This document shows, in pieces, positions 1-64,000 of a stretch of DNA of 64,000 nucleotides. The notes below the pieces were generated by a model. It was not told where the DNA came from. It ran no database searches and saw only the letters and a program-made list of their open reading frames with translations. A program made the translations under genes and the position numbers. The stretch is from assembly GCA_902547925.1 (NCBI GenBank), contig CACCQD010000005.1, positions 1 through 64,000 of the forward strand, written 5' to 3'. The DNA comes from an uncultured SAR116 cluster alpha proteobacterium. GTDB lineage: Bacteria; Pseudomonadota; Alphaproteobacteria; Puniceispirillales; Puniceispirillaceae. Each line of letters begins with the position of its first letter. Position 1 is the stretch's first letter.

Positions 1-275
1 CGCGCCAGCGCGCCGGCAACTTCATTCAGCAAACCTGTCTGCAGGGCTTCGCCAAGCGAGGCGTTCGGCATGAAACTGCGCCGCGTCCGGTCAAACTGGA
101 TGGCCACCTCAGCCGGTGATTTGCTCTCTTCGCCAGCGGAAATCGCTTTGTCGCTACCGCCGATCAATCCAGTCGTGACATCGCCGACACCCCAAAGGGC
201 AAAGCCTGCAGCCAGAAACAGAAGAAAGACTTTCATTATTGGCGATTTTACACCGCCACGCATTGCACCAAGCAT
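1..275 (-). CDS. ppiD: PpiD/SurA-type peptidyl-prolyl isomerase, N-terminal part (runs off the window)
   Basis: Reading the minus strand from an ATG at 275 gives 91 codons open to the window edge. The protein begins with a short polar stretch, then a membrane anchor (about residues 14-33, KVFLLFLAAGFALWGVGDV), and continues into a helical periplasmic region (RRSFMPNASLGEALQTGLLN). An anchor ending in WGVGD is typical of the SurA_N_3/PpiD chaperones that alphaproteobacteria keep divergent from tpiA. The likely role is folding of exported proteins at the inner-membrane periplasmic face. The catalytic parvulin domain would lie outside the window and cannot be checked. The start is chosen because it gives the usual short N-tail; an in-frame ATG at 263 is possible. 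Confidence 0.75.
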   Translation of the reverse strand, partial: MLGAMRGGVKSPIMKVFLLFLAAGFALWGVGDVTTGLIGGSDKAISAGEESKSPAEVAIQFDRTRRSFMPNASLGEALQTGLLNEVAGALA

Positions 276-602
276 TGGATCACCCTTTTTCAACTGGAAC
301 CGTCATTCTCACGGTTCTGTGGAGTCGCCAGACTCCCTGGGATTAATAAACTAGGAGCCTGTTTTATAGGTTGGCGCCCTTGCGAGCAACTTTATTTAGG
401 CCTGTAAACGCAAAACTTACCGGCAAAAAAAGCGCCAAACCAGCAACAGGACCCTCGGGCAGGATGACTTGCCGATGATAGCGGGGGGATCGGATGCAGA
501 CTGGACAAAAAACCCGGCTTTGCCAGCCCCGCCCCGTTGATTTTCAACGACCAAACGGTCAACCTATGGAGCTTGTTCAGATCTCGAGTGGGGGAGGGAT
601 AA
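276..602. promoter_or_regulatory. Divergent ppiD/tpiA intergenic region with a hairpin
   Basis: This 327-bp spacer separates two divergent genes and should hold both promoters. A perfect 6-bp inverted repeat with a 4-base loop (GGAGTCGCCAGACTCC) lies at 321-336 and could be an operator or a transcript hairpin. TTGCGA at 380-385, 17 bases, then TGTAAA at 403-408 is a weak sigma70-like candidate for tpiA. A strong Shine-Dalgarno (GGGGGAGGG) sits just before the tpiA ATG. I see no gene here. Confidence 0.4.
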
Positions 603-1328
603 ATGATCGTTGCCGCAAATTGGAAAATGAATCCGGAATTGTCGGTGGCGGCAAAGCTGGCCAGCGATTATTGTGCCGCCTCCATTGCGGGGGTCACCCG
701 CATTCTGTTTGCACCGCACCCCTATCTGGTTCCCATTGGGGTGCGCCTTGAGGGTTCCGGCATACTGCTGGGTGGGCAGGATTGTCATCCATCGGCATTC
801 GGTGCGCACACTGGTGATGTGTCAACCGGTATGCTGCGTGATTGCGGCGCATCAGTGGTTCTTCTTGGCCATTCAGAGCGCCGCGCCGATCATGGTGAGA
901 CCAGCAAGCTGGTCTTCGCCAAAGCTGTGCAGGCATTTTCGTCAAGCCTGTCCGTCATGATCTGCGTTGGTGAGACATTGGCTCAACGCGAGGCAGGCAA
1001 CGCACTGGCGACCGTGCTTGACCAGCTTGCTATTTCGGTTCCACCAACGCTTCCAACAACGGCGCTGACCATCGCCTATGAGCCGGTCTGGGCCATCGGC
1101 ACCGGCAAGGTGGCAGCGGCGGTTGAGATCGCCGAGATGCACCTAGGCATCCGGGGCTGGCTTGATGAGGCGGGTTTTGATCAGACGAAAATTCTGTATG
1201 GCGGGTCGGTCAAGCCGGGAAATGCGGCGGAAATCTTTGCCGTACCGCATGTTGATGGCGCCCTTGTCGGCGGTGCCAGCCTGATTGCAGCTGATTTTGA
1301 TAGCATCTGCGCTGCGGCAGCCGGCTGA
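603..1328 (+). CDS. tpiA: Triosephosphate isomerase
   Basis: This glycolytic/gluconeogenic enzyme interconverts dihydroxyacetone phosphate and glyceraldehyde 3-phosphate in the cytosol. The 241-residue length fits the family. It opens with AANWKMN (substrate Asn/Lys), carries the electrophilic His in LLGHSERR and the catalytic Glu in YEPVWAIGTG, and has the phosphate-binding loop in YGGSVKPGN. The ATG is preceded by a strong purine-rich ribosome binding site. It heads the conserved run tpiA-secG-pyrG-kdsA-eno. The stop codon touches a 12-bp tandem repeat (see 1325-1372). Confidence 0.97.
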   Translation: MIVAANWKMNPELSVAAKLASDYCAASIAGVTRILFAPHPYLVPIGVRLEGSGILLGGQDCHPSAFGAHTGDVSTGMLRDCGASVVLLGHSERRADHGETSKLVFAKAVQAFSSSLSVMICVGETLAQREAGNALATVLDQLAISVPPTLPTTALTIAYEPVWAIGTGKVAAAVEIAEMHLGIRGWLDEAGFDQTKILYGGSVKPGNAAEIFAVPHVDGALVGGASLIAADFDSICAAAAG

Positions 1329-1372
1329 TCTGCTTTCTGATCTGCTTTCTGATCTGCTTTCTGAGCTGGTTT
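1325..1372 (+). repeat. 12-bp tandem repeat after tpiA (four units)
   Basis: Three perfect copies of CTGATCTGCTTT at 1325-1336, 1337-1348 and 1349-1360 are followed by a degenerate fourth (CTGAGCTGGTTT). The array begins at the last tpiA codons and includes the stop codon, so it looks like slippage duplication of the gene end. No function is evident. Confidence 0.85.
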
Positions 1373-1403
1373 TTGGGTGCACCTGTAAGCTGTCGCAATT
1401 TGC

Positions 1404-1432
1404 TTGAAATACCGTGGCTGAGGCCATATAAA
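1404..1432 (+). promoter_or_regulatory. Sigma70-type promoter candidate for secG
   Basis: TTGAAA at 1404-1409, an exact 17-base spacer, and TATAAA at 1427-1432 match the housekeeping promoter consensus well. It would give an untranslated leader of about 70 nt before the secG ATG at 1508. This is motif evidence only. Confidence 0.55.
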
Positions 1433-1507
1433 AGCGCCATCTGAAGACTGTGGGCCCTGGATGCTGGCCCTGAATGCTAGCCCTTTATTGACTAACGGAC
1501 GTGGTTC

Positions 1508-1822
1508 ATGGAAACGCTTGTTCTGACTATTCACATTCTGATCGCCCTTGGCCTCGTTGGCTCGGTGCTGCTACAGCGCTCCGAAGGCGGCGGCCTCGGC
1601 ATTGGCGGCGGCGGCGGCGGTGGTGGTGGGTTCATGACGGCCCGGGGCACAGCCAATCTGATGACCCGCGTGACAGCAGTTCTTGCCGCCTGTTTCTTTG
1701 CGACCTCGATCATCCTTGCCATCATGGCAGGAGCAGGCACCGAAAGCGCCTCCATCGTTGACGAGGTGATCAAGGAGACGCCAGCGCCCGCATCTGGTCC
1801 CACTGTCCCTACAGATCAGTAA
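1508..1822 (+). CDS. secG: Preprotein translocase subunit SecG
   Basis: Small membrane component of the SecYEG channel that stimulates protein export. The 104 residues contain TM1 (about 3-20, VLTIHILIALGLVGSVLL), the conserved QRSEGGGLGIGGG cytoplasmic loop with an unbroken nine-glycine run, the FMTARGTANLMTR motif, and TM2 (about 54-72). A short acidic/proline tail follows, as usual in alphaproteobacteria. It lies between tpiA and pyrG as in relatives. An 18-bp duplication spans its stop codon (1811-1846). Confidence 0.93.
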   Translation: METLVLTIHILIALGLVGSVLLQRSEGGGLGIGGGGGGGGGFMTARGTANLMTRVTAVLAACFFATSIILAIMAGAGTESASIVDEVIKETPAPASGPTVPTDQ

Positions 1823-1846
1823 GTTCCCACAGATCAATAAGTTTCA
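1811..1846 (+). repeat. 18-bp direct duplication across the secG stop codon
   Basis: ACAGATCAGTAAGTTCCC (1811-1828) is followed directly by a near copy, ACAGATCAATAAGTTTCA (1829-1846). The first copy contains the secG TAA, so the duplication repeats the stop codon in the 3' region. It resembles the other short duplications in this genome. Confidence 0.75.
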
Positions 1847-1880
1847 ACGGATGTATAACAACGCTCAAACAGACGGCTGT

Positions 1881-1908
1881 TTGTCAAGCCAGCTGTACCT
1901 ACTAAAAT
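1881..1908 (+). promoter_or_regulatory. Sigma70-type promoter candidate for pyrG
   Basis: TTGTCA (1881-1886), a 16-base spacer and TAAAAT (1903-1908) lie about 60 bases upstream of the pyrG ATG at 1970. This is a good consensus match, supported by sequence only. Confidence 0.45.
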
Positions 1909-1918
1909 TAAAACATGA

Positions 1919-3598
<1,680 letters not shown>

Positions 3599-3637
3599 GC
3601 GGCTTTTGTGATGGCCCGAAAGGAGGCTCGCAGGATC

Positions 3638-4462
3638 ATGACTGAAATGCACATCCGTGACGTGCCTTGTGGCGCTGACCATCCGTTGATGCTGATTGCC
3701 GGTCCCTGCCAGATTGAGGGTCTCGACCATGCCCTTTCATGTGCCAGCCATATTGCCAAGATAGCTTCCGCCGTCGGCATGGGGTTCATCTATAAATCCT
3801 CCTTTGACAAGGCCAATCGCACCTCGGCAAATGCGGCGCGCGGCATTGGCATGGATGAGGGGCTGGCGATCATGGCGCGGGTCCGTGATGAGCTTGGTTG
3901 CCCGGTTCTGAGTGATGTCCATCTGCCCGCACAATGCGCCCCGGCGGCCGAGGCGCTTGATGTCCTGCAAATTCCGGCCTTTCTCTGCCGCCAGACTGAT
4001 CTGTTGCTGGCGGCTGCGGCCACTGGTGCTGTCGTCAATATCAAGAAAGGGCAGTTTCTTGCCCCCTGGGACATGGCACATGTCGCCGCCAAAGTTACCG
4101 GCGCTGGCAATGCGCGCGTCATGCTGACCGAGCGCGGCACCTCCTTTGGCTACAACGCGCTTGTCTCTGACATGCGCGCTCTGCCTGAAATGGCAAAACT
4201 TGGCCATCCGGTGATTTTTGATGCGACCCATTCGGTGCAGCAACCGGGTGGCCTTGGTGGCAGCTCGGGAGGCAAGCGCGAATTTGTTCCGGTGTTGGCG
4301 CGCGCGGCGGTTGCCGTTGGTGTTGAGGGGCTGTTCATGGAAGCGCATGAGGACCCTGATAATGCCCCGTCTGATGGCCCGAATATGGTGCCGCTGGATG
4401 CCATGGAGGGCGTGCTTTCCCGCCTGCAACGCATTGACACCGCTCGTCGTGAGGCGCTTTGA
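3638..4462 (+). CDS. kdsA: 3-deoxy-8-phosphooctulonate (KDO-8-P) synthase
   Basis: Condenses phosphoenolpyruvate with arabinose 5-phosphate to make KDO-8-phosphate for the lipopolysaccharide core. The 274-residue product carries [10 protein letters not shown], the [11 protein letters not shown] substrate loop, a Cys in [10 protein letters not shown], and the [12 protein letters not shown] motif. The ATG at 3638 is chosen because AGGAGG lies 11 bases upstream (3621-3626). In-frame GTG/ATG codons at 3608 and 3611 would add ten residues and have no comparable site. KDO synthesis implies an LPS-bearing outer membrane. Confidence 0.96.
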
Positions 4463-4532
4463 CCATAATCAGGAGGCCTCGGACTGCCGGCTTACGGCAA
4501 CTCCCGGCCTTAAACCCCAAGCATTAGGATAA

Positions 4533-5816
<1,284 letters not shown>

Positions 5817-6017
5817 TGATCACTTACCCCCCCCCCACCCACCGAATGTCCCTAATCTTGCCGGTCTGCCCGATGACCGGTGGCAAGGCATGTTTTGCCC
5901 AAGGAAAATCCACCTGATTGAAGGAGCCCGGCGATTCGCTTTTTGCTTGACCGGACGAATCGGCTTTGATTCAATGGCGTTATTCGGGATTGCAGGGCAC
6001 AAGAGTTCAAAGCGCTT

Positions 6018-6326
6018 ATGTACAGGATGATCAGAAAACCACTCGCCTATGCCAGCAGTTTTGTCCTGCTTGGAACCCTGGTGGTGTTTTTTGGCTTTCA
6101 CACGATCGCTGGTGAGCGGGGGATTCTGGCACAGCCCGAACTTGATCGCAAAATTCAACTCGCTGAGGAGCGGTTGATGCTGCTGGACAAGCACCAGACC
6201 TATCTCACTCACCGGATTTCATTGATGCAGAGCGAGACCCTCGATGCCGATATTCTTGAGGAAATGGCAAGGGCTGAGCTTGGTCTCTATTCTCCCGATG
6301 ATGTGATTATTTCAATTGATCTTTAA
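6018..6326 (+). CDS. ftsB: Cell-division protein FtsB (DivIC family septum initiator)
   Basis: Small bitopic membrane protein of the FtsQLB divisome subcomplex. The 102 residues comprise a basic N-tail, one membrane segment (about 11-28, ASSFVLLGTLVVFFGFHT), a periplasmic coiled coil (residues 37-75, ELDRKIQLAEERLMLLDKHQ) and a conserved end with EEMARAELGLYSPDDVI. A DivIC-type gene between eno and pdhA is standard in alphaproteobacteria. The 201-base spacer before it contains a run of ten C residues just after eno (5827-5836) and no recognised signal. Confidence 0.88.
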   Translation: MYRMIRKPLAYASSFVLLGTLVVFFGFHTIAGERGILAQPELDRKIQLAEERLMLLDKHQTYLTHRISLMQSETLDADILEEMARAELGLYSPDDVIISIDL

Positions 6327-6521
6327 GATTTGAAATATTAGGAATAATGTCCGCATTCATTCAATAAACTGAAATCTGGTTTAATTATAAAAAATATAAT
6401 AAAAACAATAAAATAAAATTATTGCAAAAATGTCAAATTCGTTAAATTCTTGCCTCACGGAACAGGTGTTGCCCGGCATTGCGGTCAGGTTTTATTACTG
6501 TTGGTTCTAGGGAGCAGATAA
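6327..6521 (+). promoter_or_regulatory. AT-rich upstream region of the pdh operon
   Basis: This 195-base spacer is strikingly AT-rich against the surrounding genes (long A/T runs at about 6381-6450) and precedes the four-gene pyruvate dehydrogenase operon, so it probably holds its main promoter. TTGCAA at 6422-6427 is a possible -35 but its partner is poor. No operator was identified. Confidence 0.4.
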
Positions 6522-7592
6522 ATGGTGCAGAAAGCCACAACACCGCGCAAAAAGAAGCCTGGTCGCCCACCGAAGGCCATCGCCACCGGCCGAAACGATA
6601 TACCGACCACCGAAGATTTGACCGCGATGTATCATGACATGCTGTTGATCCGCCGGTTTGAGGAAAAGGCTGGACAGCTTTACGGCATGGGGCAGATTGG
6701 AGGGTTCTGCCACCTCTATATTGGCCAGGAAGCTGTCGTTGTCGGCCTGCAATCGGCGTCAAAGACCGGTGATACGGTTGTCACCTCCTACCGTGACCAC
6801 GGTCACATGCTCGCTTGCGGTATGGATGCCGATGGTGTGATGGCTGAGTTGACGGGCCGCGAGGGTGGCTATTCGCGCGGCAAGGGTGGCTCGATGCACA
6901 TGTTCAGCCGGGAAAAGAAATTCTTTGGGGGTCATGGCATTGTCGGTGCCCAGGTGCCGATCGGTTGCGGTCTGGCTTTTTCCCACAAATACAAAGACGA
7001 GGCCAATGTCTGCATGACCTATCTCGGGGATGGGGCGGTCAATCAGGGACAGGTCTATGAAAGTTTCAACATGGCCGCCCTGTGGGATCTGCCCTGTCTG
7101 TTCGTCATCGAGAACAACCAATATGGCATGGGAACAGCGGTGACCAGAGCGGCCGCGGGGCCTGCCCTTGCGGAACGTGGCTCGGCGTATGGCATTCCGG
7201 GCAAACAGGTCGATGGCATGGATGTGCTTGCCGTTCGCGAGGCCGGGCTTGAGGCGCTGGCGCATTGCCGTGAGGGAAAAGGCCCTTTTATCCTTGAGAT
7301 GAAGACCTATCGCTATCGCGGTCATTCAATGTCTGATCCAGCGAAGTACCGCACCCGGGAGGAGGTTAACGCCATGCGCAAGCAGCATGATCCGATCGAC
7401 CAGCTGCGTGAGCTTCTGATCATGCAGAACGTCAAGGAGGAGGCACTCAAGGCAATTGATAGCGAGGTCAAGGCCGTGGTCACTAAGGCCACCGAATTTG
7501 CCCAGACCAGTTCGGAGCCCGATCCGTCTGAATTGTTTACCGATATCCTGTTGCCAGTGTCTTGCGGTACAGCCGCATCAACGGAGGCGTAA
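6522..7592 (+). CDS. pdhA: Pyruvate dehydrogenase E1 component, alpha subunit
   Basis: Thiamine-diphosphate enzyme that decarboxylates pyruvate and passes the acetyl group to lipoyl-E2. The 356 residues show the E1-alpha signatures: [27 protein letters not shown], the ThDP/Mg motif [20 protein letters not shown]...ENN, and the phosphorylation-loop equivalent [15 protein letters not shown]. The first ~25 residues are a basic extension ([10 protein letters not shown]) not needed for catalysis. It starts the pdhA-pdhB-pdhC-lpd-lipA series with only 2 bases before pdhB. Confidence 0.96.
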
Positions 7593-7594
7593 TC

Positions 7595-8953
7595 ATGGCC
7601 GTCGAAATCAGGATGCCGGCGCTTTCCCCGACAATGGAAGAGGGAACTTTGGCCAAATGGTTGGTCGCTGAGGGTGATGAAGTGCGCTCTGGCGATGTGA
7701 TTGCTGAGATCGAAACCGACAAGGCGACGATGGAGGTCGAGGCCGCTGACGATGGCCGTGTGGGAACGCTGCTCGTTGCCGCCGGTGCCCAGAACGTTAA
7801 GGTCAATGCGCTTATCGCCATTCTGCTGGCTGAAGGTGAGGCGGCAGGCACCACACCCACAGCCGCAGCATCCACACTCGAAGCATCCAATACCCCCGAA
7901 ATGCTTACACCGGCGCCAGCCGTTGAGGCGATTGCAGCTGAGGCTGACTGGACCGGGGCAACGGCCAATGTCACCGTGCGCGAGGCTTTGCGTGACGCGA
8001 TGGCTGAGGAAATGCGCCGCGATGACAATGTGTTCGTGATGGGTGAGGAAGTTGCAGAATATCAAGGTGCCTACAAGGTCACCCAGGGTCTGCTTGCCGA
8101 ATTTGGGCCAAAGCGCGTGATTGATACGCCGATCACCGAACAGGGTTTTGCCGGTCTCGGCGTTGGCGCTGCCTTTGGTGAGCTGCGCCCGGTTATCGAG
8201 TTCATGACCTTCAATTTCGCCATGCAGGCGATTGACCAGATTATCAATTCCGCTGCCAAGACGCTCTATATGTCGGGTGGTCAGATGGGCTGTCCGATCG
8301 TCTTTCGCGGGCCGAATGGAGCCGCCAGCCGTGTCGCCGCCCAGCATTCGCAATGCTATGCCAGCTGGTATGCGCATTGTCCCGGGCTGAAGGTTGTCGC
8401 GCCATGGTCGGCTGCCGATGCCAAGGGATTGTTGAAAGCCGCCATCCGTGATCCCAATCCTGTGATCTTCCTCGAAAATGAGGTGATGTATGGCCAGAGC
8501 TTTGATATCCCCGAGGATGATGACTGGGTCGTGCCGATCGGCAAGGCCAAAATCGACCGTGTGGGAAGTGACGTCACGATTGTCGCCTTTTCGATTATGG
8601 TTGGCCGTGCGCTTGCCGCCGCCGAGACACTGGCCGAGCAGGGAGTTTCCGCCGAGGTGATTGATCTTCGGACAATCCGGCCGCTGGACAGCGACACCAT
8701 CATCGCCTCCGTTCGCAAGACCTCTCGGCTTGTCACCTGCGAGGAGGGTTTTCCTTTCGCCGGTCTTGGCTCAGAGATTGCCATGCAGGTTATGGAACAT
8801 GCCTTTGACTGGCTTGATGCGCCGATAGCCCGTGTGACCGGCGAGGATGTGCCGATGCCCTATGCGGCCAATCTGGAAAAGCTGGCATTGCCGCAGATTG
8901 AAGATATCGTCGCCACGGTACTGGCGACCTGCGATGGGTTCAGGGGAGCGTAA
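7595..8953 (+). CDS. pdhB: Pyruvate dehydrogenase E1 component, beta subunit with N-terminal lipoyl domain
   Basis: Partner of PdhA. Residues 1-80 are a biotin/lipoyl domain with the lipoylated Lys in [11 protein letters not shown], then an Ala/Pro linker (about 82-120), then the transketolase-like beta domain ([45 protein letters not shown]) and the C-terminal domain ([10 protein letters not shown]). An extra lipoyl domain on E1-beta is an alphaproteobacterial trait. The ATG at 7595 is chosen because GGAGG lies at 7582-7586 and the sequence then begins [14 protein letters not shown], like PdhC. Confidence 0.96.
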
Positions 8954-8954
8954 G

Positions 8955-10310
8955 ATGGCAGTTGAGATCAAAATGCCTGCTCTCTCTCCGACCATGGAGA
9001 CGGGAACAGTGGCCACTTGGAATGTCGCTGTCGGCGATGAAGTGCGCTCTGGCGATGTGATTGCCGAGATCGAGACCGACAAGGCGACAATGGAGGTTGA
9101 GGCTGTGGAAGAGGGCGTCATTGCCAGCATCCTGATCGCCGCTGGCAGTGAAAATATCGCTGTCGGCACGGTGATCGCCCGTCTTGCCGAGGATGGCGAG
9201 GATCCGGCCAGCGTTGCTGCGGCCCCACAACATCCCTTCCCCTCAACCAACCAGCCTGACCCTGCACCTCACTCAGCCCCCGCATCAACTCCCGAACCAG
9301 TGCCCGCATCAGCCACCGAAACTCCAACCCCAGCTGCAACCACGTCCTCGGCCCAGCCGGCAGCAGCTGCGTCTGTGGGATCAAGTGGCGGCGCTGGCCG
9401 GATCTTCGCCAGCCCGCTTGCGAGGCGCATTGCGGCAGACCACAATCTTGATCTGGCGGCCCTTTCCGGCAGTGGTCCCCATGGGCGGATCCTGCGGGCC
9501 GATGTTGAGACTGCGGTTACTGCCTTAGCTACTGCCTCAGCTACTCCCCCCGGCATTGCACCGGGCGTGACCTCTGGTGGCATGGGCGTTCCTGCTGCAA
9601 TCGGCGCGCCTCTGGCGGCTCCGGGTGCCAGCGAGCTGATACCCAATAGCCAGATGCGCAAAATCATTGCCGAGCGTCTGCAACAATCCAAACAGACAGC
9701 CCCGCATTTCTATCTGACGGTCGATTGTAAGATTGACCAGCTTCTGCAGTCGCGCGAACAGCTCAATGCACTTGTCGAGGATGGTGTGAAGATATCGGTC
9801 AATGATCTGGTGATCAGTGCGGCGGCGCAGGCATTGATCAAGGTGCCGGAGGCAAATGCCTCATGGGAGGGTGATCACACCCGCCTCTTTACGCATGCCG
9901 ATATCTCGATGGCGGTGGCCATTGACGGCGGTCTGATCACGCCGGTGATCTGGGCGGCGGAGAAAAAGGGCCTTGCCGAGTTGTCGCAGATCAGCCGCGA
10001 TCTGGCGGCGCGCGCGCGCTCAGGCAGCCTTGCACCTGAGGAATTTACTGGCGGCAGCTTCACCATCTCCAATCTTGGCATGTTTGGCGTGCGGGAATTT
10101 GCCGCCGTGATCAACCCACCTCAAGGGGCCATTCTGGCTGTCGGCGCCGGCGAGCAACGCCCGATTGTCCGTGATGGCGCACTTGCCGTTGCCACGGTGA
10201 TGACTGTAACAATGTCCTGTGATCACCGGGCAGTGGATGGTGCGGTTGGAGCGCGGTGGTTGCAATCATTCAAATCCTTTATCGAGAATCCGGTGACGAT
10301 GCTCCTCTAG
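8955..10310 (+). CDS. pdhC: Dihydrolipoamide acetyltransferase (PDH E2)
   Basis: E2 core of the pyruvate dehydrogenase complex; transfers acetyl from lipoyl-Lys to CoA. Order: lipoyl domain (about 1-80, [15 protein letters not shown]), a long Ala/Pro/Thr linker, an E3/E1-binding domain ([29 protein letters not shown]), a second linker with a 12-bp internal duplication around 9525-9546, and the catalytic domain ending in the HRAVDGA active-site motif. At 451 residues it carries one lipoyl domain. The ATG lies one base after the pdhB stop, with AGGGGAG upstream. Confidence 0.96.
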
Positions 10311-10360
10311 GTGGGTTTTTTGGGATCATCCGTCACCGTATGCTCCAGTCAGGTTGGAAA

Positions 10361-11791
10361 ATGACAGACAAAATGACAGCTAAACAAAGTTTTGATATTA
10401 TAGTGATTGGCGGCGGGCCCGGCGGCTATGTGGCGGCGATCCGGGCGGCGCAGCTTGATTTGCGCGTTACCGTTGTGGAACGTGAACATCTGGGCGGTGT
10501 TTGCCTGAACTGGGGCTGTATTCCGACAAAGGCGCTTTTGCGGGCGGCGGAACTGCGCCATTCTCTGGACGAGATGCAGGATTTTGGCATAACCATTGGC
10601 GGCGAAATCTCAATTGACCTTGCCAAGGTTGTCAAACGCTCGCGCAAAGTGGCGGGCCGTCTTTCTGCTGGCGTTCAGTACCTGCTGAAAAAGAACAAAG
10701 TTACCCTGTTCGAGACCGAAGCAAAAATCGGCGCTGTGGCCAATGGCCTGCGCACCGTCACCCTGGCCACTGGCGAGAGCATCACCGCATCGCATGTGAT
10801 TATCGCCACCGGGGCGCGGGCGCGCAGCCTTCCCGGCATTGTTGCCGATGGCAAATCCATTCTTACCTACCGCGAGGCGATGGTCCCCGAGACCATGCCA
10901 AAATCGCTGCTGATCGTTGGGTCAGGCGCGATCGGCGCTGAATTTGCCTCCTTCTATCATGACATGGGCGTTGAGGTGACGCTGATTGAGGCGATGGACA
11001 CCATTCTGCCTGTCGAGGATGCGGAGATTTCCGCCATCGTCCAAAAGGCCTTTGCCAAGCGCGGAATCAAGATCATCACCGGGGCAAAATTGCGAAGCCT
11101 GACCAATGCCAGAAAAACAGGTGCCAACAAAACAACTGTTACCGCCACTTTTGAGGGATCAGGTAAGGATTTGATCGCTGAGCGCGCCATTCTGGCTGTC
11201 GGCATTATCGGCAATACCGAGAATCTGGGCCTTGAGGGCAGCGCCGTGGTTATTGACCGTGGGCATATTGTCACAGATCAATGGGCGGCGACGGCTGAGC
11301 CGGGTATCTATGCCATTGGTGATGTGACGGGGCCACCCTGGCTGGCGCACAAGGCCAGCCATGAGGGCATCATGTGTGTTGAAAAAATTGCTGGGCTGAA
11401 AAAGGCCCATCCGCTTGGTGCTGGTACGGTGCCGGGCTGCACCTATTGCCGGCCTCAAGTGGCCTCTGTCGGAATGACTGAGACCGCCGCAACCGAGGCT
11501 GGATATAAAATTAAGGTCGGGCGCTTTCCATTTGTCGGCAATGGTAAGGCGATTGCCATGGGCGATGATCAGGGCCTCGTCAAAACCATTTTCGATGAGA
11601 CAACGGGTGAATTGCTTGGTGCGCACATGGTCGGCCCGGAAGTGACCGAGCTCATTCAGGGTTATGCTGTCGCCCGCACGCTTGAGGCAACGGAGACCGA
11701 ATTGATGCAAACCATCTTCCCGCATCCGACCTTATCTGAGGCAATGCACGAATCAGTCCTTGACGCCTTTGACCGGGCCATCCATTTCTAG
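10361..11791 (+). CDS. lpdA: Dihydrolipoamide dehydrogenase (E3)
   Basis: FAD enzyme that reoxidises dihydrolipoamide of PDH and related complexes with NAD+. The 476 residues include the FAD Rossmann motif (IVIGGGPGGYVAAIRAAQL), the redox disulfide in GGVCLNWGCIPTK, an NAD-binding GSGAIGAEFASFY, and the C-terminal catalytic His-Glu pair in FPHPTLSEAMHE. Starts at 10340 and 10373 are also in frame; 10361 leaves a short tail before the Rossmann fold. It follows pdhC by 50 bases. Confidence 0.95.
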   Translation: MTDKMTAKQSFDIIVIGGGPGGYVAAIRAAQLDLRVTVVEREHLGGVCLNWGCIPTKALLRAAELRHSLDEMQDFGITIGGEISIDLAKVVKRSRKVAGRLSAGVQYLLKKNKVTLFETEAKIGAVANGLRTVTLATGESITASHVIIATGARARSLPGIVADGKSILTYREAMVPETMPKSLLIVGSGAIGAEFASFYHDMGVEVTLIEAMDTILPVEDAEISAIVQKAFAKRGIKIITGAKLRSLTNARKTGANKTTVTATFEGSGKDLIAERAILAVGIIGNTENLGLEGSAVVIDRGHIVTDQWAATAEPGIYAIGDVTGPPWLAHKASHEGIMCVEKIAGLKKAHPLGAGTVPGCTYCRPQVASVGMTETAATEAGYKIKVGRFPFVGNGKAIAMGDDQGLVKTIFDETTGELLGAHMVGPEVTELIQGYAVARTLEATETELMQTIFPHPTLSEAMHESVLDAFDRAIHF

Positions 11792-11833
11792 GGTGAAATG
11801 TTATCCCCCGCCTCATACCCTGGTTGATCTGCA

Positions 11834-12787
11834 ATGCCCCAACTCAATACTGCAAAGGGTGCCAAGCGCCATCCGGAAAAACGCCGAAATCCCGACCGGC
11901 CACAGCCGCGTCGCCCGGAATGGCTGCGGGTGAAAGCACCGGTATCGGCCGCCTATGCCGAAACGCGATCGCTGATGCGTGATCTCAATCTTGTCACGGT
12001 ATGCGAGGAGGCGGCCTGCCCCAATATCGGTGAATGCTGGGCACAGAAACATGCCACCATGATGATTCTTGGGTCGGTTTGCACGCGCGCCTGTGCGTTC
12101 TGCAATGTTGCCACTGGGCGGCCTGATGCGCTGGATATGGATGAGCCGGAAAGTGTGGCAAAAGCCGTTGCCTCGCTTGGTCTGCGCCATGTTGTCATCA
12201 CTTCGGTTGACCGTGATGATCTTGCCGATGGTGGCGCCGCGCATTTTGCTCGCACCATCGAATTCATCCGCCTTTATTCCGCCGGCACTACAATTGAAAT
12301 TCTCACCCCTGATTTTCTGCGTAAAGAGGGTGCGCTTGAGGTGGTCGTCGCAGTCCGTCCGGACGTGTTCAATCACAATATGGAAACCGTGCCGCGGCTC
12401 TACCCCCAGGTCAGGCCCGGTGCCCGTTATTTACACTCGCTGTCAATCCTGCAGCAGGTCAAAAAGCTCGACCCCTCCATCTTCACCAAATCAGGGATCA
12501 TGGTTGGCCTTGGCGAGGAGGATGACGAGGTTGGAAAGCTGATGGATGATTTGCGCAGTGCCGATGTGGATTTCATGACTATCGGCCAATATCTGCAACC
12601 CACGCCCAAACATGCCCCGGTTGACCGCTTTGTCAAACCAGAACTGTTTGACCGCTACGCCGCGCAGGGCCGGGCCAAGGGCTTTTTGCTGATGTCATCG
12701 ACACCGCTGACGCGCTCCTCCTACCACGCTGACGAGGATTTCGCCGCCTTGCAGCAGGCCCGCAATGCGGCATTGGCAGCCAGCTGA
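11834..12787 (+). CDS. lipA: Lipoyl synthase
   Basis: Radical SAM enzyme that inserts two sulfurs into octanoyl groups on lipoyl domains, completing cofactor supply for the PDH genes upstream. The 317 residues carry both iron-sulfur cluster motifs: the auxiliary-cluster Cys set in [12 protein letters not shown] and the SAM Cys set in [10 protein letters not shown]. The C-terminal [10 protein letters not shown] motif holds the serine ligand (RSSY). The next gene's ATG lies one base after its stop. Confidence 0.97.
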
Positions 12788-12788
12788 G

Positions 12789-13238
12789 ATGACGGTCCAC
12801 GCAGAAAAACGGGTTGTCCGGCACAGCCCGGAACAGCTTTACGCGCTGGTAGCCGATGTGCGCTCCTACCCGCAATTCCTGCCCTGGTGCCTTGCGGCAC
12901 GGATTCGCCATCAGGATGAAATCTCGCTTGCCGCCGATCTGATCATCGGGTTTCGCATGTTCCGCGAGAAATTCACCTCCTATGTCGATCTTGACGCGGG
13001 CGCGCTCGAAATCAATGTCCGCTATGCCGAGGGGCCATTCAGATATCTGACCAACAAATGGCGGTTTCTGCCGCATGAGGAAGGCTGCGAGATCGATTTC
13101 TATGTCGATTTTGAGTTTAACTCACGGCTCCTGCAGTCGGTGATTGAGACCTTGTTTACCGAGGCCGTGCGCCGCATGGTTCAGGCTTTTGAAACACGTG
13201 CGGATGCGCTCTATGGCAAACGGCTCGCCGAAAAATAG
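12789..13238 (+). CDS. ratA: Coq10/RatA family START-like lipid-binding protein
   Basis: 149-residue polyketide-cyclase/START-like fold. In this family the Coq10 type binds ubiquinone and supports respiration, while the RatA name comes from a reported ribosome-association toxin; alphaproteobacterial members next to lipA are usually considered Coq10-like. Visible signatures are RVVRHSPEQLYALVADVRSYPQFLPWC and the C-terminal helix TLFTEAVRRMVQAFETRADALYG. The ATG at 12789 is one base from the lipA stop, so translation is probably coupled. Which of the two roles applies is not decidable from sequence. Confidence 0.8.
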   Translation: MTVHAEKRVVRHSPEQLYALVADVRSYPQFLPWCLAARIRHQDEISLAADLIIGFRMFREKFTSYVDLDAGALEINVRYAEGPFRYLTNKWRFLPHEEGCEIDFYVDFEFNSRLLQSVIETLFTEAVRRMVQAFETRADALYGKRLAEK

Positions 13239-13375
13239 CCGATCCACCCCTGATATGGCGGCAAAATGGCCCCAACGCCCATCCCTGGTGTTGCCCATCC
13301 CGGAGTTTGCAAGTCAGCTATTCAGCCAATTAGCTAGCCGATCGCCTATCAATCACCTAGCGGCTAGCCTGTCGG

Positions 13376-13897
13376 TCAGGCAGGCAACAGCCCGGCCAGA
13401 AGCTGCAAGGCGTGCCGTGTTGCCTGCGCCCTGACCGCCGCTCTGTCTCCGGCGAAAACAACCTTGTCCAGCAGCGCTGTCCCCTCGCGGCGCTGGCTGG
13501 CGAAATACACCAGCCCCACCGGCTTTTCCCGACTGCCGCCACCCGGACCGGCAATCCCGGTGATGGCCACCGCCAACATCGCCAGCTGCGTTTTCGCCAG
13601 CGCACCGGCAACCATCTCCGCCGCGCACTCTGCTGACACCGCGCCATGTGCTGCCAATGTGGCAGTGGTCACACCAAGCAGCTCCATCTTTGCTTCATTG
13701 CTATAGGTCACCAGCCCACGTTCCAGCGCCGCCGAAGACCCGGCAATATCGGTCAGCGCTGCTGCCACCATGCCACCGGTGCAGGATTCGGCGGTGACAA
13801 TCGGGCTTTTGCGGGCGCTTGCCTGAGCCACGATCCGCGCTGCTAATTCTGAAATATCTGCTGAAATATCTACCGAAACTTCTGCCGGTATCTGCAT
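13376..13897 (-). CDS. pncC: CinA C-terminal-domain protein (nicotinamide-nucleotide amidohydrolase)
   Basis: Stand-alone CinA C-terminal domain, 173 residues. The family deamidates nicotinamide mononucleotide to nicotinic acid mononucleotide, recycling pyridine nucleotides. Key motifs: TAESCTGGMVAAALTDIAGSS (catalytic Ser region), GLVTYSNEAKMELLGV, and AITGIAGPGGGSREKPVGLVYFA. The minus-strand ATG at 13897 has GGAGGG just upstream. It is the last gene of the ispDF-pgpA-pncC operon and faces ratA convergently. The first residues contain a small duplication (VSVDISADIS). Confidence 0.9.
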   Translation of the reverse strand: MQIPAEVSVDISADISELAARIVAQASARKSPIVTAESCTGGMVAAALTDIAGSSAALERGLVTYSNEAKMELLGVTTATLAAHGAVSAECAAEMVAGALAKTQLAMLAVAITGIAGPGGGSREKPVGLVYFASQRREGTALLDKVVFAGDRAAVRAQATRHALQLLAGLLPA

Positions 13898-13918
13898 CTT
13901 GTCCCTCCGTTGCCCTGT

Positions 13919-14377
13919 TCAGCCTGCAAGCGAGAACCACTGCGCCAGCCAAAGGCATAGCGCGGCAAACACGCCGGCAATCACATCATCCGCCATGACG
14001 CCAACGCCGCCCGGCCATTTCTCGACCATGCCAATCGGTCCGATCTTGGTGATGTCGAAAAGCCTGAACAGCACAAAGGCTGCCAGCGCCCAGCGCCAGT
14101 CGAGCGGGATCACCAGCAGCGCGATCCATTGTCCGGCAACCTCGTCGATCACCACCTCGGAGGCATCCTTTCTGCCTGTTTCGTTTTGATGATGGTTGGC
14201 GGCGATCGTGCCAAAGATGATCACCAGCAAAATCACGATCTCCAAGAGGCCGGATGACAGGCTGGCAAGGCCAAAGCCGGTCACAACGCCAAACAGCGAG
14301 CCCCAGCTGCCTGGGGCATGGCGCATCTTGCCAAGCGGGCCGACCGTCGCCAGCGCACACCACAGCGCCGGAGTCAT
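13919..14377 (-). CDS. pgpA: Phosphatidylglycerophosphatase A
   Basis: Membrane phosphatase that converts phosphatidylglycerol phosphate to phosphatidylglycerol. The 152 residues contain the family signatures KMRHAPGSWGSLFG, the acidic VIDEVAGQW metal site, FRLFDITKIGP, and GGVGVMADDVIAG, with several hydrophobic segments. Its ATG overlaps the ispDF stop as ATGA (14374-14377), indicating translational coupling. Confidence 0.92.
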   Translation of the reverse strand: MTPALWCALATVGPLGKMRHAPGSWGSLFGVVTGFGLASLSSGLLEIVILLVIIFGTIAANHHQNETGRKDASEVVIDEVAGQWIALLVIPLDWRWALAAFVLFRLFDITKIGPIGMVEKWPGGVGVMADDVIAGVFAALCLWLAQWFSLAG

Positions 14378-15798
14378 GCGCCGCCCATGAACAGCACGCT
14401 GGCCGTGGCCTGCGCGGCAATGCCCTCACCCCGGCCGGTAAAGCCAAGTCCCTCGGATGTTGTTGCCTTCACGCCAATACGAGTGATTGGCAGGCCGCTG
14501 ATCTCAGCAATGCGGGCGCGCATCGCGTCACGACGCGGCGTGATTTTTGGCGTCTCACAGATGATGGTCAGATCAAGATGCCTTAATTCGGCGTTGTGCT
14601 GGGCGCAGCGTTCAACGGCAAAGCGCAGGAATTGGGCGCTGTCGGCATTTTTCCATCTGGCATCCGAAGGCGGAAAATGAAAGCCGATATCGCCATCGCC
14701 AAGTGCCCCGAAAATCGCGTCACACAGCGCATGCAGTCCGACATCACCATCCGAATGCGCCAGGATGCCATGCGGGCTGGGCACGCTGATCCCAGCCAGC
14801 ATAATCGGCCCAGGCGTATCGGCGAATTTATGCACGTCAAAGCCATTGCCCACGCGCAAATCCATCATCTCCGCCATCGTTCCGCTTCCTCCCGCCGAAT
14901 CTTCTTTTGCCAAATCTTTTTTTGCCGGGTCATTTTGGGCCAGCGCGACCAGCATGGCCAGATCATCCTGATGCGTCAATTTCATCAATCTGCGATCACC
15001 CTCAATGGCGGCGATCGGCAACCCGGCGGCCTCGGCGAGGCTGACATCATCGGTGACGGGCCGTGTGCCGTCATGTCCCTCATGCCGCTCATACCCCTCA
15101 TGAAGTGCTAGAATGGTTGCCAGATCAAACATCTGAGGCGTCTGTGCCGCCCAAACGCCATTGCGGTCAATGGTGCCACTGATGCGCCCCGCCTGCACTA
15201 ATTCTTGGATATGTAATGATTCTTGAACATGTGTTGATTTTCGGACATGCGCGGATTTGAGCGTATCAGCCACCGGCAGAACAGGCAGTGCCGCCGGCAC
15301 ATCATCGCTGATTGCTGCGGCCAGCCGGTCAATCACCGCATGGCTGACAAGCGGGCGTGCCGCATCGTGAATGCCGACCAGTTTCGCTCGATTGCTGGTC
15401 ATGTCGACAAATCTGCCGCCACCATCGCTGCCACCCTTGTCGCCGATCCTGTCGCTATTTTCGCTGCCACCAAGCGCGGCCAACCCGGCCTTGACCGATT
15501 GCTGCCGTGTTGCCCCACCGGCGACAATCCGCAGACGCTCATCCTCCATCCGCCGGGGGCCAAGCGCGCGCCGGACGCTGGCCAGATCATCGGGTGGCCC
15601 AACGATGACAATCTCCACCACCGCCGCATGGCTGGCAAAATTATCAACACAGTGACAGAGCACTGGCTTGCCGCTCAAATCCAGAAACTGTTTCGGCGTT
15701 GCCCCCGCCATGCGGCTGCCTGAACCGGCGGCAACAATCACCGCGGCGATGGCTGGCGGCATAGGCGTTCCTGAGTGTTTGTCCGATGCGGCGCTCAT
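14374..15798 (-). CDS. ispDF: Bifunctional IspD/IspF, MEP isoprenoid pathway
   Basis: Fusion of 2-C-methyl-D-erythritol 4-phosphate cytidylyltransferase (IspD, residues ~14-290) and 2-C-methyl-D-erythritol 2,4-cyclodiphosphate synthase (IspF, ~312-474), a standard alphaproteobacterial fusion. IspD shows VIVAAGSGSRMAGATPKQFL and VGIHDAARPLV; IspF shows RVGNGFDVHKF, HSDGDVGLHALCDA and the ATTSEGLGFTGRGEG end. At 474 residues it is longer than usual because of low-complexity insertions in IspD: ENSDRIGDKGGSDGGGRF (~113-130), HVRKSTHVQESLHIQE (~184-199) and the linker near 291-311. These are encoded by degenerate tandem repeats. Confidence 0.93.
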   Translation of the reverse strand: MSAASDKHSGTPMPPAIAAVIVAAGSGSRMAGATPKQFLDLSGKPVLCHCVDNFASHAAVVEIVIVGPPDDLASVRRALGPRRMEDERLRIVAGGATRQQSVKAGLAALGGSENSDRIGDKGGSDGGGRFVDMTSNRAKLVGIHDAARPLVSHAVIDRLAAAISDDVPAALPVLPVADTLKSAHVRKSTHVQESLHIQELVQAGRISGTIDRNGVWAAQTPQMFDLATILALHEGYERHEGHDGTRPVTDDVSLAEAAGLPIAAIEGDRRLMKLTHQDDLAMLVALAQNDPAKKDLAKEDSAGGSGTMAEMMDLRVGNGFDVHKFADTPGPIMLAGISVPSPHGILAHSDGDVGLHALCDAIFGALGDGDIGFHFPPSDARWKNADSAQFLRFAVERCAQHNAELRHLDLTIICETPKITPRRDAMRARIAEISGLPITRIGVKATTSEGLGFTGRGEGIAAQATASVLFMGGA

Positions 15799-16153
15799 AC
15801 GCTACTTATCCCCAAAGGCCGGGATAAAGTAAAGGCCGGGAGAAAATAGAAAATTGAGCAAACAAAGCCAATTCCTCGCCCCGGCCGTATCTTTGATTAT
15901 GACCTTTGACCATTTAACTTTGATCATTAGGCATTGGTCCTTTGCCGCTAATCATGTGCCCTTGATCAATAGGCGTTGATCACGTCCTTTGAACATTTGG
16001 CTTTTTCGGCAAATTTTGCTACGGTTTGCTTAATATTTAGGCGTTTGATCGTCAGGCTGGCCATCGCAATGCTCACTTTATGGGCAATCCATTGTGGCGA
16101 ATGTATCCGTAACCACACCGCAACTTCATAAACCCAAAAGGGACCAATACCCA
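15799..16153. repeat. Intergenic region with three degenerate ~17-bp repeats (divergent ispDF/dusB)
   Basis: This 355-base spacer holds no gene. Three related units lie in one orientation: TTGATCATTAGGCATTG (15920-15936), TTGATCAATAGGCGTTG (15962-15978) and TTAATATTTAGGCGTTTG (16030-16047). They occupy the expected promoter zone for dusB-ntr, so they could be regulatory, but the genome has many such decaying duplications. AAAAGGGA at 16136-16143 serves as the dusB ribosome binding site. Confidence 0.5.
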
Positions 16154-17170
16154 ATGACGCTGACGATCGGCACTGTTGAGATGGCACATGCGGCGGTTCT
16201 GGCGCCGATGTCGGGCGTCACGGATTTGCCGTTTCGCCGTGCCGTGCGCCGTGCCGGAGGCGGTCTTGTCGTCACCGAGATGATTGCCAGCGCGGCGATC
16301 CTGCGCGAGGTGCGCTCGGAAATGCGGAAATTGCGTACCGAGGCGGTGAGCGAGGCCCCCCTGTCAGTGCAGCTTGCCGGCTGGGAGCCACCTGTCATGG
16401 CCGATGCGGCCCGCATTGCTGCCGCGCTTGGGGCCAGTTTCATTGATATCAATATGGGCTGCCCGGCGAAGAAGGTCACCGGAAAACTGTCCGGCTCGGC
16501 ACTGATGCGTGATGAGCGTCTTGCCGGCGCGATAATGGAGGCTGTGGTCGGCGCGGTAGATATTCCGGTCACGCTGAAAATGCGGCTCGGCTGGGATGAT
16601 GACAGCCTGAATGCTGACCGGTTTGCCGTCATCGCTGAGGAGGCCGGCATCCAGATGCTAGCGGTCCATGGGCGCACCCGCTGCCAGATGTATACCGCGG
16701 CTGCCGATTGGCGCAGGATCGCCGATGTCGTGGCTGCGACCCGCCTGCCGGTTCTGGCCAATGGCGATATCCGCAATCTTGCCGATGTGCGCGCTGCCAT
16801 GGCCGAAAGCGGGGCCAGCGGCGTGATGATCGGGCGCGGCGCACAGGGGCGGCCCTGGCTGTTGGCGCAAGCGGGTGATCTGCTGGCTGGCCATGTCGTC
16901 CGTCCCAATCCTGATATCGCCCAGCGGCATCTGCTGATGAAGCTGCATCTCGATGATATGCTCAGCCATTATGGCGACAATGCCATGCGTCTTGCGCGCA
17001 AACACATCGCCTGGTACGCCAACGGCCTTCCCGGCGCGGCGCAGCTGCGTGACATCGCCAATAACAGCACTGACGCCACCGCTGTCTTTGCCGCTGTTGA
17101 CAGTTTCTTCACCGCCCTTGCTGCCTTCAAGTGGGAGTGTAAGTGCGAGGGCGAGAGCGACGCTGCATGA
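16154..17170 (+). CDS. dusB: tRNA-dihydrouridine synthase DusB (NifR3)
   Basis: FMN enzyme that reduces uridines in tRNA. The 338 residues show APMSGVTDLPFRRAVRRAGG, the catalytic Cys in NMGCPAKKVTGKLSGSAL, VTLKMRLGWDD, AVHGRTRCQMY and GVMIGRGAQGRPW. In many alphaproteobacteria this gene precedes ntrBC, as here. The ATG at 16154 is preferred to the upstream GTG at 16094 because the conserved fold begins at once and AAAAGGGA lies upstream. Its stop overlaps the ntrB start. Confidence 0.95.
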   Translation: MTLTIGTVEMAHAAVLAPMSGVTDLPFRRAVRRAGGGLVVTEMIASAAILREVRSEMRKLRTEAVSEAPLSVQLAGWEPPVMADAARIAAALGASFIDINMGCPAKKVTGKLSGSALMRDERLAGAIMEAVVGAVDIPVTLKMRLGWDDDSLNADRFAVIAEEAGIQMLAVHGRTRCQMYTAAADWRRIADVVAATRLPVLANGDIRNLADVRAAMAESGASGVMIGRGAQGRPWLLAQAGDLLAGHVVRPNPDIAQRHLLMKLHLDDMLSHYGDNAMRLARKHIAWYANGLPGAAQLRDIANNSTDATAVFAAVDSFFTALAAFKWECKCEGESDAA

Positions 17171-18306
17171 TGGAGGGCCAGCTTGTCACATCCGGTGATA
17201 CCGGCGCCGTCAGCATTCTGGCGCATTTGCCCAATCCGGTCTTTGTCATTGATGATCAGGATCATTTTACCTATCTTAACAATGCCGCAGAAATGTTCTT
17301 TCAATCCTCACAGGTGATGTTGATCGGCGCGCCGTTGGCAACATTGATCCCTGCGGATTCGCCACTGTTCTCGATGCTGTCACGGGCACGCTCGCAACAG
17401 GTGTCGGTGGCCGACCAGGGTGTTGAATTTGCCAGTCCACGCATCGGTATGAAGCTGGTCAATGTGCAGATCTCGCCCTACGGAGAGCGCGGCCCTGCCG
17501 ACGGGCAGCTCTTGGTGACCATTCAGGAACGCGCCCTTGCTGAACGTCTGCGCGGACAATCGGTTTTTCATGGGGCGGCACGTTCGATCTCGGCAATGGC
17601 GGCGCTTCTGGCGCATGAGGTAAAAAACCCGCTTGCTGGCATCAAGGGGGCTGCCCAGCTGTTGCAGGCCGATCTTGGTGCGGATGATGCTGAGCTGACC
17701 CGCATGATTGTTGAAGAGACGGATCGGATCACCGCGCTTCTTGATCGTATGGAAGGGTTTGCCGGAGGTGCAAATGTCGTTCTGGCACCGGTTAACATCC
17801 ACGAGATTCTTGATCATTGTCTGGTGATCGCCAGCGCGTCTTTTGGCGCGCATCTGTCGGTGTCGCGGTCCTATGACCCCTCACTGCCGGTGATGGAAGG
17901 GCATCGAGATTTGCTCATTCAGGCGTTCATAAATATAATAAAGAACGCCTCTGAAGTAACTGATAATAATGGTGAATTAACTGTAAAAACATCTTACTCC
18001 CGGGGGCGTCGCCTGTCCACCGGAGCGATGCGCACACAGCTCTATGTGCCAATTCAGGTGGAGATTATCGACAATGGGCCGGGCATTTGTCCCGATATCA
18101 GGGATCACATCTTCGATCCCTTCGTGACCGCAAAGCCCGGTGGCTCCGGGCTTGGACTGGCGATGGTCGCCAGCGTTGTTGCCGATCATGGCGGTATGGT
18201 CGAGGTTGATTCCGCCCGTGGTGGGACCGTGTTCCGGATCAATTTTCCCCTTGGCGAGTGCCCGGCGCATAATGTGACGCGCCTGCGCGGCGGTGAGTCG
18301 CGCTGA
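17167..18306 (+). CDS. ntrB: Nitrogen regulation sensor kinase NtrB
   Basis: Cytosolic histidine kinase/phosphatase that, under PII control, phosphorylates NtrC. The 379 residues have an N-terminal PAS domain (about 12-120, [21 protein letters not shown]), the phospho-acceptor H-box ([20 protein letters not shown]) and an ATPase domain with NIIKNASE (N box), DNGPGI (G1) and GSGLGLAMV (G2). There is no membrane segment. ATG codons at 17167 and 17170 both overlap the dusB stop, so coupling is expected; an in-frame GTG at 17143 is less likely. Confidence 0.93.
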
Positions 18307-19742
18307 TGAACGAGCAGCAACCACATATTCTCGTTGCTGAGGACGACAAATCGGTTCGCCTTGTCGTTCAACAGGCGTTGGCGCGTCAGGGCTATGCCGT
18401 GCAGTCAAGCGGCAATGCTGCCGGTTTGTGGAAACTAATTGAGTCTGGCAAGGGAGACGTGTTGATCACTGATGTGGCTTTGCCGGACGCAGATGCGCTT
18501 GATCTATTGCCCCGTATCATGGAGCGCTACCCAGACATGCCGGTGATCGTGATGAGTGCGCGTTCGACTTTGCTGACCGCGGTCAAGGCACAGGAAACCG
18601 GGGTTTTTGAGTATCTGCCAAAACCGTTTGAATTGCGCGCTCTGATCGAGGTGACGGCGCGCGCTTTGGCCAGTATCGGCACCCACGCAGGAACACCAGC
18701 GCCAAAGGGGCAGGGCGATGAAGCCGGCCCCCTTGTTGGGCGATCACGCCCGATGCAGGAAATCTTCAAGGCCATGGCTCGCGTCGTCCGTACCGATCTG
18801 ACGGTTCTGGTCACCGGTGAGAGTGGCACTGGCAAAGAGCTGGTTGCCCGGGCCCTGCATGATCTGGGCTCGCGCCGGTCGGGCTCTTTTGTTGCCATCA
18901 ATATGGCGGCCATCCCGCAGGATCTGATCGAGTCTGAGCTGTTTGGCCATGAAAAGGGCGCGTTTGTGGGGGCAGACAGCCGCCAGCCGGGCCGCTTTGA
19001 ACAGGCCGAGGGGGGTAGCCTGTTCCTTGACGAGGTGGGCGATATGCCGCCTGAGGCACAGACGCGGCTGTTGCGTGTCCTGCAGGATGGTGAATATCTT
19101 CCTGTCGGGGCGCACCGGCCGGTTCGGGCCAATGTTCGCATTATCGCCGCGACCAATCATGATTTACAAAATCTGATGCAGCAGGGATTGTTCCGCGAGG
19201 ATCTGTTCTATCGTCTGAATGTGGTGCCGCTGCGCCTGCCACCACTGCGGGAGCGCGCCGAGGATATCGGGCCGCTGGTCAATCATTTCCTGATGCAGGC
19301 CAATCAGGCTGGCCTGCCGATCAAGCGGTTTACGCCTGATGCGATGCGGGCGCTCAAGACCTGGTCATGGCCGGGAAATGTGCGCGAGCTGGAAAATCTG
19401 GTCCGCCGGCTGCTGGTTCTGCGCGGCGAGGATGCCATCTCCGGCGAGGCGGTGGAGGCTGAGTTCAAGGTTGCCAGCAGCGCCGCCACCCGCGAGATTG
19501 AAACTGAGAGTCTGGCGGCCTCGGTTGAACAACATATCCGGCGTTATTTCGAGGCGCTTGACGGTGGTTTGCCGGCGCCCGGCCTATACGGCCATGTCCT
19601 GCGGGAGGTCGAGTATCCACTGATTGTTGCAACGCTTGAAATCACCCGGGGCAATCAGGTGCGCGCGGCGGACATTCTGGGGATGAACCGCAACACCCTG
19701 CGCAAGAAAATCCGTGATCTCCGCATCAGGGCAGGGCGATGA
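18306..19742 (+). CDS. ntrC: Response regulator NtrC, with altered GAFTGA loop
   Basis: 478 residues: receiver domain (acidic pocket EDD at 12-14, phospho-acceptor Asp56, Lys in YLPKPF), AAA+ domain (Walker A GESGTGKE 171-178, Walker B GGSLFLDE 236-243) and a Fis-type helix-turn-helix ([18 protein letters not shown]). The sigma54-contacting loop, normally GAFTGA, reads GAFVGA (218-223), replacing the essential Thr. By family knowledge such a change impairs sigma54 activation. NtrC of Rhodobacter capsulatus also lacks the loop and works with sigma70. Start overlaps the ntrB stop by one base. Confidence 0.92.
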
Positions 19743-21940
19743 GTATCGTGGGCGCAAAAATAGCGACGCGGAGCTGGTGGCGCGAGGATAATCTTGCCTA
19801 TTTGACGATCCTGTTCACCCTTGGCACGGGGGCGATTACCGCCTACAGCCTGTCGCGCATCGACAGTTTTGATGACAACACCGAAATTCTGACAGGCCTG
19901 CTGCTGGTTGATCTTGTCGCCGTGATCGTTCTTGGTTCGCTTGTTCTCCGCCAGATTTGGCGACTCTGGTCGGAACGCCGCCAGCGTCTTGCCGGCCATC
20001 AGCTGCATTGGCGTCTTGCCATTCTGTTTGGCGGTGTGACCATGATGCCGGCCATCATCATCACGCTGTTTGCGCTGTTCGTTGTCGATTATTCATTGCG
20101 GGGCTGGTTTGCTGAGCGCATTTCAACAGCTGTCACCGGCTCGGTCCAGGTTGCCGATTCCTATTTCCAGGAACATGCAAGCTCGATCAGGAGCGATGTT
20201 CTGACGATGGCCAATGATGTCAACCGCGAGGCATTCCGCCTTGCCAACGACCCTGTGCAGATGGACACCTATCTCAACAATCAGGTGGTGTTGCGCAATT
20301 TGTCTGAGGCGATTATTTTTGATGGCTCGGGCGAGGTGCTGGCGAAATCGCGGTTTGCCTTTGCCGTGACTTTCACCAATCTGCGCAGTGACTGGGTTGA
20401 CCGCGCCAGAGAGGGTGAGATTGTCCTGCTGCGCTCGGATGACACCAACAAGCTGCGCGCTGTGGTCAAGCTGACCAGCTATGTTGATGCCTATCTGTTT
20501 GTGGGGCGTTTCATTGATAAATCGGTGCTCGAAGCCGTTGATACGACACGGCTTGCCGCCTCCGATTATCAGCAGATTGGCATAAGACAGCTTGATCTAC
20601 AGGTCAGCTTTGCCTTTCTGTTTGGCCTTGTCCTGTTGCTGTTGCTGATTGCCGCCTTGTGGATTGGCCTCAATCTGGCAAATGCGATTGTTGAGCCTCT
20701 TGGCTCGGTGATTTCTGTTGCAGAGCAGGTGCGCAGCGGTGATCTGTCACAACGTGTTCCCGAAAATCTGGAGCTTGAGGAGATTTCTCAGCTTGGTGCC
20801 TCCTTCAACCGCATGCTGGACCAGCTCACCCGCAGTCGCGAACAGCTTGTTCAGGCCAACACCCAATTGGACAGGCGGCGCGAATTTACCGAGGCGGTGC
20901 TTGGCGGCGTCTCCTCGGGCGTCATCGGTCTTGATCGCGATGGCAAGGTGACCCTGCCAAATGCCGCGGCGCTGGCGCTTCTTGGCCTCGTTGATGTCAC
21001 GATGATCGGCATGCGTCTTGATGATGTTGTCCCCGAATTCAAATCGCTGCTCACTGTTGTTGGCCGCAAAATGCGCCGCCTGACGGAGGAGCAGATTGTT
21101 CTGTCACGGGGCGCCAACCGGCTCACTATCCGCGCGAAAATTGCTTCGGAAATCGTTGATGGCCGCATCATTGGCTATGTTGTGACCTTTGATGACGTTA
21201 CCGATTTGCTCAACGCCCAGCGCAAGGCAGCCTGGTCAGACATCGCCCGGCGCATTGCCCATGAAATCAAGAATCCGCTGACCCCGATCCAGCTTGCCTC
21301 GGACCGGCTGCTACGCAAATTCAAGCCTAATGACAGCAGGGCGGCCGAACAATTCACCGAATATCTCTCGATCATCTCACGTCAGGTTGGTGATATAGGC
21401 CGCATGGTCGATGAGTTTTCGGCCTTTGCCCGCATGCCGCAACCGGTGATGCAGCCCGTCTCGATGCGTGAACTTGTCGCTGGTCAGGCGAATCTGTTCG
21501 AGACCGAGACTCTGGCGGTTTCGGTGACGGCTGAGCCAGATGATCAGCCATTCTCCGTTTTTGGTGATCCCGGCCTTTTGCGTCAGGCCCTGACCAACCT
21601 CATCCAGAATGCCGCCGACAGCATGGCCGATGCTGGCACACCGAACCCGAGAATTGATTTGTCACTGTCGATTAATAATGGTTTTGTCATCATATCGGTT
21701 GCTGACAATGGTGCCGGATTCCCCGACATGGATCTCAACCAGCTGCTTGAGCCCTATGTCACCAAACGCGAAAAGGGGACCGGGCTGGGGCTGGCGATTG
21801 TAAGCAAAATTGTCGAGGATCATGCTGGCGGTCTTGTCTTAGGGTCTGCGGGGTCTGCGGGGTTAGTCGAGCCTGAGGGGGGTGCTCTGGTGACCATACG
21901 AATTCCAATGTTCGACACGCAGCAGGAGGCAAAGGGCTGA
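19739..21940 (+). CDS. ntrY: Membrane sensor kinase NtrY
   Basis: Integral-membrane histidine kinase paired with NtrX, implicated in nitrogen and redox/envelope responses in alphaproteobacteria. The 733 residues have N-terminal membrane segments (about 18-38, 45-64, 80-105), a periplasmic sensor region, another TM (~285-310), a HAMP domain ([22 protein letters not shown]), a PAS domain, the H-box ([20 protein letters not shown]) and an ATPase domain ([25 protein letters not shown]). Near the end an in-frame 9-bp duplication encodes GSAGSAG. Start overlaps ntrC as ATGA. Confidence 0.93.
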
Positions 21941-23319
21941 TGGTGGGCGACATTCTCATTGTCGATGACGAGCGAGACATCCGCTCGCTGATTGGCATGA
22001 CATTGCAGGATGAAGGCTATTCGACGCATGAGGCAGCAAATGCGCGTGATGCGCGCGACATGCTAGCCTCGCAGCCGCCAAGCCTTGCCATTCTCGATAT
22101 CTGGATGCGTGATTCCGACATGGATGGCCTGGAACTGCTGGAATGGGTCAAGGGCATTTATCCCGACCTTCCGGTGGTGATGATTTCCGGCCATGGCACC
22201 ATCGAGACAGCGGTGCAGGCAATCCGTCAGGGTGCCTATGATTTCATTGAGAAACCCTTCAAGGAAGACCGGCTTCTGCTGATGGTTGAGCGGGCCTTAC
22301 AGGCAAGCCGGCTGGCCCGTGAAAATGCCGAGCTGCGGGCCCGCGCGCCGGAGGAGAGTGAGCCTGAGATTATCGGCCAGTCGCACGCCATCAAGGCACT
22401 GCACACCGCGATTGCGCGCATTGCACCGACCGCCAGCCGGGTGTTGATCAACGGTCCAAATGGCAGTGGCAAAGAGCTGGCGGCACGTCTGATCCACCAT
22501 AAATCTGAGCGCCGTGACGCCCGTTTCGTTGTCGCTAATTGTGCCCGTCTTGCCCCGGAGAAGGTCGATTCCGAATTGTTCGGCTCTGAGAGCCTGCAAT
22601 CCAACCGGCGGATTGTCGGGCTGTTTGAACAGGCCCATAAAGGAACATTATATTTTGATGAAATTTGCGATCTGCCGTTGGAAACCCAGGGCAAGATTGT
22701 TCGAGCCATCACCGAACAGCGCTTTCGCCGGGTTGGTGGCAATGTTGAGGTCGAGGTCGATGTACGGGTGATTTCTGCCTCAAGCCGTGATCTTGCGGAC
22801 AAGATCAGACAGGGGGCTCTACGTGAGGATCTCTACTACCGGCTTGGTGTGGTGCCATTGATAATGCCGCCGCTTTCCGACAGACGCGATGACATTCCGC
22901 GCCTTGCCAAATATTTTGCCAAAACTGTCTCGCGTCGCCTCGGCATGTCACCGCTCAGATTCTCCGATGAGGTTCTGGCCGCCATGCAGAGTTATGAATG
23001 GCCGGGCAATGTCCGGCAATTGCTGAACACGGTCGAGAATATGCTGATCATGATGCCGGCCGATGATGATAGTCCGGTTGGGCTGTCTGCCCTACCGGCT
23101 GAAATTCAGAAAATCTCGCAAGCGGGTATCAATTCTGATATGGAGGGGTTTTGGGCCTTGCCGCTGCGCGGCGCCCGCGAGGAGTTTGAACGCGCTTACA
23201 TGGCCGCCCAGTTCAAACGGTTCGGTGGCAACGTCTCGCGGATGGCCGCTTTTGTGGGGATGGAGCGCTCGGCGTTGCATCGCAAGCTGAAATCGCTCGG
23301 CGTTGATGGCGAAGTGTGA
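21940..23319 (+). CDS. ntrX: Response regulator NtrX, GAFTGA loop missing
   Basis: 459 residues: receiver (phospho-acceptor Asp53 in LAILDIWMRDSDMDG, Lys in FIEKPF), AAA+ domain (Walker A GPNGSGKE 172-179; Walker B GTLYFDE about 235-241) and C-terminal Fis-like DNA-binding helices (SRMAAFVGMERSALHRKL). Where GAFTGA should lie the sequence runs LFGSESLQSNRRIVGLFEQA, so the sigma54-contact loop is absent. The protein probably regulates without sigma54 activation. It overlaps ntrY by one base. Confidence 0.92.
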   Translation: MVGDILIVDDERDIRSLIGMTLQDEGYSTHEAANARDARDMLASQPPSLAILDIWMRDSDMDGLELLEWVKGIYPDLPVVMISGHGTIETAVQAIRQGAYDFIEKPFKEDRLLLMVERALQASRLARENAELRARAPEESEPEIIGQSHAIKALHTAIARIAPTASRVLINGPNGSGKELAARLIHHKSERRDARFVVANCARLAPEKVDSELFGSESLQSNRRIVGLFEQAHKGTLYFDEICDLPLETQGKIVRAITEQRFRRVGGNVEVEVDVRVISASSRDLADKIRQGALREDLYYRLGVVPLIMPPLSDRRDDIPRLAKYFAKTVSRRLGMSPLRFSDEVLAAMQSYEWPGNVRQLLNTVENMLIMMPADDDSPVGLSALPAEIQKISQAGINSDMEGFWALPLRGAREEFERAYMAAQFKRFGGNVSRMAAFVGMERSALHRKLKSLGVDGEV

Positions 23320-23348
23320 GACCAGGGTGCGGCTATGGGTGAGATATC

Positions 23349-24728
23349 ATGAAAATTGTCATATGTGGTGCCGGTCTTGTCGGCAGTGCGATTGCCAGTC
23401 ATTTGTCGGAAGAGCATAACGACGTCACAGTCGTTGACGCCTCGCAGGAGAACATCCAGCGCCTCACCGATCAGGTTGATGTGCATGGCGTTGTCGGTGT
23501 TGCCTCGCATCCGGACAGGCTTGCCGAGGCCGGCGTTGGCGATGCTGAACTGCTCATTGCAGTGACCGAGTCGGATGAGATCAACATGGTCGCCTGTCAG
23601 GTCAGCCACACGATTTTTAACACTCCGGTAAAAATTGCCCGGATCCGTAGCCAGGCCTATCTCAATCCGCTCTATGGCGATCTTTACGCGCCGGATGACA
23701 TGCCGATTGACCATATCATTTCGCCGGAACGCGAGGTGTCGGCGGCCGTCTCGAACCAGCTGCGTGTTCCTGGCGCCTTTGACGTCAAGGATATGTGCGA
23801 TGGCAAGATGAACCTTGTCGGTGTGCTGTTAACCGATGACAGCCCCATTCGAGATGTCTCGCTGCGTCATCTGACCAATTTGTTCCCCGATCTGTTGATC
23901 ACCGTGCTGGCGATTATTCGTGATGGCAAGGTGGTGATCCCGCGGTCAGGCAACGAATCCATGCAGACAGGTGATCGTGTCTATTTTGTCTGCGATGCCA
24001 CACATCTGCACAGGGCCATGGCGAGCTTTGGTCATGAGGAGCCAGAGGCGCGCTCGGTGGTGATTGCTGGCGGCGGTAGCATTGGCCAGATGCTCGCCCG
24101 TGAGATTGGCAGCAATTTTGAGAACACCGTGTTGCAGATCATTGAGTTGCATGCCTCGCGCGCCCGCACCCTTGCCGAGGAACTACAAAACACTGGCATT
24201 ATCAATGGCGATGCACTCGACAGCGCCATCCTGCGTGAGGCAGGTGTTCATAACACCGAAACCTTCGTGTCGGTGACCGAGGATGATGAGGTCAATATCC
24301 TCTCGGCATTGCTGGCCAAACGAACGGGGGCCAAACATGCGGTGGCGCTGATCAATATTCCCGGCTTCATTCCCCTGGTCGGAACGCTTGGTGTTGATGC
24401 CGTGATCAACCCGTCACAGATCACCGTATCCTCCATCCTCGAACATGTCCGGCGGGGACGGATCAGGGATGTGCATCCGGTGATCGAGGATTTGGGTGAG
24501 GTGTTGGAGGCAGAGGCACTGCCATCCTCGCTGCTTGTTGGCAAGCCGCTGCGCCTTGCAAAAATTCCAAAGGGCATTGCCGTTGGCGGTGTTCTGCGCG
24601 ATGGCCAGGTGATTGCGGCGCGGGGTGATACGGTGATCGAGTCCGGCGATACGGTGGTGATTTTCGCCGCGCGCGGAAAAATCACCCAGGTTGAGAAGCT
24701 GCTGTCGGTGCGCCTCGATATATTCTAG
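23349..24728 (+). CDS. trkA: Trk potassium uptake protein TrkA
   Basis: Peripheral NAD(H)-binding gating subunit of the Trk/Ktr K+ importer. The 459-residue protein is a tandem of two RCK halves: RCK-N1 with KIVICGAGLVGSAIASHL, RCK-C1 (residues ~140-220), RCK-N2 with VVIAGGGSIGQMLAREI, and RCK-C2 at the end. The channel subunit TrkH is not in the window. The order ntrBC-ntrYX-trkA-hfq is widely conserved in alphaproteobacteria. Confidence 0.95.
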   Translation: MKIVICGAGLVGSAIASHLSEEHNDVTVVDASQENIQRLTDQVDVHGVVGVASHPDRLAEAGVGDAELLIAVTESDEINMVACQVSHTIFNTPVKIARIRSQAYLNPLYGDLYAPDDMPIDHIISPEREVSAAVSNQLRVPGAFDVKDMCDGKMNLVGVLLTDDSPIRDVSLRHLTNLFPDLLITVLAIIRDGKVVIPRSGNESMQTGDRVYFVCDATHLHRAMASFGHEEPEARSVVIAGGGSIGQMLAREIGSNFENTVLQIIELHASRARTLAEELQNTGIINGDALDSAILREAGVHNTETFVSVTEDDEVNILSALLAKRTGAKHAVALINIPGFIPLVGTLGVDAVINPSQITVSSILEHVRRGRIRDVHPVIEDLGEVLEAEALPSSLLVGKPLRLAKIPKGIAVGGVLRDGQVIAARGDTVIESGDTVVIFAARGKITQVEKLLSVRLDIF

Positions 24729-24769
24729 TCACTCTCCGATTTATTCTGCCAAACCGCGCCGTGTCCCCA

Positions 24770-24798
24770 TTGTGGAATGTTGCGCGACTGTGTAGTCT
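24770..24798 (+). promoter_or_regulatory. Sigma70-type promoter candidate for hfq
   Basis: TTGTGG (24770-24775), a 17-base spacer and TAGTCT (24793-24798) lie 25 bases upstream of the hfq ATG, with GGGGGAG as ribosome binding site in between. Motif evidence only. Confidence 0.35.
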
Positions 24799-24822
24799 AA
24801 CGGCAAATGGGGGGAGTAAATA

Positions 24823-25074
24823 ATGGCCGGAGATAAGAGCCGAAATCTTCAAGAACTGTTTTTAAACAATGTACGCAAGTCGCATGCAGCCGTGACCGTC
24901 TTTTTGGTCAACGGTGTGAAATTGCAGGGTGTGATCACCTGGTTTGACAATTTCTCGATCCTGTTGCGTCGGGACCAGCATGTACAGCTCGTTTATAAGC
25001 ACGCAATCTCAACAATCATGCCGGTATCGCCAATCCAGATGCAGGAACTTGATGGTGAGGATTCCGAAGAATAG
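24823..25074 (+). CDS. hfq: RNA chaperone Hfq
   Basis: Hexameric Sm-like protein that pairs small RNAs with mRNAs. The 83 residues contain the Sm1 motif ([31 protein letters not shown] with its internal [14 protein letters not shown]) and the Sm2 motif ([10 protein letters not shown]). The C-terminal tail is short and acidic, as in other alphaproteobacteria. The hflX gene that often follows hfq is absent; an inositol-phosphatase-family gene comes next. Confidence 0.96.
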
Positions 25075-25081
25075 CAAGAGA

Positions 25082-25249
25082 CCAGCCAAAGACTGGCCAG
25101 AGGTTAACCAAAGGCCAGCCAAAGATCAGCTTGCGGCGAGCCAAAGACCAGCTTAAGACCAGATTCATGGATGATTTGATCGCCGGTTGGAAATGAAGGC
25201 CGGCTGGAAGTTAGGGGCTTTGGAAGTGACGGCTGGTTGGAAATGAGGG
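25082..25249 (+). repeat. Two families of short degenerate repeats between hfq and the next gene
   Basis: The first family is built on CCAGCCAAAGA-like units (near 25082, 25116 and 25139). The second is GGTTGGAAATGAAGG (25185-25199) and GGTTGGAAATGAGGG (25235-25249). The last copy contains the GAGGG that acts as ribosome binding site for the following gene, so duplication has copied a translation signal. No ORF is supported here. Confidence 0.65.
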
Positions 25250-25255
25250 ACTTTT

Positions 25256-26080
25256 ATGCGTACCATTCCGCGTGACGCCGTGGGGCGTCTGTTGGCCGAA
25301 GTTGCCGATACTGCCATCCTCCCGCGCTATCAGAATCTGCGTGATGATGATATTTCTACAAAATCCTCAGAAACCGATTTTGTCACCATTGCCGACCGCG
25401 AGGCTGAGGTGTGGCTGACACCGCGCCTGCAATCCATCCTTGATTGCCCGGTGATTGGCGAGGAGGCCGTGGCGCTTAACCCGGGTTTGCGTGACCAGGC
25501 CGGAACCGGCCCGGTCTGGACGGTCGATCCGGTTGATGGCACCGCCAATTTCGTCAAAGGCAATGAGCGCTTCTGCGTCATGGTCGCCCTTGCAAGTGAT
25601 GGCGTGCCCCAGCAAAGCTGGATCTGGCTGCCGCTGGAACGGGCGCTCTATCACGCTGTCGCTGGTGGCGGTGCTGAGAAGGTGCTTGATGGCACCACAA
25701 GCTCCCTTAGCGCTGCGGCCTCATCCCCGTCCTTTGACGCGCTTGTCGGCGGCGGCAATGTAAAGGGGCTTGAGGGGGAGCAGAAAGACCTCATCCAGCA
25801 GCGTTTGCGCACCCTGCCAGGCCGCCGCTTTACCGGCAGCGCCGGTGTGCAGGCAAGCATGCTGGCCAGCGGCCGTGATGATTATATGGCGCATGGTCGC
25901 TGTACGCCGTGGGACCACGCCCCTGTTGATTTGCTATGCCGTGAGGCCGGATGTCACGCCGCGATGGTGACGACGGGCGGGCCCTATCACACAGGCAATA
26001 ACGAGCCTTTCATGGTTACCGCCAATCAGGACATATGGAACCACCTTGCCGACACGCTATGGGCCGGATTCGGCGCATAG
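25256..26080 (+). CDS. Inositol monophosphatase family phosphatase (possible histidinol-phosphatase)
   Basis: Mg2+-dependent phosphatase of the IMPase fold, 274 residues. Metal-binding motifs are visible: EETD/SETDFVTIADREAE (the first part reads SETDFVTIADRE), GEEAV, WTVDPVDGTANFVKGNERFCV, and the late PWDHAPVDLLCREAG. Related alphaproteobacterial proteins act on inositol phosphate, 3'-phosphoadenosine 5'-phosphate or histidinol phosphate (HisN). The sequence alone does not decide between them. Start ATG at 25256 has GAGGG upstream. Confidence 0.85.
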   Translation: MRTIPRDAVGRLLAEVADTAILPRYQNLRDDDISTKSSETDFVTIADREAEVWLTPRLQSILDCPVIGEEAVALNPGLRDQAGTGPVWTVDPVDGTANFVKGNERFCVMVALASDGVPQQSWIWLPLERALYHAVAGGGAEKVLDGTTSSLSAAASSPSFDALVGGGNVKGLEGEQKDLIQQRLRTLPGRRFTGSAGVQASMLASGRDDYMAHGRCTPWDHAPVDLLCREAGCHAAMVTTGGPYHTGNNEPFMVTANQDIWNHLADTLWAGFGA

Positions 26081-26095
26081 GCACGTCTCACCAGC

Positions 26096-27049
26096 CTAAT
26101 CGGCCTTACCACATGACTTATCAACCTTGTCAGCCCTGTCAGCCTTATCAGGTGACCGGCCAGATTTTGTAGTACGCTTGGCTTCCTGCCAGAGGGACTC
26201 CATTTCTTCCAGGGATGAATCCTCAACAGTTTTATTATATTTTTTGATATTTTGTTCGATATACCTAAATCTTTGCTCAAACTTCTGATTGCAGCCGAGC
26301 AAGGCTGTTTCCGGGTCAACGCCTGCCTTGCGGGCGATGTTCACCGCGACAAACAGAATGTCGCCAACTTCGTCGCTGATTTTCTGCCTGTCGGCGGTGC
26401 CGGCGCTGAGTTCGGCCTCCAACTCGGCAGTCTCCTCATGCAGCTTGTCGCGCAGCTGGGCAAATGTCGGCCAGTCAAAGCCAACGCGCGCCGCCCGTTT
26501 CTGCAGCTTCAGCGCCCGCAGCATTGGTGAAAGGCCGATGGCTATATTGTCTAGCACGCCGGTTTTGCCCTTGGCGGACCGTTCCTCAGCTTTGATCTCT
26601 TCCCAGATCTGTTTTTGCCCGTCTGCATTTGGTCTTGTCGCATTTGGTATGTCGGAGTCGTCAGTGAAAATATGCGGATGCCGGGTAATCATTTTTTCCG
26701 AGATGCTGGTGGCGATATCGGCAAGGTCGAAATGCCCTGCTTCCTCAGCGATTCGGGCCTGAAACACCACTTGCAGCAGTAGATCACCCAATTCATCGCG
26801 GATATCCTCCAGACTGCCGCGCTGGATGGCGTCGGCTGTCTCATAGGCCTCCTCGATTGTGTAGGGGGCAATCGTCTCAAAGGTCTGTTTTACATCCCAC
26901 GGACATCCCGTTTCCGGGTCGCGCAGCTGGACCATGATGTCAATGATCCGGCGCAGGGCGGCATCGGTGCGGGTGATGCTGGCGGTCCTGTGCGCGGTGC
27001 TGCTTGTTTTGCTAAGGGGTGTGGTGGAATTGGGGCTGGGATTTTGCAT
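26096..27049 (-). CDS. mazG: Nucleoside triphosphate pyrophosphohydrolase MazG
   Basis: Hydrolyses non-canonical or excess NTPs to NMP and pyrophosphate. The 317 residues contain two MazG repeats: the first with DPETGCPWDVKQTFETIAPYTIEEAYE and the EExxE...DELGD metal motif (LEDIRDELGDLLLQVVFQA), the second with KISDEVGDILFVAVNIARK. It is longer than the usual ~265 residues owing to a Ser/Thr-rich N-terminus and a basic/acidic C-tail (SPDKADRADKVDKSCGKAD) whose codons are an imperfect 9-12-bp repeat. Convergent with the phosphatase gene. Confidence 0.92.
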   Translation of the reverse strand: MQNPSPNSTTPLSKTSSTAHRTASITRTDAALRRIIDIMVQLRDPETGCPWDVKQTFETIAPYTIEEAYETADAIQRGSLEDIRDELGDLLLQVVFQARIAEEAGHFDLADIATSISEKMITRHPHIFTDDSDIPNATRPNADGQKQIWEEIKAEERSAKGKTGVLDNIAIGLSPMLRALKLQKRAARVGFDWPTFAQLRDKLHEETAELEAELSAGTADRQKISDEVGDILFVAVNIARKAGVDPETALLGCNQKFEQRFRYIEQNIKKYNKTVEDSSLEEMESLWQEAKRTTKSGRSPDKADRADKVDKSCGKAD

Positions 27050-27224
27050 GGCAACAGTGTAGAACAGAAAATCGAATAACGGAACAATGATGGCACACCG
27101 ATTTTGTCGATTGCCTGCTTTTAAATTTATTTTTGGCGCATATATCCGTATAGGGCAAATAGTCGGATAGACATGTGGTCATAGGCGTCTCCGTGACACG
27201 GCAACAGCTTTAAAAGGCAGTTTC

Positions 27225-28007
27225 ATGAACGCAAAGGGTAACCCCAGCACAACGCGCAAGCCCGGATTTTTTGGCCGTCTGCGCTCTTGGTTCTTCACCG
27301 GCATTCTGGTGACGGCACCGGTGCTGCTCACAGTTTACATCACCTGGGCCGCGATCCAGCTTATTGACGGACAGGTCGTCAGCCTGTTGCCGGTGCTAAA
27401 GGATTGGAGCGGGTTGCAGATCCCGGGTGTCGGGCTTGTCGTCGGCGTTGTCCTGATCACCCTGATCGGTGCTGTGGCCGCCGGTTTTCTGGGGCGCTGG
27501 ATTATCAGGCTTGGTGAATCAATGCTCAACCGGATGCCGGTGGTGCGCACCATCTATGGTGCCAGCAAGCAGATTCTGGAAACGATCATTTCTAGCCAGT
27601 CAGACGCATTCCGCGAGGTCGTCCTTGTTGAATATCCCCGCAAGGAATTGTGGGTCATCGGTTTCGTCACCGGCGGAACGAAAGGCGAAGTGCGCCGTCT
27701 GGTCGATAAGGACATGGTCAATGTCTTTGTCCCGACAACGCCCAACCCCACCTCGGGTTTCCTGCTGTTCTGCCCCCGGTCCGAGGTCATCTTCATGGAG
27801 ATGAGTGTTGAGGAAGCGGTCAAGCTGGTTGTTTCTGGTGGGATCGTAACCCCGCCCGATGGTGGCAAGGCCGCGTCTGCCCGCAAAGCCGCCAAAAAAT
27901 CTGCCAAAAAATCTGCCAAAAAATCTGCCAAAAAATCTGCCAAAAAAGCCAGTGCCAAAAAAGCAGTCACAAAGAAAGTGGCTGCCAAAAAAGAAACGAC
28001 AAGCTGA
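27225..28007 (+). CDS. DUF502 membrane protein with Lys/Ala-rich repeat tail
   Basis: 260 residues. The DUF502 core (about 10-205) has two membrane segments (LRSWFFTGILVTAPVLLTVYITW and VVGVVLITLIGAVAAGFLGRW) and the motifs RMPVVRTIYGASKQILE and VFVPTTPNPTSGFLLFCPRSEV. The molecular function of this family is not established. From about residue 215 the tail is a histone-H1-like run of Ala/Lys/Ser repeats (five AKKS units), encoded by a 12-bp tandem array (27891-27950). A strongly basic tail on a membrane protein would face the cytosol or bind acidic polymers; this is inference. Confidence 0.85.
   Translation: MNAKGNPSTTRKPGFFGRLRSWFFTGILVTAPVLLTVYITWAAIQLIDGQVVSLLPVLKDWSGLQIPGVGLVVGVVLITLIGAVAAGFLGRWIIRLGESMLNRMPVVRTIYGASKQILETIISSQSDAFREVVLVEYPRKELWVIGFVTGGTKGEVRRLVDKDMVNVFVPTTPNPTSGFLLFCPRSEVIFMEMSVEEAVKLVVSGGIVTPPDGGKAASARKAAKKSAKKSAKKSAKKSAKKASAKKAVTKKVAAKKETTS
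27891..27950 (+). repeat. 12-bp tandem array inside the DUF502 gene
   Basis: GCCAAAAAATCT is repeated four times exactly (27891-27938), with a fifth variant unit (GCCAAAAAAGCC), each encoding Ala-Lys-Lys-Ser/Ala. The length is divisible by three, so copy-number change would lengthen or shorten the basic tail without a frameshift. The A-runs make it prone to slippage. Confidence 0.9.
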
Positions 28008-28045
28008 CGCCAGCCTGATACCAGCCAACAGCCTGATACCATCCC

Positions 28046-30175
28046 CTAACCTGACGCCAGAAAGCGTACCGCCTCATCGCGTTCAAACAGGCTGAGCAGC
28101 ATGTCCCGGTGCGCTGCCTTCGTCTGGCCGGCGGCAAGCATATGCTGCGCCTCATGTCTAGCGAGTGACAACAGATCGCGATGCGCCGACAGATCGGCCA
28201 GCACAAATTCGGGAACGCCTGATTGCCGCTGGCCCAGGAACTCGCCCGGGCCGCGCAGTTCCAGATCCTCCTCGGCGATGACAAAGCCGTCATTTGTCTC
28301 GCGCATCACCGCAAGGCGGCGGCTTGCCGTTTCTGACATCGGCCCATGATAGACCAGCAGACAGGAGGATTGCGTATCACTGCGGCCAACACGGCCGCGC
28401 AGCTGGTGCAGTTGCGCCAGCCCAAAACGTTCCGCATGTTCTATCACGATGATGCTGGCCTCAGGTATATCGACGCCAACCTCGACAACCGTTGTCGCAA
28501 CGAGCAATTGGGCGCTGCCATCGCGAAAGGCGGTCATTGCGGCGTCACGGTCATCGGCTTTCATCTTGCCATGCGCTAATGCAACCTGCTGGTCGGGCAG
28601 GGCGCGCACAAGGCTGGCATGCCGGTTCTCGGCGGCGGTAACGTCGATCTTATCCGATTCCTCGACCAGCGGACAGATCCAATAGGCGCGCTTGCCTGCG
28701 GCCAGCGCCCGCCCAAGCCCGGCAATCACCTCGCCAAGCCTGTCATCCGGCATCACCCTTGTGTCGATCGGCAGGCGGCCAGCCGGCTTTTCATCGAGGC
28801 GGGAATGATCAAGATCGCCATAGGCTGTCATTGCCAGCGAGCGCGGGATCGGCGTTGCCGTCATCACGATCACATCAACGCCCGTGCCTTTCTGGCCGAG
28901 GATGATCCGCTGGCGCACGCCAAACCGGTGCTGCTCGTCAACCACGGCGAGGCCAAGATCGGCAAAGCGCACATCCTCGGACAACAGCGCATGCGTTCCC
29001 ACAACCAGCGAAATCTCGCCACTGGCCAGCCCGGCGGTGATCTCGCTGCGCTTACCGCCAGCCCCACCAACACCAACACTTCCTGCTCGCCCACGCCCCT
29101 TGCCAAGCAGCAGCGCCGCCTCCCAGCCAAGCGGTGCCAACAGGCCGTTGATCGTCTTGTGGTGTTGGCGCGCCAATACCTCGGTCGGGGCCAGCAACGC
29201 CGCCTGCGCGCCGCTCTCCACCGCCTGCAACATCGCCATCAGCGCCACCAGCGTCTTGCCCGACCCGACATCGCCCTGCAGCATCCGCAACATCCGTGTC
29301 GTGCTGCACTGATCCTCGCAAATTTCGGCAATGGCCCGATCCTGCGCCCCTGTCAAGTTGAAGGGTAGAGCCGCGCGCAACGCGTCTGTCAGCGCGCCCG
29401 TGCCGGCAAAGCGGCGTCCGGGTGTGCTGTCGCTGGCACGTTGGCGGACCATCAAGAGCGCCAGCTGGTTTGCCAGCAATTCATCAAAGGCAAGCCGCGC
29501 CCGGGCCGGGTGTGTCGGCGCCAGATTGGCATCGCTCTGCGGGTTGTGGGCGGTTACAAGCGCGGCATCAAAGCTCGGCCAGTCTCTGTCTCTGATGATT
29601 GTCTCCGGAATCCATTCCACCAGAACCGGCACCTGGTCCAGCGCCCCGGTGATCGCACGGCGTAGCACCTTTGGCGTCAACCCGGCGGTCAGCGGATAGA
29701 CTGGCTCAAAGACCGGCATTGTCGCCGCCTCGCTTGGCTTGATCACATGGTCGGGGTGCGCCATTTGGATTCGGCTCTGGAAATGCTCGGCGCGGCCAGA
29801 GACAAGGCGGCGCTCACCAACCGGCAGCAACCGCGTGATATAATCATCCCGCGCATGAAAGAACACCAGCTCAAGCTGTCCCGTCTCGTTCTCACACAGC
29901 ACGCGCCAAGGGCGGCGCACGCCGCGCGGCGGTTGATCATGCTTGATCACCAGCACATCAAAGGTCGCTACCGCGCCATCTTCAACCTCGTTCAACGCCG
30001 GCCGGGCGCTGCGGTTGATCAGGCCGATGGGCAGGTGCCGCAGGACATCAATCACATGCGTGCCAATCCGCTTTTCCAGAACGCCGGCCAGCTTTGCGCC
30101 AACGCCCGGCAGCGCTGTCGTCGCGGCAAATAGCGGAAAAATCTCCCGGGGGCGTTTTGGGCGCATTGCCTGCAT
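28046..30175 (-). CDS. recG: ATP-dependent DNA helicase RecG
   Basis: Branch-migration helicase that remodels stalled forks and Holliday junctions. The 709 residues have the N-terminal wedge/OB domain (with PIGLINRS and the RPWRVLCENETGQLELVFFHA OB strand), then helicase motifs: Walker A GDVGSGKTLVALMAML, motif II VVDEQHRFGVRQR, motif III MTATPIPRSL, and motif VI QLRGRVGRSDTQSSC. The start at 30175 is not supported by a strong ribosome site; 30166 is possible. Divergent from sdhE-mfd, a common alphaproteobacterial layout. Confidence 0.95.
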   Translation of the reverse strand: MQAMRPKRPREIFPLFAATTALPGVGAKLAGVLEKRIGTHVIDVLRHLPIGLINRSARPALNEVEDGAVATFDVLVIKHDQPPRGVRRPWRVLCENETGQLELVFFHARDDYITRLLPVGERRLVSGRAEHFQSRIQMAHPDHVIKPSEAATMPVFEPVYPLTAGLTPKVLRRAITGALDQVPVLVEWIPETIIRDRDWPSFDAALVTAHNPQSDANLAPTHPARARLAFDELLANQLALLMVRQRASDSTPGRRFAGTGALTDALRAALPFNLTGAQDRAIAEICEDQCSTTRMLRMLQGDVGSGKTLVALMAMLQAVESGAQAALLAPTEVLARQHHKTINGLLAPLGWEAALLLGKGRGRAGSVGVGGAGGKRSEITAGLASGEISLVVGTHALLSEDVRFADLGLAVVDEQHRFGVRQRIILGQKGTGVDVIVMTATPIPRSLAMTAYGDLDHSRLDEKPAGRLPIDTRVMPDDRLGEVIAGLGRALAAGKRAYWICPLVEESDKIDVTAAENRHASLVRALPDQQVALAHGKMKADDRDAAMTAFRDGSAQLLVATTVVEVGVDIPEASIIVIEHAERFGLAQLHQLRGRVGRSDTQSSCLLVYHGPMSETASRRLAVMRETNDGFVIAEEDLELRGPGEFLGQRQSGVPEFVLADLSAHRDLLSLARHEAQHMLAAGQTKAAHRDMLLSLFERDEAVRFLASG

Positions 30176-30540
30176 GGGCTGCTTTGCCTGCTCTCGTGCC
30201 TTGGTTTCGCGTCTTTGTTATCTGGGCGCGGTCCAGCTATTGCTTTGCCGGATTGCGGTCTTTGGCATGTCATTCAACGCCGCCAGAAACGACTGGAGCT
30301 GACAACAGCCGCGCCCAAAATAACAGAAAAGCTGACAATGATGCAAAGCAACAATCATCGCCATGGCGGCTGGATTTGCCAGAGGGGTTTTGTTCTGCTT
30401 GCTTTAGCCGGGCAAATCCCCATATTGCGAACAGACGAGACGCGGCGGTGCCTCTTTTGCAGGGCTGTGCGTCCGTTTGGGGGCAAAACAAAACAAGATC
30501 AACAAGTTAAGATCAACAGAACAGGATCAAGAGGGCGGTC
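30176..30540. promoter_or_regulatory. Divergent recG/sdhE intergenic region
   Basis: 365 bases without a supported gene. It should contain promoters for recG (leftward) and sdhE-mfd (rightward). AAGATCAACA occurs twice (30495-30504 and 30509-30518) followed by a third variant (AGGATCAAG), just before the sdhE ribosome site AGAGGG. No operator was recognised. Confidence 0.35.
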
Positions 30541-30795
30541 GTGGACGAACAGAGAAGCAACCGGTTGCGCCGCCTTGTCTATCAGGCAAGCTATACCGGC
30601 ATGAAGGAAACCGACCTTTTGCTTGGGCATTTCGCCAAGGCCCATCTGCACGGTCTCAGCGACCGGCAGCTTGATGATTTTGAGGCGTTGCTGGTTGCTG
30701 GTGATGACCGCATCCATGCCTGGGTGATGGAAAGTGAGCCATTGCCAGATGCCTATGACACAGATGTTTTTCACTTAATTAAAAACTTTAAATAA
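30541..30795 (+). CDS. sdhE: Succinate dehydrogenase FAD assembly factor SdhE
   Basis: 84-residue protein that promotes covalent flavinylation of SdhA. It has the family's defining RGxxE-like region in altered form (RRLVYQASYTGMKETDLLLGHFA; the usual RGMKE reads TGMKE), followed by the helical LSDRQLDDFEALL segment and a D-x-x-W stretch (DDRIHAW). The start is GTG at 30541 behind AGAGGG. It sits 13 bases before mfd. Replacement of the Arg in RG is unusual, since that Arg is normally conserved and contacts SdhA. Confidence 0.87.
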   Translation: MDEQRSNRLRRLVYQASYTGMKETDLLLGHFAKAHLHGLSDRQLDDFEALLVAGDDRIHAWVMESEPLPDAYDTDVFHLIKNFK

Positions 30796-30808
30796 ACGTC
30801 AATAGATA

Positions 30809-33800
30809 ATGAAATTTATTAATAAAATTGAATTTTCAAGCCAGATCTGGGGCTGTCCAGACGGTGCCAATATGCTCGCGCTTGCCGATCGTGTTGGCGC
30901 TGGTGGGCCGCTTGTCTATGTCGCCCGTGATGATGTGCGGATGATGGCGATGCGCGATGCGTTGGCGCTTCTGCTGCCGCAGGCTGAGGTGCTGATTTTT
31001 CCGGCGTGGGATTGTCTGCCCTTTGATCGTCTCTCGCCGCAGGGCAGCCTTGTCGGCCAGCGCATTGAAACATTGGCGCGTCTGCGTGGGCTGATCCCTG
31101 CCCCCGACAACGACCCAGACCACACCAAAAACAAAGACACCGCCAACCCCCCAGCCGTGCTGCTGACCACGGTCAATGCCTTCATCCAGCGTGTGCCGCC
31201 GCAGACCTATTTCGCTGACCAGGCGCTCACCTTGACTCCTGGCGATGAAATCGGTCCGGCCGGTCTTGCCTCCTTTCTTGGCAACCTCAATTATCTGCGC
31301 ACCGATACGGTCCGCGAGACCGGTGAATTTGCCGTTCGCGGCGGGATTGTCGATATTTTTCCACCGGGCAGCCCATCGCCAGTCAGGCTGGATTTTTTCG
31401 GCGATGAGCTTGAAACGATCCGCAATTTTGATGCCGCCACCCAGCGCGGCGGTGAGACATGCCCGCATCTGACGCTGCGCCCGGTTGCCGAGTTCCAGCT
31501 CGATGCCGAAACCATCGAACGCTTTCGCAGTGGTTATCTCGTTGCGTTTGGCGCTGCGGCCAGCCGTGACAGCCTTTATGAATCGGTGTCTGCCGGGCGC
31601 ATGCATCCGGGTGTGGAACATTGGCTGCCATTGTTTCACGCCAATTTGCACACTCTGTCGGATTATTGTCCGGGCTGGCACATCTATCTCGATCACGAGG
31701 CTGATGGTGCCATTGCCGCCCGGTTTGATCAGATTATGGATTTCCATCAGGCCCGCTATGAGAGCGACACCGGCGATGGCAGCGCGCCCTACCGCCCGCT
31801 TCCCGCCGACCAGCTCTTCCTTCGCCGTGAGGAGGCCGAATCTCAGCTGGCGTCGGCCTGCCGTCTTTTTCAATTTGCAGCGTCCAGCCCTGATGGAGCC
31901 AAAACCGGCGATGCCGGCGGGCGGGCGGGTCTGGTCTTTTCCCGGTCACGCGCTGCTGGCACCAGCACCGTTGCCGAGGTCGCACAGGCCATCCAGAGCG
32001 AGCGCGGCGCGGCCAACAGGCCGATTTTGCTGACCGTATCGGGCGAGGGCGCGGCGGCGCGTCTTGATGATCTGCTGACCCCGCATCTGGGGCCCGGGGG
32101 GCTTGCGACCATTGACCGGCTAGACGCCATTGCCGGTCCCGGTGTGTATCTGATGCAATGGGGGCTGGAAACCGGCTTTCAGACTGACAATCTGCTGGTG
32201 ATCAGCGAGACCGATATTTTTGGCCAGCGTCTGTCCCGCCCCCAGGCCAAGCGCGCCCGGGGTGATGATTTCCTGCGTGAGGTCAGCTCGCTCGAAACCG
32301 GCGACCTTGTCGTTCATGCCGAACATGGCATTGGCCGTTATGAGGGTTTGGTAATCATCAATTCCTCGGGTGGGGCGCATGATTGCCTGCAACTGATCTA
32401 TGCCGGGGGCGACAAGCTCTATCTGCCGGTCGAGAACATCGAGATGCTGTCCCGCTATGGGAATACCGGCGGTGACTCCCAGCTTGATCGTCTTGGCGGT
32501 GCCGCCTGGCAGGCGCGTGTCGCCCGGATCAAGGGCCGTGTGCGGATCATGGCTGAACAATTGATCAAGATCGCCGCCCAACGCCAGACAGCCAATGCCG
32601 AACCACTGTCAATTCAGGACGGACCCTATGCCGAATTCTGTGACCGGTTCGGCTTTGTCGAGACTGAGGACCAGATCAATGCCATCGCCGATGTTGTTGG
32701 CGATCTGGCGTCAGGCAAGGCAACGGACCGGCTGATCTGCGGCGATGTTGGTTTTGGCAAGACCGAGGTCGCGCTGCGCGCCGCTTTCATTGCTGCCATG
32801 TCGGGCTATCAGGTCGCGCTGGTTGCGCCGACAACGCTTCTGGCACGCCAGCATGGTCGCGTCTTTGCTGACCGTTTTGCCGGCTTTCCGATAAAGATCG
32901 GAGTGCTGTCGCGGATGACGCCAACCGCCACCGCCAAACAAACCAGAGCCGACATGGAAACCGGCGATGTTCAGATCGTCATCGGCACCCATGCGCTGCT
33001 GGCAAAATCCATCAAATTTAACAATCTCGGGCTGTTAATTGTCGATGAGGAACAGCATTTTGGCGTCGGCCAGAAAGAACGTTTGAAGGAATTGCGCGGC
33101 GATATCCATGTTGTCACCCTCTCGGCAACGCCAATCCCCCGCACCCTGCAAATGGCTTTATCCGGGGTGCGTGAAATGTCACTCATTGCCACACCGCCTG
33201 TTGACCGGCTGGCTGTGCGCACCTTTGTTGGCCCCTGGGACGGCGTTGTCCTTCGTGAGGCAATCCAGCGCGAGATGTTCCGTGGCGGCCAGATTTTCTG
33301 CGTCTGTCCGCGAATTGACGATCTTCAGCGTGTCTATGACCGGGTGACAAAACTGGCGCCCGAAGCCCGCATTCTCTCGGCGCATGGCCGGATGGCGGCA
33401 AGCGAGCTTGATGATGTGATGACACGCTTTGCCGATGGTGAGGCGGATATCCTGCTCTCCACCAATATCGTTGAATCCGGTATCGACATTCCGTCCGCCA
33501 ACACCATGATCATCCAACGCGCCGATATGTTTGGCCTCTCCCAGCTCTATCAGCTGCGTGGCCGTGTTGGCCGGGGACGTCAACGCGCCTATGCCTATCT
33601 GACCTCGGATCCGAACCGTCTGCTCACGCCGCAGGCGCGCCGCCGGCTGGAGGTGATGCAGACTCTGGATACATTGGGGGCCGGCTTCACTCTGGCGTCC
33701 TACGATATGGACATTCGCGGGGCGGGCAATTTGTTGGGGGATGAACAATCCGGCCATGTCCGCGAGGTCGGCGTCGAGCTTTATCAAGAGATGCTGCGCC

Positions 33801-34306
33801 AGGCGGTTGATGCTGCCCAGGCGGGCGAGGGTGATGGCGGCGGCGAGGCGGCGCTTGAATGGACACCGCAGATCAATCTCGGTCTGGAGGTGCGCATTCC
33901 GGAGTCCTATGTCACCGATCTGTCGGTCCGCCTATCGCTCTACCGCCGGATTGCCAATCTCGCCAGCGAGGAAGACACCGACATGCTGCTGGCCGAGCTG
34001 GTTGACCGGTTCGGCAAATTGCCGGGATCGGTCCGCAATCTATTTGCCATTATCGCGCTCAAACAGCTCTGCAAGCTGGCGAATGTCGAAAAGATTGATG
34101 CCGGGCCAAAGGGGCTTGCCATCGGTTTCCGTGACAATCAATTCGCCAAACCGGATCAGCTGATCGGCTGGATTGCCGGTCAGGCTGGCCGGGTGCAACT
34201 GCGTACTGATCACAAGCTGATCGTCAAACAGACACTGCCAGCCCCTGATTTACGGCCGCCAATCTGCAATGAGTTACTTGGCGAGATGGTCGCGCTACTG
34301 GCCTGA
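30809..34306 (+). CDS. mfd: Transcription-repair coupling factor Mfd
   Basis: ATP-dependent translocase that removes stalled RNA polymerase from lesions and recruits UvrA. The 1165-residue protein is complete: UvrB-homology module at the N-terminus, RNA-polymerase-interaction domain (about 485-550, LETGDLVVHAEHGIGRYEGL), RecG-like helicase motifs (Walker A GDVGFGKTEVALRAAF, motif II IVDEEQHFGVGQKE, TLSATPIPRTLQMAL, QLRGRVGRGRQRAYAY), and the C-terminal TRCF domain. Its TGA abuts the reverse-complement stop of the next, convergent gene (TGATCA at 34304-34309), leaving no intergenic base. Confidence 0.96.
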   Translation: MKFINKIEFSSQIWGCPDGANMLALADRVGAGGPLVYVARDDVRMMAMRDALALLLPQAEVLIFPAWDCLPFDRLSPQGSLVGQRIETLARLRGLIPAPDNDPDHTKNKDTANPPAVLLTTVNAFIQRVPPQTYFADQALTLTPGDEIGPAGLASFLGNLNYLRTDTVRETGEFAVRGGIVDIFPPGSPSPVRLDFFGDELETIRNFDAATQRGGETCPHLTLRPVAEFQLDAETIERFRSGYLVAFGAAASRDSLYESVSAGRMHPGVEHWLPLFHANLHTLSDYCPGWHIYLDHEADGAIAARFDQIMDFHQARYESDTGDGSAPYRPLPADQLFLRREEAESQLASACRLFQFAASSPDGAKTGDAGGRAGLVFSRSRAAGTSTVAEVAQAIQSERGAANRPILLTVSGEGAAARLDDLLTPHLGPGGLATIDRLDAIAGPGVYLMQWGLETGFQTDNLLVISETDIFGQRLSRPQAKRARGDDFLREVSSLETGDLVVHAEHGIGRYEGLVIINSSGGAHDCLQLIYAGGDKLYLPVENIEMLSRYGNTGGDSQLDRLGGAAWQARVARIKGRVRIMAEQLIKIAAQRQTANAEPLSIQDGPYAEFCDRFGFVETEDQINAIADVVGDLASGKATDRLICGDVGFGKTEVALRAAFIAAMSGYQVALVAPTTLLARQHGRVFADRFAGFPIKIGVLSRMTPTATAKQTRADMETGDVQIVIGTHALLAKSIKFNNLGLLIVDEEQHFGVGQKERLKELRGDIHVVTLSATPIPRTLQMALSGVREMSLIATPPVDRLAVRTFVGPWDGVVLREAIQREMFRGGQIFCVCPRIDDLQRVYDRVTKLAPEARILSAHGRMAASELDDVMTRFADGEADILLSTNIVESGIDIPSANTMIIQRADMFGLSQLYQLRGRVGRGRQRAYAYLTSDPNRLLTPQARRRLEVMQTLDTLGAGFTLASYDMDIRGAGNLLGDEQSGHVREVGVELYQEMLRQAVDAAQAGEGDGGGEAALEWTPQINLGLEVRIPESYVTDLSVRLSLYRRIANLASEEDTDMLLAELVDRFGKLPGSVRNLFAIIALKQLCKLANVEKIDAGPKGLAIGFRDNQFAKPDQLIGWIAGQAGRVQLRTDHKLIVKQTLPAPDLRPPICNELLGEMVALLA

Positions 34307-34945
34307 TCAGGCAGTGGCCGCATCAATCGCCGGGATCAGATGTTCGGGTATATGGGCCCCGGCAATGGCATAGGCTTCACCGAAGATGAAATAGGGAACA
34401 CCATCGAGATTGAGCTGATGCGCCCCTGCAATGTCGGTGTCCAGCTGGCGTTGCACCGTCTCGTTCTCCAGCGCCTCAATCAATTCCGGCCGTCCGATTT
34501 CTGCTGCAATCCCAGCCAGCACATCGCGCTCGCCAATATCCCTGCCAGCCAGAAAATAAGCGCGGTATAGCGCCTCTGACAACCGGTCGGTATCACCACC
34601 GGCGACCAGCAGCATCTTCTGCGCCTTGCGGCTGTCCGGGGTGCGGGTAATCGCATCAAAATTGAACCTGATCCCGCTATCCAGCCCGGCGGCGGCAATG
34701 CGGCCATAGACGGCGGCGGCGGAATGGCCGAATTTTGCCGCCAGATACGAGGCGCGGTGCATGCCATCTTCTGGCATTGTCGGGTTCAACAAAAATGTCC
34801 GCCAGACGATGCGCGGGGTGATATGCGGTCGCCTCGCCAACGCCGCATCAAGCCGTTTTTTGCCGATATAGCACCAGGGGCAGATGACATCGGCAAAAAT
34901 CTCGATCCGCAGGCTCTGCGGACTGGCTGAACTCTGGCTGCTCAT
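34307..34945 (-). CDS. DsbA-family (FrnE-like) oxidoreductase
   Basis: 212 residues with a thioredoxin fold interrupted by a helical domain, as in FrnE/2-hydroxychromene-2-carboxylate isomerase-like proteins. The active site is CPWC in IFADVICPWCYIGKKRLDAAL and the cis-Pro loop is GVPYFIFG. There is no signal peptide when the start is placed at 34945, so it is probably cytosolic. That ATG has GGGGAG upstream; a longer frame extends to 35338 but only through low-complexity repeats. Thiol substrate unknown. Confidence 0.85.
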   Translation of the reverse strand: MSSQSSASPQSLRIEIFADVICPWCYIGKKRLDAALARRPHITPRIVWRTFLLNPTMPEDGMHRASYLAAKFGHSAAAVYGRIAAAGLDSGIRFNFDAITRTPDSRKAQKMLLVAGGDTDRLSEALYRAYFLAGRDIGERDVLAGIAAEIGRPELIEALENETVQRQLDTDIAGAHQLNLDGVPYFIFGEAYAIAGAHIPEHLIPAIDAATA

Positions 34946-35064
34946 TTGCTCCCCTGAACCTTCCCGATTGCTATTGGCCGCAAATCTGGCGGGCGGATGA
35001 CTTGATAATGACGCACTTAAGACATTATGTATGTGGTCTTGCCACTTCACAAGCCTCACACCCA

Positions 35065-35136
35065 ATCTTGTAGTCTGGTAAACTTGCAGTCTGGCAATCT
35101 TGTGATCTTGTAATCTGGTAAACTTGTAATCTGGCG
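35065..35136 (+). repeat. 32-bp imperfect direct repeat, internally repetitive
   Basis: A 32-bp unit at 35065-35096 recurs at 35105-35136 with 28 of 32 bases the same; each unit is itself made of two [A/C]TTGTAATCTGGTA-like halves, and an extra 8-base half unit lies between them. It lies in the spacer upstream of two divergent genes, so it may overlap promoters, but it resembles the duplications elsewhere in the backbone. Confidence 0.75.
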
Positions 35137-35167
35137 ATCTGGCCGCCTCCTTTTGGAAAAGAGCGTG

Positions 35168-35659
35168 ATGGAAAAATCTGAACATGCATCCCTCAACCGC
35201 CAGCGTGACCGGCTTCTTGCCCAGAAAACGATTCTGATCAGCGCGCGCGGCTCGTCTGATCAGCCGGAAATGGGGGTCACGCCTTTTGTCCGCAATAATA
35301 ACAGATTGTTCATCTATCCAAGCCACCTGTCGGCGCATGTTCGTGCGATGCTGGCGCGCGGCGAGGGCCAGTTTCTGCTAATTGAGGATGAACAGACAGC
35401 GCAGAACATCTGGGCGCGGGTGCGTCTCAAATTTGACGCGGACATCACCGAGATTGACCGTGGGGACACATCATTCGGCCCGCTTTGCGATAAATTTGCA
35501 ACGGCGCATGGGCCAACCATGGGGCTTATCCGGGATTTCACCGATTTTCACATGCTGCGCCTACGCCCCCGCAATGGCGTGCTTGTCACCGGTTTTGCCC
35601 GCGCCTACCGTGTTGAGGGCGCGGATTTCACCATCACCGAACATCTGAAAAACAGCTGA
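35168..35659 (+). CDS. Pyridoxamine 5'-phosphate oxidase-like / HugZ-family protein
   Basis: 163 residues of the split-barrel flavin-binding fold. The middle (ATPFV-like GVTPFVRNNNRLFIYPSHLS and AHVRAMLARGEGQFLLIEDE) and the end (HMLRLRPRNGVLVTGFARAY) resemble HugZ-type haem-utilisation and general-stress FMN proteins. It lacks the extra C-terminal haem-ligand region of classical HugZ as far as I can judge. The ATG at 35168 is preferred over an upstream TTG at 35153. The gene is followed after 28 bases by a GST-like gene. Confidence 0.7.
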   Translation: MEKSEHASLNRQRDRLLAQKTILISARGSSDQPEMGVTPFVRNNNRLFIYPSHLSAHVRAMLARGEGQFLLIEDEQTAQNIWARVRLKFDADITEIDRGDTSFGPLCDKFATAHGPTMGLIRDFTDFHMLRLRPRNGVLVTGFARAYRVEGADFTITEHLKNS

Positions 35660-35687
35660 TGGCCGGTGAGATGGTTGCACATGTGAT

Positions 35688-36353
35688 ATGAACCAGACAT
35701 CACACATCCCAATACTCTGGAGTTTTCGCCGCTGCCCCTATGCGATGCGGGCCCGGCTTGCGATTGTGGCTGCCGGTATTGCGGTCGAACTGCGAGAGAT
35801 TCGGCTGCGTGACAAGCCGGCGGCTTTTCTGGCAGCCTCGGCTAAGGCCACGGTTCCGGTTCTGCAATGTGTCAGTGGCCGGGTGATTGACCAGAGCCGC
35901 GACATTATGTTCTGGGCACTCGATCAGCATGATCCGGATGGTTGGCTTGCGCCCGTTCATGCCGACAGAGATCATGTCGAGGCGTTTTTTGAGCGGCTTG
36001 ATGGGCCGTTCAAGACGCATCTTGACCGCTATAAATATGCCAGCCGCTTCGATCCGGAAGAAGCGCTCGCAAATCGCCGCAGGGGCGCGTCCACCCTTAC
36101 TGGTTTTGAACAGCTGCTAACCAACCAGCCGGCGTTGTCGGGAGCGCATCCTGGCCTTCTCGATTTTGCCAGCCTGCCCTTTGTTCGCCAGTTCCGCATT
36201 GCCGATCCCGACTGGTTTGACGCGCAGCCCTGGCCACATCTCCACCGCTGGCTTGCAGATTTTCTGGACTCCCCTCGCTTTGCCACGATTATGCGGAAAT
36301 ACAGCCCCTGGCAGGAGGGTTCGCCAGGCGTCAGCTTTCCGTCCGACTCCTGA
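35688..36353 (+). CDS. Glutathione S-transferase family protein
   Basis: 221 residues. The N-terminal thioredoxin-like domain begins ILWSFRRCPYAMRARLAIVAAG and has the cis-Pro segment ATVPVLQ and the glutathione-contact region VIDQSRDIMFWAL; an all-helical C-terminal domain follows. The CPYA motif makes a glutaredoxin-2/Cys-GST-like thiol role more likely than classic Tyr/Ser GST chemistry. The last 23 bases overlap the convergent transporter remnant (36331-37045). Confidence 0.82.
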   Translation: MNQTSHIPILWSFRRCPYAMRARLAIVAAGIAVELREIRLRDKPAAFLAASAKATVPVLQCVSGRVIDQSRDIMFWALDQHDPDGWLAPVHADRDHVEAFFERLDGPFKTHLDRYKYASRFDPEEALANRRRGASTLTGFEQLLTNQPALSGAHPGLLDFASLPFVRQFRIADPDWFDAQPWPHLHRWLADFLDSPRFATIMRKYSPWQEGSPGVSFPSDS

Positions 36354-37045
36354 GCCCGACCTCGACACGCGCTGTTGCAATGATGTAGCTGGCAAACGTT
36401 ACCAGAAGGATGGCCGCACCCACTAGCATCATCGGGCTTGGTCGCTCGCTGGTGCCAAGACAGACCCAGAATGGCCCCAGCACCATTTCGAGCAGAATCA
36501 ACAGGCTGAAATTGGTTGCCGCGGTATAGCGCGGAGCCAGCGACAGCAGGCACATGACCAGCAACGCCCATAGCGACCCGGTTATCATCTCCTGCAGATC
36601 AGTTCCCAAAAACCCTATGAATGCTGTGCCCAGCGTCCCCAGCGAGACCGCCAGCAGAACTGGCGTGTTCGGGTATCGGCGCGCTAAAACAAAAACCACC
36701 GCGATGCACAATGCCGTCATGACGCCCGGAAATCCGCCAAGAAAGACGCTGCCTTCGGGGGCCGCCACCGCGCCCTCACCGTTGAAGACAACGATCAGCA
36801 CCCGGCCATCGTCATCACAATTGCTTGCCGTGTGCGTCGCGTTGTCGCCTCGCGCAGGATCACAAAGCTTAACAGCGCCGCCAGCACAGGCACTTTCGTC
36901 AGGGCTGTCAGCATGACGACGATCGAGGTTTCCACGGCGGCAAAATTGAAGTACAGCGTGTTCCCGCCATTGGCTACCATAATCACCAGAAACGGCATCG
37001 TCGCCATCTGCCTGAAATCATCGCCCATCTGCCGTCCGACCATGA
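36331..37045 (-). pseudogene. EamA/DMT transporter, 3' part (TM3 onward), split off by the island and frameshifted
   Basis: Minus-strand coding for the later ~235 residues of a drug/metabolite-type transporter: VGRQMGDDFRQMATMPFLVI enters TM3, then paired helices run to a short tail. No start codon or first two helices are present here. The matching N-terminus lies 20 kb away at 57425-57631. A one-base loss in the G-run at 36801-36803 (plus-strand CCC) turns MTMAG-VLIVV into MTMAGC-stop, so the fragment is also frameshifted. Together with the distal piece it would total about 300 residues, the size of the intact neighbour at 57639-58550. Confidence 0.82.
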
Positions 37046-37069
37046 CAATCCCCACTTTCCAAGTTTCAA

Positions 37070-37081
37070 GGTCCGTGGACC
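37070..37081. repeat. Candidate left attachment-site repeat
   Basis: GGTCCGTGGACC is a palindrome (GGTCC-GT-GGACC). Its first ten bases recur in the same orientation at 57265-57274 near the right edge of the island. Ten bases is short and the right copy is part of a terminator stem, so an attachment-site role is only a suggestion. Confidence 0.3.
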
Positions 37082-37139
37082 ATGGTTCAAGTGACTGTTT
37101 CCAAATGATTAACGTTCTGGAACACGAGCTTGTGTTTCC

Positions 37140-37691
37140 ATGGCGTGGGTGAGTTCTTCGGTATCTTTTTACAATCGTAACGGCACCTATTACCTCTCTC
37201 GTGCTGTGCCCTCTGATCTTCGTCATCGCTTCCTCAAGCGGAAGATCGAGGTCTCTCTTCGTACAAAAACAAAGTTCAAAGCCGACAGATCTGCTGCTAC
37301 CCTGTCCGAGAGGCTAGAGCGTTACTGGGATAGCTTGCGCGTGGAAATGATCTAGTCGAAGGGGCTTGGCCTGGCGGTCTTGCCAGAGACCAGGACGGTG
37401 GCTTCTTAAAGTCTCAGTTTAACTGACACGCTTGCGCTCTATCACCGCCAGAAGTGCATAGGCAAGACCAGCCTCTTCGTTGAGTCATCAAAACGCAGCA
37501 TTTGCTATTTCATCGAGTGCCTGGGACATGACAGCCTGAAATCAATTGAGGTGTCAGATGCAGGACGGTTCAGGGACTACCTGTTCGAACGCTGTATGGC
37601 CTTATAATCCGTGAAGCGGGCCTTCTCGTCTGTCAGGGCTGTGATTAACCTTGCGATCAGGAAAAAGACACAACTGAATGCACTAGTCTGA
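37140..37691 (+). pseudogene. Tyrosine recombinase (phage-type integrase) remnant
   Basis: One reading frame from ATG 37140 encodes an integrase N-terminal (DUF6538-like) domain, SFYNRNGTYYLSRAVPSDLR, and then a core-binding domain (SLTDTLALYHRQK, RSICYFIECLGHDSL, EVSDAGRFRDYLFERCM, SVKRAFSSVRAVINLAI). It is broken by in-frame stops TAG 37353-37355, TAA 37407-37409 and TAA 37605-37607 and ends at TGA 37689-37691. The catalytic domain with the R-H-R-Y residues is gone. An imperfect inverted repeat (37118-37140, TGGAACAC...GTGTTTCCA) abuts the start. It probably mediated insertion of the island and has since decayed. Confidence 0.85.
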
Positions 37692-37997
37692 CTTGCATTG
37701 CTCAAAAATTCGCAGAAAAAGCACAGTTTAACTGTTGTATGTGAGATACTTTTTAACTGTTGTATGTGAGATACTTTTTAACTGTTGTATGTGAGATACT
37801 TTAACTTGCTGTTCTAAGTATAATTTACAATTTTTTTCAGTAAGTGACACCTCCCGGGTGTTACTCTTGCCGCGTGATGCGAAAATAATCTAAGTCTTGT
37901 GCGAAAAAAACATCATTAGATAGGCATTTTTATTGTAACGTGTTCAGCAAGTTTAAGTCCTAAAAAGCGACGTTAATAAGATTTCATGGAGGTCATA
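37692..37997 (+). promoter_or_regulatory. Upstream region of island unit A
   Basis: 306 bases with no gene. After the 25-bp array comes TATAAT at 37819-37824 (no convincing -35), then a 9-bp hairpin with one G-U pair and a 5-base loop at 37843-37865 (AGTGACACC / GGTGTTACT) that is not followed by a T-run and so is not an obvious terminator. GGAGG at 37988-37992 is the ribosome site of the first gene. Confidence 0.45.
37727..37800 (+). repeat. Three tandem 25-bp repeats at the island's left end
   Basis: TTTAACTGTTGTATGTGAGA followed by TACT occurs at 37727-37750, 37752-37775 and 37777-37800, each separated by one extra T, giving an exact 25-base period; a partial fourth copy (TTTAACT-like) follows. 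The copies are identical, so the array is recent or maintained. It lies between the integrase remnant and the first operon; roles as protein-binding iterons or simple duplication cannot be separated. Confidence 0.9.
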
Positions 37998-39140
37998 ATG
38001 AAACACGACGATTTAATCACCAACAAATTGTTTGGTGCTAGTTCTCAGATAGCATCAACGTCTAGACGGAAATTCATCTCACGAAGTGTTGCGGTGGGCG
38101 CGTCAAGCCTTTCAATTCCCTTTATTTCTAAAATTGCGCAGGCGTCTTCGACTGTTAACGTCCTTGCGTTTGGTGGCTATGAAGAACCGGGAATGCTTAC
38201 GGAGTTTGAGGAGAAAACTGGCATTACAGTTAATTTAAAAATTCACGATGGCTCTGATGAGGAAATGATTGCGCTGATGCAAACGTCCGCACCGGGCACT
38301 TTTGATGTGATCACACCCACGAGTGCATACATCCCAAAAGCTATTGAGGATGGCATAATTTCACAATTGAACCCTTCTGATTTTCCCCTTGAAGATTATT
38401 TCAGCATTATTGCAAATTGGCCCCCAGTCTGGAAATCGGGGAAACTTTTCGCTGTTGTTAATCGATTTGGGTACTATGGTATCACATACAACCATAAGAA
38501 GTTTTCTGAAGCTGATGTGTCTTCGTACGATATTTTATTTGACCCGTCAGTTAAGGGGAGAGTGGCGCTTTTCGATTGGTTTCTGCCAAATATGGGATGC
38601 CTATCCAAATACAACGGCAACAAAAACCCTTATGACTTAGCAGCTTCAGAATTTTCTGCTTTAGGTGAGACCTTGATGAAACTTCGTCCGCAGGTAGGTT
38701 TGGTTGGTAACACCAGTCAAGTAATACAGGCAATGGCAGGTGGCTCTTACGATCTCGCAATTGCCGGTGAGTGGGTTCAGGCGGGGATGTATGATGATGG
38801 TTTGCCATTTAAAGCTTTGGTGCCAAAGCAGGGTGGGGTAACTTGGGATCAGGCAGTCTGTGTATCAGCCAAAACACCGAACAAGGAGAATGCGATAAAG
38901 TTCGTTCAGTATGTTTGCGGGCCAGCTTTCCAGTCTAAATTAGCTATTGCCAAGACATATTATAGCATGGTTCCAAACAAAAAGGCTGCAGTCATGTTAC
39001 CGGATGATAAAAGGGAGCTTTTAAATCTCTCAAATATCGAAAAATTTGACGAGATTTTTATGGCAAACCTATCACCAAGAAAGAGTCCAGATAATCGTGA
39101 CGATTGGATGGCATCTTGGGAAAAATTTAAAAACGCATAA
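37998..39140 (+). CDS. Polyamine-type ABC transporter substrate-binding protein (Tat-exported)
   Basis: 380-residue periplasmic binding protein of the PotD/spermidine-putrescine class. It begins with a twin-arginine signal (SRRKFISRSVAVGASSLSIPF, residues ~22-42, interior of the motif RRKFISR). The mature part has VNVLAFGGYEEPGMLTEFEEKTGI, YGITYNHKKFSEADVSSYDIL and a long C-lobe. Relatives bind putrescine, spermidine or other cationic amines; ligand not deducible. The ATG at 37998 is preferred to 37986 because GGAGG lies at 37988-37992. It heads a run of seven plus-strand genes and its matching permeases lie two genes downstream. Confidence 0.86.
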   Translation: MKHDDLITNKLFGASSQIASTSRRKFISRSVAVGASSLSIPFISKIAQASSTVNVLAFGGYEEPGMLTEFEEKTGITVNLKIHDGSDEEMIALMQTSAPGTFDVITPTSAYIPKAIEDGIISQLNPSDFPLEDYFSIIANWPPVWKSGKLFAVVNRFGYYGITYNHKKFSEADVSSYDILFDPSVKGRVALFDWFLPNMGCLSKYNGNKNPYDLAASEFSALGETLMKLRPQVGLVGNTSQVIQAMAGGSYDLAIAGEWVQAGMYDDGLPFKALVPKQGGVTWDQAVCVSAKTPNKENAIKFVQYVCGPAFQSKLAIAKTYYSMVPNKKAAVMLPDDKRELLNLSNIEKFDEIFMANLSPRKSPDNRDDWMASWEKFKNA

Positions 39141-39198
39141 CGTGAATGGTATGCTATTGATGGCTGCTCAATGCGGCCATCAATTCTAAGGATTTAGT

Positions 39199-40545
39199 AT
39201 GAATTATATTAACCTCTCCCAAACCATTGAATCTCATTGGTTTTGGGACACCTTCCCATTCGTATCGCAATCCTACGAGGACGGAGATGAGTTTCAAGAG
39301 TTTGGATTAAGGTGGAGTGGTAAAGGCTTCACTTATTCGAGTTCACCAGGTTGGCATTTTCTAGACAGACCAATGTTAGATGACTTCGATATTGATCACT
39401 TTGCTGGTGTTGCCCAAGTTATTGACTTAACACAGTGCGCAAAAAAAGGCTTCGTTACAGCGGGTGATTTTACCGATAAGATTGGGTTAGGATCTCTCTC
39501 AAGAATTATTGTTCTCAAAACAGGCCACGCGAGTGAGATACCTATTCGGCGTCGAGAATATTGGACGCTAGCTCCCCAAATTTCGCCGGCAATTGCCGAT
39601 ATAGCTGCCGAGAGGGGTGTTTCCCACATCTGTGTTGATTTATCCTGCGACGGTTTAGAAAGCCGAAGAGCAGACTCTACTAATGGCGTCTTCAATCCAA
39701 ACACAGAATTTAGACAAAGGGTTCACGCTTCTGGCGTAATTCTTACTGAAAATTTTTGTAATTTAGACAAAGTCGAAACCGAAATATTCTTACTTTGCCT
39801 TCCCATCAAGGGGGAAGGGATGAGCACCTCTCCAACGAGGCCAGTTGCACTGACCTCGTGGCCTTCAGAAAAACCATCCATTTATGATGTCTCTACACCT
39901 ATTTTGAACCACTGGCGTTGGCGAATGGAAACCTGGCGTGTCCAAGAAAATGGCGCTGGCTTTCACTCTGACCACACTGAGTTTATTCAATCTGGACATG
40001 CATTCACACACTGTGATGCTCCCAGGCACATGGAAAAAAATGGCGCCACTATTCAGGAACTTCCAAACATGGGATTGGACTCGTTTATAGGCAAGGCTCA
40101 TATTATTGACCTATCAGATATCGAGTTGCCGTCGGCGATAACTGCAAGTTTGCTAGAGGAACGATCGGGGGGAGGAATTACAAAGAACCAACGAATAATT
40201 TTGAGGAGTGATCTAACAAATCGACTCGGATACAAATCTACTAGGTGGCATACTCATGCTCCAAACTTAGATATATCGGCAGCAAAATGGCTAATCGATA
40301 AAAAGCCAACGGCAGTCGGTCTAGATTTTCCGCAAGATTACATTGCAAGGGAGATGCCTGGCCGACATGTTTACAACCATGAATTTGAAATCCATCACAA
40401 AATCTTTCAGGCAGGAATTCCATTTATTGAGGATTTAAAAGATTTAGGGCAGATGACTGGAGATAAAACTTTCTTAGCGGCTGTGCCATTAAAAATGACT
40501 TGTATTGATGGCGCTCCAATGAGAGCGATTCTAATAGATTGGTGA
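39199..40545 (+). CDS. Tandem-duplicated cyclase-family (KynB/formamidase-like) hydrolase, first half degenerate
   Basis: 448 residues made of two homologous cyclase domains (about 1-205 and 225-448), twice the usual family length. The second half has the metal motif GHAFTHCDAPRH (His267, His271, Asp273, His277) and the later HH (399-400) and Glu411 in PFIEDL. At the aligned site the first half reads GKGFTYSSSPGWH, replacing the ligands by Lys42, Tyr46, Ser48 and Trp52, and its later HH is RQ. Known relatives hydrolyse N-formylkynurenine, isatin or cyclic amides with Zn/Mn. I infer an inactive N-half with a structural role. It sits between a binding protein and its permeases. Confidence 0.82.
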   Translation: MNYINLSQTIESHWFWDTFPFVSQSYEDGDEFQEFGLRWSGKGFTYSSSPGWHFLDRPMLDDFDIDHFAGVAQVIDLTQCAKKGFVTAGDFTDKIGLGSLSRIIVLKTGHASEIPIRRREYWTLAPQISPAIADIAAERGVSHICVDLSCDGLESRRADSTNGVFNPNTEFRQRVHASGVILTENFCNLDKVETEIFLLCLPIKGEGMSTSPTRPVALTSWPSEKPSIYDVSTPILNHWRWRMETWRVQENGAGFHSDHTEFIQSGHAFTHCDAPRHMEKNGATIQELPNMGLDSFIGKAHIIDLSDIELPSAITASLLEERSGGGITKNQRIILRSDLTNRLGYKSTRWHTHAPNLDISAAKWLIDKKPTAVGLDFPQDYIAREMPGRHVYNHEFEIHHKIFQAGIPFIEDLKDLGQMTGDKTFLAAVPLKMTCIDGAPMRAILIDW

Positions 40546-40549
40546 GGTT

Positions 40550-41395
40550 TTGGGTACTTATTCTAACACAACAAATCCTTGGCCCTTTTTGCTCCCCGCT
40601 TTGATTCTTAGTTGTCTATTTTTTTTGATACCAACGGTCAATATGATTTTTTTGAGTCTAACCACAGAAACTGGTTTTGGCGTCAACAATTTTATTTATT
40701 TTTTTTCAACCCCTTACTTGACTCAGGCTTTATTCCGAAGCCTCATTCTTGCCTCAGTGTCAACTTTGATTGCTGGTGTTATATCATGGCCGTTAGCCTA
40801 TTTCGTTGTTTTTTGTGTCAAAGAAAAATGGCGGCCTTTATTTTTATTAGCCATTTTAGCTCCTTTTTGGACAAGTTTTACGATAAGAGCATTTTCGTGG
40901 CAGTTAGTTTTATCTGACAACGGCGTTATTTCTTGGTTAATTGAGAAAGCCACCGGCTCCTCTGTGGCACTGGGTATTCTCTACACTATGAATGCATCGA
41001 TTTTTGGTCTTGCACTCTTTGGTTCAATGCTGTGTACTTTCACACTTTACGGGGCCTTGGTGTCCATTGATAAAAAATTGGTTGAAGCTGCGTCGACGTT
41101 GGGCGCACGGCCCTATCAAATTTTCAGAGATATAATCCTCCCATTGGGACTGCCTGGTTGGCTGGCGGGCATAGTTTTATCTTTCATCGTTTGTATTGGC
41201 GACTATGCGGTTCCCACTCTATTGGGTGGCGGATTGAAGCCGGTATTAGCACAAATTATGCTATCGATCTTGAAAGGCACCTATGACCTTTCACAAGCAG
41301 CGACGATAGCCACTATTCTTGCTGTCACTGTAATAATTTGTGCCTCACCACTGTTGTTTTTTAGGCTATTTAAAAGAAGAAGAGCATCGGCATGA
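40550..41395 (+). CDS. ABC transporter permease, PotB-like
   Basis: 281-residue inner-membrane permease with six hydrophobic segments and the cytoplasmic EAA loop (LVEAASTLGARPYQIFRDIILPLGLPG) that contacts the ATPase. The N-terminus begins with TM1 (WPFLLPALILSCLFFLIPTV). The start is uncertain: the frame opens with TTG at 40550, only three bases after GAGG, and an in-frame stop lies at 40535-40537, leaving little room for another start. It overlaps the next permease by four bases. Pairs with the PotD-like protein and the PotA-like ATPase. Confidence 0.85.
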   Translation: MGTYSNTTNPWPFLLPALILSCLFFLIPTVNMIFLSLTTETGFGVNNFIYFFSTPYLTQALFRSLILASVSTLIAGVISWPLAYFVVFCVKEKWRPLFLLAILAPFWTSFTIRAFSWQLVLSDNGVISWLIEKATGSSVALGILYTMNASIFGLALFGSMLCTFTLYGALVSIDKKLVEAASTLGARPYQIFRDIILPLGLPGWLAGIVLSFIVCIGDYAVPTLLGGGLKPVLAQIMLSILKGTYDLSQAATIATILAVTVIICASPLLFFRLFKRRRASA

Positions 41396-42219
41396 GGGAC
41401 CTCATTGTTAATAGGCCTGTCTTCATACTTCTAACAGCATTTTTTTGTGTGGTACTTTCAATAATCTATATGCCAATTTTAGTGATGATCATCTTTTCAT
41501 TTAATAGCGGTAGATATCAAACCCTTCCGTTTAGGGAGCCAACATTTGAGTGGTATGTAAATTTAGTTGCTGACAGTAGTTTTGTGGATAGTTTTTTTAC
41601 AAGTCTGTTTATGGCGTCGCTTGCGAGTTTAGCAGCAACCGCTTTAGGTTTCTTTGCTGCTTATGCCTTTAGCAAAGCCAAAATTCCATTTTATTCACTC
41701 TTTTTTGGTTTGATACTCTCGCCTTTAGTGATTCCAATAATTTTGATTGGTATAGGGATGCGCCTTCAGATTGTTTCTGTGGGGATTGAACCTGCACTTT
41801 GGTTGGTGCTTGTTGGACAAACTCTATATGTTCTGCCATTAGCGGTGATAAATTTAAAAAATAGAATTGATAAAATACCAAAATCAATCGAAGAGGCTGG
41901 GATTTCCTTGGGTTCAAGTAAATTGCACCTGATTGTCTTTATTTTGGTGCCCATTTGTGCGCCCACCATATTTGCTACGATTTTGTTAACTTTTACGTTT
42001 TCTTTTGACGAATTTGTAATCGCATACTTTTTGACTAATTTCGAAATTACTTTGCCCATCAAAATTTGGACATCGCTGGTGACAGGGTTTGAGCCAAAAA
42101 TCAATGCTGCTGGGAGTGCCGTTTTTTTATTTTCTCTAATTTTAGGATTTATAGCACAATTCATTCTGCTTTTTAAACAAAGTGAAAAGCAAAACGGCAT
42201 CGAACCAAGAGAAATGTAA
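41392..42219 (+). CDS. ABC transporter permease, PotC-like
   Basis: 275-residue second permease of the polyamine-type importer. Six membrane segments with the EAA motif IEEAGISLGSSKLHLIVFIL. Its ATG overlaps the upstream gene's stop (ATGA at 41392), so the two subunits are translationally coupled and likely made in equal amounts. The C-terminal helix (AVFLFSLILGFIAQFILLF) is followed by a short polar tail. Confidence 0.87.
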   Translation: MRDLIVNRPVFILLTAFFCVVLSIIYMPILVMIIFSFNSGRYQTLPFREPTFEWYVNLVADSSFVDSFFTSLFMASLASLAATALGFFAAYAFSKAKIPFYSLFFGLILSPLVIPIILIGIGMRLQIVSVGIEPALWLVLVGQTLYVLPLAVINLKNRIDKIPKSIEEAGISLGSSKLHLIVFILVPICAPTIFATILLTFTFSFDEFVIAYFLTNFEITLPIKIWTSLVTGFEPKINAAGSAVFLFSLILGFIAQFILLFKQSEKQNGIEPREM

Positions 42220-42225
42220 TTCGAT

Positions 42226-43308
42226 ATGGAGCTTAGACGTTCACCGACACTGGAAATTGGAGAGAAAATTAAAGCTGCGCAGAAAGCCAATAAAAAGCTG
42301 TATTCACTATCCACCCCTTCACTTCCCTATTACAGAGATGAACTGAAGACTGATTGTTCTTGGGGTAGTTTGTCGCCACCTTCTGGATTCCCAGAATTAA
42401 TAGACCAGACAAAAATTGATTTATTTGCGGGATGGGATGTCTTCAATCATCAAGTTGTAATAACAGCCGGTGCGAAAGCTTCATTATTTGCAATTTTAAA
42501 GTCAATTACAGAAGCGCAGGATAAAATTCTTATTCCCTCACCATTCTGGCCCAGCTATTTCGATATATGCGCATTAGCGGAATGTGTGCCGGTTGAAATG
42601 CCTACTGCCTTCTCAAACGGCTTCAATTTGGAGATCGATGAAATCAAACAAATCTATCACAAAGAGAAGTTTAGGGTCATCATGTTCAGCAACCCTAATA
42701 ATCCGACTGGAATAATTTATGATGGTGATTTTCTCAAACAGCTTGACAAATTTGCCCAAGACTGTGGTTTTTATGTGGTCATCGATCAGAGTTTTTCAAA
42801 GGTAATCTTTGATCATGACAAATGGTCTAAATCGCGTTTTCACAATTCGGATAGGGTGATTATCGTTGACTCATTCTCGAAAAATTATCTTCTTCAAGGG
42901 GCTCGTGTCGCGGCCACCCTCGTCCCAACCCATGTGACGGAAAATTTCATCAATATTCATCAAACTATTCTTAGCGCAGCGCCGGCACCAGCACAGATTA
43001 TGGCTTTGCAGGCTATGAAAAAAAAGTTGTTGATCCCATCACTTGCTGAACAGCGAGAAAAAACCCAAAATTTTTTAACTAAAAAGAAATTGGATTTTAT
43101 TGAGCAATCAGGATCTTTCTATTTTTTCCCTAGAATTTTGAATATGGAGGCAATCGAGGAAAGTGCGTACCATAAGGATATCTTATTATTAAAAGGATCT
43201 TTTTTTGGGAAAGGATACAACGACCATTTTAGGTTATGTTTTGCTAAGCCTATGTCTGAGCTACAAATAATTTTTGATAAGTTGGATAGTGCATTAAATG
43301 AAAAATGA
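42226..43308 (+). CDS. Class I/II PLP aminotransferase
   Basis: 360-residue fold-type I aminotransferase. Visible residues: the NPNNPTG motif (SNPNNPTGIIYDG), the VVIDQSFSK stretch with the cofactor-ring Asp, and the Schiff-base Lys in SFSKNYLLQGARV. Substrate unknown; the nearest relatives by feel are aspartate/aromatic-type transaminases, but here a dedicated catabolic role is likely because it follows the permeases by 6 bases and overlaps the aldehyde dehydrogenase gene by 11. Rather short N-terminus, with the first residues (LRRSPTLEIGEKIKAAQK) fitting the usual helix. Confidence 0.85.
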   Translation: MELRRSPTLEIGEKIKAAQKANKKLYSLSTPSLPYYRDELKTDCSWGSLSPPSGFPELIDQTKIDLFAGWDVFNHQVVITAGAKASLFAILKSITEAQDKILIPSPFWPSYFDICALAECVPVEMPTAFSNGFNLEIDEIKQIYHKEKFRVIMFSNPNNPTGIIYDGDFLKQLDKFAQDCGFYVVIDQSFSKVIFDHDKWSKSRFHNSDRVIIVDSFSKNYLLQGARVAATLVPTHVTENFINIHQTILSAAPAPAQIMALQAMKKKLLIPSLAEQREKTQNFLTKKKLDFIEQSGSFYFFPRILNMEAIEESAYHKDILLLKGSFFGKGYNDHFRLCFAKPMSELQIIFDKLDSALNEK

Positions 43309-44668
43309 GGAAAATATTGACTGTATTTCGCCTAACACCGGAGCCTCCTTTGATCAATGGTCTGAAACACCTGTTTCAGAATTTAGAGAAAGTCTAGCGA
43401 GAGTATCAAGAAATTCATTCTCAGATCTAGCTACTGTTTCTTCACGACGATCGGTTCTGCTAGAAATCAGTTGTTTAATTGAAGCAAATCGAGATGAATT
43501 CGAAAAGATAATTATAAATGAAGTTGGGAAGACCAGAGCTGAGGCTGTTGCCGAGATCGATTACGCCAAGTCTTTCTTAACATTCGTAGCAGACTTAATG
43601 AAGTCTGAAAACTTCTCAGAAAAAATTGATAAGGAGCGAAAAGTTCTGTCAGTTCCCCGAGGGGTTGGTCTTTTGATTACACCATTTAACGATCCATTAG
43701 CGGGAATCACCCGGAAACTGGCAAACTGCTTGGGATCTGGTGCGGGTGCTGTCATAAAGCCACCTGAGTTAGGTATAAAAACAGCGTCAAAACTGGAGTC
43801 AATCATAAAGGAACGGAGACTTGATCACTTAGCCACCTTTGTAAGGACAAAAGACAGAAATTTAGTTAAAAAACTAATTAACTCTGAAGAAATTGGCACC
43901 ATTAGCTTCACGGGATCAACCGATGTTGGGAAGATCTTGTCCGGTTACGCTGGTGCTAATCTAAAGCCATTTGTTGGTGAGCTCGGCGGAACAAACCCAT
44001 TTATAATTTTTTCAGATGGAAATATCGATAAAGCTGTTGAAGATCTTGTAACTAGGAAGACTAAATCAGCCGGGCAAGCTTGTTCGGCTCAAAATATTGT
44101 CTTTGTCGAGCGTAAAATAGCTAGTCAGGTTATAGATAAAATTGATGAGGCATTTAGAAATATTAGAGCGTTGCCCACGAATGAATATGGCAATGCTAAA
44201 ATGGGCCCAGTTCGCTCAAGAAGTGCGATGAAAAATTTATTAAATTTTGAGGAGAGGCTAACAAACGAAGGTGCAAAGTTGGTTTGTGGACTTAATGGTG
44301 ATAAAGCGACAGGCCGTGGATACATGTTTAATCCTGTCTCATACCTAAGCGACAATCCTAAAATATTTTTGCAACATGAAATATTTGCTCCATTGATGGG
44401 CATTTACATATTTGATGATAGGTTAAAACTTAAGGAAATAATCCGGAACAACAAGCAGCCTTTGGTGTTATATACTTATTCCAGTGACAAAGAGTATCTT
44501 GCGAAATTTACCTCGGGTTTGAATTATGGTTCGATTGGACTAAACCATACCGGTATTCAAGGGGCTTTTGCACCGACTGGTGGTTTCAAACAGGCAGGGT
44601 TGGGAAGAGAAGGGGGAGAATGGGGTCTGCGAGAATTCACAACTACAATAAACGTAAGATCAAATTAG
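43298..44668 (+). CDS. Aldehyde dehydrogenase family protein
   Basis: 456-residue NAD(P)+-dependent dehydrogenase. The nucleotide-binding region has GVGLLITPFNDPL and SFTGSTDVGKIL; the general base Glu is in GELGGTNPFI; the catalytic Cys is in SAGQACSAQNI; the C-terminal GLGREGG loop is present. Likely oxidises a semialdehyde produced by one of the neighbouring aminotransferases to the acid. Start overlaps the aminotransferase stop by 11 bases. A slightly shortened N-terminus compared with the usual ~480 residues. Confidence 0.86.
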   Translation: MKNEENIDCISPNTGASFDQWSETPVSEFRESLARVSRNSFSDLATVSSRRSVLLEISCLIEANRDEFEKIIINEVGKTRAEAVAEIDYAKSFLTFVADLMKSENFSEKIDKERKVLSVPRGVGLLITPFNDPLAGITRKLANCLGSGAGAVIKPPELGIKTASKLESIIKERRLDHLATFVRTKDRNLVKKLINSEEIGTISFTGSTDVGKILSGYAGANLKPFVGELGGTNPFIIFSDGNIDKAVEDLVTRKTKSAGQACSAQNIVFVERKIASQVIDKIDEAFRNIRALPTNEYGNAKMGPVRSRSAMKNLLNFEERLTNEGAKLVCGLNGDKATGRGYMFNPVSYLSDNPKIFLQHEIFAPLMGIYIFDDRLKLKEIIRNNKQPLVLYTYSSDKEYLAKFTSGLNYGSIGLNHTGIQGAFAPTGGFKQAGLGREGGEWGLREFTTTINVRSN

Positions 44669-44687
44669 GGGTGCAAAAATCAAAAAA

Positions 44688-45065
44688 ATGAGAGAAATAA
44701 TACAAACTGATAAAGCCCCGGCCTCGTCATCGCCGGTTTCTCAGGGAGCTAAAGGAGGAGGTTTGGTTTTCGTCGGTGGACAGATGCCCAGGGATATGGA
44801 CAGTGGTATGATTGTCAAGGGCGCATTGGAACAGGCGCGTCTCTCATTGAAACACTGTGTTACAATACTCAACGAAGCTGGGTCGGGAATAGATGATGTG
44901 CTAATCGCAGTTGTTTATATGACCGACCTAGGGCAAAAAGATGCTGTTAACCAAGCATTTAAAGAATGTTTCGGTAACAGGCCTCCAACTAGGAATTTAG
45001 TGGAGGTTTCTGATATAGGTGAAGGCACGATCGTAGAAATCGCACTAACTGCTATAGCTCATTGA
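44688..45065 (+). CDS. RidA/YjgF-family imine/enamine deaminase
   Basis: 125-residue Rid protein. The family hydrolyses reactive 2-aminoacrylate-type enamines/imines released by PLP enzymes, and pathway-specific members act as hydrolases in amine catabolism. Motifs: APASSSPVSQGAKGGGLVFVGGQMPRD, the catalytic Arg in NRPPTRNLVEV and the closing Glu in GEGTIVEIALTAIA. Its place beside two PLP aminotransferases fits removal of an unstable intermediate. Confidence 0.88.
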   Translation: MREIIQTDKAPASSSPVSQGAKGGGLVFVGGQMPRDMDSGMIVKGALEQARLSLKHCVTILNEAGSGIDDVLIAVVYMTDLGQKDAVNQAFKECFGNRPPTRNLVEVSDIGEGTIVEIALTAIAH

Positions 45066-45743
45066 AAAGCCTTTTCTTGGCCTTATGCGAGACAATCTTT
45101 TTGGAGACCTTTGGCGTTTCAACTCTTTTCGCATGTTAAAAATTAGAAAGTTAGGCTTGTTTTTGACTATGTTTATTATTCGTATATCCGAATTTTTGCT
45201 AAGCATGATTATGACATCTCTATAGATAGAATTGCCAATAAAAATCTTTTCAAAGAAAGTCATAAAAAGAGTGGACGGTAAGTAAGAAATTGTACCAATG
45301 CCCCTTAGATGCATTCGCACATATTTGTCAATTTATCGAGGACAAAACTTATCTACGAGAAGTAATTCCAATTGCATAAGTCATCATTAAATTTCCAGCA
45401 TAAATTTCACACCGTAAACTAGCTATATGCTAGGCCTAAATCTCATTAATCATAGTTCGAAACAGGTATAAGTTTTCATTAATTTCTTTCAGTATAAACA
45501 CATTAAATTTTTTCTTTCTGTATATTTCTATATATTCTTCAACGAGATATATCTGATCGCAAACCATGCAAAAAAGTTAACAGAGTTAATATTTCAAAAA
45601 TTAATTGGGTTGATCCTAGCCTCTGTAATGCTTCTGAACACATTTAAAATCTTATTAATTGTCATTACGGCACGCATATTAGTTTCCAGTGCATTAGGCA
45701 ATGCTTTATGATCGGAGTAATCATCACCATGCGGTAAATTAAC
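45066..45743. other. 678-bp AT-rich spacer within island unit A
   Basis: I find no supported gene. A 91-codon minus-strand frame (45045-45320) overlaps the RidA gene end, has a composition like random AT-rich DNA and no family resemblance. The spacer separates the transporter's permease genes from its ATPase gene, so a promoter for the ATPase-aminotransferase pair should lie near its right end. No clear terminator or riboswitch was seen. Confidence 0.5.
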
Positions 45744-46796
45744 ATGACCCTAATTTTAAGAAATATTGTCAAAAATTTTGGTAAAATTTGCGCAGTGGAC
45801 AATATTTCTTTTGAAGTCGAGGACGGCGAATTTCTTACATTACTGGGACCGTCTGGCTGTGGAAAAACCACTATTCTTAGAACAATTGCAGGCTTAGAAA
45901 ATTTGACAAGTGGTCGAGTGTTCTTAGATGGCACTGATATCTCGAATGAAAGCCCGACGAAACGCGATGTTTCCATAATGTTTCAAGATTATGCGTTGTT
46001 TCCACACATGTCGATAACTGAAAATGTTGCATATGGGCTAAGAATGAGAGGGGTCTCTAAAGTTGAACGAAACAAGCTTTCTAACAAATGGCTTGAAACA
46101 ATGCAGTTATCAGGTTTTGGTAACCGCCTTCCATCAGAATTATCGGGCGGGCAAAAACAGAGAGCAGCCCTCGCGAGAGCATTGATTACAAGTCCTAAAA
46201 TTTTGCTTCTGGATGAGCCACTAAGTGCTTTAGATGCGAATTTAAGAGTAAAGTTGCGTGAAGAGTTAAGAAAAATCCACAGTAAAGTTGGTACTACTTT
46301 TATTTGTGTAACTCATGATCAAGAAGAAGCAATGGCGTTAAGCGATAGGATAGCAATCTTAAAAGAAGGCAAAATAGAGCAAATGGGGTCGCCAAATAAG
46401 TTATATGATGAACCTAAAACAGAGTTTGTAGCTGAGTTTTTTGGGAAATGCGCATTATGGCCTTTACATAAAAAAGACGGTAACACTTTTCTTGCTGGAA
46501 CGAATATGGAATGCAAAGTAAGAAACGCAACCAATCTTGATAAATGTAAGGTGGTTATAAGACCAGAGTATCTTAAGGTCTTCGCGAAAGGGAAGAAAAC
46601 ACAAAATTCTCTAAATGCAAAAGTCTTAGATGTTCTGCCGAAGGGATCTAACAACCAAGTCACTGTAGAATTTGAAAATGGTCTGATTTTAGAATTACAA
46701 GTTCCCCGGTCTCAAAAATTACCACCCTTATCAACAAATGTTCAAATAAAGATGCTAACAACAAATCTTCATTCAATTGCTAGCCGGTTGAATTAG
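45744..46796 (+). CDS. Polyamine-type ABC transporter ATPase, PotA-like
   Basis: 350 residues: ABC ATPase domain (Walker A GPSGCGKTT, Q-loop MFQDYALFPHMS, signature ELSGGQKQR, Walker B ILLLDEPLSALD, switch His in CVTHDQEEA) and a C-terminal TOBE-type regulatory domain (~240-350). It energises the importer whose binding protein and permeases lie 37998-42219. It is the only transport ATPase in the island. The following aminotransferase starts on its last base. Confidence 0.88.
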   Translation: MTLILRNIVKNFGKICAVDNISFEVEDGEFLTLLGPSGCGKTTILRTIAGLENLTSGRVFLDGTDISNESPTKRDVSIMFQDYALFPHMSITENVAYGLRMRGVSKVERNKLSNKWLETMQLSGFGNRLPSELSGGQKQRAALARALITSPKILLLDEPLSALDANLRVKLREELRKIHSKVGTTFICVTHDQEEAMALSDRIAILKEGKIEQMGSPNKLYDEPKTEFVAEFFGKCALWPLHKKDGNTFLAGTNMECKVRNATNLDKCKVVIRPEYLKVFAKGKKTQNSLNAKVLDVLPKGSNNQVTVEFENGLILELQVPRSQKLPPLSTNVQIKMLTTNLHSIASRLN

Positions 46797-48049
46797 TGAA
46801 AAATTTAATTTCAACACGAAAATTTGAGAGCTCCGCTGTTAATACGTTCAAATTATCTCAAAACCCCCAGGTGTTTGTGAGAGGGGATGGGCCATGGCTA
46901 TTTTCTGAGAATGATGAAAAGTACTTAGATTTAGTGTGCGGCTCTGCAACTTCTAATCTTGGTCATAACCACCCTGAACAAATAAAGGCCATTAAAGAGG
47001 CAACAGAAACGGGAATATTACATACAGGAACAAGGTTGATATCGCCATATCGAGCTAAGCTATATGACATCTTAAGTGATTATATGGGAACAAAAGATAT
47101 TTCCATCCACTTATTAAACTCGGGTGCGGAAGCAATTGAAACAGCAATAAAATTAACTCGCTTTGTTTCCCGTAAGCAAAAATTTATATCTTTCGAGGGT
47201 GGATATCACGGCAGAACTCTAGGTGCTCTCAGCTTAACCCATGCTGAAGAAATTAGAAGCCCATTCATTGGGAATATTGGAGACTTTGTAACTTTCGCAC
47301 CTTATCCAAGAGATGAGGCCGAGGTTCAGCACTGTTTAGAAAAGTGTTCAGAAATTTTTGAATATTCGAAGTCTGTTGGTGATCCGGTAGCGGGTATTGT
47401 TGTAGAAGCCATACAAGGAGTTTCGGGCGTATGGGGCCCTTTTCCAGCTTTTTTACAGGGTATTCATGATTTGGCGAAGTTAAATGATGCTCTCCTTATC
47501 ACAGATGAAATCTGGTCAGGTTTGGGTCGGTCTGGCAAAAAATTCGCCTTTCATTTTTCTGACGTTTCTCCAGATCTCATAATTCTTGGCAAGGGATTGT
47601 CATCTTCAATACCTCTTTCCGCCGTAATTGCAAAAGGCGATTTATTACAAAAATGGCCACCTGGGGCGCATACGTCGACATTTCAGGGTAATCCTATTGC
47701 TTGTGCAGTAGCTTGTGCCACGCTAAGAGAAATAGAAAATTCGAAGTTAATTGAGCATGTCAGTAATTCGATCGCTTCGTGTTTTGGTAAGTTAAAACAT
47801 GATCTAATAAGTAATGATTTTGTCAAGGATGTGAGGTTTGTTGGGGCCCAATGTGCGATTGAATTTAATAATTCGGTAACAGCAACTGAGGTTCAAAAAC
47901 TAGCTCTTAGCCAAGCAAAACTCCTCACCTACGGAGGAGGTAGAAAAGGTGAGTGTGTCTTGTTATTGCCACCCATAAATATCGATGAAACTATATTACA
48001 ACATGCAATAAAATCACTTTTAGACATTATTTCTCAACGACTTCCATAA
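46796..48049 (+). CDS. Class III (omega-type) PLP aminotransferase
   Basis: 417 residues, GABA-aminotransferase/ornithine-type fold. Motifs: SGAEAIETAIKLTR, FEGGYHGRTLGALSLT, ITDEIWSGLGRSGKKF with the cofactor Asp, and the Schiff-base Lys in ILGKGLSSSIPLSAV. It probably transaminates a terminal amine of a diamine or omega-amino acid to a semialdehyde. It starts with GTG sharing one base with the ATPase stop (TAGTG). Its 3' end overlaps by 23 bases the convergent fusion gene, whose aminotransferase half is a paralogue of this protein. Confidence 0.86.
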   Translation: MKNLISTRKFESSAVNTFKLSQNPQVFVRGDGPWLFSENDEKYLDLVCGSATSNLGHNHPEQIKAIKEATETGILHTGTRLISPYRAKLYDILSDYMGTKDISIHLLNSGAEAIETAIKLTRFVSRKQKFISFEGGYHGRTLGALSLTHAEEIRSPFIGNIGDFVTFAPYPRDEAEVQHCLEKCSEIFEYSKSVGDPVAGIVVEAIQGVSGVWGPFPAFLQGIHDLAKLNDALLITDEIWSGLGRSGKKFAFHFSDVSPDLIILGKGLSSSIPLSAVIAKGDLLQKWPPGAHTSTFQGNPIACAVACATLREIENSKLIEHVSNSIASCFGKLKHDLISNDFVKDVRFVGAQCAIEFNNSVTATEVQKLALSQAKLLTYGGGRKGECVLLLPPINIDETILQHAIKSLLDIISQRLP

Positions 48050-49985
48050 CACTCCTTTTTAGTATGTCGCATCCTCTTTCAATCAGAATTGGATCCGCAT
48101 TCAACGGTGGGACTAATCCTAAGCATTCACCATTTTGTCCGCATTCCCAAGTAATTAATCCGTTAGCTAAGGACAGCCGGCGAACTTTCCGATTTGTTTC
48201 GGGAGAGTCAAATTCTATCACCCAAAAACTCCCAATCCCCCTGACTTCAACCACAGAATCGTAACCTTGAAATTTTCCAAGAATTTTTCTAAAAAGTGAA
48301 CTTTGTTTTTCAACATTCTTTCTGATTGTCCCGCGTCTTATTTGATCTAAGAAGTAAATTGACGCTGATGCAGAAATTGGACCCAATTGAAATGTTGATG
48401 ATTGGCTTCCGCTTTTCCATGACGTCAGTATGTCTTCAGTAGCAGCCACCAATCCAGCTGGAAAACCTGCGGCTAGTGATTTGCCAAAAATTAAAACGTC
48501 GGGCAAAACATCATAATGTGAAAATCCAAATGTTTTTCCTGTTCGGCTAAAACCTGTGAAAGTCTCGTCAAAAATTAAGGGAATATTGCGGATTTTTGTG
48601 AACTTTCTCAGTTCTACAAGAGCATCCCTGTTGACAAACCTGAGCCCAGCTGTTGCTTGAATCGGTTCGATAATTATTCCCGCTAGAGGCTCTTTGTCTA
48701 AAGTCGATACAATATCTTTTATGGTGTTTGTTTTTTCGGGAAAAGTTAATATCTCGCAATTAGGAAAAAAGGGTCCGAGTAAGGAATTTTTTCCTTTTTC
48801 ACCAGACACGGAAAGTGCTCCAAACGTTCGACCGTGATATCCTCCAGTAAAACCGACAAACTTTTTAGCCCCAGTTTTATGCATTACACTTTTTATAGCC
48901 ACTTCAGTGGCTTCAGACCCACTAATTGATGGATGAAAACGTGAAAATGTAGGTGGAAGTAATTCACTAATGGTTGAATAGAATGTTGACTGAACATCTG
49001 TATGGAAATGAGGGCCGATATGGAAAATACCAGTATCTAACTGATTTTTTACTTCTTCAATAACTTCATCATGCCCGTGACCTAGTGAAGTTGTTCCAGA
49101 ACCACAAGCAAAATCTATAAATTGTTTCTGATTTTTATCAAACAACACGGGCCCAGCACCTGAGCAAAATATAGGTGGGGTGTCCGTGAGCGAAAAGGTT
49201 TTAGTACCGGTCGAAAGTTTTCCTCTTATAGAGTTTGATTGTGCAATTTTTTGTTTTTCAAACAGTACGCCGACACCCTTTTTAGAATAATCATATCCCG
49301 TGGATTGTATGGCATCTCTAACGAGAGCTCCCACAGCTGTAATAATCGGAATCCCCAGCACCACCTCAATCTTTGGAATTTCCGACGAGATTGATACTCC
49401 ACCACCAGCTATGACCAGAAGATCTGTTTGGTGCTGGCAATTCTGGGTGAATCTAACGATTGTTTCCGATAAAGATTTAGTAGATAAATCATCGAGTTGC
49501 TCTTCACTAGTAAAATTAAGTGATAGTGAAGATACAGTCTCAATGCTATTTTCTAAAAGATACTCCTGAAATTTTTTTGTGATAGTTTCTGAATATGGAG
49601 AAATAAGGGATATATTTTTTGTGTTTTGAGATTTGATAAGTTTTACGATTGAACTGCTTGGAAAAGAGACCGGGCAACCAAACGTTTGCTGCAAGCCATC
49701 AATTAAGTCCTCTTCGTGTTTTTTTCCAAAAATAAAACTAGCAGCGTGGTCGCCACAAGCCACGCTGTCTAATTTGGTTGTTGGAAATAACTTTGCTGTT
49801 TGTCTCAAGAGTTCTAGAGAAGAATATTTTTGTAAATTATTCTCACTTAACTCTTCTGTCCCAGTTTCCGCTCCATACCTTGCTGTTAGCCACGTCACGT
49901 CAGTTGGCAAAAATTTCCAATATTCTTGGTCATTCAATCCGTCACACGGCCAAAGAAAACCTATCGTTTTTCTAAAACGCCCCAT
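48027..49985 (-). CDS. Fusion: Asp/Glu racemase-like (arylmalonate decarboxylase/maleate isomerase) domain + class III aminotransferase
   Basis: 652 residues. Residues ~5-245 resemble the Asp/Glu racemase superfamily branch with maleate isomerase and arylmalonate decarboxylase (VACGDHAASFIFG, SLISPYSETITKKF, IPKIEVVLGIPIITAVGALV). One Cys (77) lies near the first expected nucleophile; at the second the sequence is IAGGGVSI, without Cys. Residues ~262-650 are a complete class III aminotransferase (SGSEATEVAIKS, GGYHGRTFGALS, LIFDETFTGFSRTG, Lys in IFGKSLAAGFP). The ATG at 49985 has AAAAGGT upstream; a TTG at 50003 is less likely. Last gene of unit B. I know of no described protein with this architecture. 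Confidence 0.8.
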   Translation of the reverse strand: MGRFRKTIGFLWPCDGLNDQEYWKFLPTDVTWLTARYGAETGTEELSENNLQKYSSLELLRQTAKLFPTTKLDSVACGDHAASFIFGKKHEEDLIDGLQQTFGCPVSFPSSSIVKLIKSQNTKNISLISPYSETITKKFQEYLLENSIETVSSLSLNFTSEEQLDDLSTKSLSETIVRFTQNCQHQTDLLVIAGGGVSISSEIPKIEVVLGIPIITAVGALVRDAIQSTGYDYSKKGVGVLFEKQKIAQSNSIRGKLSTGTKTFSLTDTPPIFCSGAGPVLFDKNQKQFIDFACGSGTTSLGHGHDEVIEEVKNQLDTGIFHIGPHFHTDVQSTFYSTISELLPPTFSRFHPSISGSEATEVAIKSVMHKTGAKKFVGFTGGYHGRTFGALSVSGEKGKNSLLGPFFPNCEILTFPEKTNTIKDIVSTLDKEPLAGIIIEPIQATAGLRFVNRDALVELRKFTKIRNIPLIFDETFTGFSRTGKTFGFSHYDVLPDVLIFGKSLAAGFPAGLVAATEDILTSWKSGSQSSTFQLGPISASASIYFLDQIRRGTIRKNVEKQSSLFRKILGKFQGYDSVVEVRGIGSFWVIEFDSPETNRKVRRLSLANGLITWECGQNGECLGLVPPLNADPILIERGCDILKRSVMEVVEK

Positions 49986-50011
49986 TTTTGCCGACCTTTT
50001 CAATTAGATTT

Positions 50012-51247
50012 TTAGCAGTTTTCTGTATAGGCTATTGAGTTAATACGACAATTTCTCATTTTCAAAAAAGAATATTTAAGGCTATTTGCTATTTCGTTTT
50101 CACTTAGTGGTACCGGAATTTCAGAAGGGATAAGTCCATAATTGCTGACACTCATTGCTAAATGTTCAATGTTTGAGTCCTGTAACCGGACGAGCTCAAG
50201 GCATCTTTTTATATCAATTTGTTGAATTATTTTATTGAGGTCTTTGAGACTAAGTGCCTTGAATAAATCGAGTTGCTGATTGATCGTCCGCATATTTTTT
50301 TCCGTTTGCAAATTTGTCGTTTCAAAGTAGATTTGCATTCTACCAATTTGTGAAAAAAATTCAGGATAAACAGTTAATTGATTACAATTAACACGATGTT
50401 TTTCTAATGCTTTAGAAAAACCTAAACCATCTTTTGAATTGAAAGCAAACGCCGCCAGCCAAAAGCTGTAATAATCTTTTGACTGACTTGCTCTAAACGG
50501 AAGACTTGCGACTACCTTTTGCCTTTCAACGTTTGCACTGGCCTTAGTGATACCACCACCCCAAGTTGGGATTGTGAGAGTTGGATGACTTTTTGTTTGT
50601 AAGCTTGAAAAAAAGTTTTCACAGCATTCTACAAGGCTTTCATGGTTTATTTTACCGACCGCACATATAAGGCTATTCGTTGCCAAATATTCGCTTTTTA
50701 GGAATTTTTGCAAATCGTCCAATTGAATTGTTGAAACTGAATCAGTCGACCCAGTTATAGGTCTGCCAAGGTTTTGATGCGGAAAGCATATTGAATTTAA
50801 AGCGTTAAAAAGTCTCTCGTTTGGGTCTGCTGAAAGCGACATCATTTCTTTTTGAATATCTGATTTTGCGTCCTGCATGCTTCGGATAGACAAAAGATTG
50901 CCTGAAAAAATATCCCAAAATAATTTAATGCACGTTGGAATGCTAATAGTGTCTGCGTTATCAATGAAATAAGCCGTATCCTCGGTGGTGGTAAAAGCTC
51001 GGATTTTTAATCCCTTGCTAGTGATCGTATCATAAATTGGAGATTTTTGGTCTCCATAACGTTGTCCAAAAACGGTATGCTCCAGTAAGTGAGACAAGCC
51101 ATTTTGTTCTAGTGGCTCGTGGCTGCTTCCACTTTTGATCCATAAACAGATGGTTGTGTTTTCAACAGCTGGGTTATAATTAGTGATAACTTTAAAAGAA
51201 TTAGAAAGCGTAGAACGGTTAACCTTTGTGGATAGATTTACTTTCAA
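50012..51247 (-). CDS. M16 (insulinase/pitrilysin) family zinc peptidase
   Basis: 411 residues. The inverted zinc motif HxxEH is present in LSHLLEHTVFG, with a downstream acidic ligand expected in the DIQKEMMSLSADPNERLF segment. The two-lobed M16B-type layout (N-lobe active, C-lobe ~190-400) is plausible. No signal peptide, so cytosolic. It begins with TTG one base after the permease stop, indicating coupling. A peptidase in an amidase/amino-acid-transport operon could trim an imported peptide-like substrate, or process a modified peptide as PqqF-type relatives do; neither is shown. Confidence 0.82.
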   Translation of the reverse strand: MKVNLSTKVNRSTLSNSFKVITNYNPAVENTTICLWIKSGSSHEPLEQNGLSHLLEHTVFGQRYGDQKSPIYDTITSKGLKIRAFTTTEDTAYFIDNADTISIPTCIKLFWDIFSGNLLSIRSMQDAKSDIQKEMMSLSADPNERLFNALNSICFPHQNLGRPITGSTDSVSTIQLDDLQKFLKSEYLATNSLICAVGKINHESLVECCENFFSSLQTKSHPTLTIPTWGGGITKASANVERQKVVASLPFRASQSKDYYSFWLAAFAFNSKDGLGFSKALEKHRVNCNQLTVYPEFFSQIGRMQIYFETTNLQTEKNMRTINQQLDLFKALSLKDLNKIIQQIDIKRCLELVRLQDSNIEHLAMSVSNYGLIPSEIPVPLSENEIANSLKYSFLKMRNCRINSIAYTENC

Positions 51248-51248
51248 C

Positions 51249-51899
51249 TTAAAACTTCAATCTTGCTTCTAAATGTTTTGATAAAAGCATTAGTAAACCG
51301 ACAATGACTAGGTACAAAACTGTAAGTTGGATAATTACCTCAACTACCACGAAATGAACAAAAATTAGATCGTTAGCAACTTTTGTTAGCTCATTTACTG
51401 AAATAACTGATAACAGAGAAGTTGCTTTTATCACATTCGCTAACTCATTTGTTAATGGGGGCAAACTTAATCGATAAGCTTGGGGCAGAAGAACTAATCT
51501 AAAAGATTGCAAACGTGATAATCCCAGAGCTTTTGCTGCATCTAATTGCGAAAAGCTAACAGCATCTATAGCCCCTCTAAAAATTTCTACTGAATAACCC
51601 GCGCCAATTAGCGAGAGGGCTACAACACCTGTCCAAAATTCGTTAAATACAATCCCAAATTCAGGGAGAAGAAAATAAATTATTGATATATGAACGAGCG
51701 GGGGTGCTCCTCTGGTAAATTCTACAAACCCGATAATGGCATATCGCGTAATGTTTCCTCCAAGCATTCTGGCCGCAGTTAAAATAACTCCCGTGCAAAC
51801 TGATACTACCACGGTAATAACACTAATTTGGACCGACAGCCAAAACGCTTGGACCATATCAGGAAAAATTTGAAGCATAAAAGCTAAGTCCAACGACAT
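51249..51899 (-). CDS. Polar amino acid ABC transporter permease (HisM/GlnP type), second subunit
   Basis: 216-residue inner-membrane permease with TM1 (MVQAFWLSVQISVITVVVSV), the family motif EFTRGAPPLVHISIIYFLLP, and the EAA loop DAAKALGLSRLQSFRLVLLPQA. Related to the adjacent upstream permease, with which it should form the heterodimeric channel. Gap of 22 bases. Confidence 0.87.
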   Translation of the reverse strand: MSLDLAFMLQIFPDMVQAFWLSVQISVITVVVSVCTGVILTAARMLGGNITRYAIIGFVEFTRGAPPLVHISIIYFLLPEFGIVFNEFWTGVVALSLIGAGYSVEIFRGAIDAVSFSQLDAAKALGLSRLQSFRLVLLPQAYRLSLPPLTNELANVIKATSLLSVISVNELTKVANDLIFVHFVVVEVIIQLTVLYLVIVGLLMLLSKHLEARLKF

Positions 51900-51921
51900 T
51901 TATCAACCCTTATGAGACTCA

Positions 51922-52599
51922 TTAGCGCTGCGAGAAGTTTTTTATTTGGAGCTTGGTGCCGATCCGTTTTTCTAAGTAAATAGAAAATTGTGTCATTAAA
52001 ACGACAAATGCTACATACAGAACTGCCTGAGCGAATAACATCTCTAGAAATTTAAAGCTGTCAGATATTATTGCGTTTGCAGCTTTATGAAGTTCAAAAA
52101 CCGTAATTACAGAAAGCACGGAAGATGCTTTTATAAGGTTTGACATTTCGTTTGCCATCGGAGGAAGCATCCTCAGGAAGGCTTGCGGAAAGACAATTGA
52201 AATAAGTGTGCGAAATTTTCCTAATCCTAGCGAAAAAGCACCTTCGTATTGGCCCTTTTCAATCGATTGAATTGCTGCCCTCGTTATCTCTATTTGATAA
52301 CCCGCACTATTAAATGATAGAGCCACTATTCCTATCCAAAAAGGCGACAATTTGACACCGGCCAGTGGAAGAAGAAAGTAGGCAGCGTAGATTTGAACTA
52401 GTATTGGCGTTCCACGTACAACAAAAACGTAGAAATCTATAACAAACGATACATATGCAGGTATTTGATAGGCTCTAAGTATTCCAAATGGGACACCTAG
52501 AATAGTTGCAATTAAAAATCCAATAAGACTTAATTGTATCGTCAACATAAGCCCCGGCAAAAGCCGGGGCATTTGTTCCATTATAAAAATGAAATCCAT
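51922..52599 (-). CDS. Polar amino acid ABC transporter permease (HisQ/GlnP type), first subunit
   Basis: 225-residue permease. It has the FVVRGTPILVQIYAAYFLLP signature, five or so membrane helices, and the EAA-like loop YEGAFSLGLGKFRTLISIVFPQA. It follows the binding-protein gene by 24 bases. No partner ATPase gene of the HisP/GlnQ class is present in the island. Confidence 0.88.
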   Translation of the reverse strand: MDFIFIMEQMPRLLPGLMLTIQLSLIGFLIATILGVPFGILRAYQIPAYVSFVIDFYVFVVRGTPILVQIYAAYFLLPLAGVKLSPFWIGIVALSFNSAGYQIEITRAAIQSIEKGQYEGAFSLGLGKFRTLISIVFPQAFLRMLPPMANEMSNLIKASSVLSVITVFELHKAANAIISDSFKFLEMLFAQAVLYVAFVVLMTQFSIYLEKRIGTKLQIKNFSQR

Positions 52600-52623
52600 T
52601 ATAACTCACTTTATGGATATTCA

Positions 52624-53442
52624 TTACCAAGTGGGCGCTTCGTTTGGAAGAAGATCAACAAAAGATTGCCCAAACCATTTTTGTTGTAATGAAGCTAGCG
52701 TTCCATCGTTTTTCATATCTACTATTATTTGATTAATAGCAGATCTGAAAGACTCGTCTTCTTTTCGAAAGGCCATCGCAGTATATTCTGCTTTCCACAT
52801 ATCGGATGTAAAGGGGATAACCGTTACATCATCACTCGTCTGGGCGAACGCTAATAGGCTTACTAGTGTTGACGCATATGCATCCAAGCGTCCGGAACGC
52901 ATCGCTGCATAAGCCACTTCGTCTTTATCAAAGGTTTTAATTTCACCTTTGTAACTAATGCTATGTTCTTTAGCTGCAAGTTCGAGTTGATTAATTTGAG
53001 GTGTTCCAGCGCCAGCGGATACAACTTTGCCACCAAGCATTGAGGGAGACGTAATGCCAGAGCTTTTCATCACCAATAATCCGGAACTTGCATCCATGTA
53101 AGGATATGAAAAATTGACCCGCTTATAACGTTCTTTAGTTGCTGTCATACCACCTAAAATCAGATCAAAATCTCCATTGTACAGGGATTGTATCACTGTC
53201 GACCAGTTTGTATCTTGTGGAGCGGGTGTTACTCCTCCAAGTCTTTTGCCTATCTCGTTGCCTACATCAATGTCGTAGCCAACAAGCTTGTTGTTCTCAT
53301 CTAAAAATTCAAAAGGTTTATACCCTGCCTCAAGTCCAAATACTAACTTTCCGCTGGATTTTACATCACCTAGTGTATCTGCCGTTGCGAAGCTGATGGG
53401 CAGCAAACAAGTAACAAGTGTAATGATGAATTTCTTTAACAT
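52624..53442 (-). CDS. Polar amino acid ABC transporter substrate-binding protein
   Basis: 272-residue family-3 binding protein. Sec signal peptide LKKFIITLVTCLLPISFATA with likely cleavage near residue 21. Mature protein shows KLVFGLEAGYKPFEFLDENN, VGYDIDVGNEIGKRLG, the DLILGGMTATKERYKRVNFSYPY ligand region (interior) and the C-terminal VDMKNDGTLASLQQKWFG. The aromatic/acidic pocket fits an amino-acid-like ligand but its identity is open. ATG at 53442 has AGGGAGA upstream and is preferred to 53463. Confidence 0.88.
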   Translation of the reverse strand: MLKKFIITLVTCLLPISFATADTLGDVKSSGKLVFGLEAGYKPFEFLDENNKLVGYDIDVGNEIGKRLGGVTPAPQDTNWSTVIQSLYNGDFDLILGGMTATKERYKRVNFSYPYMDASSGLLVMKSSGITSPSMLGGKVVSAGAGTPQINQLELAAKEHSISYKGEIKTFDKDEVAYAAMRSGRLDAYASTLVSLLAFAQTSDDVTVIPFTSDMWKAEYTAMAFRKEDESFRSAINQIIVDMKNDGTLASLQQKWFGQSFVDLLPNEAPTW

Positions 53443-53459
53443 TGGTTTCTCCCTAAGTT

Positions 53460-54950
53460 TCAATTTAAAGTTGTAGCCTCAATCGCTGCCAACTTTTCTA
53501 AATTTGGGCGAGGTCGTTTTAGGTCTTCGATGCCCAAAAATGCTGTCTCAATTGAGTGCGCTGCGTCCAGAAGGAAGGCGTCTTTGTATTGTTTTGCAAT
53601 GATTTGAATACCAAAAGGCATGCCGTCCTCATCTTTGCCGCAGCTTATTACCACAGCAGGGCATTGTGTGAGTGTTATGCCCCAACTAATTGCTTCCCAG
53701 TCAAGGTAACCATCATAATGCTTTCCGTCGATTTCTGATGGGTACTTATTTTCATGTTTGAATGGGGGGACTGAAGAAGCTGGGGTAATAAGCAAATCTA
53801 CATGATTAAAAAACTCATCACCGTTCCTAACAATTTGACTATGAGCTAAAAAGGCTTTTGCAATATTTTCCGAAGAAAGTTTCCGCGCTAGTTCTAATTC
53901 TCTGAGGATAACTTCTCCCAACTCGGCACCGAAATCCTTTTCCATGGGCCCGAAATCGCCGAGAAAGCCGATGCTTCTTAGGGTCATAAATGTGGTGTAT
54001 GCATTTGATAAATCTATACAGCCAGGCTCACATGACGCAAATAGACCTGTAAACTTTTCAATTTTACCAAGAAAAGTTCTCTTATAAAAATTGGACATAA
54101 CAGCAAATCCAAGGTCACAAGAAAAAGCGACATTTAAATTTTTCAGGTTTATTTTCTTCGCAGGCCGTAAGAGTTCAGTGTCCACTGGTTTAGAAAACGG
54201 GTCGACGCTGCATGATTTAGCCATTGCGCCTAACAGTAACTTGCAGTCTGCGGCTGTTTTAGCCAACGGCCCTTCGACATCAAATGGAGACCAAATGTTG
54301 GACCTCCTGTTGGTCCCCACAATACCATTGGATGGCCTCATTCCGGCAATGCCGCAGAAAGCTGCAGGCGTTCTCAACGAGCCCGCGAAGTCAGAGCCAG
54401 TGGCAAGCGGCACGATACCAGATGCAACAGCTGATGCACCACCACCTGTAGATGCACCTGCACTGAGGTTCCTGTCAAAAGGGTTACCTGTGCTGCCTTG
54501 CAAGGGGTTTGTTGTAGTCGCACCAAATCCGTGCTCAGGTACGTTAGTTTTTCCAAAAATAATAGCAGACGCTTTTCTGAGTTGAGCCACCACATCGTCA
54601 TCGCTAGATGCTAGATTATCTTGAAACAGCAGAGACCCAAAAGTGGTTTTTAAGCCTTTAACGTCATTTAAATCCTTCACACCCACCGGAAGAGGCAAAA
54701 ACGGCATTTTGTTTCTTTTTTTATTAGAAATTCTATCGATGTCGTGGCTGCAGTTAACAGCGTCTTCAAAGTTTGTTTCGACAACGGCATTAAGTGAGGA
54801 ATTAACTTTTTCGTATTGTTTTATGCATAGTTGCAAAATTTCAAAAGAACTTATTTCCTTTTTCTGAATCAGTTGCAGGAGGTCAGTAGCGGTGTATTCA
54901 CAAATTGGATCTACCATTATTAATGCTAACAAGCTGGATGTGATTTTCAT
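53460..54950 (-). CDS. Amidase (amidase-signature family)
   Basis: 496 residues with the Ser-Ser-Lys triad of the amidase-signature family: Lys in PVGVKDLNDVKGL, the central Ser in GASTGGGASAVASG, and the nucleophile Ser in GSDFAGSLRTPAAFCG. It hydrolyses an amide to acid and ammonia or amine. The family ranges from aryl/acyl amidases to GatA; this is not GatA because the tRNA-amidotransferase partners are absent. First gene of minus-strand unit B, 17 bases from the binding-protein gene. A start at 54917 is possible; neither start has a strong ribosome site. Confidence 0.87.
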   Translation of the reverse strand: MKITSSLLALIMVDPICEYTATDLLQLIQKKEISSFEILQLCIKQYEKVNSSLNAVVETNFEDAVNCSHDIDRISNKKRNKMPFLPLPVGVKDLNDVKGLKTTFGSLLFQDNLASSDDDVVAQLRKASAIIFGKTNVPEHGFGATTTNPLQGSTGNPFDRNLSAGASTGGGASAVASGIVPLATGSDFAGSLRTPAAFCGIAGMRPSNGIVGTNRRSNIWSPFDVEGPLAKTAADCKLLLGAMAKSCSVDPFSKPVDTELLRPAKKINLKNLNVAFSCDLGFAVMSNFYKRTFLGKIEKFTGLFASCEPGCIDLSNAYTTFMTLRSIGFLGDFGPMEKDFGAELGEVILRELELARKLSSENIAKAFLAHSQIVRNGDEFFNHVDLLITPASSVPPFKHENKYPSEIDGKHYDGYLDWEAISWGITLTQCPAVVISCGKDEDGMPFGIQIIAKQYKDAFLLDAAHSIETAFLGIEDLKRPRPNLEKLAAIEATTLN

Positions 54951-55091
54951 TAAGTGTTAAGGTCCGAAGAGTAGGTGTTTTCTGGGTTGTAGTCACGTGT
55001 TAAAATTAAGCTGGGTTGATGCAAAATAGGCACCGGTAAAAACGTCAGTGGACAAACAATTAAAATAAAACCGTTTTTTTAGGGTGAAGAG
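54951..55091. promoter_or_regulatory. Divergent amidase/ureohydrolase control region
   Basis: 141 AT-rich bases between two divergent island units; both promoters should lie here. AGGGTGAAGAG just upstream of 55092 is the ureohydrolase ribosome site. I looked for guanidine-riboswitch (ykkC-type) and mini-ykkC motifs on the plus strand and saw none. Confidence 0.45.
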
Positions 55092-56333
55092 ATGTTAACC
55101 AATTCAATAAAAAAGGCGTTACAACTGAAGGCCCAAAGGGAAAAAAGATTTCATCACCCTAATTTAGATGACCTTCAGGGTTGGAAATCTCTTGAAGCAG
55201 AAAAAGCCATTCCAAAAGACAGATTGAAAGAAGAAAAATCTTGGGCTCTCAAAATGGGACTGACAGGTGCTGAGAGCATTGACGATCGCTCGATACCCAC
55301 ATTTTCAAGGGGGGAACTACCTCATTTTGCGGGAATAAATACCTTTCTAAAAGCTCCGTACTCTGAAAACGTTGAAGACGTTAAAAATTATGATGCTACC
55401 ATACTGGGCGCTCCCTTTGACGGGGGAACAACTTATCGTCCCGGAACCAGATTTGGGCCCCAGGGCATAAGAAAAATCTCGGCTCTCTACACCCCCTATA
55501 ATTATGAGATGGCGATTGATCTTAGGGAACAAATGACCCTTTGCGACGCTGGAGACATTTTTACCATCCCGTCGAATATTGAAAAAACTTTTGATCAAAT
55601 AACCCGAGCATGTTCCCATGTTTTTTCAAGTGGCTCACTACCAATTATTCTTGGCGGGGACCACTCTATTGGCTTTCCCACAGTAAGGGGCATTGCTGAG
55701 TGTACGACGAAAAATATTGGAATTATCCATTTTGACCGTCATGCCGACATTCAAGAAAAAGATTTAGACGAACGAATGCACACCACCCCATGGTTTCACG
55801 CCACAAACCTTGGAAATGTTAGACCAGAAAATTTGGTGCAAGTTGGAATTGGTGGGTGGCAAGTGCCGAGAGAAGCAGTCGAAATTGCCAGGGATCGCAA
55901 GACCAATATACTCACTCTCAGCGATGTAGAAAAACTTGGGATAGAAAAAACGATCGAGATAGCCCTCGAATTGGCGTGGAAAGATACCGAAATGGTTTAT
56001 TTGTCATTCGATATAGACAGCATAGACTGTGGTTTTGTTCCAGGGACAGGATGGCCTGAACCAGGTGGGTTTTTGCCAAGAGAAGCTTTACAGCTTGTAG
56101 CAGGCGTTGCTGCCGAGGGGTTGTGCGGGATGGAGTTAGTTGAAGTATCGCCACCGTACGACCAGTCAGAGATCACCGCCCTTATGGCAACCCGCGTAAT
56201 TGTTGAGGTGCTTGGTTCCATGACAATGGCAGGTAGTTTAGGGAACCACCGCAAGCATATTGATAAGCCTGTTAAGATTCCTTCTGGGGATTTTGAAGGA
56301 CAAAGATGGTCAAATAATAATTCCTCAAAATAA
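55092..56333 (+). CDS. Long ureohydrolase (arginase/agmatinase superfamily; guanidine-hydrolase-like)
   Basis: 413 residues, about 100 longer than common agmatinases because of an N-terminal extension (1-80). Metal motifs: GGDHSIGFP, HFDRHADIQ (Asp-Arg-His where Asp-Ala/Ser-His is usual) and SFDIDSIDCGFVPGTG; LGAPFDGGTTYRPGTRFGPQ is also family-typical. The Asp and His ligands of the two-metal site are intact. The long form with these variants is the type that includes the nickel-dependent guanidine hydrolase of Synechocystis (Sll1077), as I recall it; substrate could be guanidine or a guanidino acid. It would release urea plus ammonia or amine. Confidence 0.82.
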   Translation: MLTNSIKKALQLKAQREKRFHHPNLDDLQGWKSLEAEKAIPKDRLKEEKSWALKMGLTGAESIDDRSIPTFSRGELPHFAGINTFLKAPYSENVEDVKNYDATILGAPFDGGTTYRPGTRFGPQGIRKISALYTPYNYEMAIDLREQMTLCDAGDIFTIPSNIEKTFDQITRACSHVFSSGSLPIILGGDHSIGFPTVRGIAECTTKNIGIIHFDRHADIQEKDLDERMHTTPWFHATNLGNVRPENLVQVGIGGWQVPREAVEIARDRKTNILTLSDVEKLGIEKTIEIALELAWKDTEMVYLSFDIDSIDCGFVPGTGWPEPGGFLPREALQLVAGVAAEGLCGMELVEVSPPYDQSEITALMATRVIVEVLGSMTMAGSLGNHRKHIDKPVKIPSGDFEGQRWSNNNSSK

Positions 56334-56342
56334 AACAGTAAA

Positions 56343-56741
56343 ATGATTACAAATACTCACGAACATGACGGGTTACTGCACTCTCACATATCAGAGAGAG
56401 ACAAAAATAAAGATATCCTTATTTTGTCTTCTGAATTTATAGAGGGATTTACTCATTCTAGTGACAAGATGGCCTATTTGAAAATTTCGGGGTTTCCTAG
56501 CGAATTAGCCTCCTCAACTGGCGGGGCACCCCTAAAACTCATCAATGCTAGAATTGAAACTTGTTGGCAAATTGGAACTGCGAGTCCATCCTTTGGCAAA
56601 ACAGAATTGACCTACCTTCCGTACCCAAAGGAGTTGGTTACTTTCGCAACCAATATGATTTTTACTTTCGTATCATTGGATGAAAAACAGGAAGTCGATC
56701 TGCTACAGTGGATTTTGGACAAGCATTTCTCTGCCAAATAA
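56343..56741 (+). CDS. Unrecognised protein with His-rich N-terminus, next to the ureohydrolase
   Basis: 132 residues, not recognised. The N-terminus has four His in ten residues (THEHDGLLHSH: His6, 8, 13, 15), a possible metal-binding tail. The remainder looks like a compact alpha/beta domain (AYLKISGFPSELASSTGGAP, LPYPKELVTFATNMIFTFVS) without membrane segments. It starts 9 bases after the ureohydrolase stop and is surely co-transcribed. A metal-supply or accessory role for the two-metal ureohydrolase is an inference from position and the His cluster only. Confidence 0.6.
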   Translation: MITNTHEHDGLLHSHISERDKNKDILILSSEFIEGFTHSSDKMAYLKISGFPSELASSTGGAPLKLINARIETCWQIGTASPSFGKTELTYLPYPKELVTFATNMIFTFVSLDEKQEVDLLQWILDKHFSAK

Positions 56742-57255
56742 AAGATAAGTTTATTGAACTAAGGCTAAAAAAGTTAAAATCAATAATCATTGATCAGCAC
56801 CATACCTCAAGCGGCGTATTGGCTTGTGTTCCGAGTTCTCTTGCCCTGAAAAAACTGCGACCCTTTTTCTCACTGTTAATATTTTCAGCAAGAGTTTACC
56901 GGGCGGCCATGAAACAATTTATTGGTTCCAAATTTTGAGGTTGATTTATCTAAACTGCAAATCACGCGCTTGATGCTTTCCAAACTGATTTAAGTAAAGC
57001 TTAGCTTCTTGTAGAGTGTGTTTCAGATCAAGACGCTTTTAATTTTTTACAACTCCCGTTGGGCTTGTGTTTTGATAATGGGGACAATATTCAAAGCTTT
57101 CTTCCGCGTTCATTTGATTAGAGGACTACCATTTAACCAACTTAAAAAATACCGTACCAGCCTTCACCAGCGTCCCATGCTCAGAGCGCAAGCACCCCCA
57201 CCGAATAACCCTGCCCCCTCTGTTTGAAAGACGGTCTGGGCCAGCAACCTGCATC
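56742..57255. other. Non-coding right end of the island
   Basis: About 510 bases with no supported gene; short frames here overlap real genes or lack any family likeness. Composition shifts from AT-rich to GC-rich at about 57160, suggesting that the true junction or an older scar lies near there. No tRNA or tmRNA was recognised. Confidence 0.5.
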
Positions 57256-57292
57256 AAAAAACCCGGTCCGTGGAGCGTGGCGCTCGGACCGG
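57256..57292 (-). terminator. Rho-independent terminator, minus strand
   Basis: On the minus strand CCGGTCCG pairs with CGGACCGG (8 bp), with an inner AGCG/CGCT stem, followed by GTTTTTT. It is correctly oriented to end transcription of the DMT transporter pair to its right. One arm contains the 10-base sequence also found at 37070-37079. Confidence 0.75.
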
Positions 57293-57349
57293 AGGCCCCT
57301 CGAAAACTGGCCCCCAGTTCAGGCAAGGTTGGAGGTAGGGTTTTGATAG

Positions 57350-57406
57350 TTGACCTCTAGGCGAGTTTTGCTAACATGTTGATATAAATGGATCCAGTCA
57401 CTGGAT
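57350..57406 (+). promoter_or_regulatory. Promoter-like motif with adjacent perfect palindrome at the island junction
   Basis: TTGACC (57350-57355), 16 bases, TAACAT (57372-57377) resembles a sigma70 promoter pointing right. It is followed by ATCCAGT-C-ACTGGAT (57392-57406), a perfect 7-bp inverted repeat about 20 bases from the transporter breakpoint. The pair looks like a promoter-operator or a recombination site with inverted arms. There is no gene in that direction. Confidence 0.35.
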
Positions 57407-57424
57407 GGCGCCGAGGGTAGGTAT

Positions 57425-57631
57425 AGAAACTCCGCCCAGCAGCATGGAGCCATCGATCAGCAAGCCACGCCACGCTGTCAGCGGCCAACCCTCCAGTTTG
57501 GACAGGCGGATCAACGGCGTGTTCGGGGTAATGATCAGCGCGATAAGCAACGCCAGGCCAATTCCGAGCAGGGGTGATCGTGTCAAACGCCAGCCAGCGC
57601 CCATTGCCTGCGTTTCTGCCTCGTCTGTCAT
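57425..57631 (-). pseudogene. EamA/DMT transporter, 5' part (TM1-TM2), cut off by the island
   Basis: The minus-strand ATG at 57631 opens a frame with TM1 (SPLLGIGLALLIALIITPNTP), the WPLTAWRGLLIDGS entry to TM2, and then loses family resemblance at about GSMLLGG (near 57425); the frame stops at 57398. It lies 7 bases after the stop of an intact DMT transporter, so it was the second gene of a two-transporter operon. Its continuation, beginning VGRQMGDDF, is found at 36331-37045 beyond the island. Confidence 0.8.
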
Positions 57632-57638
57632 AGGCTGG

Positions 57639-58550
57639 TCACTCTGATGCCGCCTTCGCCGTCAGCATCTGGTGCTCACTCATCACAACAATGACGCCAG
57701 CGCCGACGGTGATCATGATGCCAAGCGCGGCAAGCCCGTCGGGAAGTTCCCTGAAAAACAGCCACCCCAGAAAGGTGGCAACCGGAATCTCGATATATTG
57801 CAGCGGGGCCAGCGTCGCCGATGGGGCAAAGCGCAGGGCAATAGTCATGCACAGATGCCCGGCAGTGCCAATCGCGCCGATGGCAAACAACAGCCAGCCA
57901 ATCCTCTCGGTTGCAGGTAGGGTGATCGCCAGATCATAGGGCGCATCATTTCCGGCAAGGAGCCAGACAAGCAGCAGCATGGCCGTCGAGACAGTGCCGC
58001 TTGTCGCCTGCAGGCTGATCGGATCGCATTCCTTGGCAATTGATCTTGTGATCAGCATGAAGGTGGAAAAGGCAACGGCCACGGCAATTGGCAACAGCGC
58101 AAAAAGCCCAACCTCGGCAAAGCTGGGTTTGATCACCAGCAGACAGCCGCCAAACCCCAGCACACAGGCGATGATCCGGTCACGGCCAACTGTCTCGCCG
58201 AGGAAAAACCTCCCGAGAAACAGTAGAATGAACGGAAACACGAAAACAATGGCGATGGCATCGGCCAGCGGCAGCAACCGCAGCGAGGTGATCATCATGC
58301 CAATGCCGGCAATATGGAACAGGCTGCGCAGGCAGATCAGCCCGAAAATGCGCCGACCGGTCGGAAAGCCACGCCGAAGCACCAGCACCAGTGGGACAAG
58401 GGACAGGGCCTGAAAGACAAAGCGCGCAAGCATCAGCATCATCAGCGGCGCGCCGACTCCCACCACCTTTACCAGCGCGTCACCAAGCGGTGCCAGCAGG
58501 CAGAAGACAAAGACAAACAGGAGGCCTATCAGGGGACGGTCAGAAATCAT
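57639..58550 (-). CDS. EamA/DMT-family transporter
   Basis: 303-residue inner-membrane protein with ten predicted helices in two EamA repeats (about 10-140 and 155-290). Typical features are the GDALVKVVG first loop, the FVFPFILLFLGRFFLGETVG helix end, and the second-repeat PVATFLGWLFFRELPDG segment. Members export metabolites or amino acids, or take up small solutes; the substrate is unknown. Intact and upstream of the split paralogue. Divergent from the LLM oxidoreductase gene across 240 bases. Confidence 0.88.
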   Translation of the reverse strand: MISDRPLIGLLFVFVFCLLAPLGDALVKVVGVGAPLMMLMLARFVFQALSLVPLVLVLRRGFPTGRRIFGLICLRSLFHIAGIGMMITSLRLLPLADAIAIVFVFPFILLFLGRFFLGETVGRDRIIACVLGFGGCLLVIKPSFAEVGLFALLPIAVAVAFSTFMLITRSIAKECDPISLQATSGTVSTAMLLLVWLLAGNDAPYDLAITLPATERIGWLLFAIGAIGTAGHLCMTIALRFAPSATLAPLQYIEIPVATFLGWLFFRELPDGLAALGIMITVGAGVIVVMSEHQMLTAKAASE

Positions 58551-58790
58551 CAGCGGAGTTTGTGGACATTGCCGGCCAAAATCAAATCAAATCTGGTGAT
58601 GCGGTTTCCGGCCTGATCACTTCGCCCGCCGGTGGCGTGAAATGACGATTTTGTGCCGTTTTACCGGCCATTTCGGTCCAAAAATTTTTGTTAGCGTCAA
58701 AAATGTGGTTATTTGGGGTAGTGTTCCCCGACATGATATGTGGACCGGCACTGCTGGATGATGGCCGGGACTGCGTGGGGGATTTAGGAC

Positions 58791-59828
58791 ATGAAGTTTC
58801 AACTTGCGATCAATCTGGAACGTCTAGATGACGGCGATGACATGCGCGACGTCGCCGCGCACACGCTTGAGATGGTGCAGATGGCCGATCGTGGCGGCTT
58901 TCACATTGTCTGGGCGGCCGAGCATCACGCCATCGAGATGACCATCGCCCCGGACCCGTTCCAGCTGCTTGCCTGGTGGGGAGCCAACACTTCCGACATC
59001 CGGCTTGGCACGGCGGTTGTCAACGCGGCCTACTGGCATCCGATCAAACTTGCCGGCGAGGCGGCGATGGCCGATCTGATTTCCGGTGGTCGGCTTGAAT
59101 TCGGCATCGGGTCAGGCGCCTATCAGCGCGAATTTGACCGCATGCATCCAGGCCTCAAACAGAGTGACAGCTGGCGCTACATGCACGAGATGCTGCCGGT
59201 GGTCAAAGCGCTGTGGCAGGGCGATTACGAACATAATGGCGAATTCTGGTCCTTCCCCCTGTCGACCTCGGTGCCGAAACCGCTGCAACAGCCATACCCG
59301 CCGATCTGGGCGGCGGCACGCGCGCCGATCACCTATGATTTCGCGGTGAAGAATTCGATTAACATCCTGTCCTGGCCCTTCACCCGGCCCATGGCCGAGG
59401 CTGAACTGTACCGAAAGCGTCTTGACGAGGCGATGGCGAACAATCCGGGCAAGCCGCGCCCGGTCTTTGCGATGATGCGTCACACTGCGGTCTATGACAG
59501 CGCTGCGGATTCAATGGTTCCGGTTCGTGCGGTGCAGGCGGTGCTGAGCCAGTTTGAAAATCTGTATAAAAATCTCGGCGATGTGCAGAATGGCTTTCCG
59601 GCGAGCATTGAGTTGAAAGAGTTAGAAAACCGCGAGGAATACAACCCTGCCATGCTGCAGGAGAATCTGATGTTTGGCACGCCCGACGAGGTGATTGCGA
59701 AATTACGCAGATATGAGGCGCTTGGCGTTGATCAATTCACCTACTATGCCAGCATGGGCCTTGGCCGGCGGGAGCAGAAACGCTCGCTTGAGCTTTTCAT
59801 CAATGAGGTCATGCCGGCCTTTGCCTGA
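58791..59828 (+). CDS. LLM-class flavin-dependent (luciferase-like) oxidoreductase
   Basis: 345 residues with the luciferase-like TIM barrel: VQMADRGGFHIVWAAEHHAI, IRLGTAVVNAAYWHPIKLAGE, and LISGGRLEFGIGSGAYQREFD. Such enzymes use FMNH2 or F420 to oxidise or cleave small substrates. In this neighbourhood a monooxygenation step on a betaine-type compound is conceivable, but nothing in the sequence shows the substrate. It is 81 bases upstream of the CaiD-like gene on the same strand. Confidence 0.85.
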   Translation: MKFQLAINLERLDDGDDMRDVAAHTLEMVQMADRGGFHIVWAAEHHAIEMTIAPDPFQLLAWWGANTSDIRLGTAVVNAAYWHPIKLAGEAAMADLISGGRLEFGIGSGAYQREFDRMHPGLKQSDSWRYMHEMLPVVKALWQGDYEHNGEFWSFPLSTSVPKPLQQPYPPIWAAARAPITYDFAVKNSINILSWPFTRPMAEAELYRKRLDEAMANNPGKPRPVFAMMRHTAVYDSAADSMVPVRAVQAVLSQFENLYKNLGDVQNGFPASIELKELENREEYNPAMLQENLMFGTPDEVIAKLRRYEALGVDQFTYYASMGLGRREQKRSLELFINEVMPAFA

Positions 59829-59909
59829 TCGTTCGCCACCGGTCCGGCATGGCACCACACAAAAGAGGGCATCCAACAGCGGTGCCAGCCAACAGGGGAG
59901 AGAATTGCG

Positions 59910-60713
59910 ATGTCTGAAATGGTTGAGGTCAGCAGGGACGGCCATGTCCTCGAAGTGCGGCTGAACAAGCCGAAGGTCAATGCCATAGACCACGAGATGA
60001 GCCGGGCGCTTGGCGAGGCCTTCAGGCAGCTGCGTGATGATGATGATCTGCGCGTTGGCATCATCACCGCCGCCGGCGAGCGGATTTTTTCCGCCGGCTG
60101 GGATCTGAAATCGCTCGACAGCGGTGATGCCAGGCTCGATGAATGGTGGGATGATGGCGATTATGGTGAGGGCGGTTTTGCCGGCCTTACCGAGAACTGG
60201 TCGCTGAACAAGCCTGTAATAGGCGCGCTCAACGGTCTGGTCATCGGCGGCGGGTTTGAAATCGCGCTTGCCTGTGATTTGTTGATTGCCGCAGAGCATG
60301 TCGAGTTTGCACTGCCGGAAATGCCGCTTGGCATCATCCCCGATGCCGGCGCGATTCAGCGTCTGCCCCGCCGGATCCCGCACAATATTGCTATGGAAAT
60401 GCTGTTTCTCGGCCGCCGGATGAGGGCCGATGAGGCCGCGCATTACGGGCTGGTCAACAAGGTTGTTCCGGCTGCAGATCTGATGAATGAGGCTCGTGAA
60501 TGGGCGGGCCAGCTTGCCTGGGCCTCGCCGCTGGCGATGCAGTCCGTCAAGGAGGTCATTCGCCATATTGAGTGCCGCCCGACCGAAGCTGCCTTTGCCA
60601 GCATGCGTCAAGACGATCTGCCAATCTACCGGGCGATGCTGAAATCAGACGATGCGGCAGAGGGAATCAAGGCCTTCGTCGAAAAGCGTGAACCCGTTTT
60701 CAAGGGCAAATAG
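59910..60713 (+). CDS. caiD: Enoyl-CoA hydratase/isomerase, CaiD-like (carnitinyl-CoA dehydratase)
   Basis: 267-residue crotonase-fold enzyme. Oxyanion-hole segments SAGWDLKSLDSGD and NGLVIGGGFEIALACD are intact, and the acidic LPEMPLGIIPDAGAIQRLPR stretch carries the catalytic Glu. The start EVRLNKPKVNAIDHEMSRA and the WDLK/GGFAGLTE segments match CaiD, which hydrates crotonobetainyl-CoA to L-carnitinyl-CoA. Position next to an L-carnitine dehydrogenase supports this. It is followed after 36 bases by that gene. Confidence 0.82.
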   Translation: MSEMVEVSRDGHVLEVRLNKPKVNAIDHEMSRALGEAFRQLRDDDDLRVGIITAAGERIFSAGWDLKSLDSGDARLDEWWDDGDYGEGGFAGLTENWSLNKPVIGALNGLVIGGGFEIALACDLLIAAEHVEFALPEMPLGIIPDAGAIQRLPRRIPHNIAMEMLFLGRRMRADEAAHYGLVNKVVPAADLMNEAREWAGQLAWASPLAMQSVKEVIRHIECRPTEAAFASMRQDDLPIYRAMLKSDDAAEGIKAFVEKREPVFKGK

Positions 60714-60749
60714 CCACCAGATCCAACCGTGCCGAAAAGGGCTGTCGAG

Positions 60750-61685
60750 ATGCGCGCATCACCACAAAAAATTCAGACTGTAACCAGCATCGGCGCCGGG
60801 CCGATCGGTGGCGGCTGGACTGCCTTTTTCCTGTCACGCGGCTATCGGGTGCGGGCCTATCTGCACAGCATGGATGAGGAACCCATTTTTCGCGCGATCA
60901 TCGACACCGCCTGGACAAGCCTGCAGCAGATTGGTCTTGCCGCCGGTGCCAGTCGCGACAATCTTATCATCACTAATGATCTGGAGCAGGCCGTCACTGG
61001 CACCCAGTTTGTCCAGGAATCCGCGCCCGAGCGCCTTGAGATCAAACAGCCACTCTATGCTCGGCTTGGCGTGCTTGTGCCAGACGACATCATCATCGCC
61101 TCGAGCACCTCCGGCCTGCCGATGACCAACATTCAGGCCGACTGCCCCACGCCCGGGCGCACCATCGTGGGCCATCCGTTCAACCCGCCCTATCTGCTGC
61201 CGCTTGTCGAGATCGTCGGCGGTGTGGCAACCGATGCGGCGGCGCTTGACTGGGCTTTCGATTTCTATCTGCACGCTGGCAAGGAACCGCTGCGTCTGAA
61301 AAAGGAGATTCCCGGTTTTGTGGCCACCCGCCTGCAGGAAGCGCTGTGGCGCGAAGCCCTACACATGGTCGCCAATGGTGAGGCCAGCCCCGAGGATATT
61401 GACCGCGCCCTGCGCTTTGGCCCAGCGCCCCGGATGGCCATTCAGGGACAATGTATGGCTTTTCACGTTGCCTGCGGTGAGGGTGGCATGGCGACAAATC
61501 TCGACCAGTTCGGTCCGGCGCTCAAACTGCCCTGGACCCGGCTTGCTGCGCCGGAGCTGACAAAATCGCTGCGTGACGCCATGGTTGACGGCTGCAACGA
61601 AATGGCTGGCGACAGATCCTTTGCCGAAATGGCCGCCGAACGTGACCGCCGCATTGTCAAAATCATCAAGGTCTGTGACGAGTGA
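60750..61685 (+). CDS. lcdH: L-carnitine dehydrogenase (3-hydroxyacyl-CoA dehydrogenase family)
   Basis: 311 residues. NAD-binding fold with GAGPIGGGWTAFFLSRGY, then the family HPFNPPYLLPLVEIVGG motif with its catalytic His and the KEIPGFVATRLQEAL helical domain. This length and the GGGW variant fit L-carnitine 3-dehydrogenase, which makes 3-dehydrocarnitine, rather than fatty-acid HADs. ATG 60750 has AAAGGG at a proper distance; an in-frame GTG at 60729 lacks one. The BKACE gene across the regulator would consume the product. Confidence 0.82.
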   Translation: MRASPQKIQTVTSIGAGPIGGGWTAFFLSRGYRVRAYLHSMDEEPIFRAIIDTAWTSLQQIGLAAGASRDNLIITNDLEQAVTGTQFVQESAPERLEIKQPLYARLGVLVPDDIIIASSTSGLPMTNIQADCPTPGRTIVGHPFNPPYLLPLVEIVGGVATDAAALDWAFDFYLHAGKEPLRLKKEIPGFVATRLQEALWREALHMVANGEASPEDIDRALRFGPAPRMAIQGQCMAFHVACGEGGMATNLDQFGPALKLPWTRLAAPELTKSLRDAMVDGCNEMAGDRSFAEMAAERDRRIVKIIKVCDE

Positions 61686-61731
61686 CCCACAGCCTACCCA
61701 CAGCGAAGAATAAGGCCGGAGACGCCTTTTC

Positions 61732-62817
61732 TCATTCGGTCCTGCTGGCTGATTTTTCCGCCCGATAGGCCTTTGCCGCGTGGGTCAGGGCATACATCGT
61801 TCCTGGCCAAGACGGGGTGGTTTCCGCTTCCGGCCAAGCAAGGCGATACTGGCTCGGCTTGCGGCCAAAGGTCTTAGCGAAGCAATGCGAGAAATAGGAC
61901 ATCGAGTTGAAGCCGGAAGCCACCGATATCTCGCGGATATCCATGCTCGTACTGACCAGAAGCGTGCGCGCATATTGCAGTTTCACAAACCGGTAGAACT
62001 GAATGACCGTACAGCCAAGATGCCTGCTGAACAGCCGTTCCAGCTTACGTTGTGGCATCTTCATCTGGCGGCATAGTTCGGGAATTGAAATGCTGTCCTC
62101 GATACGGTCCTCAAGAATTTGGCTGACCCGCTTGATCACCGGATGCACATCCGGCGTTGTCGGCCCTGTCAGTGGACGCTGGGCGAAATGTGGCTCGGCG
62201 CGTCGGTGATGCAGCATCTGGCTGGCAATTTCCGCTGCTAGCTCCTCGTCCTGTGTGGCGGCGATGCGGTGCAGAACAAGGTCGATCCCGGCCAATCCCC
62301 CGGCGCAGGTCATCATCTGCTTATCGATGGTGAACATCTGCTCTCTAGCGTCGACATTTGGAAAGCTCTCGGCGAATCCGGCAAAGAAAGACCAGTGTGT
62401 TGTCGCCTGACGCTGGGTCAGCAGCCCGGCTCTGGCAAAGATATAGGAACCGATTTCGACGCCGATCAGGGGCACCCCATGCCGTTCATGTCCCCGCAGC
62501 CAGTTGGCCAGCCGGTTGTCGAAAAACCGCTCGGCGCCCCAGCTGCCAAGAAGCGCGACACAATCGAGCGTGGCACCTGGCTGGATCCGGTGATCGAGGT
62601 CATAACAGGCAAGCTCCATCATGTTGCTCGCCTTTACGCTGCCACCATCCGGCGTCAGAAACTCCCAGCGATACAGCGCCTCGCCGCTGACATAATTGGC
62701 AATCCGAAGCGGTTCAATCATCGTCGCAAGGGTTGCCATGTTGAACCGCGGCAGCAGCACAAAGCGCATTTCGCGGCTGCGTGGCCCTACCACGGGCTCC
62801 TTTGCCTTTTCGCTCAT
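61732..62817 (-). CDS. cdhR: GlxA/CdhR-type AraC-family transcriptional regulator
   Basis: 361 residues: an N-terminal DJ-1/PfpI-like sensing domain (about 20-190, FVLLPRFNMATLATMIEPLRIANYV interior; CAGGLAGIDLVL) and a C-terminal AraC helix-turn-helix pair (about 215-320, SIPELCRQMKMPQRKLERLF and SVASGFNSMSYFSHCFAKTFG). Same architecture as CdhR, the carnitine-responsive activator of Pseudomonas. It is divergent from the BKACE gene and convergent with lcdH, so it likely controls the cluster. ATG 62817 has GGAAAGG upstream; GTG 62838 is the longer option. Confidence 0.82.
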   Translation of the reverse strand: MSEKAKEPVVGPRSREMRFVLLPRFNMATLATMIEPLRIANYVSGEALYRWEFLTPDGGSVKASNMMELACYDLDHRIQPGATLDCVALLGSWGAERFFDNRLANWLRGHERHGVPLIGVEIGSYIFARAGLLTQRQATTHWSFFAGFAESFPNVDAREQMFTIDKQMMTCAGGLAGIDLVLHRIAATQDEELAAEIASQMLHHRRAEPHFAQRPLTGPTTPDVHPVIKRVSQILEDRIEDSISIPELCRQMKMPQRKLERLFSRHLGCTVIQFYRFVKLQYARTLLVSTSMDIREISVASGFNSMSYFSHCFAKTFGRKPSQYRLAWPEAETTPSWPGTMYALTHAAKAYRAEKSASRTE

Positions 62818-62861
62818 ACTGTGCCTTTCCGCCGCCACTCCGTTTCCCTGCTGTCATTTTA

Positions 62862-62891
62862 CGAAAAAATATTCGTTTTGGCGAAATATTT
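62862..62891. promoter_or_regulatory. Imperfect palindrome in the cdhR/BKACE intergenic region
   Basis: AAATATTCG (62867-62875) and CGAAATATTT (62882-62891) form an inverted repeat with one extra base, in the 194-base divergent spacer. It is a candidate operator for the AraC-type regulator or an AT-rich promoter element. AGGGGAGA at about 62998-63006 is the ribosome site of the following gene. Confidence 0.35.
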
Positions 62892-63011
62892 ACAACCGAA
62901 CCGGTTTACCGCGTGAAAAATCATGCGGTGGACAACCGGCCAGACTGATTATCACTGCCTGCCTGTCATATCCAGGCAAGGGCCGCTTTCTGGCCGTGAG
63001 GGGAGATCGAG

Positions 63012-63896
63012 ATGAATTTTGACGTTGTGCTGACCTGTGCGGTCACAGGGGCTGGCGATACCACCGGCAAGAACCCGCATGTCCCGGTAACACCTGCCGA
63101 AATTGCTACCGCGGCGATTGACGCGGCAAAGGCCGGGGCAACGGCTGCTCATATCCATGTGCGTGATCCGGAAACCGGGCAGGGGTCGCGCGATGTCGGG
63201 CTGTTCCGCGAGACCGTTGACCGGATCCGCGACAGCGACACCGATGTGGTGATCAATCTGACCGCTGGCATGGGGGGTGACTGGGTGCCATCGGATGATG
63301 ATCCGGCATTGCCCGGACCCGGAACCGACATGATCGGACCGGAGGAACGTCTGGCGCACGTCACCACCTTGCTGCCGGAGATCTGTTCGCTTGATTGCGG
63401 TACGATGAATTTCGGCAATGGCAACGAGATCTATATTTCGACCCCGCCCTACCTGCGCATAATGGCCAGCGTCGTTCAGGAATGCGGTGTCAAGCCGGAG
63501 CTTGAGGTGTTTGAGCTTGGCCAGATTCGTTTTGCCAAACAGATGATTGCCGAAGGCATCATCGACGTGCCGCCAATGTTCCAGATCTGTCTTGGCATTC
63601 CGTGGGGGGCTGAGCAGTCGGTCGACAATATGAAGGTGATGAAGGATGAGCTGCCGGCTGATGCGTCGTGGGCCTCGTTTGGCATTTCCCGCATGCAGAT
63701 GCCAATGGCCGCTGCCGCGGTGGCGCTTGGTGGCAATGTGCGTGTCGGTCTGGAGGACAATATCTATCTCGACCGCGGCGTTCTTGCGACCAATGCCCAG
63801 CTCGTGACCCGTGCCAGAGAGATTATCGAACGCATGGGCGCCCGGGTGCTGAGTCCAACTGAAGCGCGCGCGAAACTTGGTCTGCGCAAACGCTGA
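63012..63896 (+). CDS. cdhC: BKACE beta-keto acid cleavage enzyme, probable 3-dehydrocarnitine cleavage
   Basis: 294-residue DUF849/BKACE zinc enzyme. It has the zinc motif [11 protein letters not shown], the [20 protein letters not shown] start, [10 protein letters not shown] and the C-terminal [20 protein letters not shown] enzymes condense a beta-keto acid with acetyl-CoA, releasing acetoacetate and a new acyl-CoA; the dehydrocarnitine members give betainyl-CoA. The neighbours (carnitine dehydrogenase and CdhR-like regulator) point to that substrate. Confidence 0.85.
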
Positions 63897-63943
63897 AGAC
63901 GCCCATTGCCAAACGCTGACCCCAACCGGATGGAAGACTGATC

Positions 63944-64000
63944 ATGCTCGACAACCCTGACCACGAACAGCAGATGCTGAGAGACACGGTGCACCGCTTC
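63944..64000 (+). CDS. Acyl-CoA dehydrogenase, N-terminal fragment (runs off the window)
   Basis: Only 19 codons are visible: ATG at 63944, then LDNPDHEQQMLRDTVHRF, the amphipathic first helix seen in acyl-CoA dehydrogenases. It starts 47 bases after the BKACE stop. In a carnitine/gamma-butyrobetaine context a butyrobetainyl-CoA dehydrogenase is possible. The identification rests on a short stretch and on position. Confidence 0.5.
   Translation, partial: MLDNPDHEQQMLRDTVHRF

Follow-up and report, generated by a model that had tools for sequence, protein, structure and literature searches.

A conserved fusion of an AMDase/maleate isomerase-fold domain without catalytic cysteines and a class III aminotransferase on a SAR116 genomic island

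Analysis of a 64,000-nucleotide stretch of DNA from an uncultured SAR116 alphaproteobacterium (hereafter the window) revealed a gene that joins a domain of the arylmalonate decarboxylase (AMDase)/maleate isomerase branch of the Asp/Glu racemase superfamily to a class III aminotransferase. This fusion is genuine and conserved, and the original prediction had placed it in the correct superfamily. Its clearest feature, as read from sequence alignments, is an altered active site, in which Asp79 and Gly194 occupy the positions of the two catalytic cysteines. The gene and its parts are as follows:

48027..49985, minus strand: fusion gene, racemase-fold N-domain and class III aminotransferase (single open frame of 652 aa; Pfam; homologues)
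49251..49985, minus strand: N-domain, residues 1-245, AMDase/maleate isomerase fold without the catalytic cysteines (Pfam Amdase; phmmer against PDB; AlphaFold2; Foldseek; VIA-align)
49749..49751, minus strand: codon of Asp79, aligned with the position of catalytic Cys1 (AMDase Gly74)
49404..49406, minus strand: codon of Gly194, aligned with the position of catalytic Cys2 (AMDase Cys188)
48030..49214, minus strand: class III aminotransferase domain, residues 258-652 (Pfam Aminotran_3; PDB matches to acetylornithine/GABA aminotransferases)
48480..48482, minus strand: codon of Lys502, predicted PLP lysine (invariant GK in a 14-row alignment)

The fusion gene and its distribution

The open frame begins with an ATG at 49985 and ends with a stop at 48027; the coordinates originally given for it were right, but the strand had to be corrected to minus. 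Pfam Amdase (PF17645) matches residues 72-242 (E 1.9e-16, 60.9 bits, cut-off 25.9) and Aminotran_3 matches residues 276-644 (E 8.2e-75). A search for the same two-domain architecture recovered a fusion of ~650 aa in 12 further SAR116 genomes, with one copy (G042) cut by a contig end, in a Natronohydrobacter MAG (L065; 649 aa) and, as a second more distant copy, in G1132. An artefact of assembly or annotation is extremely improbable: the source genome assembly is incomplete (66 contigs), but the same open frame recurs in the separately assembled genomes of 12 SAR116 relatives and in two other lineages, and this recurrence excludes chance and mis-assembly. Two grounds for doubt had been named at the outset, namely that the N-domain might not match the superfamily and that the homologues might be separate genes misjoined here; neither applies, since the N-domain matches and the homologues are fused.

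One member departs from this architecture. In G531 (L074 8384-10355) the two halves are separate frames in unchanged order that overlap at the linker, and it is possible that a single linker indel, real or due to a sequencing error, produced the split. The closest relative found of this copy, that of G1132 (N-domains ~61% identical), is fused; therefore, reading the split as the ancestral state is not safe.

The family is rare, being present in 13 of the 136 genomes of the order and in 3 of its 20 genera. When samples of 385 genomes of the class and 279 genomes of the phylum were searched with strict cut-offs, the window itself was the only family member, and one of the two samples also returned one generic two-cysteine homologue. 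Relatives were absent from the viral contigs searched, and plasmid records yielded distant free-standing N-domain homologues only. The fusion had been described as novel. In agreement with this, we found no published description of it, and no report of an AMDase fused to an aminotransferase was found in the literature searched; the architecture is, however, that of a conserved and narrowly distributed family.

The remainder of the protein is a full class III aminotransferase, as had been proposed. PF00202 aligns over profile positions 16-401 of 403 with 252 bits (gathering cut-off 30.5), and Lys502, predicted from the features of class III enzymes to be the PLP lysine, is invariant in 14 rows together with Asp473, with the neighbouring class III residues kept. 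An AlphaFold2 model of the full-length fusion (pLDDT 72) is weaker than that of the N-domain; for its aminotransferase region the matches are GABA and acetylornithine aminotransferases. With enzymes of this type (PDB 1VEF, 6WJ8, 7JH3) the fusion has the whole domain, the PLP lysine and the flanking motifs in common, but identity by structure search is ~25-28% and the fusion carries the additional N-domain. Among the NCBIfam aminotransferase models listed, none is matched by the aminotransferase domain above its cut-off. An unrooted tree of class III aminotransferases from these loci groups the fused domains with the G531 partner in a single clade (0.998), separate from the neighbouring AT3b genes and from the other class III members of the genome.

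Fold and active site of the N-domain

A phmmer search of PDB with the sequence of residues 1-245 alone finds solved AMDases at E 1e-10. The AlphaFold2 model of these residues, built from 14 family rows, reached a pLDDT of 84 and a pTM of 0.86, and a Foldseek search with it returned AMDases, maleate isomerases and unnamed relatives at ranks 1-28 (best E 1e-15). VIA-align gave Z scores of 28.7-23.2 over 216-234 residues against this branch, with a maleate isomerase at Z 28.7 (rmsd 2.0, 233 residues) and AMDase at Z 27.5 (rmsd 2.2, 233 residues). The model thus has the fold of the AMDase/maleate isomerase branch, and together with the Pfam Amdase match these top matches bear out the assignment made for the N-terminal ~240 residues.

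The active site was located by alignment. An ungapped alignment to AMDase pairs Ser76 with Ala81 and, by extension, Thr75 with His80 and Gly74 with Asp79, while Tyr126 aligns with Tyr131 and Cys188 with Gly194, as confirmed against free-standing homologues. Every member, fused or split, has Asp79 and Gly194. The free-standing homologues carry cysteine at both catalytic sites in 10 of 10 cases, counting those extracted in the correct frame and excluding wrong-frame ones; the fusion family has therefore lost both cysteines and has an acid at the first site. The second expected cysteine had been reported missing from the IAGGGVSI motif, and Cys188 of AMDase indeed aligns there with Gly194. For the first site, the original prediction was right that cysteine is absent, but it pointed to the nearby Cys77; because AMDase Gly74 aligns with Asp79, the residue at the site is Asp79 and Cys77 lies two positions earlier. 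As a general feature of the family, Cys77 was rejected as a displaced catalytic cysteine, since this position is Leu in G531 and G1132.

The rest of the pocket is largely maintained. Pro13, Tyr131 and Gly195, equivalent to P14, Y126 and G189 of AMDase, are conserved, and family alignment A4 shows Gly78, Asp79, Ala81, Ala82, Ser129-Pro130-Tyr131 and Gly194-196 to be invariant. All SAR116 and Natronohydrobacter proteins have Cys77 and His80; position 80 is Cys in G531 and G1132.

The closest known enzymes differ from the N-domain in their defining features. AMDase of Bordetella bronchiseptica (PDB 3IXL, 3DG9, 2VLB) has the fold in common over its full length, and both proteins have one protic residue opposite Gly at the two catalytic positions. 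Published criteria for AMDase are Gly74 with Cys188 and a dioxyanion hole of T75, S76, Y126 and G189 (PMC4996985). In the N-domain, Asp79 and Gly194 stand in place of the first pair, and of the dioxyanion hole Y131 and G195 are kept, whereas T75/S76 is replaced by His80-Ala81 in the window protein and by Cys80/Ala81 in G531 and G1132. The score against the NCBIfam AMDase equivalog (NF052327) is 70.9 bits, below its cut-off of 225, and the N-domain differs further from AMDase in being joined to an aminotransferase. The maleate cis-trans isomerases (Pseudomonas putida Iso, 4FQ5/4FQ7; Nocardia, 2XEC/2XED) provide the best VIA-align match, but at ~16% identity, and both of their catalytic cysteine positions are Asp and Gly in the N-domain. 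EutA, a putative racemase of 5-hydroxyectoine breakdown, belongs to the same branch of the superfamily and also occurs beside transporters, an aminotransferase and an aldehyde dehydrogenase (PMC5924519); the N-domain lacks its cysteine pair and scores 52.7 bits against the EutA equivalog (TIGR02990, cut-off 318). No dehydratase, cyclodeaminase, ectoine hydrolase or deacetylase family, as expected for eutBCDE, was seen among the island genes scanned, and with this and the weak EutA match an ectoine pathway was rejected. Since the equivalog cut-offs are missed, the AMDase residues are replaced and both cysteines of the racemases and maleate isomerases are lost, the N-domain belongs to the superfamily by fold, but the features that define AMDase, EutA and the two-cysteine racemases set it apart from these enzymes.

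The N-domain is under purifying selection and is maintained. Its dN/dS between close pairs is 0.13-0.23, which shows that it is not decaying, and the values for the aminotransferase domain (0.06-0.19) are of a similar order. Between the window and L055, identity is 60% for the N-domain and 69% for the aminotransferase domain; between the window and L065 the corresponding values are 37% and 46%.

Gene cluster and genomic island

The fusion lies within a conserved cluster carried on a low-GC island:

36802..57638, no strand: low-GC island carrying the whole cluster (GC profile; edges approximate)
37986..39140, plus strand: PotD-type substrate-binding protein
39199..40545, plus strand: tandem-duplicated cyclase/kynurenine-formamidase-like protein (Pfam Cyclase, two stretches)
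40550..42219, plus strand: PotB and PotC permeases, two genes (conserved position)
42226..43308, plus strand: AT1, class I/II aminotransferase-like PLP enzyme
43298..44668, plus strand: aldehyde dehydrogenase
44688..45065, plus strand: RidA
45744..46796, plus strand: PotA-type ABC ATPase
46796..48049, plus strand: AT3b, second class III aminotransferase (convergent with the fusion; 3' ends overlap by 23 bp)
50012..51247, minus strand: M16 peptidase (Pfam; SAR116 clusters only)
51249..53463, minus strand: HisM, HisQ and HisJ-type amino-acid ABC transporter genes
53460..54950, minus strand: amidase
55092..56333, plus strand: guanidinase-like (GdmH type) ureohydrolase (PDB matches and specificity residues)
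56343..56741, plus strand: 132-aa protein without a Pfam match, adjoining the guanidinase gene

As far as the contigs reach, the SAR116 copies have the same order: PotD, tandem cyclase, PotB, PotC, class I/II aminotransferase, aldehyde dehydrogenase, RidA, PotA and AT3b, followed on the opposite strand by amidase, HisJ, HisQ, HisM, M16 peptidase and the fusion, with the guanidinase-like gene and the 132-aa protein as flanks. In G042 no M16 gene occupies this place, and two additional genes are present in some genera. In one SAR116 genus (L042 10878-13123, L047 6942-9184) two genes that we named by eye from sequence, a glyceraldehyde-3-phosphate-dehydrogenase-like gene and an MFS-like transporter gene, separate the fusion from AT3b. 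The clusters of Natronohydrobacter and G531/G1132 share their core with those of SAR116, and the M16 peptidase is absent from them. AT3b is 34% identical to the aminotransferase domain of the fusion. Overall, the conserved cluster looks like an undescribed pathway for the transport and catabolism of a nutrient.

Several of the neighbouring genes have features of their own. The tandem cyclase contains two PF04199 stretches in 448 aa; no close relative of it was found in a sample of 398 phylum genomes, and no further cluster copies were found by plasmid and phylum searches with it. When AT1 and the PotD-type protein were used to search plasmids, only distant, general relatives were recovered. 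The gap at 45066-45743 is occupied in other SAR116 genera and in L065 by a GntR-FCD regulator on the opposite strand, and no recognisable copy was found there in the genus of the window. The HisJ/Q/M-type transporter has no ATPase of its own in the cluster, where the sole ATPase gene is of the PotA type.

NCBIfam models call the ureohydrolase at 55092-56333 an agmatinase; it is instead closest to Ni-dependent guanidinases (GdmH, 9FEK), with 516 bits to 9FEK and 514 to 7ESR/7OI1, and the four guanidine-specificity residues Thr, His, Trp and Glu described for guanidinases (PMC11410670) are conserved in it. In the SAR116 clusters the guanidinase gene is accompanied by that of the 132-aa protein, whose N-terminus is rich in His and which might act as a metal chaperone or accessory. 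L065 retains the start of the guanidinase gene at a contig end, and no close guanidinase was found in G531 (best identities 28-37%). As the core cluster occurs without it, the guanidinase may be accessory, and the case for a core function in guanidine or arginine breakdown is weakened. A search of Rfam at E 5 found no guanidine riboswitch near the cluster, and two published descriptions of SAR116 genomes do not mention guanidine metabolism.

GC content is ~0.36-0.44 inside the island and 0.53-0.63 outside, dropping from ~0.58 to 0.40 between ~37 and 57 kb. G003, a genome of the same genus that is 96% complete, has the flanks mfd-dsbA-PNPox-gst and DMT-LLM-ECH-HAD3-AraC side by side without the cluster, with one further transporter gene between them. 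In G034 the cluster follows the left-hand genes that also precede the cluster of the window. Regional GC over the cluster in other cluster-carrying SAR116 genera is ~0.37-0.40 (0.42-0.52 in the G034 flank), which would fit transfer from such a lineage.

Possible roles of the N-domain

We tentatively favor, at somewhat below even chances, a catabolic aminotransferase whose N-domain would perform one-sided, Asp79-based proton chemistry on a carboxylate-bearing substrate or product. Catalysis by the N-domain, its reaction and its coupling to the aminotransferase are all part of what we propose, and the location of Asp79 in the pocket rests on the alignment to AMDase. In this scheme an amino compound, imported or derived, would be the substrate of the C-terminal domain, a PLP-dependent aminotransferase of class III (omega-type), and the N-domain would act on the carboxylate-bearing substrate or product of that step. 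Asp79, the sole acid/base at the two catalytic positions, would donate or accept a proton on one face, and Gly194 would keep the opposite face free. Decarboxylation, tautomerization or isomerization would be the likely reaction class, not two-base racemization. The fusion enzyme would then be one step in the island-borne uptake and breakdown of a nitrogen compound.

By analogy, the Asp79/Gly194 arrangement may mirror Gly74/Cys188 of AMDase, in which a single cysteine opposite Gly carries out one-sided proton transfer (PMC12576825), and it resembles the engineered (S)-selective G74C/C188G variants. Engineered variants with Cys on the face equivalent to that of Asp79, such as G74C/C188S and G74C/C188G, yield the other enantiomer, the former at a much reduced rate (PMC12576825). 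Asp79 chemistry is supported by the retention of the fusion in 12 further SAR116 genomes, L065 and G1132, in a matching cluster, by the fold match to maleate isomerase and AMDase over the full length, by Asp and Gly at the two catalytic sites of every member with Pro13, Tyr131 and Gly195 kept, by an N-domain dN/dS that speaks against decay, and by the invariance of the PLP lysine and the class III residues around it. Against it stand the replacement of the dioxyanion-hole pair T75/S76, the inactivity of OpaE when its cysteine pair is mutated (PMC12661438), and a literature search that found no report of activity for a superfamily member lacking both cysteines.

Nearly as likely is a binding or structural role, in which the N-domain has lost catalysis and serves the aminotransferase as a substrate-binding, regulatory or oligomerization module, with Asp79 binding a cationic (amino or guanidino) group instead of moving protons. 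The loss of both cysteines in all members, the conservation of the rest of the pocket in alignment A4 and the lower conservation of the N-domain than of the aminotransferase domain in more distant pairs are consistent with such a module. An invariant acid at the catalytic position and strong purifying selection, however, exceed the needs of a scaffold, and the domain is full-length and forms a separate open frame in G531, although a single indel could explain the latter.

Two further readings are improbable. The N-domain could work as a racemase or isomerase by a two-base mechanism with other residues, such as Cys77 or His80, given their invariance among the SAR116 and Natronohydrobacter proteins; yet G531 and G1132 have Leu77 and Cys80, and the opposite site has no protic residue, being Gly194 in every member. 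It could equally be an independent EutA- or AMDase-like pathway step, fused for co-expression only and uncoupled from the aminotransferase, to which its sequence matches to both models and the separate frames of G531 would lend support. The scores lie far under the equivalog cut-offs (71 against 225 bits and 53 against 318), and since several lineages retain the fusion and the G1132 copy is fused, the G531 split may be a derived frameshift.

A broader form of the Asp79-based reading is possible but on balance unlikely: a cysteine-free enzyme of the AMDase/maleate isomerase fold, linked covalently to a PLP aminotransferase, would carry out a two-step reaction in a marine catabolic pathway that has yet to be described and whose substrate may be a guanidino or another amino compound. 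The pathway would spread between SAR116 and other alphaproteobacteria on genomic islands.

The known chemistry of this superfamily rests on its catalytic cysteines, and here a conserved lineage has replaced both and tied the domain to a PLP enzyme. Such a lineage would show the fold either to support new chemistry or to have taken on a new role in binding. Two transporters and three aminotransferases in the surrounding cluster point to a yet-unrecognized nutrient of abundant ocean bacteria, and the binding proteins of the cluster make the question of that nutrient directly testable.
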